A DNA stretch of 64,000 nt, taken from contig MU129029.1 in the NCBI GenBank assembly GCA_014904985.1, positions 1 through 64,000 on the forward strand. Reading direction: 5' to 3'. The position numbers were made by a program, and so were the translations under genes. The stretch is from Hydnum rufescens UP504. Taxonomy: Eukaryota; Basidiomycota; Agaricomycetes; Cantharellales; Hydnaceae. Of this stretch, positions 1 through 64,000 are shown piece after piece (within the stretch, counting starts at the first letter, position 1; every line of letters begins with the position of its first letter). The notes below the pieces were generated by a model that saw only the letters and a list, made by a program, of their open reading frames with translations, was not told the origin of the DNA and did not search any database.

Positions 1-67
1 TCGTTGGTTCTGGCGGGTGCTGTTGTGGGGTTCGTGCAGGTCTGTTGATTGAGTGTGATGCAATGAC

Positions 68-181
68 CTAGAATAATAAATACATTAGTAAAAAAAAAAA
101 AAAAGTTGCACAAAAAGAGCAGCTTGGGCTGCTCTTTTTGTGTGATGGCATATGGATTGCATGAAAAATAAATAACCTTAC
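68..181 (-). other. Intron of a hairpin-intron module
   Basis: Read on the minus strand the donor is AAG|GTAAGG at 181 and the acceptor is TTCTAG|G at 68. A CTAAT branch-like site follows the hairpin, which is AAAAAGAGCAGC pairing with GCTGCTCTTTTT at about 108-143. The length is 114 bp. Splicing is inferred from consensus only. Confidence 0.7.
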
Positions 182-295
182 CTTAATTGCCATACACCTG
201 CCACAGCAGGTGTGGTGGTACCTCCTTTTCTCTGGTATTGTCGTCATTGGTTCTGGCAGGTGCTGGGGTCTGTCGATCGAATGTGATGCAATGAC

Positions 296-402
296 CTAAA
301 ATAATAATACATTAGTAAAAAATTGCGCAAAAGGAGCTGCTTGGGCTGCTCTTTTTGTGCAGCAGTGTACGCATTGCATGAAAAATAAATAAATAAGCTT
401 AC
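296..402 (-). other. Intron of a hairpin-intron module
   Basis: Minus-strand donor GTAAGC at 402, acceptor TTTTAG at 296, length 107 bp, with the standard hairpin at about 326-360. It lies directly downstream, in the same sense, of the bromodomain exon. Confidence 0.65.
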
Positions 403-421
403 CTTCATGGTATAGACTCAC

Positions 422-990
422 CCGCAAGCGCCTGGAGCCTGGATCAGGTATTGAGGGGTTGGAGGCAGAAAATTTCTTGTCAACTGTAGAAAGGTCTATA
501 GGGTGTCTGATAATTTTAGGATAGTGGGGGATACCCAATGCAATGTAGTCGACAGGCGGGTTCAATGGGATGGTGTCCTTTTGTTTTCTGAGGGTGCAGA
601 GAGTGGATTGCACAAACTTGAACTGTGCGGGAGATAATGTGGTGTGCGTTGGAGAGTTCATATAGAGAAAAGAATTTAAAAAGAGGAAAAATAAATAGAT
701 CAAGGTCCACTTACAAGTGCAGCTTTAGCTAATAGGGACCCCTCGACGAATGGTGTGGTTTTGAACGAAATGAGAGCCATGGACACATCCATTGTGCTCT
801 CATCAGTCATTTCAACGTCCCTGATCCCATGCCCATTGGGCTTGATGTCGGGGTGAGGCTCAACGCTGATGAGCCGGCAATGTCCGAGTCATAATTGTCC
901 ATGTGAACATGATGAGACATGCAGCCGCCGAACACCAAGGGCCTGGCCTCCGAATGGCTGTAAAGTACTGACCAATAAAATACAACCACA
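422..990 (-). pseudogene. Captured fragment of a BET-type bromodomain gene
   Basis: One reading frame at about 422-670 contains IPHYPKIIRHPIDLSTV, preceded by an LSPAQFKFVQ-like helix Z start and a TIPLNPPVD segment. These are the ZA-loop hallmarks of BET-family bromodomains (Bdf1/BRD4 type), which bind acetylated histone tails in the nucleus. Only the first half of the domain is present; the BC loop with the acetyl-lysine asparagine is missing. The frame ends at a GTGAGT donor (421-416). Upstream exon-like sequence (715-990) reads EMTDESTMDVSMALISF and is joined by a probable normal intron (714-623, GTAAGT donor, CACAG acceptor) that lacks a hairpin. The upstream exon is itself shifted near 810. 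It sits inside HIM-1, so transduplication of a host gene is the likely origin. The source gene is not in this window. Confidence 0.75.
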
Positions 991-1018
991 CACCACTTCG
1001 GCAGGGGTGGCTATATCT

Positions 1019-1796
1019 GATAAGTGTTTAAATTAAAACTTGTACAATGGCGCCAAAAAGAGCAGCAGTAGCTGCTCTTTTGGTGTTGCTTCTCTTTTAT
1101 TTTACTAATGTACTATCTGTTATTCCAGGCTGCCCCCCTGTGTGAAAATTGGCCCAAACGAAGCCCCCCGCATAATACGGACATGCGCAGCCACCGAAAT
1201 CTCGAGGGTCCAGCTCCCTGAGCCCATGAAGACCTGCACAGTATGTGATGATGGATAAAACATGGTACCACACACCCGCCAAAGCGGGTGTGTAGTAATC
1301 TGGTGAGTTCTCTGTCAATATACATACAATCATGCCAAAAGTGCTGCTGCTGCAGCTCTTTTGGTGCTGTCTGTTCTCTTTTTTACTAATGTACCATTCG
1401 TTATTCTAGATGGCCCCTTGCTGTGTGAACACCCGCCTGATGATGACACAGACGAGGTCCCACCTGAAATACGGACTGCCCAGCCACCCCAGACCCTGCC
1501 CGAGGGTCCAGCCCTTGAACAACCACCCACTGCACAATCACGGCTCAAGAAGGGAAGAAACTTCCATCTCACGATGAACCTGCTCAAACCCAAACTCTGA
1601 AGGATAACCAGCAGAGTCTATTGATCATTGGTGATACCTCTCATCGAACACCACACACCTGCCGCAGCGGGTGTGTGGTGATCTAGGTGGGTGTTCAATC
1701 ACTACATATACACAGGCACCAAAAGAGCAGTGAATCTGCTCTTTTGGTGCTGCCTGGGTTCTTTTTTTACTAATGATGTATTATTTATTATTCTAG
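1019..1796 (+). other. Three plus-strand hairpin-intron modules of HIM-1
   Basis: Introns are about 1019-1128 (donor changed to ATAAGT, acceptor ATTCCAG), 1303-1409 (GTGAGT to TTCTAG, 107 bp) and 1687-1796 (GTGGGT to TTCTAG, 110 bp). Hairpins are of the CCAAAAGAGCAG/CTGCTCTTTTGG type. The exon at 1410-1686 has a short acidic, proline-rich frame that I do not recognise. Confidence 0.6.
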
Positions 1797-1930
1797 GCTT
1801 CCCCTCACTATGAAAACACACCCAACACAAATATGGTCAAGGGCCCATACGAAATACCACCGCACAGCTGCCCAAGGGCCCAGCCCTTGAATGTCTGCAC
1901 AATCCCAGAACACCTGTGAAGCCCCACATT

Positions 1931-2279
1931 ATGGGGGGAATTTGGCCTGATGGGTTCATCCTCTTTTTTCACATTTTTGATACAAATATTATTCAGCTGA
2001 GTACAATCGTAATTATGTAATTATTGAATAAATATAATATTCATTATGAGAATATTTGAGAATTGTATAATGAGCTGAACTTGACTGCCTGAGTAGCAAG
2101 TAGGGACATTACAGTAGTATCAATAGTCTGGGACTCCCTACATAGTCTCAGATCAAACCCGCCTGCATATTCCTGGGGATGGCAGGTTCTTGGCGGGTTT
2201 TAGTCACAGGTCCATATTGGTACTCCCACCCTGCGGGGATCTCCCCCGCGGGGTCAAAACCCGTGGGTTTTGAAACCCC
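1931..2279. other. Spacer with AT-rich tract
   Basis: An AT-rich stretch (about 1975-2080) is followed by GC-rich repeats (2150-2290) in which CCCGCGGGG, AACCCGTGGG and TTTTGAAACCCC are arranged as small inverted repeats, as in many fungal MITE ends. No reading frame or clear terminus was recognised. Confidence 0.4.
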
Positions 2280-3280
2280 GTGCAATACCCTACACCAGTC
2301 TTTGGTGTCGTGGAGTATCCGCATCGTGACCATTGTGATACTGTGCCTGATCGTTGTCCTGACTCTCCTGAGGCAGCTGCAGCTGCAGTGGCCGAATATT
2401 TTGCTGCAATGAAGAAGTGGGACAAGCAGAATGTTGATGTCACCAAGTATATCATACACATCAATGTTCCACTAGTTCATGTGCAGCACCTGGTCAATTG
2501 GTTCATCAGGCTGCATTTGGGATATCCTGGTGAACTTGATCACAATGATCGTCCTCTCTGTGAAGCTGCATCGCGTGTTTTGCCTGCTGGCAAAATTTGC
2601 AAGACTGATGTGGTCACTTTACAGGACTTCCTTGGTCGTGGCCTGTGGCCTGCTGCCCAGGCATACAAGGTGCCAAAGTTCTATTACAAATACGAATTCG
2701 GGGAGGTGATAAAAATCTATGTCAATGAGGATGACAGTCCAATGGCTTCTTCATCAAAGGCAGTGGGCAATAACATGGAGGATCATGGTTTCAATATCTA
2801 TGATGACATCATGGGGAACCCCTATGACGAGGACAACAATAATTGGGAGAATGAGGGGGACTATGATCTCAATCCTACTCCTCACTTGGATGCAAAACAG
2901 GAGGCTGAAGCAAAGGCCCTAGTACTCACTGCCGAAAGTGGAGATGGTACTGCAAAGTCTCAAATTACTAAAGTTCTTCAAGGTGCCCAGGGGAAGAAGA
3001 GGGGGAAATGGCACAATGGGAAGCCTCCCCAAACTGACTTCGAGACTGCAGTTATGCAATTGTGGAGATCCTCCGATGGCCCCTCAAAGGCGAAAAAAAG
3101 CAGGCGAAAAAACTTGCCCAGGAGAGATGGCATGCTGAGGCAGACACAGTGGCAGCCCCCCAGATCAGAGCGCTGGAGGAGGCTCAAAGGCTTGAAGCAG
3201 AAAGACTGAAATGGGAAGCAGAAGAGCATGTGCGCCTTCAACAGGGTGGACATGCCTCTGTTGCACCTGCTCCCTCTTCT

Positions 3281-3418
3281 GTTCCTGCCCCTCCAGTTCC
3301 TGCCCTCCAGTTCCTGCCCCTCCAGTTCCTGCCCCTCCAGTTCCTGCCCCTCCAGTTCCTGCCCTCCAGTTCCTGCCCCTCCAGTTCCTGCCCCTCCAGT
3401 TCCTGCCTTCCTGTTCCT
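3281..3418 (+). repeat. 15-bp coding minisatellite (PAPPV)
   Basis: About nine copies of a 15-bp unit CCTGCCCCTCCAGTT. Two copies lack one C, so the PAPPV frame changes to LQFLP inside the array. This explains part of the broken frame of locus 1. Confidence 0.9.
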
Positions 3419-3596
3419 TCTGCCCCTGCTTCTGTGCCGAATCCTGCTCGGCCATGCACTCCGACCCTGACCCCTACTTCTCTTGAGCCTGGTTCTCCTC
3501 ACACTCCCACATATTCTCCTGTCACTCCAGTGAGTGACCCATTTCCACCTTGTGCACCATCTCCCCATCGTTTGTCCCTGCCTCCTCGTCAAGCGT

Positions 3597-3779
3597 GATC
3601 CCCTCATCATTCGCGATCCCCTTGTCATTCGCGATCCCCTCATCGTTTGTGATCCCCTCATTGTTCACGATCCCCTCGTCATTCGCAATCCCCTTGTCAT
3701 TCACGATCCCCTCATTGTGCATGATCCCTTCGTTGTGCACGATCCCCTTGTCATGCACAATCCCCTCATTGTGTGCCAT
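3597..3779 (+). repeat. 18-bp coding minisatellite
   Basis: Ten or so degenerate copies of an 18-bp unit of the form GATCCCCTCRTCATTCGC. One frame gives RSPxHS/RSPHC repeats that run into the basic segment of locus 1; other frames give DPLVIR or SFAIPL. Confidence 0.85.
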
Positions 3780-5016
3780 CTCCTCTTCATCATGTGCCAT
3801 CTCCCCCTCATGTGTCATTCTCTCCCCACCGTGCACTGTTTCACTGCTGGTCCCTGTCTCCCCCTGGCCATGCCTGGTCCCACCATCACCGGGCACCTTC
3901 TCCCTGCCCTGCTCCATCTTCTTTTCATCAGTCCCCTCTCCTCCTCATCGAGCCTGGTCTCCCGCTTGTCAAGGTCCATCCTTCCACTCTGGCCACCCAA
4001 AGGAAGGCCAAGATCACCCCTGGAGCCACCAAGGGGGCCACGAGCAGTGCAACAAGAACCGCCAAGGGGACGACCTGGGGAGTTGGGAAGGCAATGGGAG
4101 CCATCAAGCTCCCGAGCGTCCAAGAGCTTGAGCGCCAGAGCCATGGCTGCTTCAGGGATGATCATGATGGGCAGATGTGGGATGGACCTTGGCAGAGTGC
4201 CTTGTCTTCAAAGGCACCAACCCATCAGCCCCTGCCACAGCCAGCATGGAGGCCGTCCCTCTCTCCATCCTGAGAGTATGCACGTCCAGGCCCATCTCAA
4301 CTGTGTCACCACAGTCGGACACCGCCACTGTCCTCTGGACCACCGCCCAGTTGTCAGGATCCTCCATCACCACCCCAACCTGAGGCTACACCTCTCCTGA
4401 GTCGCTTAGGGCCTGCGCCAATGCCGTTTCCTCAAGGCTCTGTGGCACCTACTGCCAGCGTTGCACTGAGTGTTTCAGACATGAGCATGCCGTGGCCTCC
4501 ACCAGAATGCCTGAGGCTAGCCAATGGTATGCATTGGATATTGCAGGTGTCGATGGCCAAGAGGACCCCTTGACCTGGGTGCACCAGAACCCTCATCTGG
4601 GTGTGCTGGCAGCACGGAGGGTGAAACCCATTCAGAAGAAGGGCACAATGTACCACATGTACCTCCTCTTCAAGGATGTGGCCAAACGGGATTCATGTTG
4701 GAGTGTCTTGGTATCTTCATGCGGTGGCAAGACACTTCTCCCTTTCCTGTACATGGATACACTGGTGAATTGTTTTGGAGTTGCTGAAGTAAGGTACATG
4801 CAGGAGGTGTACATCAATGCAATCTCAACTGCTGAGATCCAGGAGCTCCTGGCTGTTGGACCATGCCGTTATGCGACACCCAGTGATGCTATCCCTGAGA
4901 TGCTTGACTATATTCAGTATCCTGCATTACTCGACCCTCATCCTGCTCCTCCCAAGCATGAGCGAACTCGTGCCATGATTAGTGTCGAGTTTGACACTGA
5001 ATGGCTCAGCAGATGA

Positions 5017-6100
5017 CTCCATCATGCATGAAAGGAAGACCCAGGCACCGTGACAGTCAGTATGCGATGCATGGAGATGCAGATGATCGTGCACAGGGCT
5101 CCGGCAAAGGGTACTGCTTTGGCTTTCTGTGAGAACATTTGGCCAGTGCCTGGGGGCATGATGATATCTGACATACGCCAGATCTCCAGATGGGCATATG
5201 CTGATCTTGGAGGGAGCAAGGTTCATTCGAGCACGGAGAATTTTGGATGAACAAGGATCCAGCCGGCATGGTGTATTGTCTTGGAGTTAAATAGGGACCA
5301 GCCTCGATTCCACAAGTGGATTGATGAGTAGGTATATCTCTAGCCTTACTCTCGTTCATATGCTATTCAACCATCCCCTTCACCACCAGCCCATTTCCCC
5401 ACACTGCCAGCTCGTTGCTGCCTTCCCTCTGCCATTTCCTGCATCCTGTCGTTGCCTTCAACCTCCTGCACTTTCCTCTCTATCCTCCATTCCTCGACGT
5501 TAATATTATCATCTTACATATATTGTGCATGTACTCATTCATACAATAATATATACATCCGTCTGTACTGAAGAATCGTTTACCGGCAATGTCCGGGAAT
5601 ATCGTTCACTTGCACAACATTAACAGTCTCTGGTGGAGTCTGGTTTTGGACAGTGTGACCATACACTCCCTATTTCCTGCTCCACTGAAGACTTTCCATC
5701 CACTACACTCCTTCTACTGGCTTTTGGTTGTCTTCCAACAAACCTGCGAAGTCCCAGGGCTACACCTTGCACTCCTACCTCTTGCCAGCCTTTGGGGGTT
5801 CTTGGAGAGTCTGGTCAAAGACGGTGCACACTGCACCCCTATCGCCTGCTTTCCATCTGCTTTTTTTGGCATCTCATTCACTCCTGCCACACTCGCTGTC
5901 TTCCAACTACCTGACACTTTCAATCCCTCAAAGCCTGGTTTAGGACAGCACAGTTTTTTGTGCTCTCCCTATTCCTACTTTGCACCATGTGATATCTCGC
6001 CATCCATTCCCTCAATGTTGTAGCCTGAAGTTGCGAGGGTGCACTTTCTGTACCCCCCACTTCTACTACTTTTTTTCATGAGCTGACTCCTAGCCCGATA
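5017..6100. other. Intergenic, no feature recognised
   Basis: Only short uncorrelated frames occur here. Sequence before 6101 is pyrimidine-rich, which would suit a promoter for locus 2, but no defined element can be named. Confidence 0.4.
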
Positions 6101-8621
6101 TGCCACCTAAGACATATCAAGCCCGAAAAAGGACCACAAGGCCTGCTGCCACCCCAGCAGGTTGAATGGCCTGGTCCTCTACAATAACCAATGACACCAC
6201 AGTCCCTTCAACAAGCAGTGAATCTGCTAGTGGGCCCAGACGAGAGAGTCTTCTGACACAACTGGCAAAGCTTCCAGCACCCCCATTATGCACCCTGTCC
6301 CTCAGTGTAATGAGTGGTTTATTGACATTCTGTCGTTGCAATCGCACCAACAAACAGTTCAGCTCACTCCACCTCGATCTAGAAACCATCCCAGTGTACC
6401 TACAGTGTGTTTCCTATCCATTTTATTTCCTAGATTGCTTTAAATTGACTTCCACTACAGTCCATTCCTTATTCTTCGAATCCTGCTGGTCACTCCCCAT
6501 CTCCTGCTGGTTCTCCCACTCCATTTCCTGGTCTTTCTCATGCTCAATCACCCTGTATTCCTCGTGCTCAATCACCCCGTATTCCTTGTGCTCAATCACC
6601 CCGTATTCCTTGTGCTCAATTGCCCTGTATTCCTCGTGCTCAATTGCCCTGTATTCCTCATGCTCAATTGCCCCCTATTCCTTGTGCTCAATTGCCCCAT
6701 ATTCCTTGTGCTCAATTGCCCATATTCCTCGTGCTCAATCACCCCATATTCCTCGTGCTCAATCACCCTGTATTCCTCGTGCTCAATCACCCCGTATTCC
6801 TCATGCTCAATTGCCCTGTATTCATCGTGCTCAATCTTGCAATCACTCTCGTGGTTGTCCTCGCACTCGGTCTCCTGCTCAGTCCCCCGCTCAGGCCACC
6901 ACTTGGTCTCCCCAGCCCCCAAGTCATACCTCATCTCACACATTTGGCAATTCTCCATTCGTTGGGGATTTTGATCATGAGGTCAAGCCTTCTGGTCTAT
7001 ATCATCAGTGTGAAAATTCAGTCATTTTGGATCCACCAAATCCAAATGATGGGAATCCAGATGTTGAGGATGACGACTCGGTTGCCGAGGAGGGTGACAC
7101 TGCGCAAATCAAATCACAGGGTGGACCATTTACAGACAAACAAGTCACTGAGATCAGAGGCATTGTTGAATCCATGAACCATGAGCTCAAATGCAAGGTG
7201 AAAGAGTGGGACAGGCCTCTTGAGTCTGTGATGCGGATCGGGAACCTTGCAATAAGCACGAGAGAACAGCGAAGTGCTGGGAATCCATGGAATGCGTATC
7301 AGGCCTCGTATGAGAAGGACCCCGAGCCAGACTGTCCCCATCACAAGTATGTGGAAAAAGTCATACAGCCAGCCTATTGTGAGCTCATTTCTGCACATGG
7401 TGGTGAAGACTCCGATGCATGGAAAAAGAAATCGAAGGAGCTTGTGGATCAGCACAGGCAGCCCAAGCTTTTGATATTGCCCTCTCACCGGCCACGATGG
7501 GCAAAGTCATTAAGCAGACTATGTAACGCTGGAAGGATGACTTGAAATGGATGGCCACTATGAACATCCACGGGTTCTGTGGAATTGTCAGCGACGTTCC
7601 TGACGAGGTGGCTTCGAAACAGAATGCTCTATTCACCGGCTTGCCAGCGATGAAGGACTGGCTAAATTTGTCTTTCCCAAAAGACAGTATGTCATTGAAG
7701 ATGATTCATTCCCACATCCTGGTCTATCAGGGGCAACATCTTTTATGCCAAAATCAGAAGCAAAAGATTCCAAAGTCTATGCATCTGATGCGGAAGGAGA
7801 TTTCAGAGGAGCTCAATAACCTTCTGACTCCTCTGATTGGTCGGGTACTGCGTATACCTTGGGCAAGTCTCCCCCAATTCCTTGTCAACAACGAGTTGAA
7901 GATTGAGAATTGGGTTACGGAATCTGAATTTCCAAGTCTCTTGTCCCTTGATGTTGCTGTAGTCCGAACAGAGAGTTGGAAGAAGCTTTGGCATACCTTT
8001 TTCCAGCCATCAGCTGATTCAACAAAGGTCCGAGTTACTCAGCTCAAGCATATCGCCCAGGAGAATAATGGGAAGCTTCCCAGTGACACTGTAATTGTCT
8101 CTGATCAATTCAATAACCCACTCCTGACTGTTGCTCAAGTGGATGGACTGGGGGAGCCAAAAGAGTCCAATGCCAACACTGCCAATGGGACTCCTGTCGC
8201 AGGTGGTGCTTCTGGGCCCAGGAAGCAGGCCTCTCAAGGCAATGGCCACTCATGGAAGAAAAAGAGGATGGGCCCTAAGCATCCAATGTCTGCTGAATTC
8301 ATCGACGAGCCCAGTGACGATGATGGCCCTGCAACAGATACATTTGAAAATCCAGGTGGAGCAAGTTCTGTTGGTGGTCAATCTAGTGGAACTACTTGGG
8401 GTGGTGCTGGGTCTTCCGTCGATGGTGTTGTCAATGATCAATTTAGTGGGAATGCTTCGAGCAGTGTCATCAATGGTACAATGGACTGGGCCAGGGGATA
8501 TGGTCAAAACCAGCAAGAATACAACCCACATGATGATCCCTTGATGGCATCCCTGTTTGTGAGGTACCCTGATTTGAACCTTGGCTTGAATCAAGGGTTT
8601 GATGATGGATTTCCTCTCTAA
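6101..8621 (+). pseudogene. Decayed gene of unknown function (locus 2)
   Basis: The best start is the ATG at 6101 (MPPKTYQARKRTTRPAA), which meets TGA at about 6164; the frame continues beyond it as MAWSSTITNDTTVPSTSS. An AQSPHIPR-type minisatellite (6543-6835) leads into SPAQSPAQATTWSPQPPS and then a folded-looking region with EIRGIVESMNHELKCKV and KYVEKVIQPAYCELISAHGG. A one-base deletion near 7458 moves the true frame to one reading QAFDIALSPATMGKVIKQTM, followed by a TAA stop and RWKDDLKWMATMNIHGFCG. That frame stays open to 8621, through HSHILVYQGQHLLC, a Lys/Gly linker and a Ser/Gly/Asp-rich tail. I recognise no domain. The internal repeat, acidic linker and position among transposons suggest a transposon-associated protein, but this is inference. 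Confidence 0.5.
6543..6835 (+). repeat. 24-bp coding minisatellite
   Basis: About twelve copies of a 24-bp unit TCAATCACCCYGTATTCCTCGTGC. The frame that joins both flanks gives eight-residue AQSPHIPR/AQLPCIPH repeats. One short copy near 6720 shifts the frame. Confidence 0.9.
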
Positions 8622-8680
8622 ATTCTTCCACCCAATCTCTGCTTGTGGATGTCTCGGATGTGTGCTTTGCATGCTTTTGT

Positions 8681-9046
8681 GTGCTTCATGCACTTTGAGT
8701 ACCTCTGCCTTCCCTTGGCCTTTTTTAAGACAAATGTTTTCCCTTCATTTGACATACTACACCTATTTCTTGGATTTAATTTCTTAATCTCTGAAGAACT
8801 CGATGTCTTGTTAATTGCTCTATGCATATATAACACATTAATTGACTTGATATCTGCTGCTGTACCATGAGAAACCTTAAAGGTTGTGAGTTTGATATCA
8901 AAATCCCCAAGGGCAGACTTATGGATTGACCTAAGGTCACCCTCCTGAAATTATTTGATATCAAAGGATTCTGATGCCTGCTAGGCTTTTGATTTGACAC
9001 AGTTTGACATACCTATTAAGGCCCCTCTAAGTGGCTGACTGAGGTG
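8681..9046 (+). repeat. Direct repeat A, copy 1
   Basis: About 366 bp nearly identical to 13162-13526. It starts GTGCTTCATGCACTTTGAG and ends near CTGACTGAGGTG. The ends are not TG...CA, so it is not an evident LTR. It overlaps the 3' flank of locus 2. Function unknown. Confidence 0.85.
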
Positions 9047-9350
9047 CTCTGTGCCATGTTTGGCTAGGAGACCACCATTATATTGAGGCAGTGGGCAAAG
9101 GCCAAATACCTGTTAATATGAAAACAGGGACCAGCACACTCATACCTGCTATTTTTCAATCTGTTCTCCATGTTCCCAATCTAAATGGGAATTTGCTTTC
9201 TGTACAACAACTTGGCCACTCTGGCTGCTTGACTCAATTCATGGAAAGCAAGTGTGTAATACAGAATGCAAAAAATGAGGTTGTTGGTCAAGCTCCCCTC
9301 AATGGAAATCTCTATGTGCTCCAAGTCCTAGTCCATGTGGAAGAGTGGGT
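9047..9350 (+). pseudogene. Copia polyprotein fragment, copy 1
   Basis: The frame reads GDHHYIEAVGKGQIPVN, then IFQSVLHVPNLNGNLLSVQQL and CVIQNAKNEVVGQAPLNGNLYVLQV. This order (VG.G...V..VLHVPNL..NLLSVQQL) is the protease to GAG-pre-integrase segment of Ty1/Copia polyproteins. No integrase, reverse transcriptase or LTR of the same element follows, because HIM-2 inserts at 9351. Confidence 0.85.
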
Positions 9351-9395
9351 CAGGCTGGTCAGTCACATGGGGGACCTAATTTAGGTACCACTTTC

Positions 9396-9957
9396 TGTAA
9401 CAAACTGCCTCCCAGATTCAGGAGGGCACTTGCTATCGTACTTGGACAAAGCAAAGTTGACAGGTTGGGAGCCAGATAGGAGGGGATAAGGGGATAAGAA
9501 GGTGAAAGGGAAATCACACCACCCTTAGCACTGGCTTTGGGTGGAGGAGCTGCACACAGGGCTAAGCACTGGCTTTTCCCTGAGCACAGGAGAAAAGGAT
9601 GCAAAGGAATGGAGTGAATGATGAAAGATAGTAAAGTAGTGACTGGCCAAGTGGCACAGTCACTACCTAAGGAGAGGAAGGGGATCAGTAAGAGGAGGGG
9701 TGACCCTGCTTACTGCTTTCCCTGCTAGAGTCCCAAGGCACAAGTCCAAAGCCAGGGAAAGGGCTAGTATTGATGGCTACTAGGGGCCAGCAAGATATCC
9801 AGATAGAAGCAGCAGAGACAAGAGACAAGAGGCAAGAGGGTTCATGGTTCTCGCTAGGTGTAGAGGTCTGGGCAAAAGTTACTTATTCAATCTTGGCATC
9901 TGCCATATATACATGACTTTTGAGTTTGAACTCCCTTATGTAATACACTATATTACA
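9396..9957 (-). mobile_element. Solo LTR, family A, inside HIM-2
   Basis: 562 bp from TGTAAC to ATTACA, reverse complement of the LTRs at 28344, 35078 and 43618. It is bounded by a perfect 5-bp target duplication CTTTC (9391-9395 and 9958-9962). The host sequence on both sides rejoins to the uninterrupted HIM end seen at 55383. It is an LTR recombination product with no internal region. Confidence 0.95.
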
Positions 9958-11252
9958 CTTTCGGGGCAGAAAATGGTACCTAATAGGTCCCCCAGACCTT
10001 ATGGCTGAAATCAGGCCATTTCAATTCAGTTTTTTGGCCATCTGTTGGCCAATCCATGGCTGTGCTAGATTATATACTTATTTAGTATTATTTGTTTACT
10101 ATTTATTATTATTATTACTACTATTATTATATACATATTACCCCCCCCCCCTGGGGGGCATGGTTCATGTGGGTTATGTGCCTGCATCTGCATATACCCA
10201 CCATACACCCCCGGTCAGGGGCTGGTTCCCTTTGGGCACTCCCTCAAGGGAGTTGGTTTTCATTTGTGGGGGCTCATTCATGGTTATTGTTCATGGTGTC
10301 TCATTTGGCAGGTTCATAGTTGGGGGTTTGCAGGGGTTCTGGTTCAGGATCTAAAGAAACAATTGATGAAGCATTAGTAGAACAGTAATGCAGTGCAAAA
10401 ATAGCAGCTTATGCTGCTCTTTTTGTGCCACAAGAATAAGAAATGAAAATTAAAAATTAAAAAATACCTTGTAGTACCCCACACCCACTGTGGGAGTGTG
10501 GGGTACTGGGCTGTGTACTTTGGGTCATACATACAGTGGTTCATACAGGGTCCTCTCTGTGCCTTGTTGATCAGGTGTCAATAAGTGGGGTTGCCAGGGG
10601 GGGGGGGTTTGCATCAGTATTTGCTTGCAAGAGAAGTTGAGACCTACAGGATGAGAAATTTAAATCAGTTAATAATTGAACACCATGCAAAACGAGCAGC
10701 TTTTGCTGCTCTTTCTGCATGGGTGCAGCTACTGGGCAGGCCAGGGACTCACCTTACATAGGACCACACACCCACCATGGTGGGTGTGTGATTCCTGGTG
10801 CCCACATTAGGCATGGGTGCATCCTTGTTTGGCATGGTTGCATCCCCATTTGACGTGGCTGCATCCTTGTTTGGCATGGTGCCACATGTCATGTCCTGGG
10901 CACATTGGCATGGCATGTTGCATTGGCATGTTGCATTGTGTTGGCATGTCATGTTGTGTTGCTGTGCTGTGTTCACATTGGTGTGTCACATGGGTGTTTG
11001 GGCTCTGGTCATTTTGTGGGTTACCATCATGCATTGGACGAGGGCCCAGCTAGAATAATTAAAAGCACATTAGTAAAAAAATTCGAAAGCAGCACAAAAA
11101 GCGCAGCTTTTGCTGCTCTTTTTGTGCCAATGTATCTATTACAATTCATGAAAAGACATACCTTGTATGACCACACACCCACTGCTGCAGGTGTGTGGTC
11201 ATCTGTGCCTGCCTGTTGGTTTCCTGTTCAGTCAATGTATGCACATTTCAAT

Positions 11253-11902
11253 CAACTCAATGCCAGCAATTGCTGGATCCCCAAAAGCACTTAAGTGCCA
11301 TCACCACAAGTACCATCTAAATTAATAGCCAGTATATAGACAAGGAATATGTTATTATGTAATATACATTTTCCCAAAAGACAACAAAGACAACCATAGT
11401 GGGTCAGAGCTCAATGAGGCATGAAATGCCTACATTGCAAGCTGAATTAAACCAGTTCTATAGGTTGAAATGGGCCCAAATGCAAATATATTTGTGGCAT
11501 ATATGCCCTCTATGTGGATGATTAATTTTATCAGATGTTCTGTCAATTTTTCAATTTTTCATGCCCTCAATTCCCTAAATAGGGAATTGAGGGCACAAAA
11601 AATTGAAAAATTGATGGAACATCTGATATAATTAATCATCCACATAGAGGGCATATATGCCACAAATATATTTGCATTTGGGCCCATTTCAACCTATAGA
11701 ACTGGCTTAATTCAGCTTGCAATGTAGGCATTTCATGCCTCATTGAGCTCTGACCCACTATGGTTGTCTTTGTCATCTTTTGGGAAAATATATATTACAT
11801 AATAACATATTCCTTGTCTATATACTGGCCATTAATTTAGATGGTACTTGTGGTGACAGCACTTGAGTGCTTTTGGGATCTGGCAATTGCCAGCATTGAG
11901 TT
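11253..11902. repeat. Palindromic core of HIM-2
   Basis: An almost perfect inverted repeat with arms of about 320 bp and its centre at the CCCTAAATAGGG motif near 11577. Arms run from CAACTCAATGCCAGCAATTG outward-in and back. Module arrays point away from it on both sides, which makes it the natural place for a bidirectional promoter (inference). Confidence 0.95.
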
Positions 11903-11990
11903 GTGTCCTCACATACCAACTGCCTACAAAGGAAAGGCAGGCAGACAACCACACCCACCACTGCAGGTGTGGTCAAAAGGTGAGTTTTTT

Positions 11991-12344
11991 ATTGACCGAG
12001 CTTGCGAGGTCTTATTTACACTTCCCGTTTTTGTTTATAGTGCAAAGTCCCTTGGACCAAACATGGTCACCCCGTGGGAACTTATTTGTAACAGTGCTTT
12101 TGAGCCATGGGCCCTGTGAGAAAAATGGCCACCCTGTGGGAACTGGCATATTTGCTTCCTCAGAACCAAACTGGCTTCTTCAGAGCCAAATTGGCTCGGA
12201 AGACTCAATATTGATAGAAGTAGCCATGTAAACTGATGTAAACTGTGTCAGTCCAATATATATATACATCTAATCTGTCCTTGGAGCCTCTGGCCCCACA
12301 ATAAATAGGATCTGGAGGGTTCTTGGTGTCTGACTGGAGGTCTC
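11991..12344. other. Unassigned sequence between HIM-2 and repeated Copia block
   Basis: No coding frame recognised. The tract near 12250-12310 with TATATATA, a CAATAAATAG-like signal and a GGAG-rich end resembles the 3' part of an LTR, which would suit the Copia fragment that follows. No partner LTR was found. Confidence 0.35.
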
Positions 12345-12660
12345 TGGTGCCATGTTTGGCCTAGGAGACCACCATTATATTGAGGCAGTGGGCAAAGGCA
12401 ATAACCCTGTTTTAAATATTGAAAAAAACATGGACCAGCACACTTCATACCTGCCTATTTTTCAATCTGCCTTTCTCCATGTTCCCAATCTAAATGGAAT
12501 TTGCTTTCTGCTACAACAACTTTTGGCCACTCTGGTGCTTGACTCAATCATGGAAAGCCAAGTGTTAATACAGAATGCAAAAAAATGAGGTTGTGGTCAA
12601 GTCCCCTCAATGGAAATCTCTATGTGCTCCAAAGTCCTAGTCCATGCTGGAAAGTGGCGT
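12345..12660 (+). pseudogene. Copia polyprotein fragment, copy 2
   Basis: Nearly the same sequence as 9053-9350, including the same junction to CAGGCTGGTCAGTC at 12661. It carries many one-base insertions and deletions, mostly in homopolymers, so no frame stays open. It must derive from the block at 9053 after HIM-2 had inserted, or be a poor-quality assembly copy of it. Confidence 0.85.
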
Positions 12661-13161
12661 CAGGCTGGTCAGTCACATGGGACCTAATTTAGTACCACTT
12701 CTGTAACAAAACTGCCTCCCAGATTCAGGAGGGCACTTGCTATCGTACTTGGACAAAGCAAAGTTGACAGGTTTTGGGAGCCAGATAGGAGCGGATTCAA
12801 GGGATAAGAAGGCTGAAAGGAAATCACACCACCCTTTAGCACTGCTTTGGGTGGGAGGAGCTGCACACAGGGCTAAGCACTGGCTTTTCCCTGTCAGCAC
12901 AGGAGAAAGGATGCAAAGGAATGAGTCTGTGAATTGATGAAAGATATGTAAAGTAGCTGACTGGCCAAGTTGCACAGTCACTACCTAAGGAGAGAAGGGA
13001 TCAGTAAGAGGAGGGTGACCCTGCTTTACTGCCTTTTCCCTGCTAGAGTTCCCAAAGGCACAAGCTTCCAAAGCCAGGGAAAGTTGGCTAGTTATTGTAA
13101 TGGCTACTAGGGCAGCAAGATTATCCAGATAGACGCAGCAGAGACAAGGGACAAGAGGCAA
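12661..13161 (-). mobile_element. Truncated copy of HIM-2 end with LTR-A fragment
   Basis: 41 bp of HIM left end is followed at about 12702 by an LTR-A start (TGTAAC) in the same orientation and at the same site as 9396. The LTR breaks off at 13161, where direct repeat A begins. The shared junctions show that this is a duplicate of the already nested arrangement. Confidence 0.85.
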
Positions 13162-13526
13162 GTGCTTCATGCACTTTGAGTGCCTCTGCCTTCCCTTGGC
13201 CTTTTTTAAGACAAAAGTTTTCCCTTCATTTGATATACTACACCTATTTCTTGGATTTAATTTCTTAATCTCTGAAGAACTTGACTTCTTGTTAATTGCT
13301 CTATGTATATAACACATTAATTGACTTGATATCTGCCGCCATACCATGAGAAACCTTGGAGGTTGTGAGTTTGATATCAAAATCCCCGATGGCAGACTTA
13401 TGGATTGACCTAAGGTCACCCTCCTGAAATTATTTGATATCAAAGGATTCTGATGCCTGCTAGGCTTTTGATTTGACACAGTTTGACATACCTATTAAGG
13501 CCCCTCTAAGTGGTTGACCGAGGTGT
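13162..13526 (+). repeat. Direct repeat A, copy 2
   Basis: Matches 8681-9046 with few differences. It joins an LTR-A fragment on the left and a DIRS RNase H frame on the right. Confidence 0.85.
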
Positions 13527-14163
13527 GCACATCACCTTTGTGTATTTCCAAGGCCATTCTCACCTCCTTGCAATCCAACACTTCATGAACAGATTCCAGT
13601 CACCACACACGATGCACACAATCCCAAATTCAGCACTCTGTGACATCCGCTGGTGGACCAACCAGCTCTCACAGCCAGGAGTCTTTCGCAACCTAAGTGG
13701 CCATGGCATGCCAATCGACTATGGTATATCAGTGGATGCTTCCTCAGGCTGGGGGATTGGACTATGTGTCAAGGACTGTTATAAGGCTTGGAAATGGAAG
13801 CCAGGCACCCTAGGGAGGGGGGGGTGTGACATCGGTGGTGCCGAGAGCATTGCAATTGAATTTTCAATTAGGTGGCTGTGCACTCATGGCGCCCAAGGGC
13901 AGTTGGTAAAGGTCTTAGCCGACAACCAGGGAGCAAATGGAGCCTTCAATCGAGGCTGCAGCCACAATTCATGGTCTAACGAGGCAGTACAATGTGGCTG
14001 GGAGGTTTGCAGTTGGGCAAATTTCAATATTCAGGTGGAATATGTGGCCAGTGCAGCAAACCCAGCAGATCAGGTATCCAGGGGAGATTTTGGTGGGTTG
14101 GAGAGGCTTTTGGACCATTTTGAGATCCCGACGGAACTCATCCCCTTCCTTTTTGAAGTATAA
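13527..14163 (+). pseudogene. DIRS-type retroelement fragment: RNase H domain
   Basis: The frame to 14163 reads YGISVDASSGWGIGLCV, AESIAIEFSIRWL, VLADNQGANGAFNRG and VEYVASAANPADQVSRG. The D...E...D...NPAD layout is the RNase H-like domain that follows reverse transcriptase in DIRS and related tyrosine-recombinase retroelements, where it removes RNA from the hybrid. The reverse transcriptase itself is missing, replaced upstream by direct repeat A. The tyrosine recombinase region follows 200 bp downstream. Confidence 0.85.
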
Positions 14164-14364
14164 TCAGTCCTAATGGATTTAATTCATTCCTTGTTTTCCC
14201 TTTTGCCTATAGATAGGGTGCTCTTTCAGCAGACTGGTTCCTTTACAGTTTACCCTATACCAATGTCAGTAGGCCAAAAACCAAGAGGTGGCCGGCCAGC
14301 TCCCTGACCATCAGCTTTCCGGCCATGGGTCCGAGCTGAACACTGAATGTTTTGTTGGGTCTCA

Positions 14365-15380
14365 CCACAGGTGGTAGCCAAAAGAGCAGATTTGATTCTC
14401 CACTACCCAGACCAGGCATTAGCCCTCGGGAAGGTCCAGTGGGTGATGCAGCATGCCCTCAAGAGGTCCACCTGCCAGACTTACGCCACGGGCCTGCTTC
14501 GGTGGATTGAGTGGGCAGACAACAATGAAATTGTGGAACAAAAACGACTACCAGGGGACGAAATCCTCTTAGGCTGTTTCGTGGCAGATATGGCAGGGGT
14601 AGTCGGTGAGGCAGCCGTCAAAAGCTGGTTCTCAGGGCTGGCAGCCTGGCACAGATACCATGATGTCCCCTGGCATGGTGGAAGCCCACACATAGCCCTC
14701 ATTCTGGCAGGGTGCAAGAAACTTGCACCCGAGTCATCACTAAGGGATCCCGCCCCCCAGTCACTATCCCTCACCTTCACACAATTTACTGCCAAATGGA
14801 TTTCTGCAACACCTATGATGCAGCCTGCTGGGCAATTGCTTGCTCTGCCTTCCACGGCCGCCTGAGACTAGGAGAAGTGACAGTCCCTGCCAAGAACACC
14901 TTCCGAGCTGACCATCATGTCCAGTGCAGTGCCAGACTTCGATGGCAAGAGTCCGGGACAGTCAAGTCAATGTCTCTTCATATCCCTTGGACCAAAACTG
15001 CGCAAATGCGGGGTGCAGAGCTCATTCTCACCTATGAGGATGGACCAACCTGCCCTTACCGCACAATTGAGAGGCACCTTGAAATCAACTGTGATGTTCC
15101 CCCTCATGGCCATTTCTTTGCCTACGAGACCGCAACAGGCTGGGAACCCCCTGTGAAACGAAGGATAATGGACCATTTCTCAAGCATCTGGCGCAGTGCA
15201 GGCCTGGAGGCACCATCTGGCCATAGCTTCCGCATTGGAGGCACGACATTCTTGCTGGAGCGTGGAACTGACATCCAGATCGTCCAGAAACTGGGCCGGT
15301 GGAGCTCGGATGCCTTTTACCTCTACTGGAGGAACCCCCAGTCCATCATTCCCCAGCATATACATGAGGCAGCAGCATGA
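14365..15380 (+). pseudogene. DIRS-type tyrosine recombinase, one-base frameshift
   Basis: The first half (from about 14365) reads an N-terminal SAM-like domain, with STCQTYATGLLRWIEWADN. The frame shifts in a six-C run near 14751-14757, where one more C would restore DPAPPVTIPHLHT. The second half contains the catalytic set of tyrosine recombinases: Arg in FHGRLRLGEV, HxxR in GHSFRIGGTTF and the nucleophile Tyr region DAFYLYWR before the end at 15380. In DIRS elements this enzyme integrates the circular cDNA without making a target duplication. A homopolymer shift could also be a sequencing error. Confidence 0.85.
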
Positions 15381-15490
15381 GTTAGGGTGGACACCTCAAT
15401 GGAAGCTTACTTCGAGGAAACAGATCCTATTTTGGTGGCAAGGTGGAAGGAAATACAAGAGGCGCGCATACGCAGCCACAGCAGCACAGC
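15381..15490 (+). other. DIRS 3' tail
   Basis: An alternative frame through the recombinase end reads ELGWTPQWKLTSRKQIL and closes at about 15495, an Arg/Lys-rich tail. Whether it was translated in the element is unknown. Confidence 0.4.
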
Positions 15491-15660
15491 AATAGTAACG
15501 AGTAGGGCTAAGTGGCCGAAGAAGTAGAGCAATGGGTAATGAACACAAATATATCCCTCTGGTGCTGTTTGGGGTGATAGCGCAATCCTGCCGGACCTGA
15601 CTATGGTTTGGCGCACCAGCTGTTTGGGGTGCACAGTCAGATCCGGCGACACTCATGCAC

Positions 15661-15682
15661 CGAGAGTTGCTTCGCAACTCTC
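15661..15682. repeat. Perfect small hairpin at DIRS 3' end
   Basis: GAGAGTTGC and GCAACTCTC form a 9-bp perfect stem around TTC. DIRS elements end in inverted and circle-junction repeats, so this may be part of the 3' terminal structure. Confidence 0.5.
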
Positions 15683-16837
15683 TCACACAACCACGCTAGT
15701 AGTGATAACAATTCTTGGTGATACGACGATAGAACAATCCAGACTCGCTAGCGTCTCCTTCATGTACTTTAGTATAGGATTACAGTTATCGAAGAGTGCC
15801 CCATGATTGCTTTCGGAAGAGCATGTCTCAGCCATCTCACGGCAGTTGCATGCGGCACTCACGGATGTAGAGGCTGGCAGGATTCGACCATTGCCCCACA
15901 GTATCATTCGTAGCGAAATGGAGGGAGCCCCATCAGCTGGCCGCGCCGAGGAGAAGCCCGAGGAAAGAATCTGGATCCCAACGTCGATCAACTCTCATCA
16001 TCTACTCCCCTAGTATCGCTGCATTCACGATTGCGGCGGGAGAGCAGCGTGGTGGCAGATATCAAATATGAAGAGAAGGCCACTGCGATGGAAGGGACAG
16101 ATTCCAACTATAATGACAAACCGCGATCTGTTGACATATATAGTGACTGACCGTGCTTGCCCACACCTGAAGGCAATTACTGTCCGCAGGGCAACAACGG
16201 CCATACGATTATGTCAGCAATTTCCTAATGAGTGACCTCATTGACCATGACATTGACCATCCTGAAAGTCAGACCTCTCCGAAAATGGATCTTTGACCTT
16301 TTCGGAGCATATCTGCGCACTGGCGGCACTGACCAGAGCAATACATAACCAATTTTAGATGGGAGGCCCCGGACCAGATGCTCGCAATGGGATCTCTGCC
16401 ACGTGGTCGTAAAGTGATCTCCACCTCCGCATCACACCACTGTCTATCATCTTTAAACGTCTAGGCAATCCATCAGCTACAGTGCTCTCTTGAACATCTT
16501 GGTGTCCAAAGACTCGCCGAACCCAGCAGACATGCGCAAAGTGTATATTTCAGGTATGTCTTCTACTTGCGGACCAGCAATTCGTATCTCAATAGTCTGT
16601 TTCGCCCTTGCGATAGAGGCCAGATGCAGCAGCCATCTTCTACACACATCAAAGCGATATCGCCTTCACTTCACCATTCAGCCTCCTGCTACCATCACTG
16701 GACTTCGTTCCCCAAAATCAGCCTACACTAAAGTAATACATGGTGCCCTGATGTGGAAGGATCCATTTGGGGAAGAGTTGTAGGTCTCGTTCACTCGCTC
16801 GTCCTTCATCGCCCTTCATTCACATTCTCTCGGCAGT
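15683..16837. other. Unassigned sequence upstream of the NACHT/WD40 locus
   Basis: No long frame, no repeat shared with the rest of the window and no recognisable motif. The last few hundred bases are the presumed 5' flank of the gene starting at 16838. It may contain its promoter, but no TATA-type site is convincing. Confidence 0.4.
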
Positions 16838-19800
16838 ATGGTTACTCCAACACCTATCGATTGCAGAGTGGCTATAGAGTTGCGTGAGCGCCGTTTCGGG
16901 CGTTCAGGGTGGATCGTTGCATCGTGTGCTTTGGATCTCTCCTCTGCGATGGACAAAGGTGAACCTGCTCATGTTTATCTAAATATTGGACCACGCTCAT
17001 ATATGGTCTGTATCCCTGCAGAGATACGCCTCGCTTTGAGGGATGACGCCAATGACAAATTCGGAGAGTTGACAGTATATGTGGCATCCTCTCTCGCATC
17101 CACTGGTGAGGCTATCCAGGATGCCAATCAGGCTGCCGAGCAGCTAGGTCCTGGAGTAGCGGTGACCAACGATGCCATTCAAGTTACCGCCCTACTTGCA
17201 ACAGAAATCACGGCCCAGTTCAATGCTTGGCAACCGCTGTTGAGTCGCCTCGGTGCACTTGTCAAAGTTGCCGATATACTCGCCGAGGCACGTTTGATCC
17301 CCAACTACCAGTGGGCCACAACCACTAAGAAGTATTTACAAACAGACTCACCCTTGGATCAAGTTAGCATGGGGAGTCGTCTCCGCAGCGTATAAGGTAG
17401 GACTAGGATCAGGTGCTATATCTGTATGCTATCTGACAAGTGTTCCGTTAGATCGCTTCTGCCCAGAGTGAGCGAGATGCGAAAGTGATGGGTTTAGTCC
17501 AGACTATGGCGGATAGCTGCTCCTTTGCCGACAAAGCCGAGGTGTTGAAGAAACGCTCGAAAACGGATCAAGACATCATCAACCAAATACTGCACCAAAT
17601 AATGGAATGTGTGTATTTCATTCGGGACTATTGCAGGGATGGGTCCTTTGGTATGTGAAATCCCACATGCTCTATTTACTCCATTGAGCAATCTCGGCCG
17701 CAGTCAAACGCACTCTGAAGTACACAGCATCTCTTGTGGATGCACGGATCAATACCTACAAGACGACCCTTGAGACATTCCGACAGAGTCTGATTGATCA
17801 TGCCAACATACAATCCTCTGTCATTATGCATCGCGTCTTAGACGTCGTGACTGAAGTCCGTAAGTGCTTCTTGTATATCTTCAGTCAAAACATGTGTTCT
17901 AAGATGGTCCCCAGGGGACTTGCAAATGCTCAGCGAACTAAAATACGCCCCGGAGGCCCATCACGATCTGGATCAAGGGTGCTTGCCAGGCACATGTACC
18001 GAGATCATTGATGCTATAGTGCGTTGGGCTGTTGGAGCGGATACACCGCCATTTGATTCAATAACATTGAGCTCTAACGAATCATCTCGTGTGCTTTGGT
18101 TGTGCGGCACGGCGGGTGCGGGGAAATCGTCCATCCTTCGCTCATGCATGAACCGCATTTCTGAGCTTGAACGTAAGGGTCATACTATGGCTTCAACAAG
18201 AATAAACCGCCCGCAAACCTGACGAACCTGTTCAGTACGATCGCTCGAGACCTCGCGGACCTCAACAACTCCCGGAAGCAGCGCCTTGTTGATGCTGTCA
18301 AGAACGACATGGCGATACGAACAACTGATAACTGTAAATTGCAGTTCCAGCACTTTATCATTGCATCTTTCAAGGGTGATCAGGCCCTTGGGGAGACTGT
18401 TGTTTTTATCGACGCATTTGACGAATCTGGGGACGTTACGGCTCGCGCCAATGCCCTTGCTATCCTCACAAAGCGAGCCTCAGAACTCCCTCCAGGTCTT
18501 CGAGTTGTAGTCACTTCAAGATATGAGCGTGATATTCAAGATGCATTGCGGTCTCCGCTGCCGCCCAGGGTTGACGTCATGCTTGTGGACGACATTCCGA
18601 CTTATCAGACCTCACGCGATATCGAGACGTATGTGCACAGTGAACTCCGCAATGTGAATGAACTCCAAGAGAAGTACCAGGCCCAGCTGAAGGATCTCAT
18701 TCGGATGGCTGGAACATCTTTTCAGTGGGCCGCGACCGCCTGTCGCTTCATTCGCAGGATAGTAAAGCCGGCGTTGGCCCGCAGGACCGAATTGTGATGG
18801 TGCTGCATAGTGATGAAGGACTCTATGGGCTCTATAGCACCATCATGATGGAGCACTGCGATCCTTCGATTGAGATAGCGGTAAAACGAGTCAAGTCCAT
18901 CCTGGGCCGAATCCTATGTGTTCAGGAGCCTGTATCATTGCATGCTCTCGTGCACCTAGTTCCACCGGACTCTATCCTCACTCCACATGACATAGAGATC
19001 CAACGAGGGATTGTGAAACATCTTGCCTCACTCCTTAGTGGTACCCACAGTGACCATGAGCCTATTGTGCCTCTCCACTCGTCTTATCACGATTTCTTAT
19101 GTAACCTGGAGCATAACAGAGATTTCTACATCGACAAAGATGAAGCAAACCAGCAGATGGCCCTGGGATGCTTCCGTGTGATGGACCAGACCTTGAGATT
19201 CAATATCTGTCAATTTCCGACATCATTCCTTTGCAATGCCGCCATATCCAACATTGAGGATCTCTGGGAAAAACACATCCCTTTGCATCTGTATTATGCT
19301 TGTCAATTCTGGAGCTTCCATGTGTCCTCAACACCTAGCAACAGGTTTGCTCAGAAATCCATGGAGTCATTCTTTCAGAAGGATTTCCTACATTGGTTGG
19401 AAGTGATGAGCCTTACACAGAGCTCCCCTCAAAGTGCATTAGCCTCACTTAGTATCTCTGATGTAAGCATGGTTCTAATCTAAGTACATGCTGAAGCCAC
19501 ATGCTGATTCTTTAACTTGGGTGCCCCAGACTCCTGCAGACCTCATTGAACTACAACAGGATGCCATGGAATTCATCTCCATGTTTGCAACTGCCATCAC
19601 AACCAGCATGCCTCACATCTACCTCTCCAGTCTGACATTTGCTCCAACATCATCTCTCCTATATCAGAGGTGGAAAGATCAATTTCCAGGAGTTGCAAAA
19701 CTTACCAAGGGACAACTTCAGGACTGGCCAAAGATCATGCAGCTATTACAAGGACACAATGATCAAGTGCGATCTGTTGCATTCTCACCTGATGGGAAAC

Positions 19801-21891
19801 AGATTGCTTCAGGCTCCCTGGATGAAACCATACAGCTTTGGAGTGTGGAGACAGGTGGGAGGATTGGCCAGCCAATGGTGCATGGTGATGCCATCTTCTG
19901 CATTGCTTTCTCACCTGATGGCAAGCAAATTGCTTCTGGCTCATATGACAGGACCATACAACTCTGGAATGCAGAGACTGGTAGAAGGGTTGGTCAGCCA
20001 ATGGAGGGGCATGAGGATGTTGTCCACTGCATTGCTTTCTCACCTGATGGGAAGCAGATTGCTTCTGGCTCCTGGGATGAGACCATACGACTTTGGAATG
20101 TGGAGACAGGTGGGAGCATAGGCCAGCCCATGAAAGGGCATGATGATTACATCCAGTCCATTGCTTTCTCACCTGATGGCAAGCATATTGCTTCAGGCTC
20201 TATGGACAAGACCATACAACTCTGGAATGTGGAGACAGGTGTGAGCATTGGCCAGCCATTGGAAGGGCATGGTGGTGCCATTGACTGCATTGCTTTCTCA
20301 CCTAATGGCAAGCAGATTGCTTCTGGCTCCTCAGACCAGACCATACAGCTCTGGGATGTGGAGACAGGTGTGAAAAGCATTGGTCAGCCAATGGCAGGGC
20401 ATGGTGGTTCCATCAAGTCCATTTCTTTCTCACCTGATGGAAAGCAAATTGCTTCAGGCTCCTCAGACAAGACCATACAACTCTGGAATGTGGAGATGGG
20501 TGTGAGAATTGGCCAGCTGATGCAGGGGCACAGTGATACTGTCTTGTCCATTGCATTCTCACCTGATGGCAAGCAGATTGCTTCTGGCTCCTATGATCAG
20601 ACCATACGGCTCTGGAAAGTGGATCTTGGTGTGAGCATTGGCCATCCAATGGAGGGGCATCAGCATGCTGTCACCTGTGTTGCCTTCTCACCTGATGGCA
20701 AGCAGATTGCTTCTGGCTCCAAGGACAATACCATACAACTCTGGAATGTAGAGATGGGTGTGAGCATTGGCCAACCAATGGAGGGGCATGAGGATGCTGT
20801 GTGCAGCATTGTTTTCTCCCCTGATGGCAAGCAAATTGCTTCTGGCTCTGTGGATCAGACCATACGACTCTGGAATGTGGAGACAGGTGTGGGCATTGGC
20901 CAGCCAATGGAGGGACATGGTGATGCCATCACCTCCATTGCATTCTCACCTGATGGCAACAAGATTGCTTCCAGCTCTTTTAACAAGACCATACAACTCT
21001 GGAATGTGGAGACAGGTCTGACCACTGGCCAGCCAATGGAGGGGCATGATAATATTGTCTGGTCCATTGCTTTCTCACCTGATGGCAAGCAGATTGCTTC
21101 AGGATCCATGGACAAGATGATATGACTCTGGGATGTGGAGACAGGTGTGAGCATTGGCCAGCCAATGGAGGGGCATGATGATGCTATCAAGTCCATTTCT
21201 TTCTCCCCTGATGGGAAGCAGATTGCTTCTGGCTCCTGGGACAAGACGATACGACTCTGGAATGTGGAGACAGGTGTGAGCATTGGCCAGCCAATGGAGG
21301 GGCATCATGGGCCATCTGGTCTGTTGCTTTCTCACCTGATGGCAAGCAGATTGCTTCTGGCTCCCTGGACTGGACCATGCAACTCTGGAATGTGGAGACA
21401 GGTGTGAGCATTGGCCAGCCAATGGAGGGGCATGATGATGCCATTGTGTGCGTTGCCTTCTCACCTGATGGCAAGAAGGTTGCTTCTGGCTCCTGGGACA
21501 AGACCATACGACTATGGAATGCAGATATGGGTGTGAGCATTAGCCAGCTGAGGGAAGGGCATGATGATTCCACCCCATCCATTCCATTTTCATCTGAAAG
21601 TAAGCAGATCATTTTGACACCTGGGACAATACACTCAAAAATTCTTCATTTCCCACTGCAGCATCCAAACACATCCTCCGATATCCTGTCCATCTATTCC
21701 CACTCCCCCCAGACTGTTTTCAACTTGATGATGGGTGGATTTTGGGACCTCATCATGAGCTTATTCTTTGGGTCCCACCTGCCTACCACACACTCCTGGA
21801 GCACCCTAATCATCACATCATGGGAAATTCCATTCAGATTGATTTTCAGCATCTTAAATGTGGCAAGGAGTGGGCACAATGCAAGGACTGA
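16838..21891 (+). pseudogene. NACHT/WD40 STAND (NLR-like) gene, disrupted
   Basis: The start MVTPTPIDCRVAIELRERRF opens an N-terminal region. Introns with matching phases are 17390-17451, 17651-17703, 17860-17914 and 19463-19529. Helical segments (SIASAQSERDAKVMGL, YFIRDYCRDGSF) lead to GCLPGTCTEIIDAIVRW, Walker A GTAGAGKSS (about 18110), Walker B VVFIDAFDESG and VVVTSRY. Fourteen WD40 repeats (about 19737-21570) follow. The C-terminal signature DGWILGP...LWVPPAYH ends at TGA 21889. In this family the NACHT ATPase switches oligomerisation and the WD40 propeller senses ligand in fungal non-self recognition. Breaks are one-base shifts near 18180, 18758, 21310 and 21720 and a TGA at about 21122 in repeat 11, where sibling repeats have CGA. 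The many near-identical repeats suggest recent expansion before loss. Assembly error could account for some shifts. Confidence 0.9.
19737..21570 (+). repeat. 14 WD40-coding tandem repeats
   Basis: The unit is about 129 bp, coding GH(D)[39 protein letters not shown]. Units are highly alike even at silent sites, and variable residues cluster at the same few propeller-surface positions (after GH and before TI). This is the pattern of high-identity WD40 repeats in fungal incompatibility-type genes. Confidence 0.95.
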
Positions 21892-22451
21892 TCAGTGAAG
21901 AAGATGCCAGTAGTTCCAGAGATTTGTAACATTTAACCACAATTTCTGTTGACAATTGAAAAACATCACCAAATACTAGTTTGCATCTTGTTTCTTTCAA
22001 GGAGCCACCTTAGGCAACCCAGTTTCCATATCTAATTAGACTATGTTTTTTTGGTATGATATTGAGTCTAAAAGACTCATGGGCCCATGGCCCCACATGT
22101 CTTCTGAACCTACCATGGCCCCCTGGCAGTTCCTGAATATTAGGCTCTGTGGGCCCCATGGGCCCATGCCAGAGGATTTTTAGACCCATGGCCCCATGAA
22201 AACCCCCCTTAGCTCTTCAATCTCTGCTGTCAAGCATCAAGACCCTGGCACATTCATTCTGATTTCTGCCTTCATCTCCACTATAAGTCCACACAGAACA
22301 CTGGTCTCAGCTTTCTTTATCTCCATTATGCTTTTTTCTTTCCAAGTCCATCATTTTTCATGATATCAGTCAATGTCATCTAACTTTAGAGCAACTGCTA
22401 TTCATGAAAAGGGGGAACTATCTACAGATGGGGGAAAGAATAAAAGCAAGG
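21892..22451. other. 3' flank with GGGCCCATGG-type repeats
   Basis: No coding frame. Between about 22055 and 22200 ATGGGCCCATGG-like motifs occur several times in both orientations next to GTCTAAAAGACTC and TTTTTAGACCC, hinting at a small degenerate inverted-repeat element. No target duplication was found. Confidence 0.4.
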
Positions 22452-24183
22452 CACCTTGGTCAGTCATCTAAGCCTACCCAGTTAGGTACCATTTCCAGGG
22501 CAGATAATGGTACCTAAGTTGGTCCCATCACTATTCCGGCTGAAATGGCCATTTTTATGATTTCACCTCCTGGCCCAGAATTGGCTGAAATGGCTGAAAA
22601 TTGGCTGAAAATTGGCAGAAACTGGGGCTTGGGGAATCTCAGACTTGCAGTGGGCCATACAGGCTTATCAGGGATAATGTGTTCCATTTATAATTATTTA
22701 TTTATTATCACTATATTATACATATGCTCCCTGGGGTCAGCAGGGTTTCAGTCCTGTGTTTTGTTTTTATTGACTTGTTTATTTATTTATTTATTTAAAA
22801 ATTCACAAAAAACATACCACACACCTTGGGCAGGCATGTGGTACTGTCTATAAAAATTAAACAAAAAAAAACACTATTTACACACCTGCTTGGGCAGGTG
22901 TGGTACCAGGGATGTCATTTTGTGCTTCACCATTGGGGTTCCCCCTCACCCATGGTCACAAGTTTTCACTCAGTGGGGTCATGGCTTCAGTTGGGGGATG
23001 CAGGTTCAGAAGAATACCTATGATGATAAATAATAAGTTAGTTAAAAACAGAAAAACCAGGCAAAAGGAGCAGCCCCTGCTGCTCCTTTTGCATAGTTGG
23101 ACATGTACATATATACTAACCTTAAAGGTTACCACACCCACTTTGGTGGGTGTGGGGTTTGTCTGGGGCTTGTGTCATGGTTTTGACTCATTGCCATTCA
23201 TGGGGTTCATTTGGTGGGTTGGTCATCATTCTCCCATGTTCATTCAGCAGGGTCATGGGTATTGGGTCCAGATGACAAACTAAAATAATAAATAATACAT
23301 TAAGTAAAAAAAAAATACAAGAAAAGCCACACAAAAGGAGCAGCCTACACTGCTCCTCTTGTGTGGTTGTACTCACCTTAAAATTACCACACACCCACTT
23401 CAGTGGGTGTGTGGTACTCACTTTTGCACCATGGTCATGGGTGGGTTGCAGGTTGTGGGTGGCTCCACATGTCCCTTTTTTGTGTGGAGGTTTTCACACT
23501 GGGAGAGGGCCTAGATCAATCAGTAAATAACATGTTAATTTTTCTAAAAAAATACAAAGGAAGCACCAAAAGAGCAGCTTCTGCTGCTCTTTTGGTGCTT
23601 TCATGGGTCTTGTAATTGAAAACTTACAGGGTATTACCACACACCTGCCACAGCGGGTGTGTGGTACACAGTTTTGTTGATTGCCATGTTCAGGGGGCAG
23701 CCCCTCTCCACTTGGGTGGCTGCACATACTGGGGGCTCACCCATGTGCTTGTCAGGTGGGTTTTCACAGGGGGAAGGAACCTAGAACAATAAATAATAAT
23801 ACATGAGTAAAAAAAGAAAACAGAGGTGCCAAAAGAGCAGCTTCTGCTGCTCTTTTGGCACTGGTGGGATGAGACATACCTAATATTACCACACACCCAC
23901 TGAAGGGGGTGTGTGGTACTGATTTTGCACCCTGGTCATGTGCTTTGTACTTGGTTTTGCATACGGAAGGGTGTCTGTTGGGGTGGGTCATCATTTCAGG
24001 AGGCTTGATTTGAATCCTACAATGATAGTGTATGTTAGTAAAAAAATTCAAAGTGACACAAAAGGAGCAGCTTGTGCTGCTCCTTTTGCATTGCTGTGCT
24101 GTCAGGGCCACACTGCGATGAGAGCACCAAACAAATATAAACACAGATAATTCCAGCTAAGTCTGGTGTAAGTCTGGCTAAGT
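22452..24183 (-). mobile_element. HIM-3: left arm of a hairpin-intron element
   Basis: It starts with a divergent HIM terminus (CACCTTGGTCAGTCAT) and the GGTACC inverted subterminal repeat (22485-22515). Five minus-strand intronic hairpins (about 23059, 23330, 23573, 23827, 24055) alternate with exonic hairpins (about 22810, 22880, 23125, 23388, 23638, 23889). Donors on the minus strand include GTTAGT, GTGAGT, GTAAGT and GTATGT; acceptors are TTCTAG or similar. The order and sequence of modules mirror the right arm of HIM-8 (57950-59250), so both arms of an intact element are inverted copies. The core and right arm are replaced by the solo LTR at 24188. Confidence 0.75.
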
Positions 24184-24187
24184 CCAG

Positions 24188-25828
24188 TATAGCAGAAGGG
24201 TTGGGAGCTCTGATGACTGTCAAATCAAAATCTGGTTCAGCCAGTGTGTAGATGGGAGACTGTGTTTCTGTTTATTTGAATGGGTTGGTTCACTTCAATG
24301 GTTGATCACTCTCTGCAAGATATGTATGTGTTTATTGGAGAATGGAATGTGATATGGACTAGCAATAGTCAATGATATATCGTAGATGCTTATAGGAAGG
24401 CTTATACATCGTATGGAATGCTTTATAGAAAGGCTTATATGTGGAAGATGCTTATGGAAAGGCTTATACATCTGGGATGCTTGTGGAAAGGCTTATACAT
24501 GTTTGTGTTGTGTTTGTTTGTTTACTGATATTTGTGTGTCCTTGTTTACATCCTCCTAGTCAAAATGCAGATATCTATGGGTTATAGAATGGTCAGTGCT
24601 TGGTTAGTTTTGTTAGTATGCTTACCTTTTCCTTGGATGTCCAGCAACTCTAACCTTAGGTTCTGCAACTATCCTTGGCTTCAGTATTTTGTGTAGATGG
24701 CTTCCAGTAACTTGGTCTCAACAACCTTGAAGATGACTTAGCTCCAGATGGCTTTAGATAGACAGTTCTTTTTTAGATCATAAGCAGAATGGTTGACAGT
24801 AGTTGACAGTGGTTGATTTCCAGAGTGAGGAGATGGGGGGGTACAAGAAAATATGCTAGCTTATATACCTATCTGAAGGTGGCTGTGCATGGAGTAAGAA
24901 CAAAAGAGTAATAAAGCTATGAGATCATAGTGATGTCATGGGGGAGTCATAGTGGAGTAGAACAAAAGAGGAATAAAGAAATGATGTCATAATGTGGTCA
25001 TAGCTGAGTCATCCATAGAGTGTGATGTCATAGTGATGTCATTCATAAAGAGAACAAAAGGATTCATAAAGGGAATGATGTCACTAATTTGCTGAGCTTG
25101 TGGAGTAGTTGGAGCATGATGTCACTGGTCTTGTGATGTGTTTTGGAGCTCATGGGAAGCGAAATTAAGGGACATCTCCAGGTTTTGGAGATTAATTTGA
25201 ACATAGTCCAATGGTTAAGGTGTTTTTGTTGCTGGGTGATAATGGAAACAAGTGCATGGGGTGGGATTCGATGCAGAAATAGCAATTTGCATCCGTAATA
25301 GACATTCTTGGTATCATTTGATGTGGATTTTTAACAGCTTTCTGGGCGTGGTGATTTTGAGCAGATTGGATGCGAACTGACAGAAATTCATTTTTTACTG
25401 ATGGGTGTTGATTCTGATAGTAATATCATTCTGTAGAGTTCAGTTTTGATCTGTTCTTTGCATGCTCAGTACCGTTGGATGCGGAGTTTTCATATCTTTC
25501 TAGGCACAGTCGTTCCGAGAGGATTGAATGTGAACTGATGGAGATATTCGTTTGTTACTGGAAATATCAGATTTTGATAGTAAAATTGGCCTGGAGAGTG
25601 CAGTTTTGGTCTGGTCGACTTGTGTTTGGTACCGTTAGAAAGGTGTGAATCGTAGCTTTCTAAGCGTTATATGGGCGTACCTCTCCGATCAAAACTGACA
25701 GAGTTATAGAACACATTTCGTTTCCATGCATAGCCATAATTAATTTCGTAATTGGTCATGTGATCATTCAAAGGCTGGAAGTGGTATGATTTCGCATTTT
25801 CTGATACTGGATGTTTTTATCTTCCACA
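24188..25828 (-). mobile_element. Solo LTR, family B, copy 1
   Basis: 1,641 bp running, on the minus strand, from TGTGGAAGATAAAAACATCC to CTGCTATA. It is flanked by a 4-bp duplication CCAG (24184-24187 and 25829-25832). It holds three or so tandem copies of a 160-bp unit near the TG end, recognisable from CTTTCTGGGCG and ACTGACGGAG at about 25338, 25496 and 25656. No protein frame. A solo LTR is inferred from the TG start, direct duplication and absence of internal sequence. Confidence 0.75.
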
Positions 25829-25832
25829 CCAG

Positions 25833-26390
25833 GAGGATCTGGGCAAGAATGAGATAATGAGGATGGGAGGGGATGGAGAGGCAGTCCAGCAGCCTGGAGG
25901 GGACTAGGCAGAAATGAGCACAGCAGTCCTTAAGCTCATGGAGTCAACTGGAAAGTACTCAGACCTATAGTCCAGAGTAACAGTGGAAATCCTGAGACTA
26001 TGTAATATGAATACAGAAGACATGAAGGCTGACCTGTAGTCTGGAGTAACAGTGGAAATCCTGAGAGACCAAAGCTGGGGTCTCTGGACTTCACTCTTGG
26101 ACTACTTATACATGATGACTATACTACAGGGGAGTGATCACTAAACTGGGGGTGGTTACAAGGGGGACAGGAACAGGAACAGGAACTCAGCCAGGGGGCA
26201 AACTGGAAGCAATGGGAAATGAAAGGGAAATGAAAAGGAAATGAAACCAAGATAGGGTTGGACCAGAGTCAAATGGGAATCAAGCCAGAAGCAAGGTGGA
26301 CTTGGGCAAAGGAAATAAGCAGAGAACTGGACTGGAGGTGGGTGGACAAGGACTGGAGTTGACTGGAGTAAGGGGCAAACCCTGACATGT
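25833..26390. other. Unassigned sequence with short direct repeat
   Basis: A purine-rich stretch. A 30-bp motif ending AACAGTGGAAATCCTGAGA occurs at about 25967 and again at about 26035. GGAACA repeats lie near 26170. No gene seen. Confidence 0.4.
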
Positions 26391-28026
26391 GCATATAGAA
26401 ATTTAAAAAAAATTTACCTTGTTGTACCACACATTTGGTTTTGGCCTGGGGGTTGGCAGGGGTTGTAGGCAGGTGAAAATCTAGGAATAATGCATTAGTA
26501 ACATAAAAAAATAAAAAAATAAAGCCATGCAGGAGGAGCAGCATATGCTGCTCCCTTTGCATGATTATACTTATCTTGAAATTACCACACACCCACTGAA
26601 GCAGGTGTGTGGTTTGTCTGGGGTCCCTGGGCCTTATCATGCATCCTCATTTCTGGGTTTTGTTTTGCAGGTTGTGTTTGCAACTCTCCATTGGCAGGTG
26701 CATTGTCATTTCCAATGGGGGGGGGGGGTTTGTTTGATGTGTGGTTTGGGTGAGAGCCTAGAATACAGAATTATTAGTTAAGAAATTAAAAGTGACACAA
26801 AAAGAGCAGCTTTCACAGCTCTTTTTGCATGGCTGCATCTATTAGGGGGGAGGAGACTCACCTTAAATATACCACACCCACCACAGTGGGTGTGGTTCCT
26901 GGGCCCACTCATTGGGCAGCCTGTCATTGGTTTTGATCTGGAGCAATAAAGGCTATGTTAGTATAAAAATTCACAGCAGCACAAAAAGAGTAGCTGGTGC
27001 TACTCTTTTGTGCTATTGTATTTACTGAGACAAAAATTACCTTATGACACACCTGCATCAGCAGGTGTGTGGTCCTGTGGTCATGGTCATGTGGTTGTGG
27101 TCATGTGGTTGTGGTCATGCAGTTGTGGTCATGTGCTGTTGCTGTTGCTGTTGTGTCTTGGTCATGCAGTCACTTGGTGGGTGGTGTGGCTGCATAGAGT
27201 TGCAAAATAGTTCAATGCTGGCAATTGCTGATACTCAAGAAGTGCTGCAAGCACAGTACACAATAGTACCAAGCATGTATCTTATAAATAAATACTATAT
27301 AATAAAAATTTGTCCAGGAAAATCTGAAGAAGATGATGGTAATGAGTCAGAGCTCAATAAGGCATGAGTACAGAAGGGATTGGGCCACTTCTACACATCA
27401 GAATTGGCCCAGATTTGAATATAGTAGTGTTATATATACACTCTACATGGGCAATTAATTATCTCAGACAACAATCACATTTTTCAATTTTTTGTGCCTT
27501 CAATTCCCTAAATAGGGAATTGAAGGCATGAAAAATTGAAAAATGCAATTATCATCTGAGATAATTAATTGCCCATGTAGAGTGTATATATAACACTACT
27601 ATATTCAAATTTGGGCCAATTCTGATGTGTAGAAGTGGCCCAATCCACTCTGTATTCATGCCTTATTGAGCTCTGACTCATTACCATCATCTTCTTCAGG
27701 TTTTCCTGGACAAATTTTTATTATATAGTATTTATTTATAATATACATGCTTGGTACTATTGTGTACTGTGCTTGCAGCACCAGCACTTGGGTGCTTCTT
27801 GAGTATTGGCAATTGCTGGCATTGAATCTGCATCTTGCTTCCTATCTCCCCAACCACAACAAGCAGCCACCTGAAAAGGCAAGCACACAACCACACACCC
27901 ACCACTGTGGCTGTGTGGTCACAAGGTGAGTGTTTTTTCTAGTAGATACAATGGTGCAAAAAGAGCAGCGAAAGCTGCTCTTTTTGCACTGCTTTGGAAC
28001 ATTTTACTAACATCTCTTTATTTATT
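26391..28026. mobile_element. HIM-4: hairpin-intron element with palindromic core, both ends truncated
   Basis: Minus-strand modules (intronic hairpins about 26525, 26790, 26975; exonic hairpins about 26583, 26873, 27046) lead to a palindrome (27213-27824). One plus-strand module follows: exonic hairpin about 27892, donor GTGAGT at about 27925, hairpin about 27955, CTAAC and an ATTCAG acceptor. HIM-5 inserts at 28027, exactly after TTTATT. The left end is cut inside an exonic hairpin. In the hairpin near 26985 both sides of the stem changed together (GAGTAG with CTACTC). Confidence 0.8.
27213..27824. repeat. Palindromic core of HIM-4
   Basis: Inverted repeat with about 300-bp arms centred on CCCTAAATAGGG near 27512. 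The arms contain TATATATAACACTAC and GAGCTCTGACTCATTACC blocks conserved in position with the cores of HIM-2 and HIM-7 but diverged in sequence. Confidence 0.95.
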
Positions 28027-28343
28027 CAGGCTGGTCAGTCACATGGCAGACCTAATTTAGGTACCACTTTTGGGGCAGAAAATGGTACTTAATAGGTCCC
28101 CCAGACCTTATGGCTGAAATCAGGCTATTCCAATTCAGTTTTTTGGCCATCTGTTGGTCAATCCATGGCTGTGCTAGATTATATACTTATTTATTATTAT
28201 TATTATTATATACATATTATGCTATATACATATTATCCCCCCCCCAGGGTCTGCCACCACAGGGGGGGATGGTTCATGTGGGTCATGCACCTGCATATAC
28301 CCACCATGTCTGCTGCAGCAGGTGGGGTTCACACACCCCAATT
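28027..28343 (+). mobile_element. HIM-5, left terminal part
   Basis: CAGGCTGGTCAGTCAC terminus followed by the GGACCTAATTTAGGTACC inverted subterminal repeat. It is interrupted by the LTR-A retrotransposon at 28344, with CAATT duplicated at 28339-28343 and 44166-44170, and resumes at 44171. Confidence 0.85.
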
Positions 28344-28891
28344 TGTAATATAGTGTATTACATAATTAAGTTAGGACTCAAAAGTCATGTATATATGGCA
28401 GATTCCACAGAATCAATAGTTAACCTTTGCCTGGACCTTTGTCACCTAGTGAGAAACTGTGAATCTCTGCCTCTCTGTCTCTGCTTCTATCTAGCTATCT
28501 GGTTGGCTTGCCTGGTAGCCATTAACTACCAGCCTTTCTCTAGCTTGGGACCTACACCTTTGGATACCAGCAGGGAAAGCAGTAAGCAGGATAGTCCTTC
28601 CTCTTACTGCCCCCACCTCCTCTCTTTAGGTAGTGACTGTGCCACTTGGCCAGTCACTACTTTACTACCTTTCATCATGACCTCCCTTCCCTCACAACCT
28701 TTTCCCCTGGGCTCAGAGCAAAGCCAGTGCTTAGCTCTGTGTCCAGCTCCTCTGTCCAAAGCTAGTGCTGAGGGCAGTGTGATTACTCTTTCTCCTCCTA
28801 TTCTCCCTTATCCTACTCCCTTCCCTGTTGACTTGCTTTGTCCAAGTATGACAATGAGTGCCCTCCTGAATCTGGGAGGCACTTCATTACA
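28344..28891 (+). repeat. 5' LTR of the family A element
   Basis: 548 bp, TGTAATATAG to CATTACA, nearly identical to the 3' LTR, so the insertion is fairly recent. Confidence 0.95.
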
Positions 28892-30725
28892 CTGGTTCCC
28901 TCTAGCTGACAAAGCAGTCAAACCAACATCATCTCCTCCATCCACTTCCTCTCCTGTCCACCCTATAAGGAAGTGGAGGCCTAGCCAGCCCAGGAGCTCT
29001 TCCCTCTCTTTCTCCATGCCATCCCAGGAGACTGTCCTCTACCACCTGGGGACCCATGAGTGTACCTTCATCCCTTCCCACCTCTGTTCTCCACATCAGT
29101 TCCTGGAGATCCTCAGGCATCTAGATTAGGGATGCCTAGGTTCGGTTTTGGTTCAGTTTTTGCCAATTTGGGCAAAACCTAAACCAGACCTGAACCTGAA
29201 ATCACCCATAAGGGCAAAACCTGAACCTGACCTGAGGTTTGGTTCCAGAGTGGTTTGGTTTGGGTTTAAACCAGGTTTAAACCTGAAACCTGAGATATAG
29301 GAAAAGAAAAACATTTTAGTAAGTACTACAGACTATCTGGACTCTCTGTGTGAGTCTTTGCATTGACCACTTCCTTTGCATCCCATTTTCCATTCATATC
29401 TCATTCACACCCCTCCTTCACATCAATTTTCTGCTTACATATCTCCAGGGGATGGAACTTAGCTAACTAAATTGTGTCATGTGACCCTAGACTGAGTTAC
29501 AGTAACCTGTGCAAATCTCCAGATTTGACCCCAGAGCCATGTGCTTTGTAACCTGCACAGATTACCCCATTAGATTCCAGAGTCATGCAACTTTTGACTC
29601 TGAAATTACAGTACTGTGTGCAAATTGCTAGGTTTACTTCTGGAATTGAATGTACAGAAGGATGATAATGATAATATGTGGAGAAATAAGGGTGAAAGTA
29701 CATAGACTGGAAGGTACACCCTACCTTTCAGGTTCAGGTTTAAACCTGGGTTTGAACCAGGTTTTGGATTCAGGGCAAGGGCAAAACCTAAACCAGACCT
29801 GAGGAAAATTGAATGAAACCTGACCCCAATGGAACCAGACCTGGGTCTGGTTTAGGTTTAAACCCAGGTTCCCAAGGTTTAAACCAGACCAAAGGCATCC
29901 ATAATCTAGATCAGCCTAGAGATGAGTACTCTCCCTTCTCCTCAGGGCCTCCCCTCACAACATATCAGTTCCTTGTCACCTGGGCCAGCCCCATTCCCAG
30001 GGAGTGCCCCTCCTACTTCCTATTTGATGAGGACCTAGGTGGATGGTATATGGATAGAAGGTGGATGGTTGCTGCTCAGCTGGCTTTAGAGAAGCTTCAA
30101 GCTGTCATTATGGATACTCTAGCCCTTGTACAGTATCCACAGATGGCCCAGGACTCCTAATAGATCCTAATTTGGAATTATCTGAGAAGCTATGGAGGGC
30201 TAGAGATTTAAGGGAACTAAGGACAGCTGACAAGCTGCTCAAGCTTCAAGTCCAGCTGGCCTTTGCATGTCTTGAGAAGCTGGAGAGGCTGCATAAGGGT
30301 CTCAGTTGGGCTTCTCCCCTAGTCCTCAAGAGCTCTTTCTTCCTCCCCTTGGAGCCCTGTGGAAGCCTACAGGTGGCCTGGAAAGCCCCAGCTCAGGAAC
30401 CTTCACCTAGGAGCAGACTATGCCCCCTCAGACTGGTGCAAGGTGGCAAGCAGCTAGGGACTACTCCTAGTGGAGGAATTCCTAAGCCACCTGGACCAGC
30501 AAGAAGGCTCCCTGGACCACCAATTCCTCCAGCAGGTCTCCCCCTCCCTCATCTGCAGCCCTTATGTGCAAGGATTCCCCCTCCCATCATCAATACCATC
30601 CAGGGATCCACACAGCTGCAGGATCTTGGAGGACAGCCATCCCCTTCTCCTCCTCACCCCCAGTCATTTGGGTGCCTCCATATTCTGCCTCATCATCATT
30701 CTCCTCAGAATACCCTTAACAGAGG
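28892..30725 (+). pseudogene. gag-like region of the family A retrotransposon, interrupted
   Basis: Across the MITE at 29127 the frame rejoins as FLEILRHLD plus QPRDEYSPFSSGPP when one ATCTAGAT is removed. It then reads YFLFDEDLGGWYMDRRWMV and VAAQLALEKLQAVIMDTLAL. A frameshift near 30150 leads to LSEKLWRARDLRELRTADKL and VQLAFACLEKLERLHKGL, a heptad-like helical stretch, followed by a Pro-rich tail. Helical core plus Pro-rich tail fits a capsid-like Gag protein, but there is no zinc knuckle, so the call is an inference. Confidence 0.5.
29127..29903. mobile_element. hAT-type MITE
   Basis: 777 bp with inverted ends TAGGGATGCC and, reversed, TATGGATGCC. It is flanked by a perfect 8-bp duplication ATCTAGAT (29119-29126 and 29904-29911). 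The interior is made of GGTTTAAACC, AAACCTAAACC and TTTGGTTC motifs in both orientations. No coding capacity. Eight-base duplications and TAGGG ends are typical of hAT transposons. Confidence 0.9.
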
Positions 30726-31258
30726 AGGAGGAGGAGGAGGAGGAATTCTAGTTTATATACCACAGTAGGCTCCCAAGGGGCCAAGAGCAGTTCAAATACA
30801 TGATGAGTCAGTACCTGAGAGTTAATCTAATGTTTCGATCAGAGTATTGTGAAGGGGGTGAGTGAAGGGGTGTGGATTCGACAGTGTGCAGGTGTGATCT
30901 GAGATGGGTGAGACAATGAGAGAGAGCCATGGGAACATATTAAAAAGGGACAGGCATATAAAGATTTAATCAAAGTGAAACAGCATGCCTGGTGGGATGC
31001 CAGGTTGTTCACACATACAAATGCTGACAGGGGGCAAACACTTGTAGGAGTGGTGGCAGATGGTCCCTTCAGTCATGGAGGTGGAGGAGAAAATGGTAGG
31101 AGAGAAAGGTGAACAGTTCCATCTGAATATCGTATCTAGTGCATCAGTGTTACCCATATATCTTGGGAGGTGGGCAGATGTTAGGATAGTGTGGGTTTAT
31201 GTCTTTGAAAAAGCCCCCGAGGCCTCAATAAAGGCCACGAGGCATACGTTACTGTCCA

Positions 31259-34204
31259 TCATTCCCAAGAGTTTTGCTGTGTTGCGGTCTTGGTCAGTGT
31301 CTCCGAGTAGGTGGCAGTGACCCTCATGCAGCATGCATGATTGTAGGACATGTTCACGGGTCTGTAGATCCTCACTGCAGGGGCAGTTGACTTCTTCATC
31401 TGGAATGAATTTTGCATAGTAGCTCCTATATGCGTGTGTCCTGTCATGCATTGGACCACCTGGCTAAAGGTCTTTCGCCCAAGGTTGCTGCACAGGGGGG
31501 TTGGGTGGAGGCTTGGTTTGAACTTGTTGGCAAGGTGGAATGCTGAGTTGTGGTTGCAGGCTGAGGTAATCCAGTCACATATCCAGCACTCCAATAGTTC
31601 TTTCTTCCAAAGACTACCAGTGTAGGACAGTGAGAGAAATTCTGGGTGGGCTGCTACTTCACCACCACCCCTCTTAGCAAGAACATCCATGTGTTCATTG
31701 CCTATTATACCAAGGTGTCCCAGTGTCCACCCCATTAGGATAATAAGGTCTTTGTTAGCATCCAACAGTTCAAGTACTGCCTTATGGAAGTGTCTTGAAC
31801 AGTTTTGTGCTTTCCCAGGCTTTGCGCTGAAGGCTCGGTACAGTGCTCCCATATTGTCTGTGAAAAAATTAACGCACTTGATCGAGGCAGGGGATGGAAG
31901 TGATAGGACATAGTCTCAAGTGAGTTTGGCTGCCACTGCAATACCCTCCATCTCTGTGTCATAGACTATGACATGTTCTCCAAGTGATGTGGAGGATTCA
32001 AATATCATCTTGCCAAGGTGGTATGCTGCCACCCCTAGACCAGTTTTGCGGACCCCATCTTTGAAGAACATAGATCCATCTGAGTATACGGCTAGTTGAC
32101 TTGGATCTTGATTGTGGGTGAGTGCCTTGTTCTTGTGCCTCTTTGCCCATTGCTTCTTGAGGGATTTCCCCTTTGTCAACAGTGGTATTGCTTGGGAAAT
32201 GCACCCTTTTAAATCATCATCCCATTCTGAGCAGTGCCAGGGAGGATCTGTGAACATCTCAATCTTCTCTGTACCGGAGATCATATGCTGTGACATCTTC
32301 CATAATCTTGTGCACTCAGCTTGTTTAGTGGCATTGAGTGCAAGCTTATATGCATTTGGCCCATCAGCATGCCAGTTCTTCGACTTTATATGGGGTGGGG
32401 AAATGGGCAGAGGGTCTGATGCTTCTTGTCCATTCTGTTTTGCCATAGGGAGGTGGCAAATTACTGGATTGCACTTGTCGAGTTTATTCCAGTGATTTAC
32501 CACACGATCGGACAGATAATCCATTTGGAGACTAATTGGCACAAGGGAGCAGACCATTGTGAGGGCTGCCACTGGCATTGTCTTGAATGCACCGCTGATG
32601 GTGCATGCGGCCTTGTTCTGGATGACCTGTAGTGCTGATGCATGGGTCTTTGATCCTTTGTACCAGACTGGGCTACAGAAGGTCATGGTTGGGAGAACAC
32701 ATGTATTATACAGAGTGCAGAAATGAAGTTGGTGGAGACTGTGGAGCGAGTTTCCTAGCATCTTCAGAAGTGCAAGTGCACGGTTCCCCTTCTGTACTGC
32801 ATTCCTGACATGTTCATTAAATGCAAGCTTGGAGTCATAGGTGATACCAAGCCACTTCAGATATTTGGAGGGCTTGATAATAATCGGAGCTGCCAGGTCC
32901 TCAGTCAGTATGATGACTGAGGGGCATGACTCACCCCTTGTCTGCCATGAATAGTGCTGTAGTTCACATTTGACTTCATCCATTGCTAGGCCATGCAATC
33001 CGAGCCACTCTCTAGCAGCAGTGAACCCTAGAGCAAGGACTTTAGCATTGGTACTCAGCTTATCTGATGTCACTGTGAGCCTTCCATCATCAACATAGAG
33101 TGGAGTTGTGATCTCTTGGCATGAATTCTTTTTCATCTCACAACAGAGTGTGATACCAACGTTATTCCGAGACACTGCCTCTTGAATATGTTGTGCAAGG
33201 GGGGATGTGAATATGGCTGCCAGGATTGGTGACACACATGACCCTTGGGGGATCCCTGTCTCAGTGACTTTCAGGATGTCTCATTTCCCATCCAGGCAGA
33301 TAGAGCTTAGTCGGTCACTTAAGAATGAAGCTGTCCATTTAATGAGAGGGAGGGGGAGGTGTAGGTCCCTCATTGTCATCAGAAGCAGTGGATGGGATAC
33401 AAAGTCAAAAAAGCCCATGATGTTGAACATGAGTACTGATGTGACCTGACAGACATTTTGTGCTGCTTCTATGTCATGGACAGCTGCCAGGGCTGCATCC
33501 TCTGCTGATCTCCCTGGGACTCCCCCAAATTGGTCAGCAGGTAGAAGTTTGTGGCTTACTGCAAGGTATGCCATATGCTGAGTGACTATGTGCTTGATAT
33601 CCTTCCCCAGAACCTCCAGTAGTTGGATCAGTCTATAAGCACAGGGCTTGGAATATGAGTCTTTCTTGGGTTTCCTCAGTGCCACTGCTATTGACATATG
33701 GAATGGCTCTGGGTGGTGTCCAATCTCAATAGTGAGGGTGCAGATGAGGAAGAGCTCCTCTTCTGCTACCTCCCATGCCCACTGGTAGGCCCTGCCTGTC
33801 ATCTCACTCATGCCAGGCACATTTAGTGGGGCCGCCTTGAAAATTGAGTCACGTACTTCATGTTTTGTTACTTTCACCCACTCAATATTGGTGTCATGAA
33901 CATTCATGTCAGGGTATCTTGCATCCAGTAGGGTAGGTGGAACTGGGAATAGTGCTTCTCTTAGTGCATCACATTTATCTTTGTGACTCACTGCAGGTTC
34001 AGTCCCAACACCATGCTTGATGGGGGGGGACATGAGTTGGCATGACCCCCATGTCCATTTAGTGAATGAATATAGAGTCTGGGGCGTCGCACCTTCAACT
34101 AACATGTTGTAGTAGCTTTGCTTGGTCCTGCGGTATTGGCACTTGAAAACTGCACAGAGGTGCACAACATTATTCTTTTCCATCTCTGACACCTCTTGAC
34201 CCAT
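31259..34204 (-). pseudogene. LINE ORF2, reverse transcriptase and RNase H
   Basis: Reverse transcriptase motifs in order: VALRKPKKDSYSKPCAYRLI, a degenerate motif A (FNIMGFFDFVSH), TETGIPQGSCVSPILAA and the catalytic PLYVDDGRL, then YLKWLGITYDSKL (thumb). RNase H follows: LAVYSDGS, YDTEMEGIAVA, FTDNMGAL and GHLGIIGNEHMDVLA, with all four acidic or His positions visible. Stops TGA at about 33280 (before the GIPQG motif) and about 31917 (inside RNase H) break the frame; both would be explained by CGA to TGA. RNase H after reverse transcriptase is known from Tad1 and I-type LINEs. Confidence 0.9.
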
Positions 34205-34404
34205 TGTGAGGGTGTCACCAATGGATGTTTGAGCCGTTGATATTGAGTTGAGGGTTTCTGTAAGCTCTGGTGTCCACCATGGCTTAGCTCAGGGCGATGC
34301 TTGCTGAACTGGGACAGCAGCTAGGGCAGCAGTCTGCATTGCATCTTGGAGGAGCTTTGTCACACAGTCTAGTTGAAGTGGGCTTACTGGGTGGAGAGTA
34401 TGGG

Positions 34405-35871
34405 TCAACAGTGGTCCAAAGACTTTGTTATAACCATTGTTATCATGTATGGCCCTATATAGCATTTCGGTGAAAGTCTGCTTGTTTCCATGTTTCCAAT
34501 TGAACTTAGCTTGAGACAGGTTAGATATCTCCTCCCTGGCATTTCAATGGAGAAGAATATTGCATAGTGATCTGAGTCAGCATTGAATTCCTTCTTGACA
34601 GACCAATTTGTCAGTGCCTGGACATCATCGGCTCTCTGATTTGTGAACATCAGGTTGAGTGGTGAGAGGAACTCAGCACTTTTGGATTGCCACATTGTGA
34701 GGTTATGTGGATTGTGAATCGTAAAATCATTCTCCTGTAACCACAGTACTGTGTCCTGTGCCCGTTGGTCTCCATTGCCCTCCATTACATGACAAATTGG
34801 GTGTCAGAGGTTCCAATTACCTGTGAGAATTGTGGCTATGTCTTCTTCAAAGACAATATCACACAGTCAGTCCACAGAGAAGCCATCAGCCTCCTCTGCT
34901 GCTGACTGGTTGTAGATATTCACCAGCTGGGTTATTGGCTGGTTAGCACCCTGGTGTCTGACATCAAGTACCTGAATATCTAGATCATTAATTAAATCTG
35001 AGCATGTGACTACATCAAGGTTGGCTTCAATACGGATATAGGCCATTACCTGTGGATGTCTGTCCTCTGGCACTGGCTGTAATATAGTGTATTACATAAT
35101 TAAGTTAGGACTCAAAAGTCATGTATATACGGCAGATTCCATGGAATCAAATAGAAAAACCTTTGCCTGGATCTTCATCACCTAGTGAGAAACCATGAAA
35201 CATCTTGTCTCTATCTCTGTCTTGCCTATCTGGCTGCTTGGTTGGCTTGCTAGTAGCCATTAATCACTAGCTGGGTCTTTCCTCTGGCCCCTGCAGTTGT
35301 CTGTCCCTGGATAACCTGCACAACAGTGAGTAGAGCATCTTCTCTACTTGCTGACCCCTCCTTCTCCTTAGATAGTGACTGTGCCACTTGGCCAGTCACT
35401 ACCTTACTATCTTTCATCATCCTCCCCTTCCATCCACAACCTTTTCTCCTGTGCTCAGGGCAAAGCCAGTGCTTAGCCCTGTGTGCAGCTCCTCCACCCA
35501 AAGCCAGTGCTAAGGGTGGTGTGATTACCTCTTCTCACCTCCCCCTTATTCCCTCCCATCTGGCTCCCAACCTGTTGACTCTGCTTTGTCCAAGTATGAC
35601 AATGAGTGCCCTCCTGAATCTGGGAGGCACTTCGTTACACTGGCAAGGTAGGCATTATGGGCTGCCATCCCTGCATGCTAACACCACCACAGATGTCATC
35701 TGCACTGGTTATACTTCCATACCAGGGTTCTTGAAGAAGTATAATGTTGAAATTGTGTTCATGCATTGAGGCTATGTTGAGGGCTGTGTGACATATTTGA
35801 TTGCTATGAGCTGTGTTCAGGCAGTATACATTAATAAGTGGGCTTTTGGCAGGCTTCTCAATCAGTGGCAT
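34405..35871 (-). pseudogene. LINE ORF2, AP-like endonuclease, split by solo LTR
   Basis: The N-terminal part (35645-35871) reads INVYCLNTAHSNQ and NIILLQEPWYG, the N...QEPW start of LINE endonucleases. After the solo LTR (35078-35639) it continues as PEDRHPQVMAYIRIEA and VNIYNQSA. It ends in the VLWLQENDFTIHNP and ADSDHYAIFFSIEM segment, where SDH carries the catalytic Asp/His. Shifts and stops occur at about 34800-34860 and upstream of 34400. The enzyme would nick target DNA for target-primed reverse transcription. Confidence 0.85.
35078..35639 (+). mobile_element. Solo LTR, family A, inside the LINE
   Basis: 562 bp, TGTAATATAG to CGTTACA, with a perfect 5-bp duplication CTGGC (35073-35077 and 35640-35644). 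It splits the endonuclease frame. Confidence 0.95.
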
Positions 35872-36756
35872 GGGGAGGTTGGGAGGTGCTGTTCGCAGGC
35901 TGCCTCAGGTTAGCATATACCAGTTTAGATTTAGGGGTCATATAGTCATTCTCTGGGGTCTTTCCTGAGTGGCTCAATGAGAGGGGGGACTCAGCTTGAT
36001 CCGATAGAAGACAGGCTTGATGTTCATGCTTGGCTTCTTCTTGGTTGGCTCTCCATATTTCATCTTCGGTGCTCTGGAGGTTGCATTGGCTTCTCCTACA
36101 GTCAGTATCTTCTTGGTTGAGTCTGTTGGAGCATTGTACATTAGTTTCATCTGGGTCCTCCATTGTTACCTCCCTTGGATCATCCCACAGGAGTGAGGCA
36201 AGTGCATCTGCAGCCTCCCTTGCGCCTTCCCACTCAGCTTCAGTGAAGGCAGCTGCTGGTGTGCTTGGTGGTTTCAGCCCCTTTACTCCCAGCACAGTGG
36301 TTTTCTTTTGGTTAGTCAGCTTTCCCCCTCTTGGTGGCACACTTGCCCCAGGAGTTTTTAGTTTACCTAGATGCTTGGTCCGGGCATCACAAACAATAGA
36401 TCTAGCCTCATGCTCACCTCCACAGTTCACACACTTGTGTGGGGTTTCAGCAGGGTGTAAGTCAGTCACATGCTCACTACTCGTACATGTGGCACATAGG
36501 CAGCCAGTCTGACAGGCATCGGTGCAGTGATCTATTGAGCTGCAAAGGTTACAGTAGTATATCTGTGGCCATTCAGTGTATTTGGATGTCTGGCAAGACG
36601 TCCCAAATAGGTAGAAGATACCTTGGTCTCTAAATATAGTGGCTGACTCTTCAGACATGAAGCTAATAGAGATTGATGCACTTGATTGTTTACTAATTAG
36701 TGATTCAGGCCCAAGCCAAGATGGCTTTCCGCACTGGGTGAGCATGCTGAAGCTGG

Positions 36757-38432
36757 TATAGAAGAAGGGTTGGGAGCTCTGATGACTGTCAAATCAAAAT
36801 CTGGTTCAGCCAGTGTGTAGATGGGAGACTGTGTTTCTGTTTATTCAAATGGGTTGGTTCGCTTCAATGGTTGATTGCTCTCTGCAAGATATGTATGTGT
36901 TTATTGGAGAATGGAATGTGATATGGACTAGCAATAGTCAATGATATATTGTAGATGCTTATAGGAAGGCTTATACATTGTATGGAATGCTTTATAGAAA
37001 GGCTTATATGTGGAAGATGCTTATGGAAAGGCTTATATGTCTGGGATGCTTGTGGAAAGGCTTATATGTGTTTGTGTTGTGTTCATTCATTTACTGATAT
37101 TTGTGTGTCCTTGTTTACGTCCTCCTAGTTAAAATGCAGATATCAATGGGTTATAGAATGGTCAGTGCTTGGTTAGTTTTGTTAGTATGCTTCAATCTTC
37201 CTTCCTGACTCGTATTTTGTTATGCTTACCTTTTCCTTGGATGTCCAGCAACTCTAACCTTAGGTTCTGCAACTATCCTTGGCTTCAGTATTTCATGTAG
37301 ATGGCTTCCAGTTGCTTGGTCTCAACAACCTTGAAGATGACTTAGCTCCAGATGGCTTTAGATAGACAGTTCTTTAGATCATAAGCAGAATGGTTGACAG
37401 TAGTTGACAGTGGTTGATTTCCAGAGTGAGGAGATATGGGGGGGTACAAGAAAATCTGCTAGCTTATATACCTATCTGAAGGTGGCTGTGCATGGAGCAA
37501 GAACAAAAGAGTAATAAAGCTATGAGATCATAGTGATGTCATGGGGGAGTCATGGTGGAGTAGAACAAAAGAGAAATAAAGAAATGATGTCATAATGCGG
37601 TCATAGCTGAGTCATCCATAGAGTGTGATGTCATAGTGATGTCATTCATAAAGAGAACAAAAGGATTCATAAAGGGAATGATGTCACTAATTTGCTGAGC
37701 TTGTGGAGTGGTTGGAGCATGATGTCACTGGTCTTGTGATGTGTTTTGGAGCTCATGGGAAGCGAAATTAAGGGACATCTCTGGGTTCTGGAGATTAATC
37801 TGAGCATAGTCCAGTGGTTATGGTGTTTTTGTCACTGGTTAATAAAAGGAACAAATGCATGGTGTAGGATTCGATGCAGAGACAGCAGTTTGCATCCGTA
37901 ATAGGCGTGCTTGGTATCATTCGATGTGGATTTTAACAGCTTTCTGGGCGCAGTGGTTCCGAGCAGATCGGATGCAAACTGATAGAGAAATTCGTTTTAT
38001 ACTGATGGGTGTTGATTCTGATAGCAATATTGTTCTGCTGAGTTCAGTTTTGATCTGTTCTTCGCGTTCTCAGTACCATTGGATGCAGATTTTTAATATA
38101 TTTCCAGGCGCAGTTGTTCCAAGAGGATTGAATGCAAAGTGATGGATAAATTTGTTTGTTACTGGAAATCCCGGATTTTGATAGTAAAATTGGCCTGGAG
38201 AGTGTAGTTTTGGTCCATTCGACTTGTGTTTGATACCGTTCGAAAAGTGTAAATTGTAGCTTTCTAAGCGTTATATGGGCGTACCTCTCTGATCAAAACT
38301 GACGGAGTTATAAAACGAATTTGGTTTCTGTGCATAGCCATAATTAATTTCGTAATTGGTCATGCGATTGCCCAATGGCTGGAAGTGGTATAATTTCGCG
38401 TTTTCTGATACTGGATGTTTTTATCTTCCACA
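36757..38432 (-). mobile_element. Solo LTR, family B, copy 2, inside LINE ORF1
   Basis: 1,676 bp, same ends as copy 1, with a 4-bp duplication CTGG (36753-36756 and 38433-38436). The LINE frame rejoins across it. It carries the same 160-bp tandem unit near the right end. Confidence 0.85.
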
Positions 38433-39390
38433 CTGGCCCACTTTTCCATTAGCTCAGCCCAGGGAAACAAGTTTTGACCTCTTAGGCTGGCTTTCACTAC
38501 ACAGGAAGGGACCTAAGAGGTCCAGCACTGATATCCAGCAGCTCCTGCAATCACCAGCACTCAGCTGCTATCAGGGCTTTCTTCTAGCACCTGCTGTCAT
38601 ACTGAGAGCCAGCTGCTCCAATCCATGCTATTGTAGCTGCTATATCATCAGAAGAGCTCTTCATAGGTCCTGATCTGTGACTGTGTGGCTGTGCTTACAG
38701 CAGCAGCTGCTACCCTCAGAGCTAGCAGCTCTTATAATGAACAATAATCAGCTGCTATGTGCCCATGCAACTACTAAGACTCAGAGTCAGCACCTCCTAT
38801 CCACCCCAAAGTAGCTGATATATCATCAGAAAGCTGGTATGGGGCTGTGCTCCTAGCAGCTGCTGGTATATTGAGAATGAGCAGCTCCTATAATGAACAG
38901 TAATCAGCTGCCATATGGCATGCAGCTGCTGAGATTCAGAGCCAGCAGCTCCTATGACTTCTATAGCAGCTGATATATCATCAGAAAAGCTGGTATGTGG
39001 CTGTGCTCCCTAGCAGCTGCTGGTACATTGAGAATGAGTAGCTCTGATAATGAACAGTAATCAGCTGCTATATGGCATGCAGCTGCTGAGATTCAGAGCC
39101 AGCAGCTCCTATGACTTCTATAGCAGCTGATATAACATCCAAAGAGCTGCTCATAAGCTCTGCTGAGCCAATATGTGGCTGTGCTCCCAGCACCTCTGAG
39201 AGCCAGCAGCTCCTATAATGACCAATAATCAGCTGCTATATCAGCATGCAGCTACTGACATTTAGTGCCAGCAGCTCCTGTCCATTCCATAGCAGCTCCA
39301 ATCTACTTCATAACTAGCTGATATACCTTAGGCTTGAGTGCACCTACTTGTAGTACCAAAAAACATTGGTGGGTGGGAGGGGGTTGAAGG

Positions 39391-39459
39391 TCCAGTGGTC
39401 TAAAGTGCCAAAGTCCCAGGCCCTACAATGAGGTCACAGGTTCAAATCCTGCCATTGGA
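39391..39459 (+). other. tRNA-like segment (SINE-like head)
   Basis: A-box-like TGGTCTAAAGTG (39396) and a perfect B box GGTTCAAATCC (39439) are spaced as in tRNA genes. The first seven bases TCCAGTG can pair with the last seven CATTGGA. The D-arm GTGGTCTAA resembles tRNA-Leu. A normal anticodon arm cannot be folded, so it is a tRNA-derived sequence, not a functional tRNA gene. Confidence 0.55.
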
Positions 39460-39556
39460 ACATTTCTGGTGACTAATCATACTTACAGCAGCACATGTAA
39501 GGGTGATTAGTCAGCAGCCCCCAACCAGGGGTAGACATACATACACCCAGCCAATT

Positions 39557-39720
39557 CCAACCCTAACCCTAAACCCCAACCCCTAACAGTCCCAACCATT
39601 GACTATACTACTAGACATGGGGTAGACATTCCCAACCTGTACCATGTAAACTCCAACCCTCAACAACCCCAACCCAACCAACCCCCAACAACCCAATCCA
39701 ACCCTAACCCTAACCCCCAA
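39557..39720 (+). repeat. Interstitial telomere-like tracts
   Basis: AACCCTAACCCTAA at about 39559 and again at about 39700, embedded in AACCC-rich sequence. CCCTAA is the complement of the common fungal telomere unit TTAGGG. Both tracts lie within the fold-back element and are too short to be a real telomere. Confidence 0.7.
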
Positions 39721-39737
39721 CAGTCCCCAACCCTCAA

Positions 39738-39860
39738 CAAGCAGCTGCTGGGGAACAAGCAGCTGCTGGGGAACAAGCAGCTGCTGGGAGACTAGCAGCT
39801 GCTGGGAGACTAGCAGCTGCTGGGAGACAAGCAGCTGCTGGGAGATGAGCAGCTGCTAAA
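39738..39860 (+). repeat. 19-bp CAGCTG minisatellite
   Basis: Six or seven copies of a unit like AGCAGCTGCTGGGAGACA. Each unit contains the palindrome AGCAGCTGCT, so either strand can fold. Confidence 0.85.
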
Positions 39861-40674
39861 TGGAGAAATGAGCAACTCAAGATATCAATAATAGTAGCTG
39901 CTGTAAGAGGAGCTGCTCCTTGGGCCATTAAAAGCAGCTACAACAGTATTAACAGCCTGTGAGCAGCTCCAATACTGCCTTAAAGCAGCTGCAATAAACA
40001 GACTGCTGTACAGCAGGAGCTTCTATACATGAAGCCAGGAGCTCCAATGGACAATAAAATGAGGCTCCATGAGCTACCCTAGGGTCAGACCCTGTGAGCA
40101 GCCTCTGTTGGCATTGTGGTTACTTAGCAGTCTGAGACCTCTTAGGTCCCTTCCTGTGTAGTGGAAGCCAGCCTAAGAGGTCCAAAGTAGTGTCCCTATT
40201 GTGTCCATGTCTTCAAAGTGCGCCTCTGGGTCACCCAGTCCTTGTATGGCAGCACTAGCCAGCTGAAGGGTTAGTGTAGCTTGTTGGAGACTCACTCCCC
40301 ATGTCTGTACTATGGTGTCCTCATTCATATCAGATGGCTCACTTTGGTTCTTGGTTTCTGGGCTATTTGACAACCTCACTTGGCCAGGAGAGGCTGAGCA
40401 GTGCCTGGTTGTGTGGCTTCTGTTTGTACTGTCGTATGGTTTTGTTGATGTTACTCCCGCACTACTGCGGGTATCAATTCTGACAGAATCTGCTTTGTTT
40501 TTTGCTCAGATGCAGCCAATGTTGGGCTCATTTTGTTCTCCTGCATTAGGAGGGTTCATTTTTAGGGAGGGGGGGATGAGAGTGTGGGGGGGGGATGGAA
40601 AGAACTCATTTCAATCTTTTGATTTTACTTTTACTACACACGTGATGTGGTGGTGAGTTGACCCTTAACAGAGG

Positions 40675-43617
40675 CTCCCCCATGACCCCAAACACAAGTG
40701 GATTGGATGAATATTTCAGGCCTAGTGGTCATGCTCTCCTCATCCCTTTCCAATATGGCCTTTACCATTCCCCTTCCTGGAAATGGCCTCTAATTTCCCC
40801 AGGAGTGCATCCAGAATGTGCCCCTGCACCTCATGATCACCAGGAGGGCCTTTGCTGGACAATCTGGCAAGAATTACCAGCCTGGCAGGTGCATGACCCT
40901 GGGGGGCTCTGAGATCCATTCCCCCCTTCTCCAGTTTATGCACTGATTCCCTGCATATCCCCTTGCCTCTATACTTGATTGAAAGCCCCCAATTGTGGCC
41001 TTCCAATAGCCTGACTTTCAAGATAATTGGCTGGATATTGTTGGAGGACTTGTCATTTCACTGGACTTCCCTGCACCCCCTCCTCTTCCCCTTGTACATT
41101 GGCACAAACTCCTCCCTTCAGATTCATGTACATTCAATGGAAATATACAGTCTATCCCTTTCCCACAAGCCCAAGTACCTTGGCCAAACCCTTGAGGAGC
41201 TTGTATCCAGGCCTGGATCACATGATTCTGGAAGCAAATGTGGCAATTTCTGCGTGTTCCATGAACATGCTTGTACAAGGTCTGGATCATGTGATTCCAG
41301 AAGCAAATGTGGCAATTTCCACATGTTCCATGAACATGCTCATACAAGGTCTGGATCACATGATTCTGGAAGCAAATGCAGCAATTTCTGCATATTCCAT
41401 GAACATGCTTGTACAAGGTCTGGATCACATGATTCTGGAAGCAAATGCGGCAATTTCCACATGTTCCATGAACATGCTTGCACAGTCTGGATTACATAAT
41501 TCTGGAAGCAAATGCAGCAATTTCCACATGTTCCATGAACATGCTCACAGAGTCTGGATGACATAATTCTGGAATCAAGTTTGCACACCACTACTCAGGA
41601 GTCCTATCCTGGCAAACCTTTAAGGCCACTCCCACTCCTTCACTCAATTCTCCCTGAGTTTCCTACCCATTCCCATGTGAATATATCCCACAGAAAGCTA
41701 TGCTTTCCACCTCTGAATTTGGCCTAATTCCAGCTCAAGGGGATAAATATTGAGAACTTGGCAGTGGTGTCTCCAAATGGGTCTCCTTTGGGCACTAGTC
41801 CTCCCATATCTCCTCCAATTCATGGCCAATTTGGGTGATCTCAGATATTGTGGATACATGAAATTTTGGTCTTCCATCACCAATTTATTTTGGAGGTTTT
41901 GGTCCAGCCACTGTGGAGTAAAGAGGCACTCTTCTCCTCACCAAAGCACATTGGAAGCCCCCTGCCAATTTTTCTGTATCTGCCTCAATTTCTAATGGAT
42001 TTGGATGATTTAAATTCCCATGGAAGTGTCAGAGCAAAATCCCCCATAATTTGTCTTAATATTAGAATTTGGAGCTTCCATTGTGGAATAGTGGGACATT
42101 CCTCCCACACTTTAGGCTCAATTGGACTCCCCCACCAGTTCCACCATGTCTTCCTCAATTCTGGCCCAATTTATATGGTTTTAATTCCCATGGAAAAAGA
42201 CTGTCTTTTCCTGTTTTATTTTTTTCCACTTGGCCATCCCCAATTCTTGGACTGTCAAGCTAGTGCTTCAGTCCATGAATTTCAAAATCCCTCCTCTAGA
42301 TCTCTTTTCCCAGGTCTACCCCTATTCAAAATCACTCCCAAATGGCCCCAATGGATGCCCCAAAACTCCTACTCTCCATTGTGCCCCTTCCAATCATATT
42401 CCACCCACCAAACCCAGAAACATGTCCCTATCCCAGCTTTATGGATAAATACTCTGGGAAAGATTTCTTTTGGTGTGGAAGGAAATCAACACCAAAAAAA
42501 ATGGGGGGCAGTAGGGGTACTGAGTAGTATGAGGGGCCAAGGGAAAGGAAGGAATTGGCCTATGGGCCTCCAGGATGGGAATATGACTACAGGCCCATGG
42601 CTGTAAGGTAGACTTAGGGAGGATGGGAGGATGGGATATCCTGAAATGGGCAAGCTTCCTGGGAAGGAAGCTATCCCCTATGCATTGGCCTCTTCAAGAC
42701 ATGTGGCCTTGGCTCCCTAGGGACATCTCTTGTGGCCATGGCCATGGCCACAGCACTAGCCCTTCCCAGAGCCATCTAAGCTGTGGCTGCCACCTCTGTA
42801 TCACTGTGGCCCTTGCAGCCCATCACTATGTCAGGCACAGCTGCTCCTAGGGCCACAGCCACCTCCATCAGATACAGTGGCCTTAGTGCAGCCCAGCTCC
42901 CAGGGTGCAGTGGAACACCCCCAGGCTATGGACTGCAGCCTAACCCTCCTTATGCAGTCCAGCCTGTATGGCATCCTGGCCCTCCTCTCTGGCCTTGCCT
43001 TGTGGCACCACCTTCCCCTGTGGCACAACCTATCCCTATCACCTGGCCAGGAAGTGGTGCCTACCTCTGTGGCCCCTAGCATGGCCTTGCTCCTTGTGGC
43101 CTTGCTGTTGCTATGGTCTGGCCTCTTGCTATGGCCTTTTCCCTTGCCATGGCCTCTGCTTGCTCAGCCTTCCTCTACATATAGGCTATGGGACTTTACA
43201 GCTAGTGGGCTAATGGCAATCCTTAGTCCCACCAAAGACTTTGCCCACCCACCCTCCCAGTCTTTGGTGTCCTACCCAATGCTATCCAATGCCATCAAGC
43301 CTGGGGGGCAGCAGCCATGGTGCAGAAGGATCTTAGAGGCTTGAAGACATTTGGATAAGGCCACAACACTCAGCCTTCCTCCTCCCCTTTTCTCTCCCTC
43401 TTCCTCACCACTTTCTTTTGCCTCTTTTCTTCTTCCCCCATTCAAAGGCTGAGATTCATTGTTTTAAAATTCAAAGCCCAGTGCTGGATTATAAGCTCTC
43501 ATTGAGTCCTGTCTTTTCTTTGCTCTTTTCTAACATCCCCACATTCTTTCCACTTTATCCACCTTCCTTATGTCCAGGTGACCAGTTGAGACTTTTGGAG
43601 TCCAAACTGGGGGGCAC
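40675..43617 (+). other. 3' internal region of the family A retrotransposon
   Basis: Continues the retrotransposon after the LINE. Several plus frames of 80-250 codons are open but unlike known pol domains. The stretch at 42780-43340 is Pro/Ala-rich with ATGGCCATGGCC repeats. It ends in a purine-rich tract next to the 3' LTR. No catalytic motif was seen. Confidence 0.5.
41215..41575 (+). repeat. 69-bp minisatellite, 23-residue unit
   Basis: Six copies start with GGATCA/GGATTA at 41215, 41284, 41353, 41422, 41489 and 41556. Unit length 69 keeps frame for the first four copies. One frame gives SGSHDSGSKCGNFHMFHEHA, another GLDHMILEANVAISTCSMN; both are open, so the coding frame is unknown. Confidence 0.9.
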
Positions 43618-44165
43618 TGTAATATAGTGTATTACATAATTAAGTTAGGACTCAAAAGTCATGTATGTATGGCAGATTCCACAGAATCAATAGTTAACCT
43701 TTGCCTGGACCTTTGTCACCTAGTGAGAAACTGTGAATCTCTGCCTCTCTGTCTCTGCTTCTATCTAGCTATCTGGTTGGCTTGCCTGGTAGCCATTAAC
43801 TACCAGCCTTTCTCTAGCTTGGGACCTACACCTTTGGATACCAGCAGGGAAAGCAGTAAGCAGGATAGTCCTTCCTCTTACTGCCCCCACCTCCTCTCCT
43901 TAGGTAGTGACTGTGCCACTTGGCCAGTCACTACTTTACTACCTTTCATCATGACCTCCCTTCCCTCACAACCTTTTCCCCTGGGCTCAGAGCAAAGCCA
44001 GTGCTTAGCTCTGTGTCCAGCTCCTCTGTCCAAAGCTAGTGCTGAGGGAAGTGTGATTACTCTTTCTCCTCCTATTCTCCCTTATCCTACTCCCTCCCCT
44101 GTTGACTCGCTTTGTCCAAGTATGACAACGAGTGCCCTCCTGAATCTGGGAGGCACTTTGTTACA
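43618..44165 (+). repeat. 3' LTR of the family A element
   Basis: 548 bp, paired with 28344-28891; the CAATT target duplication follows at 44166-44170. Confidence 0.95.
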
Positions 44166-44170
44166 CAATT

Positions 44171-44290
44171 GGGGGCCAGTTCCATTTGGGTGCACCCTTG
44201 AGGGGGTCAGTTTTCATTCGTGGGGGCTTGTTCACAGTGTCATTTGGCAGGTTTGTATTTCAGGGTTCATGTGGGTTCTGGGCCAGGATC
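44171..44290 (+). mobile_element. HIM-5, continuation after the retrotransposon
   Basis: GGGGGCCAGTTCCATTTGGG continues the HIM left subterminal region seen uninterrupted at 55700-55850. HIM-6 inserts at 44291, after CCAGGATC. Confidence 0.8.
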
Positions 44291-45517
44291 CAGGCTGGTC
44301 AGTCAAATTGGGGACCTAATTAGGTACCATTTTCAGGGCAGAAAATGGTACCTAATAGGTCCCCAGACAGTATGGCTGAAATACAGCCGAAATACAGCCA
44401 TTCCAATTCATTTCAGCCAATCCATGGCTGTGCTAGATTATATATTTATTTATTATTATTATTACTACTATAATTATATACATATTATGCTATATACATA
44501 TTATCCTGGGGTCTGCCACCACAGGGGGGCATGGTTCCTGCTGGTCATGCACCTGCATATACCCACCACACCTGCTGCAGTGGGTGTGGTTCATTTGCCC
44601 CAGTTGGGGCCAGTTCCATTTGGGTGCTACCTCAAGGGAGTGGGTTTTTGTTTGCAAGGGCTTGTTCATGGTTTTCATTCCCAGCATGTCATTTGGTGGG
44701 TTCAGAGGGGGTTTGTGCAGATTCTGGTCAAGGATCTATAGAAATAAGGAATTCAATGTTAGTACAACATTAATGCAACACAAAAAGAACAGCTTATGCT
44801 GCTCTTTTTGTGCCACAAGACTAAGAAATAAAAAAAACATAACACATACCTTGTACCCCACACCCACAGGTGTGGGGTACTGGGGCCATGCATGCTGGCT
44901 CATCCATATGCCAGTGTGTACATATGCCAGCTCATATGCATGGCAGTTCATATGGGTCCCCCATTGTTTGGGGGTTGATAGGCAGGGTTACAGGGGGTTC
45001 TTTGTCAGTATTTGTTCATGAGGGCAGTTGAAACCTACAAAATATTATTTTTAAATTAGTTAGGAAATAAGGGCCACACAAAAAGAGCAGCAAAAGCTGC
45101 TCTTTTTGCATGGCTGTAGCTACTGAGGGGGGCAGGGACTTACCTGATATAGAACCACACACCCACCGGGGCAGGTGTGTGATTCCATGCCCTCATTTGG
45201 TGTGCTGCCATGGGCTTTGGTGCAGTCATGTTGTTGGCCCATTGCTGTGTCATGTTGGTGTATCATGTTGCTGTGTATCATGTTGCCATGTATCATGTTG
45301 CCATGTCACATTGCCATGTGGCATGTCGCTGTTTGGGCTTTCATCATTTCATGGGTTATCATCCTGCATTGGATGGGCCCCAATCTAGAATAATGCATGT
45401 CAGTAAAAAAAAAATTCCAAAGCAGTGCAAAAAGAGCAGCTTACACTGCTCTTTTTGTGCCACAAGAATAAAAAATGAAAAGAAATATTACTTTGTAGTA
45501 CCCCACACCTGCTGCAG
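44291..45517 (-). mobile_element. HIM-6, left arm
   Basis: Left terminus CAGGCTGGTCAGTCAA, subterminal repeat, then minus-strand modules with intronic hairpins at about 44771, 45075 and 45424 and exonic hairpins at about 44855 and 45152. Donors are GTATGT and GTAAGT. A third exonic hairpin is cut in its loop by the LTR-B fragment at 45518. Confidence 0.8.
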
Positions 45518-46977
45518 TGAAAGGCTTATACATAGGGGATGCTTGTAGGAAGGCTTATACATCATGTGGGATGCTTATAGGAAGGCTTGTACATCTGGGA
45601 TGCTTGTGGAAAGGCTTATATGTAGGGGATGCTGGTAGGAAGGCTTATATGTTGTTCATGTTGCATTGGTTCATTTACTGATATTTGTGTATTCTTGTTT
45701 ACATTCTCCTGGTCAAAATGCAGATATCTGTGGGCTACAGACTGGTCAGTGCTTGGTTAGTCTTGTTAGTGTCTTTCTTCCTTCTTTCTTCAAAACCTGA
45801 TTCATATTTTGTTATGCTTACTTTTCCTTGGATGTCCAGCAACTCTAACCTTAGGTCCTGCAACTATCCTTGGCTTTAGTGATTTGTGTAGAAGGCTTCC
45901 AGTGGCTTTGTCTCAACAACCTTGAAGATGACTTAGCTCCAGATGGCTTATAGATAGACTGTTCTTTAGAGGCAAGCAGAAAAATTGACAGTGGTTGACA
46001 GTGATGATTTCCAGAGAGGAGATGATTGTGTGGGGATACAGGAAATCTACCAGCTTTTATACCTTTCTGGAGGTGGCTGTGTTTAAAGAAAATGACTCCC
46101 TCATGGGTGAGTCATATGTGAGTCATAGGTGAGTCATGCATAAAGAGAACAAAAGAAATCATGGAAGGGTGATGTCATAGATGTGTCATAGGTGAGTCAT
46201 GCATAAGAGAACAAAAGAAATCATAGAAGTGGTGATGTCACCAATTTGCTGAGCATGTGGAATGCTTGGAGCATGAGGTCACTGACCATGTGGAGCATTC
46301 TGGGAGGTGAAATGAAGGGATATCTCTGGGTTCTGGAGATTAATTTGAGCATAGTCCAATGGTTAAGGTGTTTTGTTGCTTGTTGATAATGGGGACAAGT
46401 TCATGGGATGGGATTCAATGCAGAAACAGCAGTTTTCATCCGTAATAGATGCTCTTGGTATAATTAGATGCATATTTTTAACAGCTTTATGGGCATGGTG
46501 GTTCTGAGCAGATTGGATGCGAACTGACAGAGAAATTCATAAAATACTGATGGGTATTGATTCTGATAGTAATATCATTCTGTAGAGTTCAGTTTTGATC
46601 TGTTCTTTGCACACTCAGTACTGTCGGATGCGGAGCTTTTATATCTTTCTAGGTGTGGTTGTTCCAAGAGGATTGAATGCAAACTGACAGAGAAATTGGG
46701 TTTTTACTGGAAATCCTGGATTTTGATAGTAAAATTGGCCTGGAGAGTGCAGTTTTGGTCCATTCGACTTGTGTTTGGTACCATTCGAAAGGTGTGAATC
46801 ATGGCTTTCCAAGCATCATATGTGCATACCTCTCTGATCAAAACTGACAGAGTTATAGAATGAATTTGATTTCCACATGTAGCCATAATTAATTTTGTAA
46901 TTGGTCATGTGATCATCCAAAGGCTGGGAGTGGTGTGATTTTGCATTTTCTGATACTGGATGTTTTTATCTTCCACA
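45518..46977 (-). mobile_element. LTR-B fragment, copy 3, replacing the HIM-6 core
   Basis: It matches copies 1 and 2 from an internal GAAAGGCTTATAC to the TG end (CTTCCACA on plus). It lacks the other terminus and any target duplication. It removes the left half of the HIM-6 palindrome. Confidence 0.8.
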
Positions 46978-47764
46978 TCACCCATGTAGAGTGTATATAT
47001 AACACTACTATATTCAAATTTGGGCCAATTCTGATGCATAGAAGTGGCCCAATCCACTCTGTAATTACCCATCTCATGCCTTATTGAGCTCTGACTCATT
47101 ACCATCCTCTTCTTCAGGTTTTCCTGGACAAATTTTCATTATATAGTATTTATTTATAATATACATGCTTGGTACTATTGTGTACTGTGCTTGCAGCACC
47201 AGCACTTGGGCACTTCTTGAGTATTGGCAATTGCCAGCATTGAATTTCAAACTCTACACTGCCACACCCAGCAAGCAACTGTATGACCACAACACAACAG
47301 CAACAGCAGCAGCAACAGTGCATGACCATGACTGCATGACCATGACCACATGACCACACACCCACATCAGCGGGTGTGTGGTCATAAGGTAAGTTTTGCC
47401 TCAGTAAATACAATAGTGCAAAAGAGTTGTGCAAGCTACTCTTTTTGTGCTGCCATGAATTTTTATACTAACATAGCCTCTATTCCTCCAGATCAAAACC
47501 AAAACAACAAATGACAGGCCACCCAATGAGGGAGCCCAGCAACCACACCTGCTGTGGCGGGTGTGGTACTATTTAAGGTGAGTGTCCTCCCCCCTAATAG
47601 ATGCAGCTGCACAAAAAGAGCAGTGAAAGCTGCTCTTTTTGCATTGCATTTAATTTCTTAACTAATAATTCTTTATTCTAGGCTCTCACCCGAACCACAT
47701 GCCAAATGAACCCCCCCCCCCATCAGAAATGACAACACACCCACCAATGGAGAGTCCCAAATGC
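46978..47764 (+). mobile_element. HIM-6, right arm, first part
   Basis: The right half of a palindromic core (46978-47245, starting CACCCATGTAGAGTG as in HIM-4) is followed by two plus modules: donor GTAAGT at about 47391 with hairpin about 47417, and donor GTGAGT at about 47577 with hairpin about 47612. HIM-7 then inserts at 47765, and the arm resumes at 54033. Confidence 0.8.
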
Positions 47765-49349
47765 CAGGCTGGTCAGCCACTTTTCTGCATCATACTAGAT
47801 ATAATGAGCATTGCATTTATTATATCTAACTAGAGGTTTACACCAGGGGGCCCCCGGGGGCCCCTGCAATACAATCAAGGGGCCCCTGGCATTTATTATT
47901 TATTTATTTATTTATTATTATTGTTATTATTCCTATATACATTGATAGGCTTGCCCAGTGGGGCTCACCATGCGCCCAAGAAGAGCAACCACAGGCTGCT
48001 CTTCTTGTGCACTTGTAGCAAAATGAATAAATACATACCTTAAAATGATCACACCCACTGCAGTGGGGGTTACTCTCTTCTCCCCTTGTGCTCATTTGTA
48101 TGTTCACCTGGGTCCTGGCTCATATACTCACATGGGTCCAGTTTGGGCATTCACATGAGGCCTGGTTCCTAGAGTAAAGGATATGTTAGTTAAAATTCAA
48201 AAATGCACAAGAAGAGCAACCTGTGGCTGCTCTTCTTGCATGATTGTCATTATGGGGGGGGGGGAACCTATATTCTAGTACCACACCCACACTGGAGTGG
48301 GCATGGTGCCTCATGGTGCACCTGCACCGGTCATGTGGATGGTGGGGTCTGTGTGGGCTTGTATCCGCTGGTTCATGGATTTGCACAGGGTTCTGTTGTT
48401 GGGGGGTTGCTCATTTGGGGGCTTGGGCAGTCTGTTTCATGTGATCTAGAATCAAAAGATATATAAATCAGAAGTGATGCAAAAAGGGCAGCCCGCACTG
48501 CCCTTTTTGCGCCACATAGACATAGAAATTAGATTTAAAAAATACAAAATGTACATTCTAGTACCACACACCCACTGCAGTGGGGGTGTGGCACCTTGTA
48601 TTGTATCGTTCATTTAGATGGTGGTGTCTATATGGACTCATGCCTGGTTTTTCGTATGGAGGTCTTGCAGGGTATTGTTCAATGTATGGGTGTGGGGGGT
48701 GATACTGTGGTGCATGGGTCTCACACAAGGGTTGAGGAACACCTACAATTTAAAAATATATATGTTAGTACTTAAGTAGTAAGACCAGCACAAACAGAGC
48801 AGCTTTCGCTGCTCTTTTTGTGCAGCTGTATTTACTGGGGGGACACTCACCCTATATAGTACCACACACCCACCACAGTGGGTGTGTGGTTCCTGGAGCC
48901 CTCATTTGGCGTGGTCACATCCTTGTTTGGTGCACTACCATCAGGCACCTTGCCATATGTTGCATTGCCATTTGGTGCATTGCATATGTTGCATCGCACC
49001 TCGTTCGGCACATTGCTGTATGTCATGTTGTTTGGCACATTGCTGTATGTCGTGTTGTTTGGTGCATTACCATTTAGCATGTTGTGGCATATCATGTTGC
49101 CATGGCCCTGGTCATTTTGTGGGGTTTCGTTGTGCCTTGGAGAAGGCCTCAATCTATGGTAATAAACAACATGTTAGTATATGATTCAAAGCAGTGGAAA
49201 AAGAGCAGCTTTTGCTGCTCTTTTTCTGCCATTGTATCTACTCATAGAAATACTCACCTTGTGACCACACACCTGCAGTGGCAGGTGTGTGGTCATGTGG
49301 TTGCCTTTTCAGGTGGTTGTTGTGGTAGCGGAGATGTGGAGGAAGATGC

Positions 49350-50000
49350 AAACTCAATGCTGGCAATTGCTGGTACTCAACAAGCACCCAAGTGCTGGTG
49401 CCACAAGGAGAATACATATTAATAACAAGCATCTGGACCTGTAATAAATACTATACAATAAATATTGATCCAAAAATGTGAAGAAGGTGATGACAATAAG
49501 TCAGGGCTCAACACAGCATGATATGCCTAATTGGAAAGTGGATTGAGCCACTTCTGTGGGTCAGAATTGGCCCCAATTTAAATATATTAATGGTATATAT
49601 GCACCCTATGTGGATGATTATTTATATCAGCTGTTCTGGGCATTTTTCAATTTTTCACACCTTCAATTCCCTAAATAGGGAATTAAAGGTGTGAAAAATT
49701 GAAAAATGCCTGGAACAGCTGATATAAATGATCATCCACATAGGGTGCATATATACCATTAATATATTTAAATTGGGGCCAATTCTGACCCACAGAAGTG
49801 GCTCAATCCACTTTCCAATTAGGCATATCATGCTGTGTTGAGCCCTGACTTATCGTCATTGCCTTCTTCGCATTTTTGGATCAATATTTATTGTATAGTA
49901 TTTATTACAGGTCCAGATACTTGTTATTAATATGTATTCTCCTTGTGGCACCAGCACTTGGGCGCTTGTTGAGTACCAGCAATTGCCGGCATTGAGTTTG
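49350..50000. repeat. Palindromic core of HIM-7
   Basis: About 325-bp arms, centre near 49672 at CCCTAAATAGGG, few mismatches. First exonic hairpins lie 60-100 bp beyond each end. Confidence 0.95.
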
Positions 50001-50087
50001 CACAACCATGCAGCCACACCCAGCAATGCCAGAAAGGCAAGCACATGACCACACACCCACTGTGGTGGGTGTGTGGTACTATTTAAG

Positions 50088-53000
50088 GTGAGTTCCCCTC
50101 TCCCCCAATAGATACTGTGGTGCAAAAAGAGCAGTGAAAGCTGCTCTTTTTGTGCCACATTGAATTTCTTTACTAACACCATTCATTATTATTCTAGGTC
50201 CTGGCCTGGTCCCCAGTGCCAAACGATGAGACCCAACCAGCCAAGGCCCCCATGGCAATGCACCAAATGAAGGCATGAGAGGTGGCAACACAAACCACAC
50301 ACCCACTGCAGCAGATGTGTGGGGATTTCAAGTTAAGTATCTGTACAACTGTGAAAAAGGAGCAGCATATGCTGCTCCTTTTGTGTGGCTTTTCTTTTCT
50401 CTTCTTTTCTTTTTTACTAACATATTATTCATTATTCTAGATTGTCATCTGCAAACCCCCTGCCTAATGAAACCTATGAACATAACCTGCCAAAACCCCA
50501 ACTAAATGACACCCACCCATTATTGGCCCACCAGATGAAACCCATGGTGCAAGACCACAGAAACTGCAGATGGAACCACACCCACTTCTGTGGGTGTGGT
50601 AATATTAAGCTAAGTATCTGTACAACTGTGCAAAAGGAGCAGCATATGCTGCTCCTTTTGCATGGCTTTTCTTTCTTCTTTTTTTTTCTTTTTTGCTAAT
50701 GTATTACTTATTATTCTAGATCCTCATCTGAGTTCACAATGAAGCCCCCTGCCTAATGAAATGTATGAATGTAACCCACCAAAACCCCAACCAAATGAAA
50801 CCTGCATGATCGGCCCACCTGACGAAACCCACAACACAAGACCACAGAAACCACAGATGGAACCACACCCACTTTGGCAGGTGTGGTAATATTAAGCTAA
50901 GTATCTGTACAACTGCTGTAAGCAGGAAACGGAAGATGAATCCAGCTACAGTCCATGAAATGGAAATGAGGACAAAGAATGGGGATCACAGGGCCAATCC
51001 AAATGTTGGGGTCTGAGAGAAAGAGTCTTTGGATGGGTAGAATTGTCCTGTATAGACTGAGCCTATCCAGACAATAAATGAAGGGGGTTGTTAAATCAGG
51101 GAATCACACCCTAGGTCCTCCTCTTGAGAGCCTATCAAAAGTGAGATAAGTGGGGTTTGAGATGTGGAATTTACCCTAACACCAGCAGCAGTTCAACTAG
51201 CTTTTCAACTGGGGATGGGGGAAAGACAATAGAAATTCACATCTCCTGCACTTAATATACATCACAAAAAAATGCTATGGTAACCAGCAGAAAGGTGGAT
51301 TAAGACGAAAATGATGAAAAAAAAATCAAGTCAAAAGCTTCAAAACTGAAGGAGATATTCAATTAACAAGTCAGAATAGGAGAATATGGCCCAACCAAGG
51401 TATTCCTCCTCTTCTACTGAACAAAATCCCTTGAGGAATGGTGGAACTGGTCGCCCTAGATGTACCCTCCATCGGACATAGGTTTCCGGAACCATAATTG
51501 CCTTTAGTAATCAGAAAAGCGGAGGTAAAAGTGAAATGAGCAATGGGGAGACTAAATTACAGAAGGCCAAGTTATAATCCTCTTGTTTTTCCCTTGGTAC
51601 CATTCGATGCGGATTTTCAGCATCTTTCCAAGGGTGGTCTTTTATAACAAATCAAATCAAAACTGACGGAGTTTTTCACGAAATACTGAAGGATAGTGTG
51701 GAACATGAGGTAAAATCAACCTGGAAGATGCAGTTCGCATCCGATAAACGCGTGTGTGGTACCGTTAGACAGGTATTGATCGTAGCTTTCTGGGCGCTGT
51801 CTTTCCGAGTTGATCTGATCAAAAATGAGGGATATATTCATGAAATACTCCTTGAGAATATTGGAATAGCCCCTATTCAACATGTGACAAGTCTGTGAGT
51901 CAAAGTGGGAGTCATGTTATGTAATCCAAGGTCAAATACCACCCTTGAGGCATTTGGATATGCTGATAGTGATACAATAGGTGTACAAAAGTAAGCAAGT
52001 TGAATTGCTATAGCCTGGTTGAACTGGCTTGGAAATAAGTACAATTTGGATGGCCTGTTGAAATACCAAGGATGGACAAATGATTGTCTCATATATAGGG
52101 TGGAGGAAAAGTAAAAAGGACCATGGATCCTGGGATGTGAATCCATGCTATTTGACAGCCAGAGGAATAACAAGTGTGGATATGAGAGAAATGTAGAAAT
52201 ATGGATTCGTTTGAGGAGGTAGTTGGGCCCAGATGAGGTATGTACATAATGGGATTTTATCCCTCCAACACTGCACAAAAGGAGCAGTGTATGCTGCTCC
52301 TTTTGTGTGGCTTTTCCTTTTTCTTTTTTTTTTCTTTTTTGCTAATGTATTACTTACTATTCTAGATCATCATCTGAGTTCACAATGAAGCCCCACCCCC
52401 CTGCCTAATGAAACATATGAATGCAACCTGCCAAAACCCAACCAACAACACCTGCCCACAATTGGCCTGCCAGATGAAACCCATGATGTGAGATGACTGA
52501 AAATGCAGACAGAACCACACACCTGCCGAAGTGGGTGTGTGGTAATTTAAAGGTAAGTACAACAACGCAAAAGGAGCAGTGTATGCTGCTCCTTTTGCCT
52601 GGCTTGTCTTTTTTTTTTTGGTTTACTAACATCCTATTTATTATTCTAGGTTGTCACAACACCCAATCAAGACCCACAACCCTGCCAAATGAAACCTGTG
52701 AGAAGGGAAACCCATGAACCCCGTAAATGACAACCAGCCACCATACCAAGTACAAACTGCACAACTGTGGTACAAAACAAGCAAACCTGCCGAATGAACA
52801 AATGCCCACCCAACCAAAACCCAACATATGAATGCCCACCCAATGCCCACCCACCAAACAAGCATGGGCCAAACAGCCACCCACCAAACAAAACCGCCCA
52901 CACCACACACCTGCCAAAGTGGGTGTGTGGTAATATATAAGGTAAGTAGTGTATGCAACTGTGCAAAAAGAGCAGCAAATGCTGCTCTTTTTGTGCTGGT

Positions 53001-53546
53001 TATAGATTTTCACTGACATCTTATCAATTTTTTCTAGGACATCGCCTGAACCAGAAGCTGCTGGATGAACACATGCCAAATGAGCCCCCCCTCCCAAATG
53101 ACAATCTGCCAAATGAACCCCTGCCCAATGAAAACCCACCAAACAAAGACATGCCAACCACACACCCACTGTGGTGGGTGTGTGGTGATATATAAGGTAA
53201 ATAGATCTAGTGTATGCAACAGCACAAAAAGAGCAGCATTTGCTGCTCTTTTTGCACTGGTTATAAATTTTAACTAACATTTTATCGATTTTTCTAGGAC
53301 ATTGCCTGAATGAGCCCCCCCTCCCAAACGGCAATCCACCAAATGAACAACCACCAAACAAAGACCTGCCCAATCAAAACCTGCCGAATGAAGGACCCAC
53401 ATGAACCACACACCCACTGCGGCAGGTGTGTGGTCCTATATAAGGTAAGTCACCCACAGTAGATACAGCCATGCAAAAAGAGCAGCTTAAGCTGCTCTTT
53501 TTGCACCAGTTCAAATTTCTAACTAACTTGTATCTTATTATTTTAG
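50088..53546 (+). other. Right-arm intron array of HIM-7
   Basis: Introns with good signals: 50088-50197 (GTGAGT/CTAAC/TTCTAG, 110 bp), 52553-52649 (97), 52942-53037 (96, branch CTGAC), 53197-53297 (101) and 53445-53546 (102). Exons between the last ones are 292, 159 and 147 bp. Three further modules have the first donor base changed (TTAAGT at about 50331, CTAAGT at about 50607 and 50898) with acceptor and hairpin kept. Exonic hairpins ACCACACACCCAC...GTGGGTGTGTGGT sit 8-15 bp before each donor. The exons start with CH-coding TGTCAY and contain CCAAATGAA repeats. Splicing is predicted, not shown. Confidence 0.75.
50917..52270 (-). mobile_element. Solo LTR, family C, copy 1, in a HIM-7 intron
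   Basis: 1,354 bp, TGTAAGCAGG to CCTCCAACA on plus, with a 4-bp duplication CTGC (50913-50916 and 52271-52274). It lies between a donor and its hairpin. Read on minus it starts TGTTGGAGGGATAAA, like family B TGTGGAAGATAAAA, and it shares the 160-bp unit (about 51590-51860). Confidence 0.8.
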
Positions 53547-54032
53547 GCCACAATCTGATGAACCAACACCCACATGAGCCCAGCCGAAACCCCCTACATG
53601 GAAACCTGCTGAATGAACACCTGTCTTACCAAACCTGTGACTAAAGATCCACCAAGCAAAGCCCTGAACGAAAACATATGACTGAGGTGAGGCTGAGTGT
53701 AGATTGATGTGTATAATACTTGTATAATAATAATATGTATGAGAATCAACAATAATAAGTAAATAATCATAGTTGCCAATAAGCCTGTATGGCCTGTTGA
53801 CCTGCTTGGGGGCAGCCTACTCCTGTCTAAGTCTTGATTCTTTAAGTCCCAATTTTGGTGAATTTTCCAAGTTCAGAGCCAGGGGCCCCTGGGGCCCCTT
53901 GGCTGAGGGTCTGAAATCACCCCCAGAGGCCCCAGGGGCCCCCACTTAAAAACATCTAGTTAGACTATTTAAATGCAAGGCTCATTGTATCTAACTAGAT
54001 GTACATTTGTGGCTGACTGGGTTGCCAAATGC

Positions 54033-55382
54033 AACCCAGAAATGAGGATGCACGATGCAAGGCCCAGGGACCCCAGATGAACCACACACCCACTTCGGTG
54101 GGTGTGTGGTAATTTCAAGATAAGTATGATTGCACAAAGGCAGCAGCATATGCTGCTCCTTTTGTGTGGCTTTCTTTTTATTTTTTTCTGTTACTAATGC
54201 ATTATTCCTAGATTTTCACCTGCCTACAACCCCCACCAACCCCCAAATCAAGACCTGTGACCCCACTGAAGAAACATGTGAAAACAGAAACACACACAGC
54301 GAACCACCTGCCCACATGACAACCACCCCCAGATGCAAAACCAAATGTGCAGTACAAACGAGTACCACACACCCACTTTGTGGGTGTGTGGTACAACAAG
54401 GTAACTTTTTTTTTAAATTTCTATACACACAGTGATGCAAAAGGAGCAGCACAAGCTGCTCCTTTTGTGTCACTTTGAATTTTTTTACTAACATACACCA
54501 CCATTGTAGGATTCAAATTAAGCCTCCTGAAATGACAACCCACCCCAATGGGCACCCTCCCATATGCAAAACCAAGTACAAAGCACACAACCAGGGTGCA
54601 AAATCAGTACCACACACCCACTTTGGCAGGTGTGTGGTAATATTAGGTGTGTCTCATCCCACTGGTGCCAGAAGAGCAGCAGAAGCTGCTCTTTTGGCAC
54701 CTTTGTTTTCTTTTTTTTTACTAATGGATTATTATTTGTTGTTCTAGGCTCCTTCCCTCTGTGAAAACCCACCTGACAAGCACACAGGGGAGCCCCCAGT
54801 ATGCACAGCCACCCAAGCCCAAAGAGCCTGCCCCCAAAATGACAATTGACAAATGTGTGTACCACACACCCACTTCGGCAGGTGTGTGGTAATATTAGGT
54901 ACATCTAATCATATTGGTGCCAAAAGAGCAGCAGAAGCTGCTCTTTTGGCACCTCTGTTTTCTTTTTTTACTAATGTATTATTATTTACTGTTCTAGGTT
55001 CCTTCCCCCCATGAAAACTCACCTGATGAGCACATGGGCAAGCCCCCAGTATGCGCAGCCACCCAAGCCCAGAGGGCCCTCCCCCTGAACACAGGGATTG
55101 ACAAAATTGCATACCACACACCTGCTGCAGCAGGTGTGTGGTAATTTTAAGGTGAGTACAACCACACAAGAGGAGCAGTGTATGCTGCTCCTTTTGCATG
55201 GCTTTTCTTGTTTTTTTACTAATGTATTATTTATTATTTTAGTTTGTCATCTGGACCCAACACCTGTGACCCTGCCAAACAAACATGGGAGAATGATGAC
55301 CAACCCACCAAATGAATCCCGCCAATGGCAATGAGTCAAAACCATGATGCAAGCCCCAGACAAACCCCACACCTGCCAAAGC
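54033..55382 (+). mobile_element. HIM-6, right arm, second part
   Basis: Rejoins the HIM-6 exon after removal of HIM-7: AGAGTCCCAAATGC then AACCCAGAAATGAGG, which matches the uninterrupted exon on the minus strand of HIM-4 (about 26640-26700). Five plus modules follow, with intronic hairpins at about 54131, 54435, 54665, 54916 and 55164 and exonic hairpins at about 54082, 54362, 54608, 54860 and 55112. Donors include ATAAGT, GTAACT, GTGTGT, GTACAT and GTGAGT. HIM-8 inserts within the next exonic hairpin at 55383. Confidence 0.8.
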
Positions 55383-55400
55383 CAGGCTGGTCAGTCACAT

Positions 55401-55456
55401 GGGGGACCTAATTTAGGTACCACTTTCGGGGCAGAAAATGGTACCTAATAGGTCCC
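55401..55456. repeat. Subterminal inverted repeat of the HIM end
   Basis: GGGGGACCTAATTTAGGTACC pairs with GGTACCTAATAGGTCCC across 20 bp. The same structure occurs in HIM-2, -3, -5 and -6 but not in HIM-7. Possible transposase or hairpin recognition site. Confidence 0.8.
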
Positions 55457-56774
55457 TCAAACCTTACGGCCGAAATCAGCCCATTTCAATTCAGTTTTTT
55501 GGCCATCTGTCAGCCAATCCATGGCTGTGCTATATTATATACTTATTTATTATTATTGTTTACTATTTATTATTATTATTATTATTACTACTATTATTAT
55601 ATACATATTATACTATATACATATTACCCCCCCCCCCGGGGTCTGCCACCACAGGGGGGGCATGGTTCATGTGGTTACATGCCCACATCAGCATATACCC
55701 ACCATACACCCCCAGTCAGGGGCCAGTTCCCTTTGGGCACTCCCTCAAGGGAGTTGGTTTTCATTTGTGGGGGCTTGTTCACAGTTATCATTCACAACAT
55801 CTCATTTGGCAGGTTCATAGTTGGGGGTTCACAGGGGTTCTGGTTCAGGATCTAAAGAAACAATTGATAGAACATTAGTAGAACAGTAATGCAGTGCAAA
55901 AAGAGCAGCTTATGCTGCTCGTTTTGTGCCACAAGAATAAGAAATGAAAATAAAAAATAAAAACATACCTTGTAGTACCCCACACCTGCTGCAGGAGTGT
56001 GGGGGACTGGGGTCATGTACTTTGGGTCATATGTACAGCAGTTCATACAGGGTCCTCTCTGTGCCCTGTCATTCGGGCATCAATAAGTGGGGTTGCGGGG
56101 GGGGGGGGTTTGCATTGGTATTCACTCGCAAGAGAAGTCGAGACCTACAGGATAAGAAATTTAAATCAGTTAATAATTAAACACCATGCAAAAAGAGCAG
56201 CTTTTGCTGCTCTTTTGCATGGGTGTAGCTACTGGGTGGGACAGGGACTCACCTTACATAGGACCACACACCTGCCCTGGTGGGTGTGTGATTCCTGGTG
56301 CCTGCATTAGGTGGGGGTGCATCCTTGTTCAGCATGGTTGCATCCCCATTTGACACGGCCATGTCCTCGTTTGGCATGGCACCACATGTCACATCCTGGG
56401 CATGTTGGCATGGCATGTTGCATTGGCATGGTGTGTTGTGTTGGCATGGTGTGTTGCATTGGCATGTTGTGTTGCATTGGCATTGTGTTGGTGTGTTGTG
56501 TTGCTGTGCTGTGTTTGCATTGGTGTGTCGTGTGGGTTACCATCATGCATTGGATGAGGGCCCAGCTAGAATAATTAAAAGCATGTTGGTAAAAAATTCG
56601 AAAGCAGCACAAAAAGAGCAGCTTTTGCTGCTCTTTTTGCGCTGATGTATCTACTACAATTCATAAAAAAACATACCTTGTATGACCACACACCCACTGC
56701 TGTGGGTGTGTGGTCATCTTTGCCTGCCTGTCTAGGTGGTTTCCTGTTTGGTCAATGTATGCGCATTTTAATCG

Positions 56775-57113
56775 ACTCAACACCAGCAATTGCCAGATCC
56801 CAAAAGTGCTCAAGTGCTGTCACCACAAGTACCATCTAAATTAATAGCCAGTATATAGACAAGGAATATGTTATTATGTAATATATATTTTTCCAAAAGA
56901 TGACAAAGACAACCATAGTAGGTCAGAGCTCAATGAGGCATGAAATGCCTCATTGAGCTCTGACCTACTATGGTTGTCTTTGTCGTCTTTTGGAAAAATA
57001 TATATTACATAATAACATATTCCTTGTCTATATACTGGCTATTAATTTAGATGGTACTTGTGGTGACAGCACTTGAGCACTTTTGGGGATCTGGCAATTG
57101 CTGGTGTTGAGTT
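56775..57113. repeat. Shortened palindromic core of HIM-8
   Basis: Arms of about 168 bp meet at GAGGCATGAAATGCCTC near 56944. Compared with HIM-2 the inner 150 bp of both arms, including CCCTAAATAGGG, are absent; symmetry is kept. Confidence 0.95.
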
Positions 57114-57197
57114 GCATCCTCACATACTGACAGGCAACCACCTACAAAGGAAAGGCAAGCAGATGACCACACCTGCCACTGCGGGTGTGGTCAAAAG

Positions 57198-59150
57198 GTG
57201 AGTTTTTTATACTAGTAGATACAACAGTGCAAAAAGAGCAGCTTTCACTGCTCTTTTTGCGCTGCTTTGAATTTCTTTACTGACCATGTTGATATTCCTA
57301 GGTCATGGCCTTGTCCCAGGCACCAAACGAGGCCCCACCAAAGGATGAGGCCCAACTGCTCAGGTCCTAAATGGCAACATGCAAACCAAAAACAACCCAA
57401 ATGAAGCTGTGCCAAATGAAATGGTGCCAAACAAAACCCCGCCAAGCAAAACACAACAGAACACAGAGGTGGCTGCACGCCGACAGAGTGGCCACACAAA
57501 CCACACACCCACTGCGGTGGGTGTGTGGTTCTATAGGCTAGCAACAAATGAAGACCTGTAGAATGAGCCCCCCCAAATGATGACCCACCCGCAAAACAAG
57601 ATCCACAAACGGTGAGGCACCAAATGAAGAAATCAAGTGATGCCAAGCTGTAGGAACCCCACACCCACTATTGCAGGTGTGGGCTCTATAAAAGGCAAGT
57701 AATGCACCCCTGAGGATGCAGAAAGAGCAGCCATTGCTGCTCTTTTTGTGTTCATTTAAATTTTTAACTAACAAATTATCTATTATTCTAGGTTATTGCC
57801 TCAACCACCCACCAAATGAACCCCCCCTCCCCCGGAAATGACGACTAACCTGCCAAATGAGGGCCACAAACATGACCTGCCCAGGAACAATCACCAAACA
57901 AAACCCATAAATGGGGATGCACAACACAAGGCCCAGGGACCCCAGACAAACCACATACCCGCTTCGGCAGGTGTGTGGTAATTGTAAGGTGAGTACAACC
58001 ACGCAAGAGGAGCAGCATATGCTGCTCCTTTTGCATGGCTTTTCTTTTTATTTTATTTTATTTTTACTAACATATTACTTATTATTGTAGATTGTCATAC
58101 AACAAAGCCCCCCACATAACGCAACCCACCAAAACCTCAACCAAATGAAGCCCACCCACCAGCAGTCCACCAGACAAGACCATGATGCAAGACCACAGGA
58201 AACACAGATGGAACCACACACCCACCAAAGTGGGTGTGTGGTAATATGAGGTATGCCTAATCCCACCAGTGCCAAAAGAGCAGCAGAAGCTGCTCTTTTG
58301 GCACCTCTGTTTCCTTTTCTTTTTACTAATGTATTCTTATTTGTTGTTCTAGGTTCCTTCCCTCCATGAAAACCCACCTGACAAGCACCCAGATGAGCCC
58401 GTAGTATGTGCAGCCACCCAAGCCCAGAGTGCCCACCCCCCAAACACAATGATGGACGATATCACATACCACACACCTGCTGCAGTGGGTGTGTGGTAAT
58501 AACTTGTAAGTTTTCAAGTTTTCAATTACAAGATGTACAAAAGCACCAAAAGAGCAGCAGGAGCTGCTCTTTTGGTGCTTCCTTTGTTTTTTTTTTGGAA
58601 AATTAATGGGTTATTCACTGATTGATCTAGGTACCCTCTCCCAGCACGAAAACCCCTGCACAAAAAAGGGATGTGTGCAGCCACCCACAACCCGCAACCC
58701 AATCCAAGAACCCATGACCATGGTGCAAAAAACAAGTAGCACACACCCGCTTTGGCAGGTGTGTGGTAATTTCAAGGTGAGTACAACTGCACAAGAGGAG
58801 CAGCATACGCTGCTCCTTTTGTGTGGCTCTTGTTTCTTTTTTTACTAATGTATTATCTATTATTTTAGTTTGTGATCTTGACCCAACACCCACAACCCCA
58901 CTGAACGAACACAGGAGAACAACAACCTGCCCACCAAATGAATCCCACAAATGGCAATGAGTTGAAACCACAATGCAAACCCCAGATGAACCCCACACCC
59001 ACCAAAGTGGGTGTGGTAATCTTTATGGTTAGTATATATGTACATGTCCAACTATGCAAAAGGAGCAGCAGGGGCTGCTCCTTTTGCCTGGTTTTTCTTT
59101 TTTTAATGAACTTATTATTTATTATGATAGGTATTCTTCTGAACCCACAT
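57198..59150 (+). other. Right-arm intron array of HIM-8
   Basis: Seven modules with donor, hairpin, CTAAC/CTAAT and acceptor TTCTAG, TTGTAG or TTTTAG. Stems fall in two classes: AAAGGAGCAGC/GCTGCTCCTTT (58003, 58790, 59055) and CCAAAAGAGCAGC/GCTGCTCTTTTGG (58269, 58540). Exons again hold CCAAATGAA-type repeats. Confidence 0.7.
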
Positions 59151-59254
59151 CCCCCAACAAAAGCCATGACCTTGCCGACTGAAAACATGTGGCCACGGGT
59201 GAGGGGGAACCCCAATGGTGAAGCATGAAATGATGTCCATGCCTGCCCAAGCAG

Positions 59255-62152
59255 TGTGGAAGATAAAAACATCCAGTATCAGAAAATGCGAATATCCATT
59301 GATCTCAGCCATTGGAATGATCATGTGACCTATTACAAAATTAATTACGGCTATGCGCAGAAATCGAATTCGTTCTATAACTCCGTCAGTTTTGATCGGA
59401 GAGGTACGCCCATATAACGCTTAGAAAGCCACGATTCACACCTTTCGAATGGTACCAAACACAAGTTTAAAGGACCAAAAATGCACTCTCCAGGCCAATT
59501 TTACTGTCAAAATCCGGAATTTTCAGTAAAAAACGAATTTCTCCGTCAGTTCGCATCCAATCCTCTCGGAACAACCGCGCCTGGAAAGATATAAAAGATC
59601 TGCATCCAACGGTACTGAGCACGCGAAGAACAGATCAAAACTGAACTCTACAGAACAATATTACTATCAGAATCAACACCCATCAGTAAAAAAACGAATT
59701 TCTCTGTCAGTTTACACCGGATCTGCTCGGAACCACTGCGCCCAGAAAGCTGTTAAAAATCCGCATCGAATGATACCAAGAACGTCTATTGCGGTGTTGG
59801 AGGGATAAATCCCTACACCATAGAAATCCTCATCCGAGGCCATTTTCCCTACGAACGAATCAATTATATGTCACCGCGCTCATTTAATTTTATCGCCATT
59901 CGTTTATTCAAGAAATCAATTGGATTCCTACCCCTTTCCAACCCATAATATCGCCTCATTCCTTTACCATGTCTACCAGTCAATTTATTGACTATCCGTC
60001 GGACTTCAACAGTCCTCATCAAAAAGGGGCAGTTTATGCCCTACTTCAAGTCCATTTTCTTTGGACAAGGCAATTCAACTTGCCATCTTTCTTCAAGTCT
60101 GGATGACTTGCCTGCTCTTCCAAGCCATCCTATTGCCTTAAGGGCGATGAATTGTGATTATGTAACGACGCGGACCGGGCCTAGTTCTAATTCTGGACTC
60201 GCGGATCCATCACATGATCCAGATAGGGGCTGCACTACTCTGAAGGAGTATTTTTCGAATTTCTCCGTCATTTATGATCGGATCGACTCGAAACGACCGC
60301 GCCCAGAAAGATACGAATCGTACCTATCGAACGGTACCAAACACGAAACGAACGGATCAAAAATGCGGTCCCTGTAACAATATCTTGCCATGATTCATAC
60401 TCTGAAGGAGTATTTTTCGAATTTCTCCGTCAGTTTTGATCGGATCGACTCGAAACGACCATGCCCTGAAAGCTGTTAAAATGCGCATCGAACGGTACCA
60501 AGGGCAAAACGAGCGGACGCGAACTCCATTTTTCACAAGACAACTCCCTCCCCATGACTCCCCCTTTGCTCCACCATTCAAAATAGCGAATTACTTCCGG
60601 CCCTCTTATGTCCGATGGAGAAGACCCTCAGGGCGACCTATTCCACTTTTCCTTAAGGGAACTTGTCCAGGTTTGAAGGAGGAATAGCATGTAATGTGTC
60701 AATCTCCCCTTTTATCTTGAAATTGGAATATCTCCATCAGTTTTGAAGATTTTAACTTGATTTCTTTTTCTCTGTGTGTCCCTTAAGTCCGACTTTTTCA
60801 CTTTCTATTGAGTCGAAGTCTGGATTGTATATTAGGTGCAGCTAGCACACAAATTCATTAGTTCTCCCCCTCCCTCCAGTTTGAAGCTCCTTGAACAGCT
60901 GCTGGTCCCTGGGTGATTTCTCACTACAAAAAGCGAATTCTAACTACACTTTGACTAAGGTCTCAAGAAGAGATTCTTAGGGTGTGGTAATTTGACTGAA
61001 AGACACATTCTCACTTAATTGCTTGGGCTTTGTTGGCTCACTGCAATTTCCCCTGTTCAAAAGACCTTCCCCCACTCGAACCTGAACATCCGGATTAGAT
61101 CTGTGATCCCCTCTTTCGTCCCCGGCTCAACATCGTGGACAGTAGTTGGATTGGTTTAATAACCAACCTGCTTACAGCGGATGGAAACTATTGTTTCTGC
61201 ATCAAATCCCATCCCATGCACTTGTCCCCATTATCAACCAGCAACAAAAACATCTTAACCACTGGACTACAAACAAATTAATCTCTAAGAACTCGAAATA
61301 TCCTTTGATTTCATTTCCAATTGCCACAAATAACTTCTAGAACCTCACAGATAAGAAAGATAACACTCCTTGACTACCCTTTTGTTCTGTTCATGAATGA
61401 CTCACCTATCTTGCAACCACTTTATGAATGACTCACCTATCATGCAACCACTTTATGAATGACTCACCTCCTTGACAACCCTATTGTTCTCCACATATGA
61501 CTCACCTAGGAGTGAGTCATATTCTTTAAACACAGCCACCTTCAGAAAGGTATAAAGCTGGTAGATTTTCCTGTATCCCCCCATCATCTTCTCACTACTG
61601 GAATATACTACTGTCTACAAATCTGCTTACATCTGAGAGAGTACTGATCTGAAAGCCATCTGGAGCTAAGTCATATACAAGGTTGTTAAGACTAAGTCAC
61701 TGGAAGCCTCTATGCGAAATACTAAGCCAAGGATAGTTGCAGGACCTAAGGTTAGAGTTGCTGGACATCCAAGGAAAGGTGAGTAATAACAAAGCCAAGT
61801 CAGAAGAAGAAAGAAACATATTGACACACTGAATCAAGCTTAAACTAGTCTAGTACCCTCTTTAGAATCCGCATTTTGACCAGGAGGACACAAATAGGTA
61901 CACACAAATAGCAGTAAACAGTTCAATACAACACGTATAAGCCTTTCACAAGCATCCCACGATACATCATTGACTATAGCTAGTCCATACCACAATCTTA
62001 TCCTCCACTGAATACCATACCTAACTTGTTAGAGAGTGATCAACCATCAGAGCGAACCAGCCCATTGAATAAAAACAGAAATACAGTCTCCCATCTACAC
62101 ACTGGCTGAACCAGAGTTTGATTTGACAGTCATCAGAGCTCCCAATCCTTGT
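59255..62152 (+). mobile_element. LTR-B copy 4, with nested LTR-C
   Basis: Starts TGTGGAAGATAAAAACATCC at 59255 and is split by LTR-C (59795-61176). It continues through the arm and loop region to the GAGCTCCCAATCC end near 62150. Here it meets an inverted second copy. The 160-bp units lie at about 59340-59790. Confidence 0.8.
59795..61176 (+). mobile_element. Solo LTR, family C, copy 2
   Basis: 1,382 bp, TGTTGGAGGGATAAATCC to CTGCTTACA, with a 4-bp duplication GCGG (59791-59794 and 61177-61180). The interrupted LTR-B sequence matches the uninterrupted site in copy 1 (about 25290). It contains the 160-bp unit at least twice (about 60250-60360 and 60400-60510). Confidence 0.85.
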
Positions 62153-62153
62153 T

Positions 62154-64000
62154 GTTATTGAACTGTTTTACTCGCATTTGGTGTGTACCATTATTGTTTC
62201 CTCCTGGTCAAATGCGGTTCTTAAGAGGGTACTAGACTAGTTTAAGCTTGATTCAGTGTGTCAATATGTTTCTTTCTTCTTCTGACTTGGCTTTGTTATT
62301 TCACCTTTCCCTTGGATGTCCAGCAACTCTAACCTTAGGTCCTGCAACTATCCTTGGCTTAGTATTTCCATAGAGGCTTCCATTGACTTAGTCTTAACAA
62401 CCTTGTATATGACTTAGCTCAGATGGCTTTCAGATCAGTTACTTCTTCAGATGTAAGCAGATTTGTAGACAGTAGTATATTCAGTAGTGAGAAGATGATG
62501 GGGGATACAGGAAAATCTACCAGCTTTTTACCTTTCTGAAGGTGGCTGTGTTTAAAGAATATGACTCACTCCTAGGTGAGTCATATGTGAGAACAATAGG
62601 GTTGTCAAGGAGGGTGAGTCATTATAAAGTGGTTGCATGATAGGTGAGTCATTCATAAAGTGGTTGGCAAGATAGGTGCAGTCATTCATGACAAGACAAA
62701 AGGTAGTCAAGGGAGTGTTATCTTTCTTATCTGTTGAGGTTCTAGAAGTTATTTGTGGCAATGGGAAATGAAATCAAAGGATATTTCGAGTTCTTAGAGA
62801 TTAATTTGTTTGTAGTCCAGTGGTTAAGATGTTTTTTGTTTCTGGTTGATAATGGGGACAAGTGCATGGGATGGGATTTGATGCAGAAACAATAGTTTCC
62901 ATCCGCTGTAACAGGTTGGTTATTAACCACTCCAACTACTGTCCACGATGTTGAGCCGGGGACGAAAAGAGGGGATCACAGATCTAATCCGGTATGTTCA
63001 GGTTCGAAGTGGGGAAGGTCTTTTGAACGGGGAAATTGCAGTGAGCCAACAAAGCCCAAGCAATTAAGTGAGAATGTGTCTTTCAGTCAAATTACCACAC
63101 CCTAAGAATCTCTTCTTGAGACCTTAGTCAAAGTGTAGTTAGAATTCGCTTTTGTAGTGAGAAATCACCCAGGGACCAGCAGCTGTTCAAGGAGCTTCAA
63201 ACTGGAGGGAGGGGAGAACTACTGAATTTGTGTGCTAGCTGCACCTAATATACAATCCAGACTTCGACTCAATAGAAAGTGAAAAAATCGGACTTAAGGA
63301 CACACAGAGAAAAAGAAATCAAGTTAAAATCTTCAAAACTGATGAGATATTCCAATTTCAAGATAAAAGGGAGATTGACACATTACATGCTATTCCTCCT
63401 TCAACCTGGACAATTCCCTTAAGGAAAAGTGAATAGGTCGCCCTGAGGTCTTCTCCATCGACATAAGAGGGCCGGAAGTAATTCGCTATTTTGAATGGTG
63501 GAGCAAAGGGGAGTCATGGGGAGGAGTTGTCTTGTGAAAAATGGAGTTCGCGTCCGCTCGTTTTGCCCTTGGTACCGTTCGATGCGCATTTTTAACAGCT
63601 TTCAGGGCATGGTCGTTTCGGTCGATCGTCAAAACTGACGGAGAAATTCGAAAAATACTCCTTCAGAGTGTGAATCATGGGCAAGATATTGTTACAGGGA
63701 CCGCTTTTTTGATCGTTTCGTTTCGTGTTTGGTCCGTTCGATAGGTACGATTCGTATCTTTCTGGGCGCGGTCGTTTCGAGTCAGATCGATCATAAATGA
63801 CGGAGAAATTCGAAAAACTCCTTCAGAGTAGTGCAGCCCCTATCTGGTCATGTGATGGATCCGCGAGTCCAGAATTAGAACTAGGCCGGTCCGCGTCGTT
63901 ACATAATCACAATTCATCGCCCTTAAGGCAATAGGATGGCTTGGAAGACAGGCAAGTCATCCAGACTTGAGAAAGATGGCAAGTTGAATTGCCTTGTCCA
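62154..64000 (-). repeat. Inverted second arm of LTR-B/LTR-C block, cut by window end
   Basis: Reverse complement of about 60053-61930, separated from it by a 223-bp loop. It has the same LTR-C insertion at 62907 with the matching duplication CCGC (62903-62906). The arms differ by scattered substitutions and one-base indels. The arm must run past 64000. Confidence 0.9.
62907..64000 (-). mobile_element. Solo LTR, family C, copy 3 (partial)
   Basis: TGTAACAGG start on plus, same site and orientation relative to LTR-B as copy 2. The remaining 260 bp or so lie beyond the window. Confidence 0.85.

What the first reader, a model, noticed from the sequence alone, without database searches (positions are those of the whole stretch)
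47765..59254. Arrays of hairpin-intron modules inside fold-back hAT-like elements
Fifty intronic hairpins across eight element copies occur in a fixed frame: exonic hairpin, donor (mostly GTRAGT or GTATGT), AGAGCAGC hairpin, CTAAC/CTAAT, then TTCTAG. Spacing is steady (introns about 95-115 bp). A non-coding transposon that has amplified what look like spliceosomal introns in tandem, each with its own stem-loop, is not an element type I know. Introner elements are single introns spread by transposition; here the introns are cargo in ordered arrays. Possible roles are splicing help by bringing donor and branch closer, a source of small RNAs, or a gene trap.
Basis: partly seen in the sequence, partly recalled or inferred. 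Interest (0 to 1): 0.93.

Follow-up and report, generated by a model that had tools for sequence, protein, structure and literature searches.

The report
Transposon carrying outward-facing arrays of introns
In a fungal genome, a family of jumping DNA elements carries, on both sides of a central mirror-image sequence, ordered rows of hairpin-bearing units with intron signals that evolution has kept although the rows show no clear sign of coding for protein; the units are predicted to be spliced out of RNA, which would make this a new way for introns to multiply and for a transposon to use splicing.

Summary
The window carries about 50 copies of a module: exon hairpin, GTRAGT-like donor, AGAGCAGC hairpin, CTAAY branch site, YAG acceptor. 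A strict module pattern occurs 1,976 times in the 63.2-Mb genome and 0 times read backwards. In 20 of 21 loci fetched by palindrome or ends, modules point outward from the centre; the other is a composite. Three of five elements tested have perfect 8-bp target duplications. Their ends align with ends of KDZ-transposase elements of the same genome, not hAT. Splice signals change far less than flanking intron sequence: acceptor AG 0 internal changes on a 345-module tree, background rate 0.86. Spliced arms show no coding signal in 11 of 12. A public gene model (Hydnum rufescens UP504) fits this window letter for letter and uses one predicted intron exactly and two predicted acceptors. Against: 95 of 301 modules lack at least one canonical signal, a sense-strand G.U test was not significant, and no RNA reads were available. 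Best reading: a non-autonomous KDZ-type transposon whose cargo is two divergent noncoding intron arrays, predicted to be spliced.

The parts
47765..54024 (.). element A, complete: left end, short arm (modules on - strand), palindrome, long arm (modules on + strand), right end
   Evidence: ends and perfect 8-bp duplication CCAAATGC on both sides; array layout
47757..47764 (.). target-site duplication CCAAATGC, left copy
54025..54032 (.). target-site duplication CCAAATGC, right copy
47765..47780 (+). left terminal repeat CAGGCTGGTCAGCCAC
   Evidence: 40 genomic matches listed (capped) for the first 111 bp
54009..54024 (-). right terminal repeat CAACCCAGTCAGCCAC (as read inward)
49347..50002 (.). 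central palindrome, arms of 327 nt, 97% complementary, 2 nt between; inferred bidirectional start of transcription
   Evidence: 79 genomic arm matches, a lower bound
47880..49346 (-). short arm of element A: five modules on the - strand
50003..53760 (+). long arm of element A: eight modules on the + strand (types C A A A A F F M; one A module is split by an insertion and counted twice)
50088..50197 (+). predicted intron, 110 nt, GTGAGT..CTAAC..TAG
52553..52649 (+). predicted intron, 97 nt, GTAAGT..CTAAC..TAG; identical to intron 1 of public gene model BS47DRAFT_1365027
52942..53037 (+). predicted intron, 96 nt; acceptor 53037 shared with intron 3 of that gene model, donor differs (model uses GTGTGT at 52923)
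53197..53297 (+). predicted intron, 101 nt, weak donor GTAAAT; acceptor 53297 shared with intron 4 of the gene model (model donor 53178)
53445..53546 (+). predicted intron, 102 nt, GTAAGT..CTAAC..TAG
52902..52931 (+). example of the exon hairpin (13 bp stem, 4-nt loop)
   Evidence: fold of 52901-53037, z-score -7.8
52957..53001 (+). example of the intron hairpin (GCAAAAAGAGCAGC stem)
44291..47764 (.). element B, left part (left end, modules on - strand, insertion of another transposon, half palindrome, + modules at 47345 and 47503)
54025..55382 (+). element B, apparent continuation of its + arm beyond the nested element A
55383..59254 (.). element C: left end at 55383, short arm, palindrome 56799-57087, long arm; right terminus not found
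56799..57087 (.). palindrome of element C, arms 143 nt, 99% complementary
22878..28026 (.). related element (long arm on - strand, palindrome 27211-27826), interrupted by another transposon at 24187-25829
9351..11992 (.). related element fragment with palindrome 11253-11903

Best explanation
This is a family of non-autonomous DNA transposons with KDZ-type ends, likely moved by a KDZ transposase supplied by other elements, whose cargo is two arrays, without a clear coding signal, of hairpin-bearing modules that point outward from a central palindrome and each hold what is predicted to be a spliceosomal intron. Shown by sequence: terminal repeats, 8-bp target duplications, colinear arrays, hairpins with compensatory changes, and constraint on donor T, branch C-T-A and acceptor AG. 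Inferred: the palindrome would serve as a two-way promoter; each arm would be transcribed outward and its introns (5-8 modules per arm in the four complete copies) removed. The intron hairpin would take about 40 nt out of a 105-nt intron (65 nt left) and so bring donor and branch site together. The exon hairpin is anchored so that its loop lies about 21-27 nt before the splice junction, where the exon junction complex is deposited in other eukaryotes (recalled); it would keep that complex off and spare a stop-rich RNA from nonsense-mediated decay. The benefit to the element would be RNA that is processed like host mRNA, which would keep its chromatin transcribed and open to transposase and avoid the silencing that stalled spliceosomes trigger in a basidiomycete yeast. 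Introns would multiply by tandem duplication of modules within an arm and by transposition of the whole array.
For: Strict pattern 1,976 against 0 control. Modules divergent from the centre in 20 of 21 loci fetched by palindrome (19) or ends (2), the other being a composite of two divergent arrays; over all stretches 34 divergent and 8 convergent junctions. Same module types in the same order: B or C next to the centre in those 20 loci, M outermost in the 6 arms that hold it. Perfect 8-bp duplications in 3 of 5 elements tested, 6 of 8 bases in a fourth. KDZ ends: 100-bp alignment score 75 for element C's left end against a shuffle maximum of 33, 52 against 28 and 45 against 29 for A's ends; KDZ domain inward of 15 of 40 listed ends, outward of 1. 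Constraint: 157 pairs, differences outside CpG contexts 0.011 at AG, 0.021 at branch C,T,A, 0.094 at GT, against 0.23-0.31 in the unstructured rest of the intron; without the profile, 158 pairs, 0.026, 0.045, 0.126 against 0.208; on a tree of 345 modules internal changes 0, 2 and 6, rates 0.00, 0.04, 0.16 against 0.86. Stems 94-96% paired, 27-64% when slid by 1-3 columns; compensatory types such as A-T 261 / C-G 44 and A-T 245 / G-C 72. Coding: in 11 of 12 spliced arms the longest ATG frame is within the 95% range of first-order shuffles; homologous exons of three copies differ by 1 to 8 nt. Gene model: one intron exact, two acceptors shared. Exon-hairpin loop centre -23.5, 5-95% -26.9 to -21.5, 227 modules. 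The genome holds Mago and Argonaute-family (Piwi) domains.
Against: No transcript data were available. Only 206 of 301 modules have GTNNG, CTRAY and YAG together; 69 lack a GTNNG donor, some by changes shared across a subfamily (AAGATAAGT, AAGCTAAGT). G.U was not favoured over A.C in stems: 35 v 35 (exon, non-CpG), 44 v 27 p=0.057 (intron, non-CpG), 90 v 83 and 92 v 89 at CpG pairs, so selection on sense-strand RNA is not shown by that test. One of 12 arms (C2:640859-643927, few introns recognised) has a frame longer than 99% of shuffles (153 aa). Removing the hairpin does not make intron length more even (CV 0.13 against 0.06). The gene model may be ab initio; one of its four introns is not a module intron and two donors differ; its listed contig length (195,476) differs from C121 (189,989). 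A second junction query found no protein. The right end of a KDZ element was not found. The promoter role, the decay and silencing steps are inference.
Confidence: 0.6

Rival explanations
1. The modules are structured repeats kept for their hairpins (in single-stranded DNA or RNA), and the intron-like signals belong to some other bound motif; nothing is spliced.
For: Stems are about as constrained as the splice signals (internal rates 0.11-0.13); 95 of 301 modules lack at least one canonical signal; no significant G.U over A.C bias.
Against: The constrained positions outside the stems are donor GT, branch C-T-A and acceptor AG, with 16-23 nt from branch to AG, while loops and linkers vary freely; a public gene model uses one of these introns exactly.
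Confidence: 0.2
2. The arrays are sources of small RNAs: hairpins or debranched introns (mirtron-like) feed RNA interference, as silencing triggers or decoys.
For: Stable hairpins (z -2.3 to -7.8 in four modules); Argonaute-family domains in the genome; weak likeness to microRNA precursor models, strongest in the palindromes, all below the curators' scores.
Against: The intron hairpin begins a median 31 nt after the donor, unlike a mirtron hairpin, which starts at the splice site (recalled); stem sequence is nearly constant across modules, so the arrays would make nearly one product.
Confidence: 0.1
3. The arms are decayed multi-exon protein genes.
For: A 114-aa gene model is annotated across five exons in element A; 1 of 12 spliced arms has a frame longer than expected.
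Against: 11 of 12 spliced arms have frames no longer than shuffles; homologous exon lengths differ by 1 to 8 nt; exon spacers are the fastest-changing class.
Confidence: 0.04
4. They are introners: units that spread singly into host genes as new introns, here piled up by chance.
For: Intron plus transposon, as in introners (PMC9860276, one passage seen).
Against: The whole array, not one intron, carries the terminal repeats and target duplication; two strict hits that looked single lay in arrays when read (L034, L037). Host genes were not searched.
Confidence: 0.06

Closest known systems
KDZ (Kyakuja-Dileera-Zisupton) DNA transposons
   Same: Ends CAGGCTGGTCA..CAC and, for the type of elements B and C, subterminal TTAGGTACC..GGTACCTAA shared with KDZ-transposase elements of this genome; 8-bp duplication as reported for Zisupton (PMC12730594, passages).
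   Different: No transposase; cargo of intron arrays and a central palindrome. Kyakuja makes 7-bp duplications and has no terminal repeats (same passages).
Introners
   Same: Spliceosomal introns spread by non-autonomous transposons, some with terminal repeats and target duplications (PMC9860276: 49/130 families with duplications, 72/177 with terminal repeats; passage seen).
   Different: In an introner the element is the intron and lands in host genes; here introns are internal cargo in ordered arrays with their own exons.
Foldback / Galileo / Tetris elements
   Same: Large inverted arms with internal tandem repeats (listing and abstract starts).
   Different: Here the repeats are intron modules, the arms flank a near-perfect central palindrome, and the true terminal repeats are short.
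hAT transposons
   Same: 8-bp target duplication (passages name it as usual for hAT); CAG.. start (recalled).
   Different: The same ends accompany KDZ, not hAT, transposases.
Hypoxylaceae stwintrons
   Same: Multiplying, symmetrical spliceosomal introns in fungi (abstract starts).
   Different: They are nested introns integrated at new intron positions of genes, not arrays in a transposon.

Membership tests
non-autonomous TIR DNA transposon | terminal inverted repeats | tested here: met
   CAGGCTGGTCAGCCAC and CAACCTGGTCAGCCAC (with small variations) at both ends of A, C128, C124, C372
non-autonomous TIR DNA transposon | target-site duplication | tested here: met
   8 bp perfect in 3 of 5, 6 of 8 bases in one, none in a composite (C268)
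KDZ transposon | ends shared with elements that encode a KDZ transposase | tested here: met
   (left end of KDZ elements only)
KDZ transposon | right end shared with a KDZ element | tested here: inconclusive
   right end of a KDZ element not located
KDZ transposon | encodes KDZ transposase | tested here: not met
   no such frame in the arms examined: longest ATG frame 153 aa spliced, 203 aa unspliced; hence non-autonomous at most
hAT | ends shared with elements that encode a hAT transposase | tested here: not met
   90 hAT domain hits; 1 within 9 kb of 40 listed KDZ-type ends
introner | the element itself is a spliced intron inserted in host genes | tested here: not met
   terminal repeats flank whole arrays; host genes not scanned
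spliceosomal (U2-type) intron | GT..branch..AG with canonical spacing, under constraint | tested here: met
   206 of 301 with all signals; constraint
spliceosomal (U2-type) intron | removed from RNA | not testable with these tools
   no RNA reads held; one public gene model agrees in part
Foldback element | very long terminal inverted repeats made of tandem repeats | tested here: not met
   the paired terminal sequences of A are 88 bp at 74%; module types of the two arms need not match

The most novel reading that the evidence does not exclude
A new class of transposon that lives by splicing: a DNA element whose only cargo is arrays of selected introns, fired outward in both directions from a palindrome, with one hairpin that folds each intron for the spliceosome and a second, set at the exon-junction-complex site, that strips the mark which would expose the noncoding RNA to decay; in one genome it has multiplied introns to roughly nine thousand copies.
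Probability: 0.3. Interest if true: 0.95.

Novelty: new variant of a known kind. Interest (0 to 1): 0.85.

Why it matters
Intron origin and multiplication are open questions. Here introns appear to be selected, duplicated in tandem and copied by transposition without any evident protein to interrupt, so splicing would serve the transposon itself. That offers a natural test bed (an estimated 8,800 modules, from 1,976 strict hits and 45 strict among 200 sampled modules) for what makes a short intron splice, for whether introns shield transposon RNA from silencing, and for whether RNA structure can keep the exon junction complex off a junction.

Tried and rejected
hAT assignment: rejected. Coding arms: rejected (11 of 12 arms); the first version of that test, (8 of 8 arms), placed several donors one base off, so I repeated it with searched donors. 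Known RNA families: none of the 35 listed matches reaches its family's gathering score (44000-60000 only). Arm-to-arm homogenisation of the palindrome inside each copy: own arms are 94-99% alike, but the best other copy is closer in 15 of 18, so not supported beyond subfamily kinship. Sense-strand RNA selection by G.U against A.C: not significant. Modules inside KDZ elements: three lie about 5.5 kb beyond the transposase on C42, probably a neighbouring array. Tandem promoters (TATATAAG before the donor): set aside because the TATA part is not constant (CACAAGG, TACAACAAGG). Papers: I saw listings and abstract starts; passages of PMC12730594, PMC9860276, PMC7550596 and PMC6643885; the abstract and outline of PMC3744415. 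In these I saw no description of intron arrays in a transposon; (five terms together) found 0 papers; the library lacks most subscription journals.
Full report
What is there. The finding lies in a nested stack of elements. Element A (47765-54024) begins CAGGCTGGTCAGCCAC, ends with GTGGCTGACTGGGTTG and is flanked by CCAAATGC on both sides. Its centre is a palindrome of two 327-nt arms, 97% complementary, 2 nt apart. Left of it the modules are on the minus strand, right of it on the plus strand. Element C (55383-59254) repeats the plan around a 143-nt-arm palindrome; B is interrupted by A and by another transposon; further copies lie at 9351-11992 and 22878-28026.

The module. From 219 seed hits a profile was built; it finds 303 modules in 30 of 33 stretches, and 347 after more stretches were added and the length cut was loosened from 110 to 100 positions. 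Consensus: exon hairpin CCACACACCCGC-TGCG-GCGGGTGTGTGG, linker mostly 7-11 nt, donor GTRAGT, about 30 nt, hairpin GCAAAAAGAGCAGC-4 nt-GCTGCTCTTTTTGC, T-rich run, CTAAY, about 20 nt, YAG. Introns are 105 nt at the median (232 modules with a GTNNG donor). Taking the hairpin out leaves 65 nt at the median (254 modules), but the spread is wider, not narrower, than that of the whole intron (CV 0.13 against 0.06).

How common. A strict pattern has 1,976 matches in the genome and none reversed. In loci chosen by their palindrome or ends, 45 of 200 modules match the strict pattern, which extrapolates to about 8,800 modules; in the window the share is 8 of 51. The figure is rough, as the loci are not a random sample.

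Mobile units. Perfect 8-bp duplications flank A, C128:7808-12780 (ATAAAAAC) and C124:102951-109513 (AGGGAATC); C372:2297-7250 keeps 6 of 8; C268:63185-71212, which holds two divergent arrays, has none. Module order is conserved: C128 and C124 both read M F F A A A A C, palindrome, B C N O R. In 20 of the 21 loci fetched outside the window by palindrome (19) or by ends (2) all modules left of the centre are on one strand and all right of it on the other, pointing outward; the 21st is C268.

Whose ends. The genome has 90 hAT dimerisation-domain hits and at least 154 KDZ hits. An end seen beside a KDZ gene on C1 gave 40 listed genomic matches (40 of 130 candidates scored); 15 have a listed KDZ domain inward at 1.55-3.7 kb on the opposite strand, 1 outward, and 1 a hAT domain within 9 kb. 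The transposase beside one of them scores above the cut-off for Pfam KDZ and CxC1. Aligned over 100 bp, this KDZ end scores 75, 69 and 67 against three module-element left ends (maxima of 500 shuffles each: 33, 34, 37) and 52 and 45 against A's two ends (28, 29). The KDZ right end was not found. Zisupton makes 8-bp duplications; Kyakuja 7-bp and no terminal repeats (PMC12730594, passages).

Are the splice signals kept? Three tests agree. Pairs of modules from different loci, outside CG/TG/CA contexts: AG 3 of 277, branch C,T,A 9 of 424, GT 14 of 149, unstructured intron 0.23-0.31 (157 pairs). With a plain global alignment that does not know the profile: 14 of 541, 37 of 828, 43 of 341, background 1750 of 8401 (158 pairs, both directions). 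On a tree built without the tested columns, internal-branch changes: AG 0, branch 2, GT 6, against 795 over 51 background columns (rates 0.00, 0.04, 0.16, 0.86); loops 1.43, exon spacer 1.55, stems 0.11-0.13. Terminal branches show lower rates at the signals too (0.12-0.20 against 0.58) with a weaker contrast, as expected if single copies decay after insertion. The less strict donor positions +3 to +6 are only mildly constrained (0.59 internal), and branch R and Y not at all (0.93). The donor is the weakest signal: 69 of 301 modules lack GTNNG, some by changes shared within a subfamily; 206 of 301 have all three signals.

Structure. Stems are paired in 94% and 96% of cells and in 27-64% when slid, with double changes such as A-T to C-G at columns 131-158 (261 / 44). 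A test for RNA-level selection, G.U tolerated over A.C, gave no significant answer.

Coding. In 11 of 12 spliced arms the longest ATG frame lies within the 95% range of first-order shuffles; the exception is C2:640859-643927 (153 aa, 1% of shuffles), an arm in which few introns were recognised. Homologous exons of C128, C124 and C12 differ by up to 8 nt, for example 147, 146 and 154.

A public gene model. The proteins related to the KDZ protein named the host: contig lengths 155,211 and 332,720 equal C151 and C42, both Hydnum rufescens UP504. A query across two predicted junctions found one protein, BS47DRAFT_1365027. Its 114 residues fit the window letter for letter at 52493-53309 with four introns: 52553-52649 is the module intron exactly; 52923-53037 and 53178-53297 use the module acceptors with a GTGTGT donor inside the exon hairpin; 52723-52862 is not a module intron. 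Its listed contig length, 195,476, is not that of C121 (189,989), which I cannot explain; in the whole-genome search C121 gave the best match. [quoted passage not shown] A second query found nothing.

How it may work. The exon hairpin is tied to the donor: its loop is centred 23.5 nt before the junction (5-95% 21.5-26.9, 227 modules), while the start of the intron hairpin varies from 15 to 41 nt after the donor. That is where exon junction complexes are laid down in other eukaryotes (recalled). The genome holds a Mago gene and Argonaute-family domains. In Cryptococcus, intron number and position modulate expression cumulatively (PMC3744415, abstract), and stalled spliceosomes can trigger siRNA production (Dumesic et al. 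2013 as cited in PMC6643885, passages). I therefore commit to this model: the arrays make the element's RNA look and behave like well-spliced mRNA, which keeps the element transcribed and reachable by transposase. Transcription, splicing, promoter role and benefit are inferred.

Noticed in passing
window 24187-25829, 36756-38433, 45538-46980, 59254-62905: Another transposon family sits repeatedly in or beside module elements; C128's module element is itself flanked by GAAGATAAAAAC / ATAAAAACATCC, a sequence also found at the edge of that family at 59255.
   Followed up: partly
window 50916-52264: A 1.35-kb insertion splits one module of element A between donor side and hairpin; part of it resembles 60223-60770 (68%).
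   Followed up: no
whole genome: KDZ transposase domains are very abundant (at least 154 hits, 584 first-look candidates).
   Followed up: partly
module stems, columns 69-70/77-78 and 128-129/160-161 of the profile: CpG sites in the stems decay to TG and CA on both strands alike (G.U 90 v A.C 83; 92 v 89), as expected of methylated or RIP-like decay of inserted copies.
   Followed up: yes
L021 (C1:371958-375022) and L079 (C1:44060 on): Runs of N, and garbled-looking sequence beside one of them, inside arrays and a KDZ element: the assembly is unreliable there.
   Followed up: no
window 19488-21898: Reading frames over a 129-bp repeat array (13.9 copies, 80% alike) that looks like WD40 repeats (recalled; the one Pfam call on it failed).
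   Followed up: no
C1:915237-915685: Two element ends 440 bp apart carry flanks ATGAAAAC and GTTTTCAT, reverse complements of each other, perhaps from an inversion between elements.
   Followed up: no
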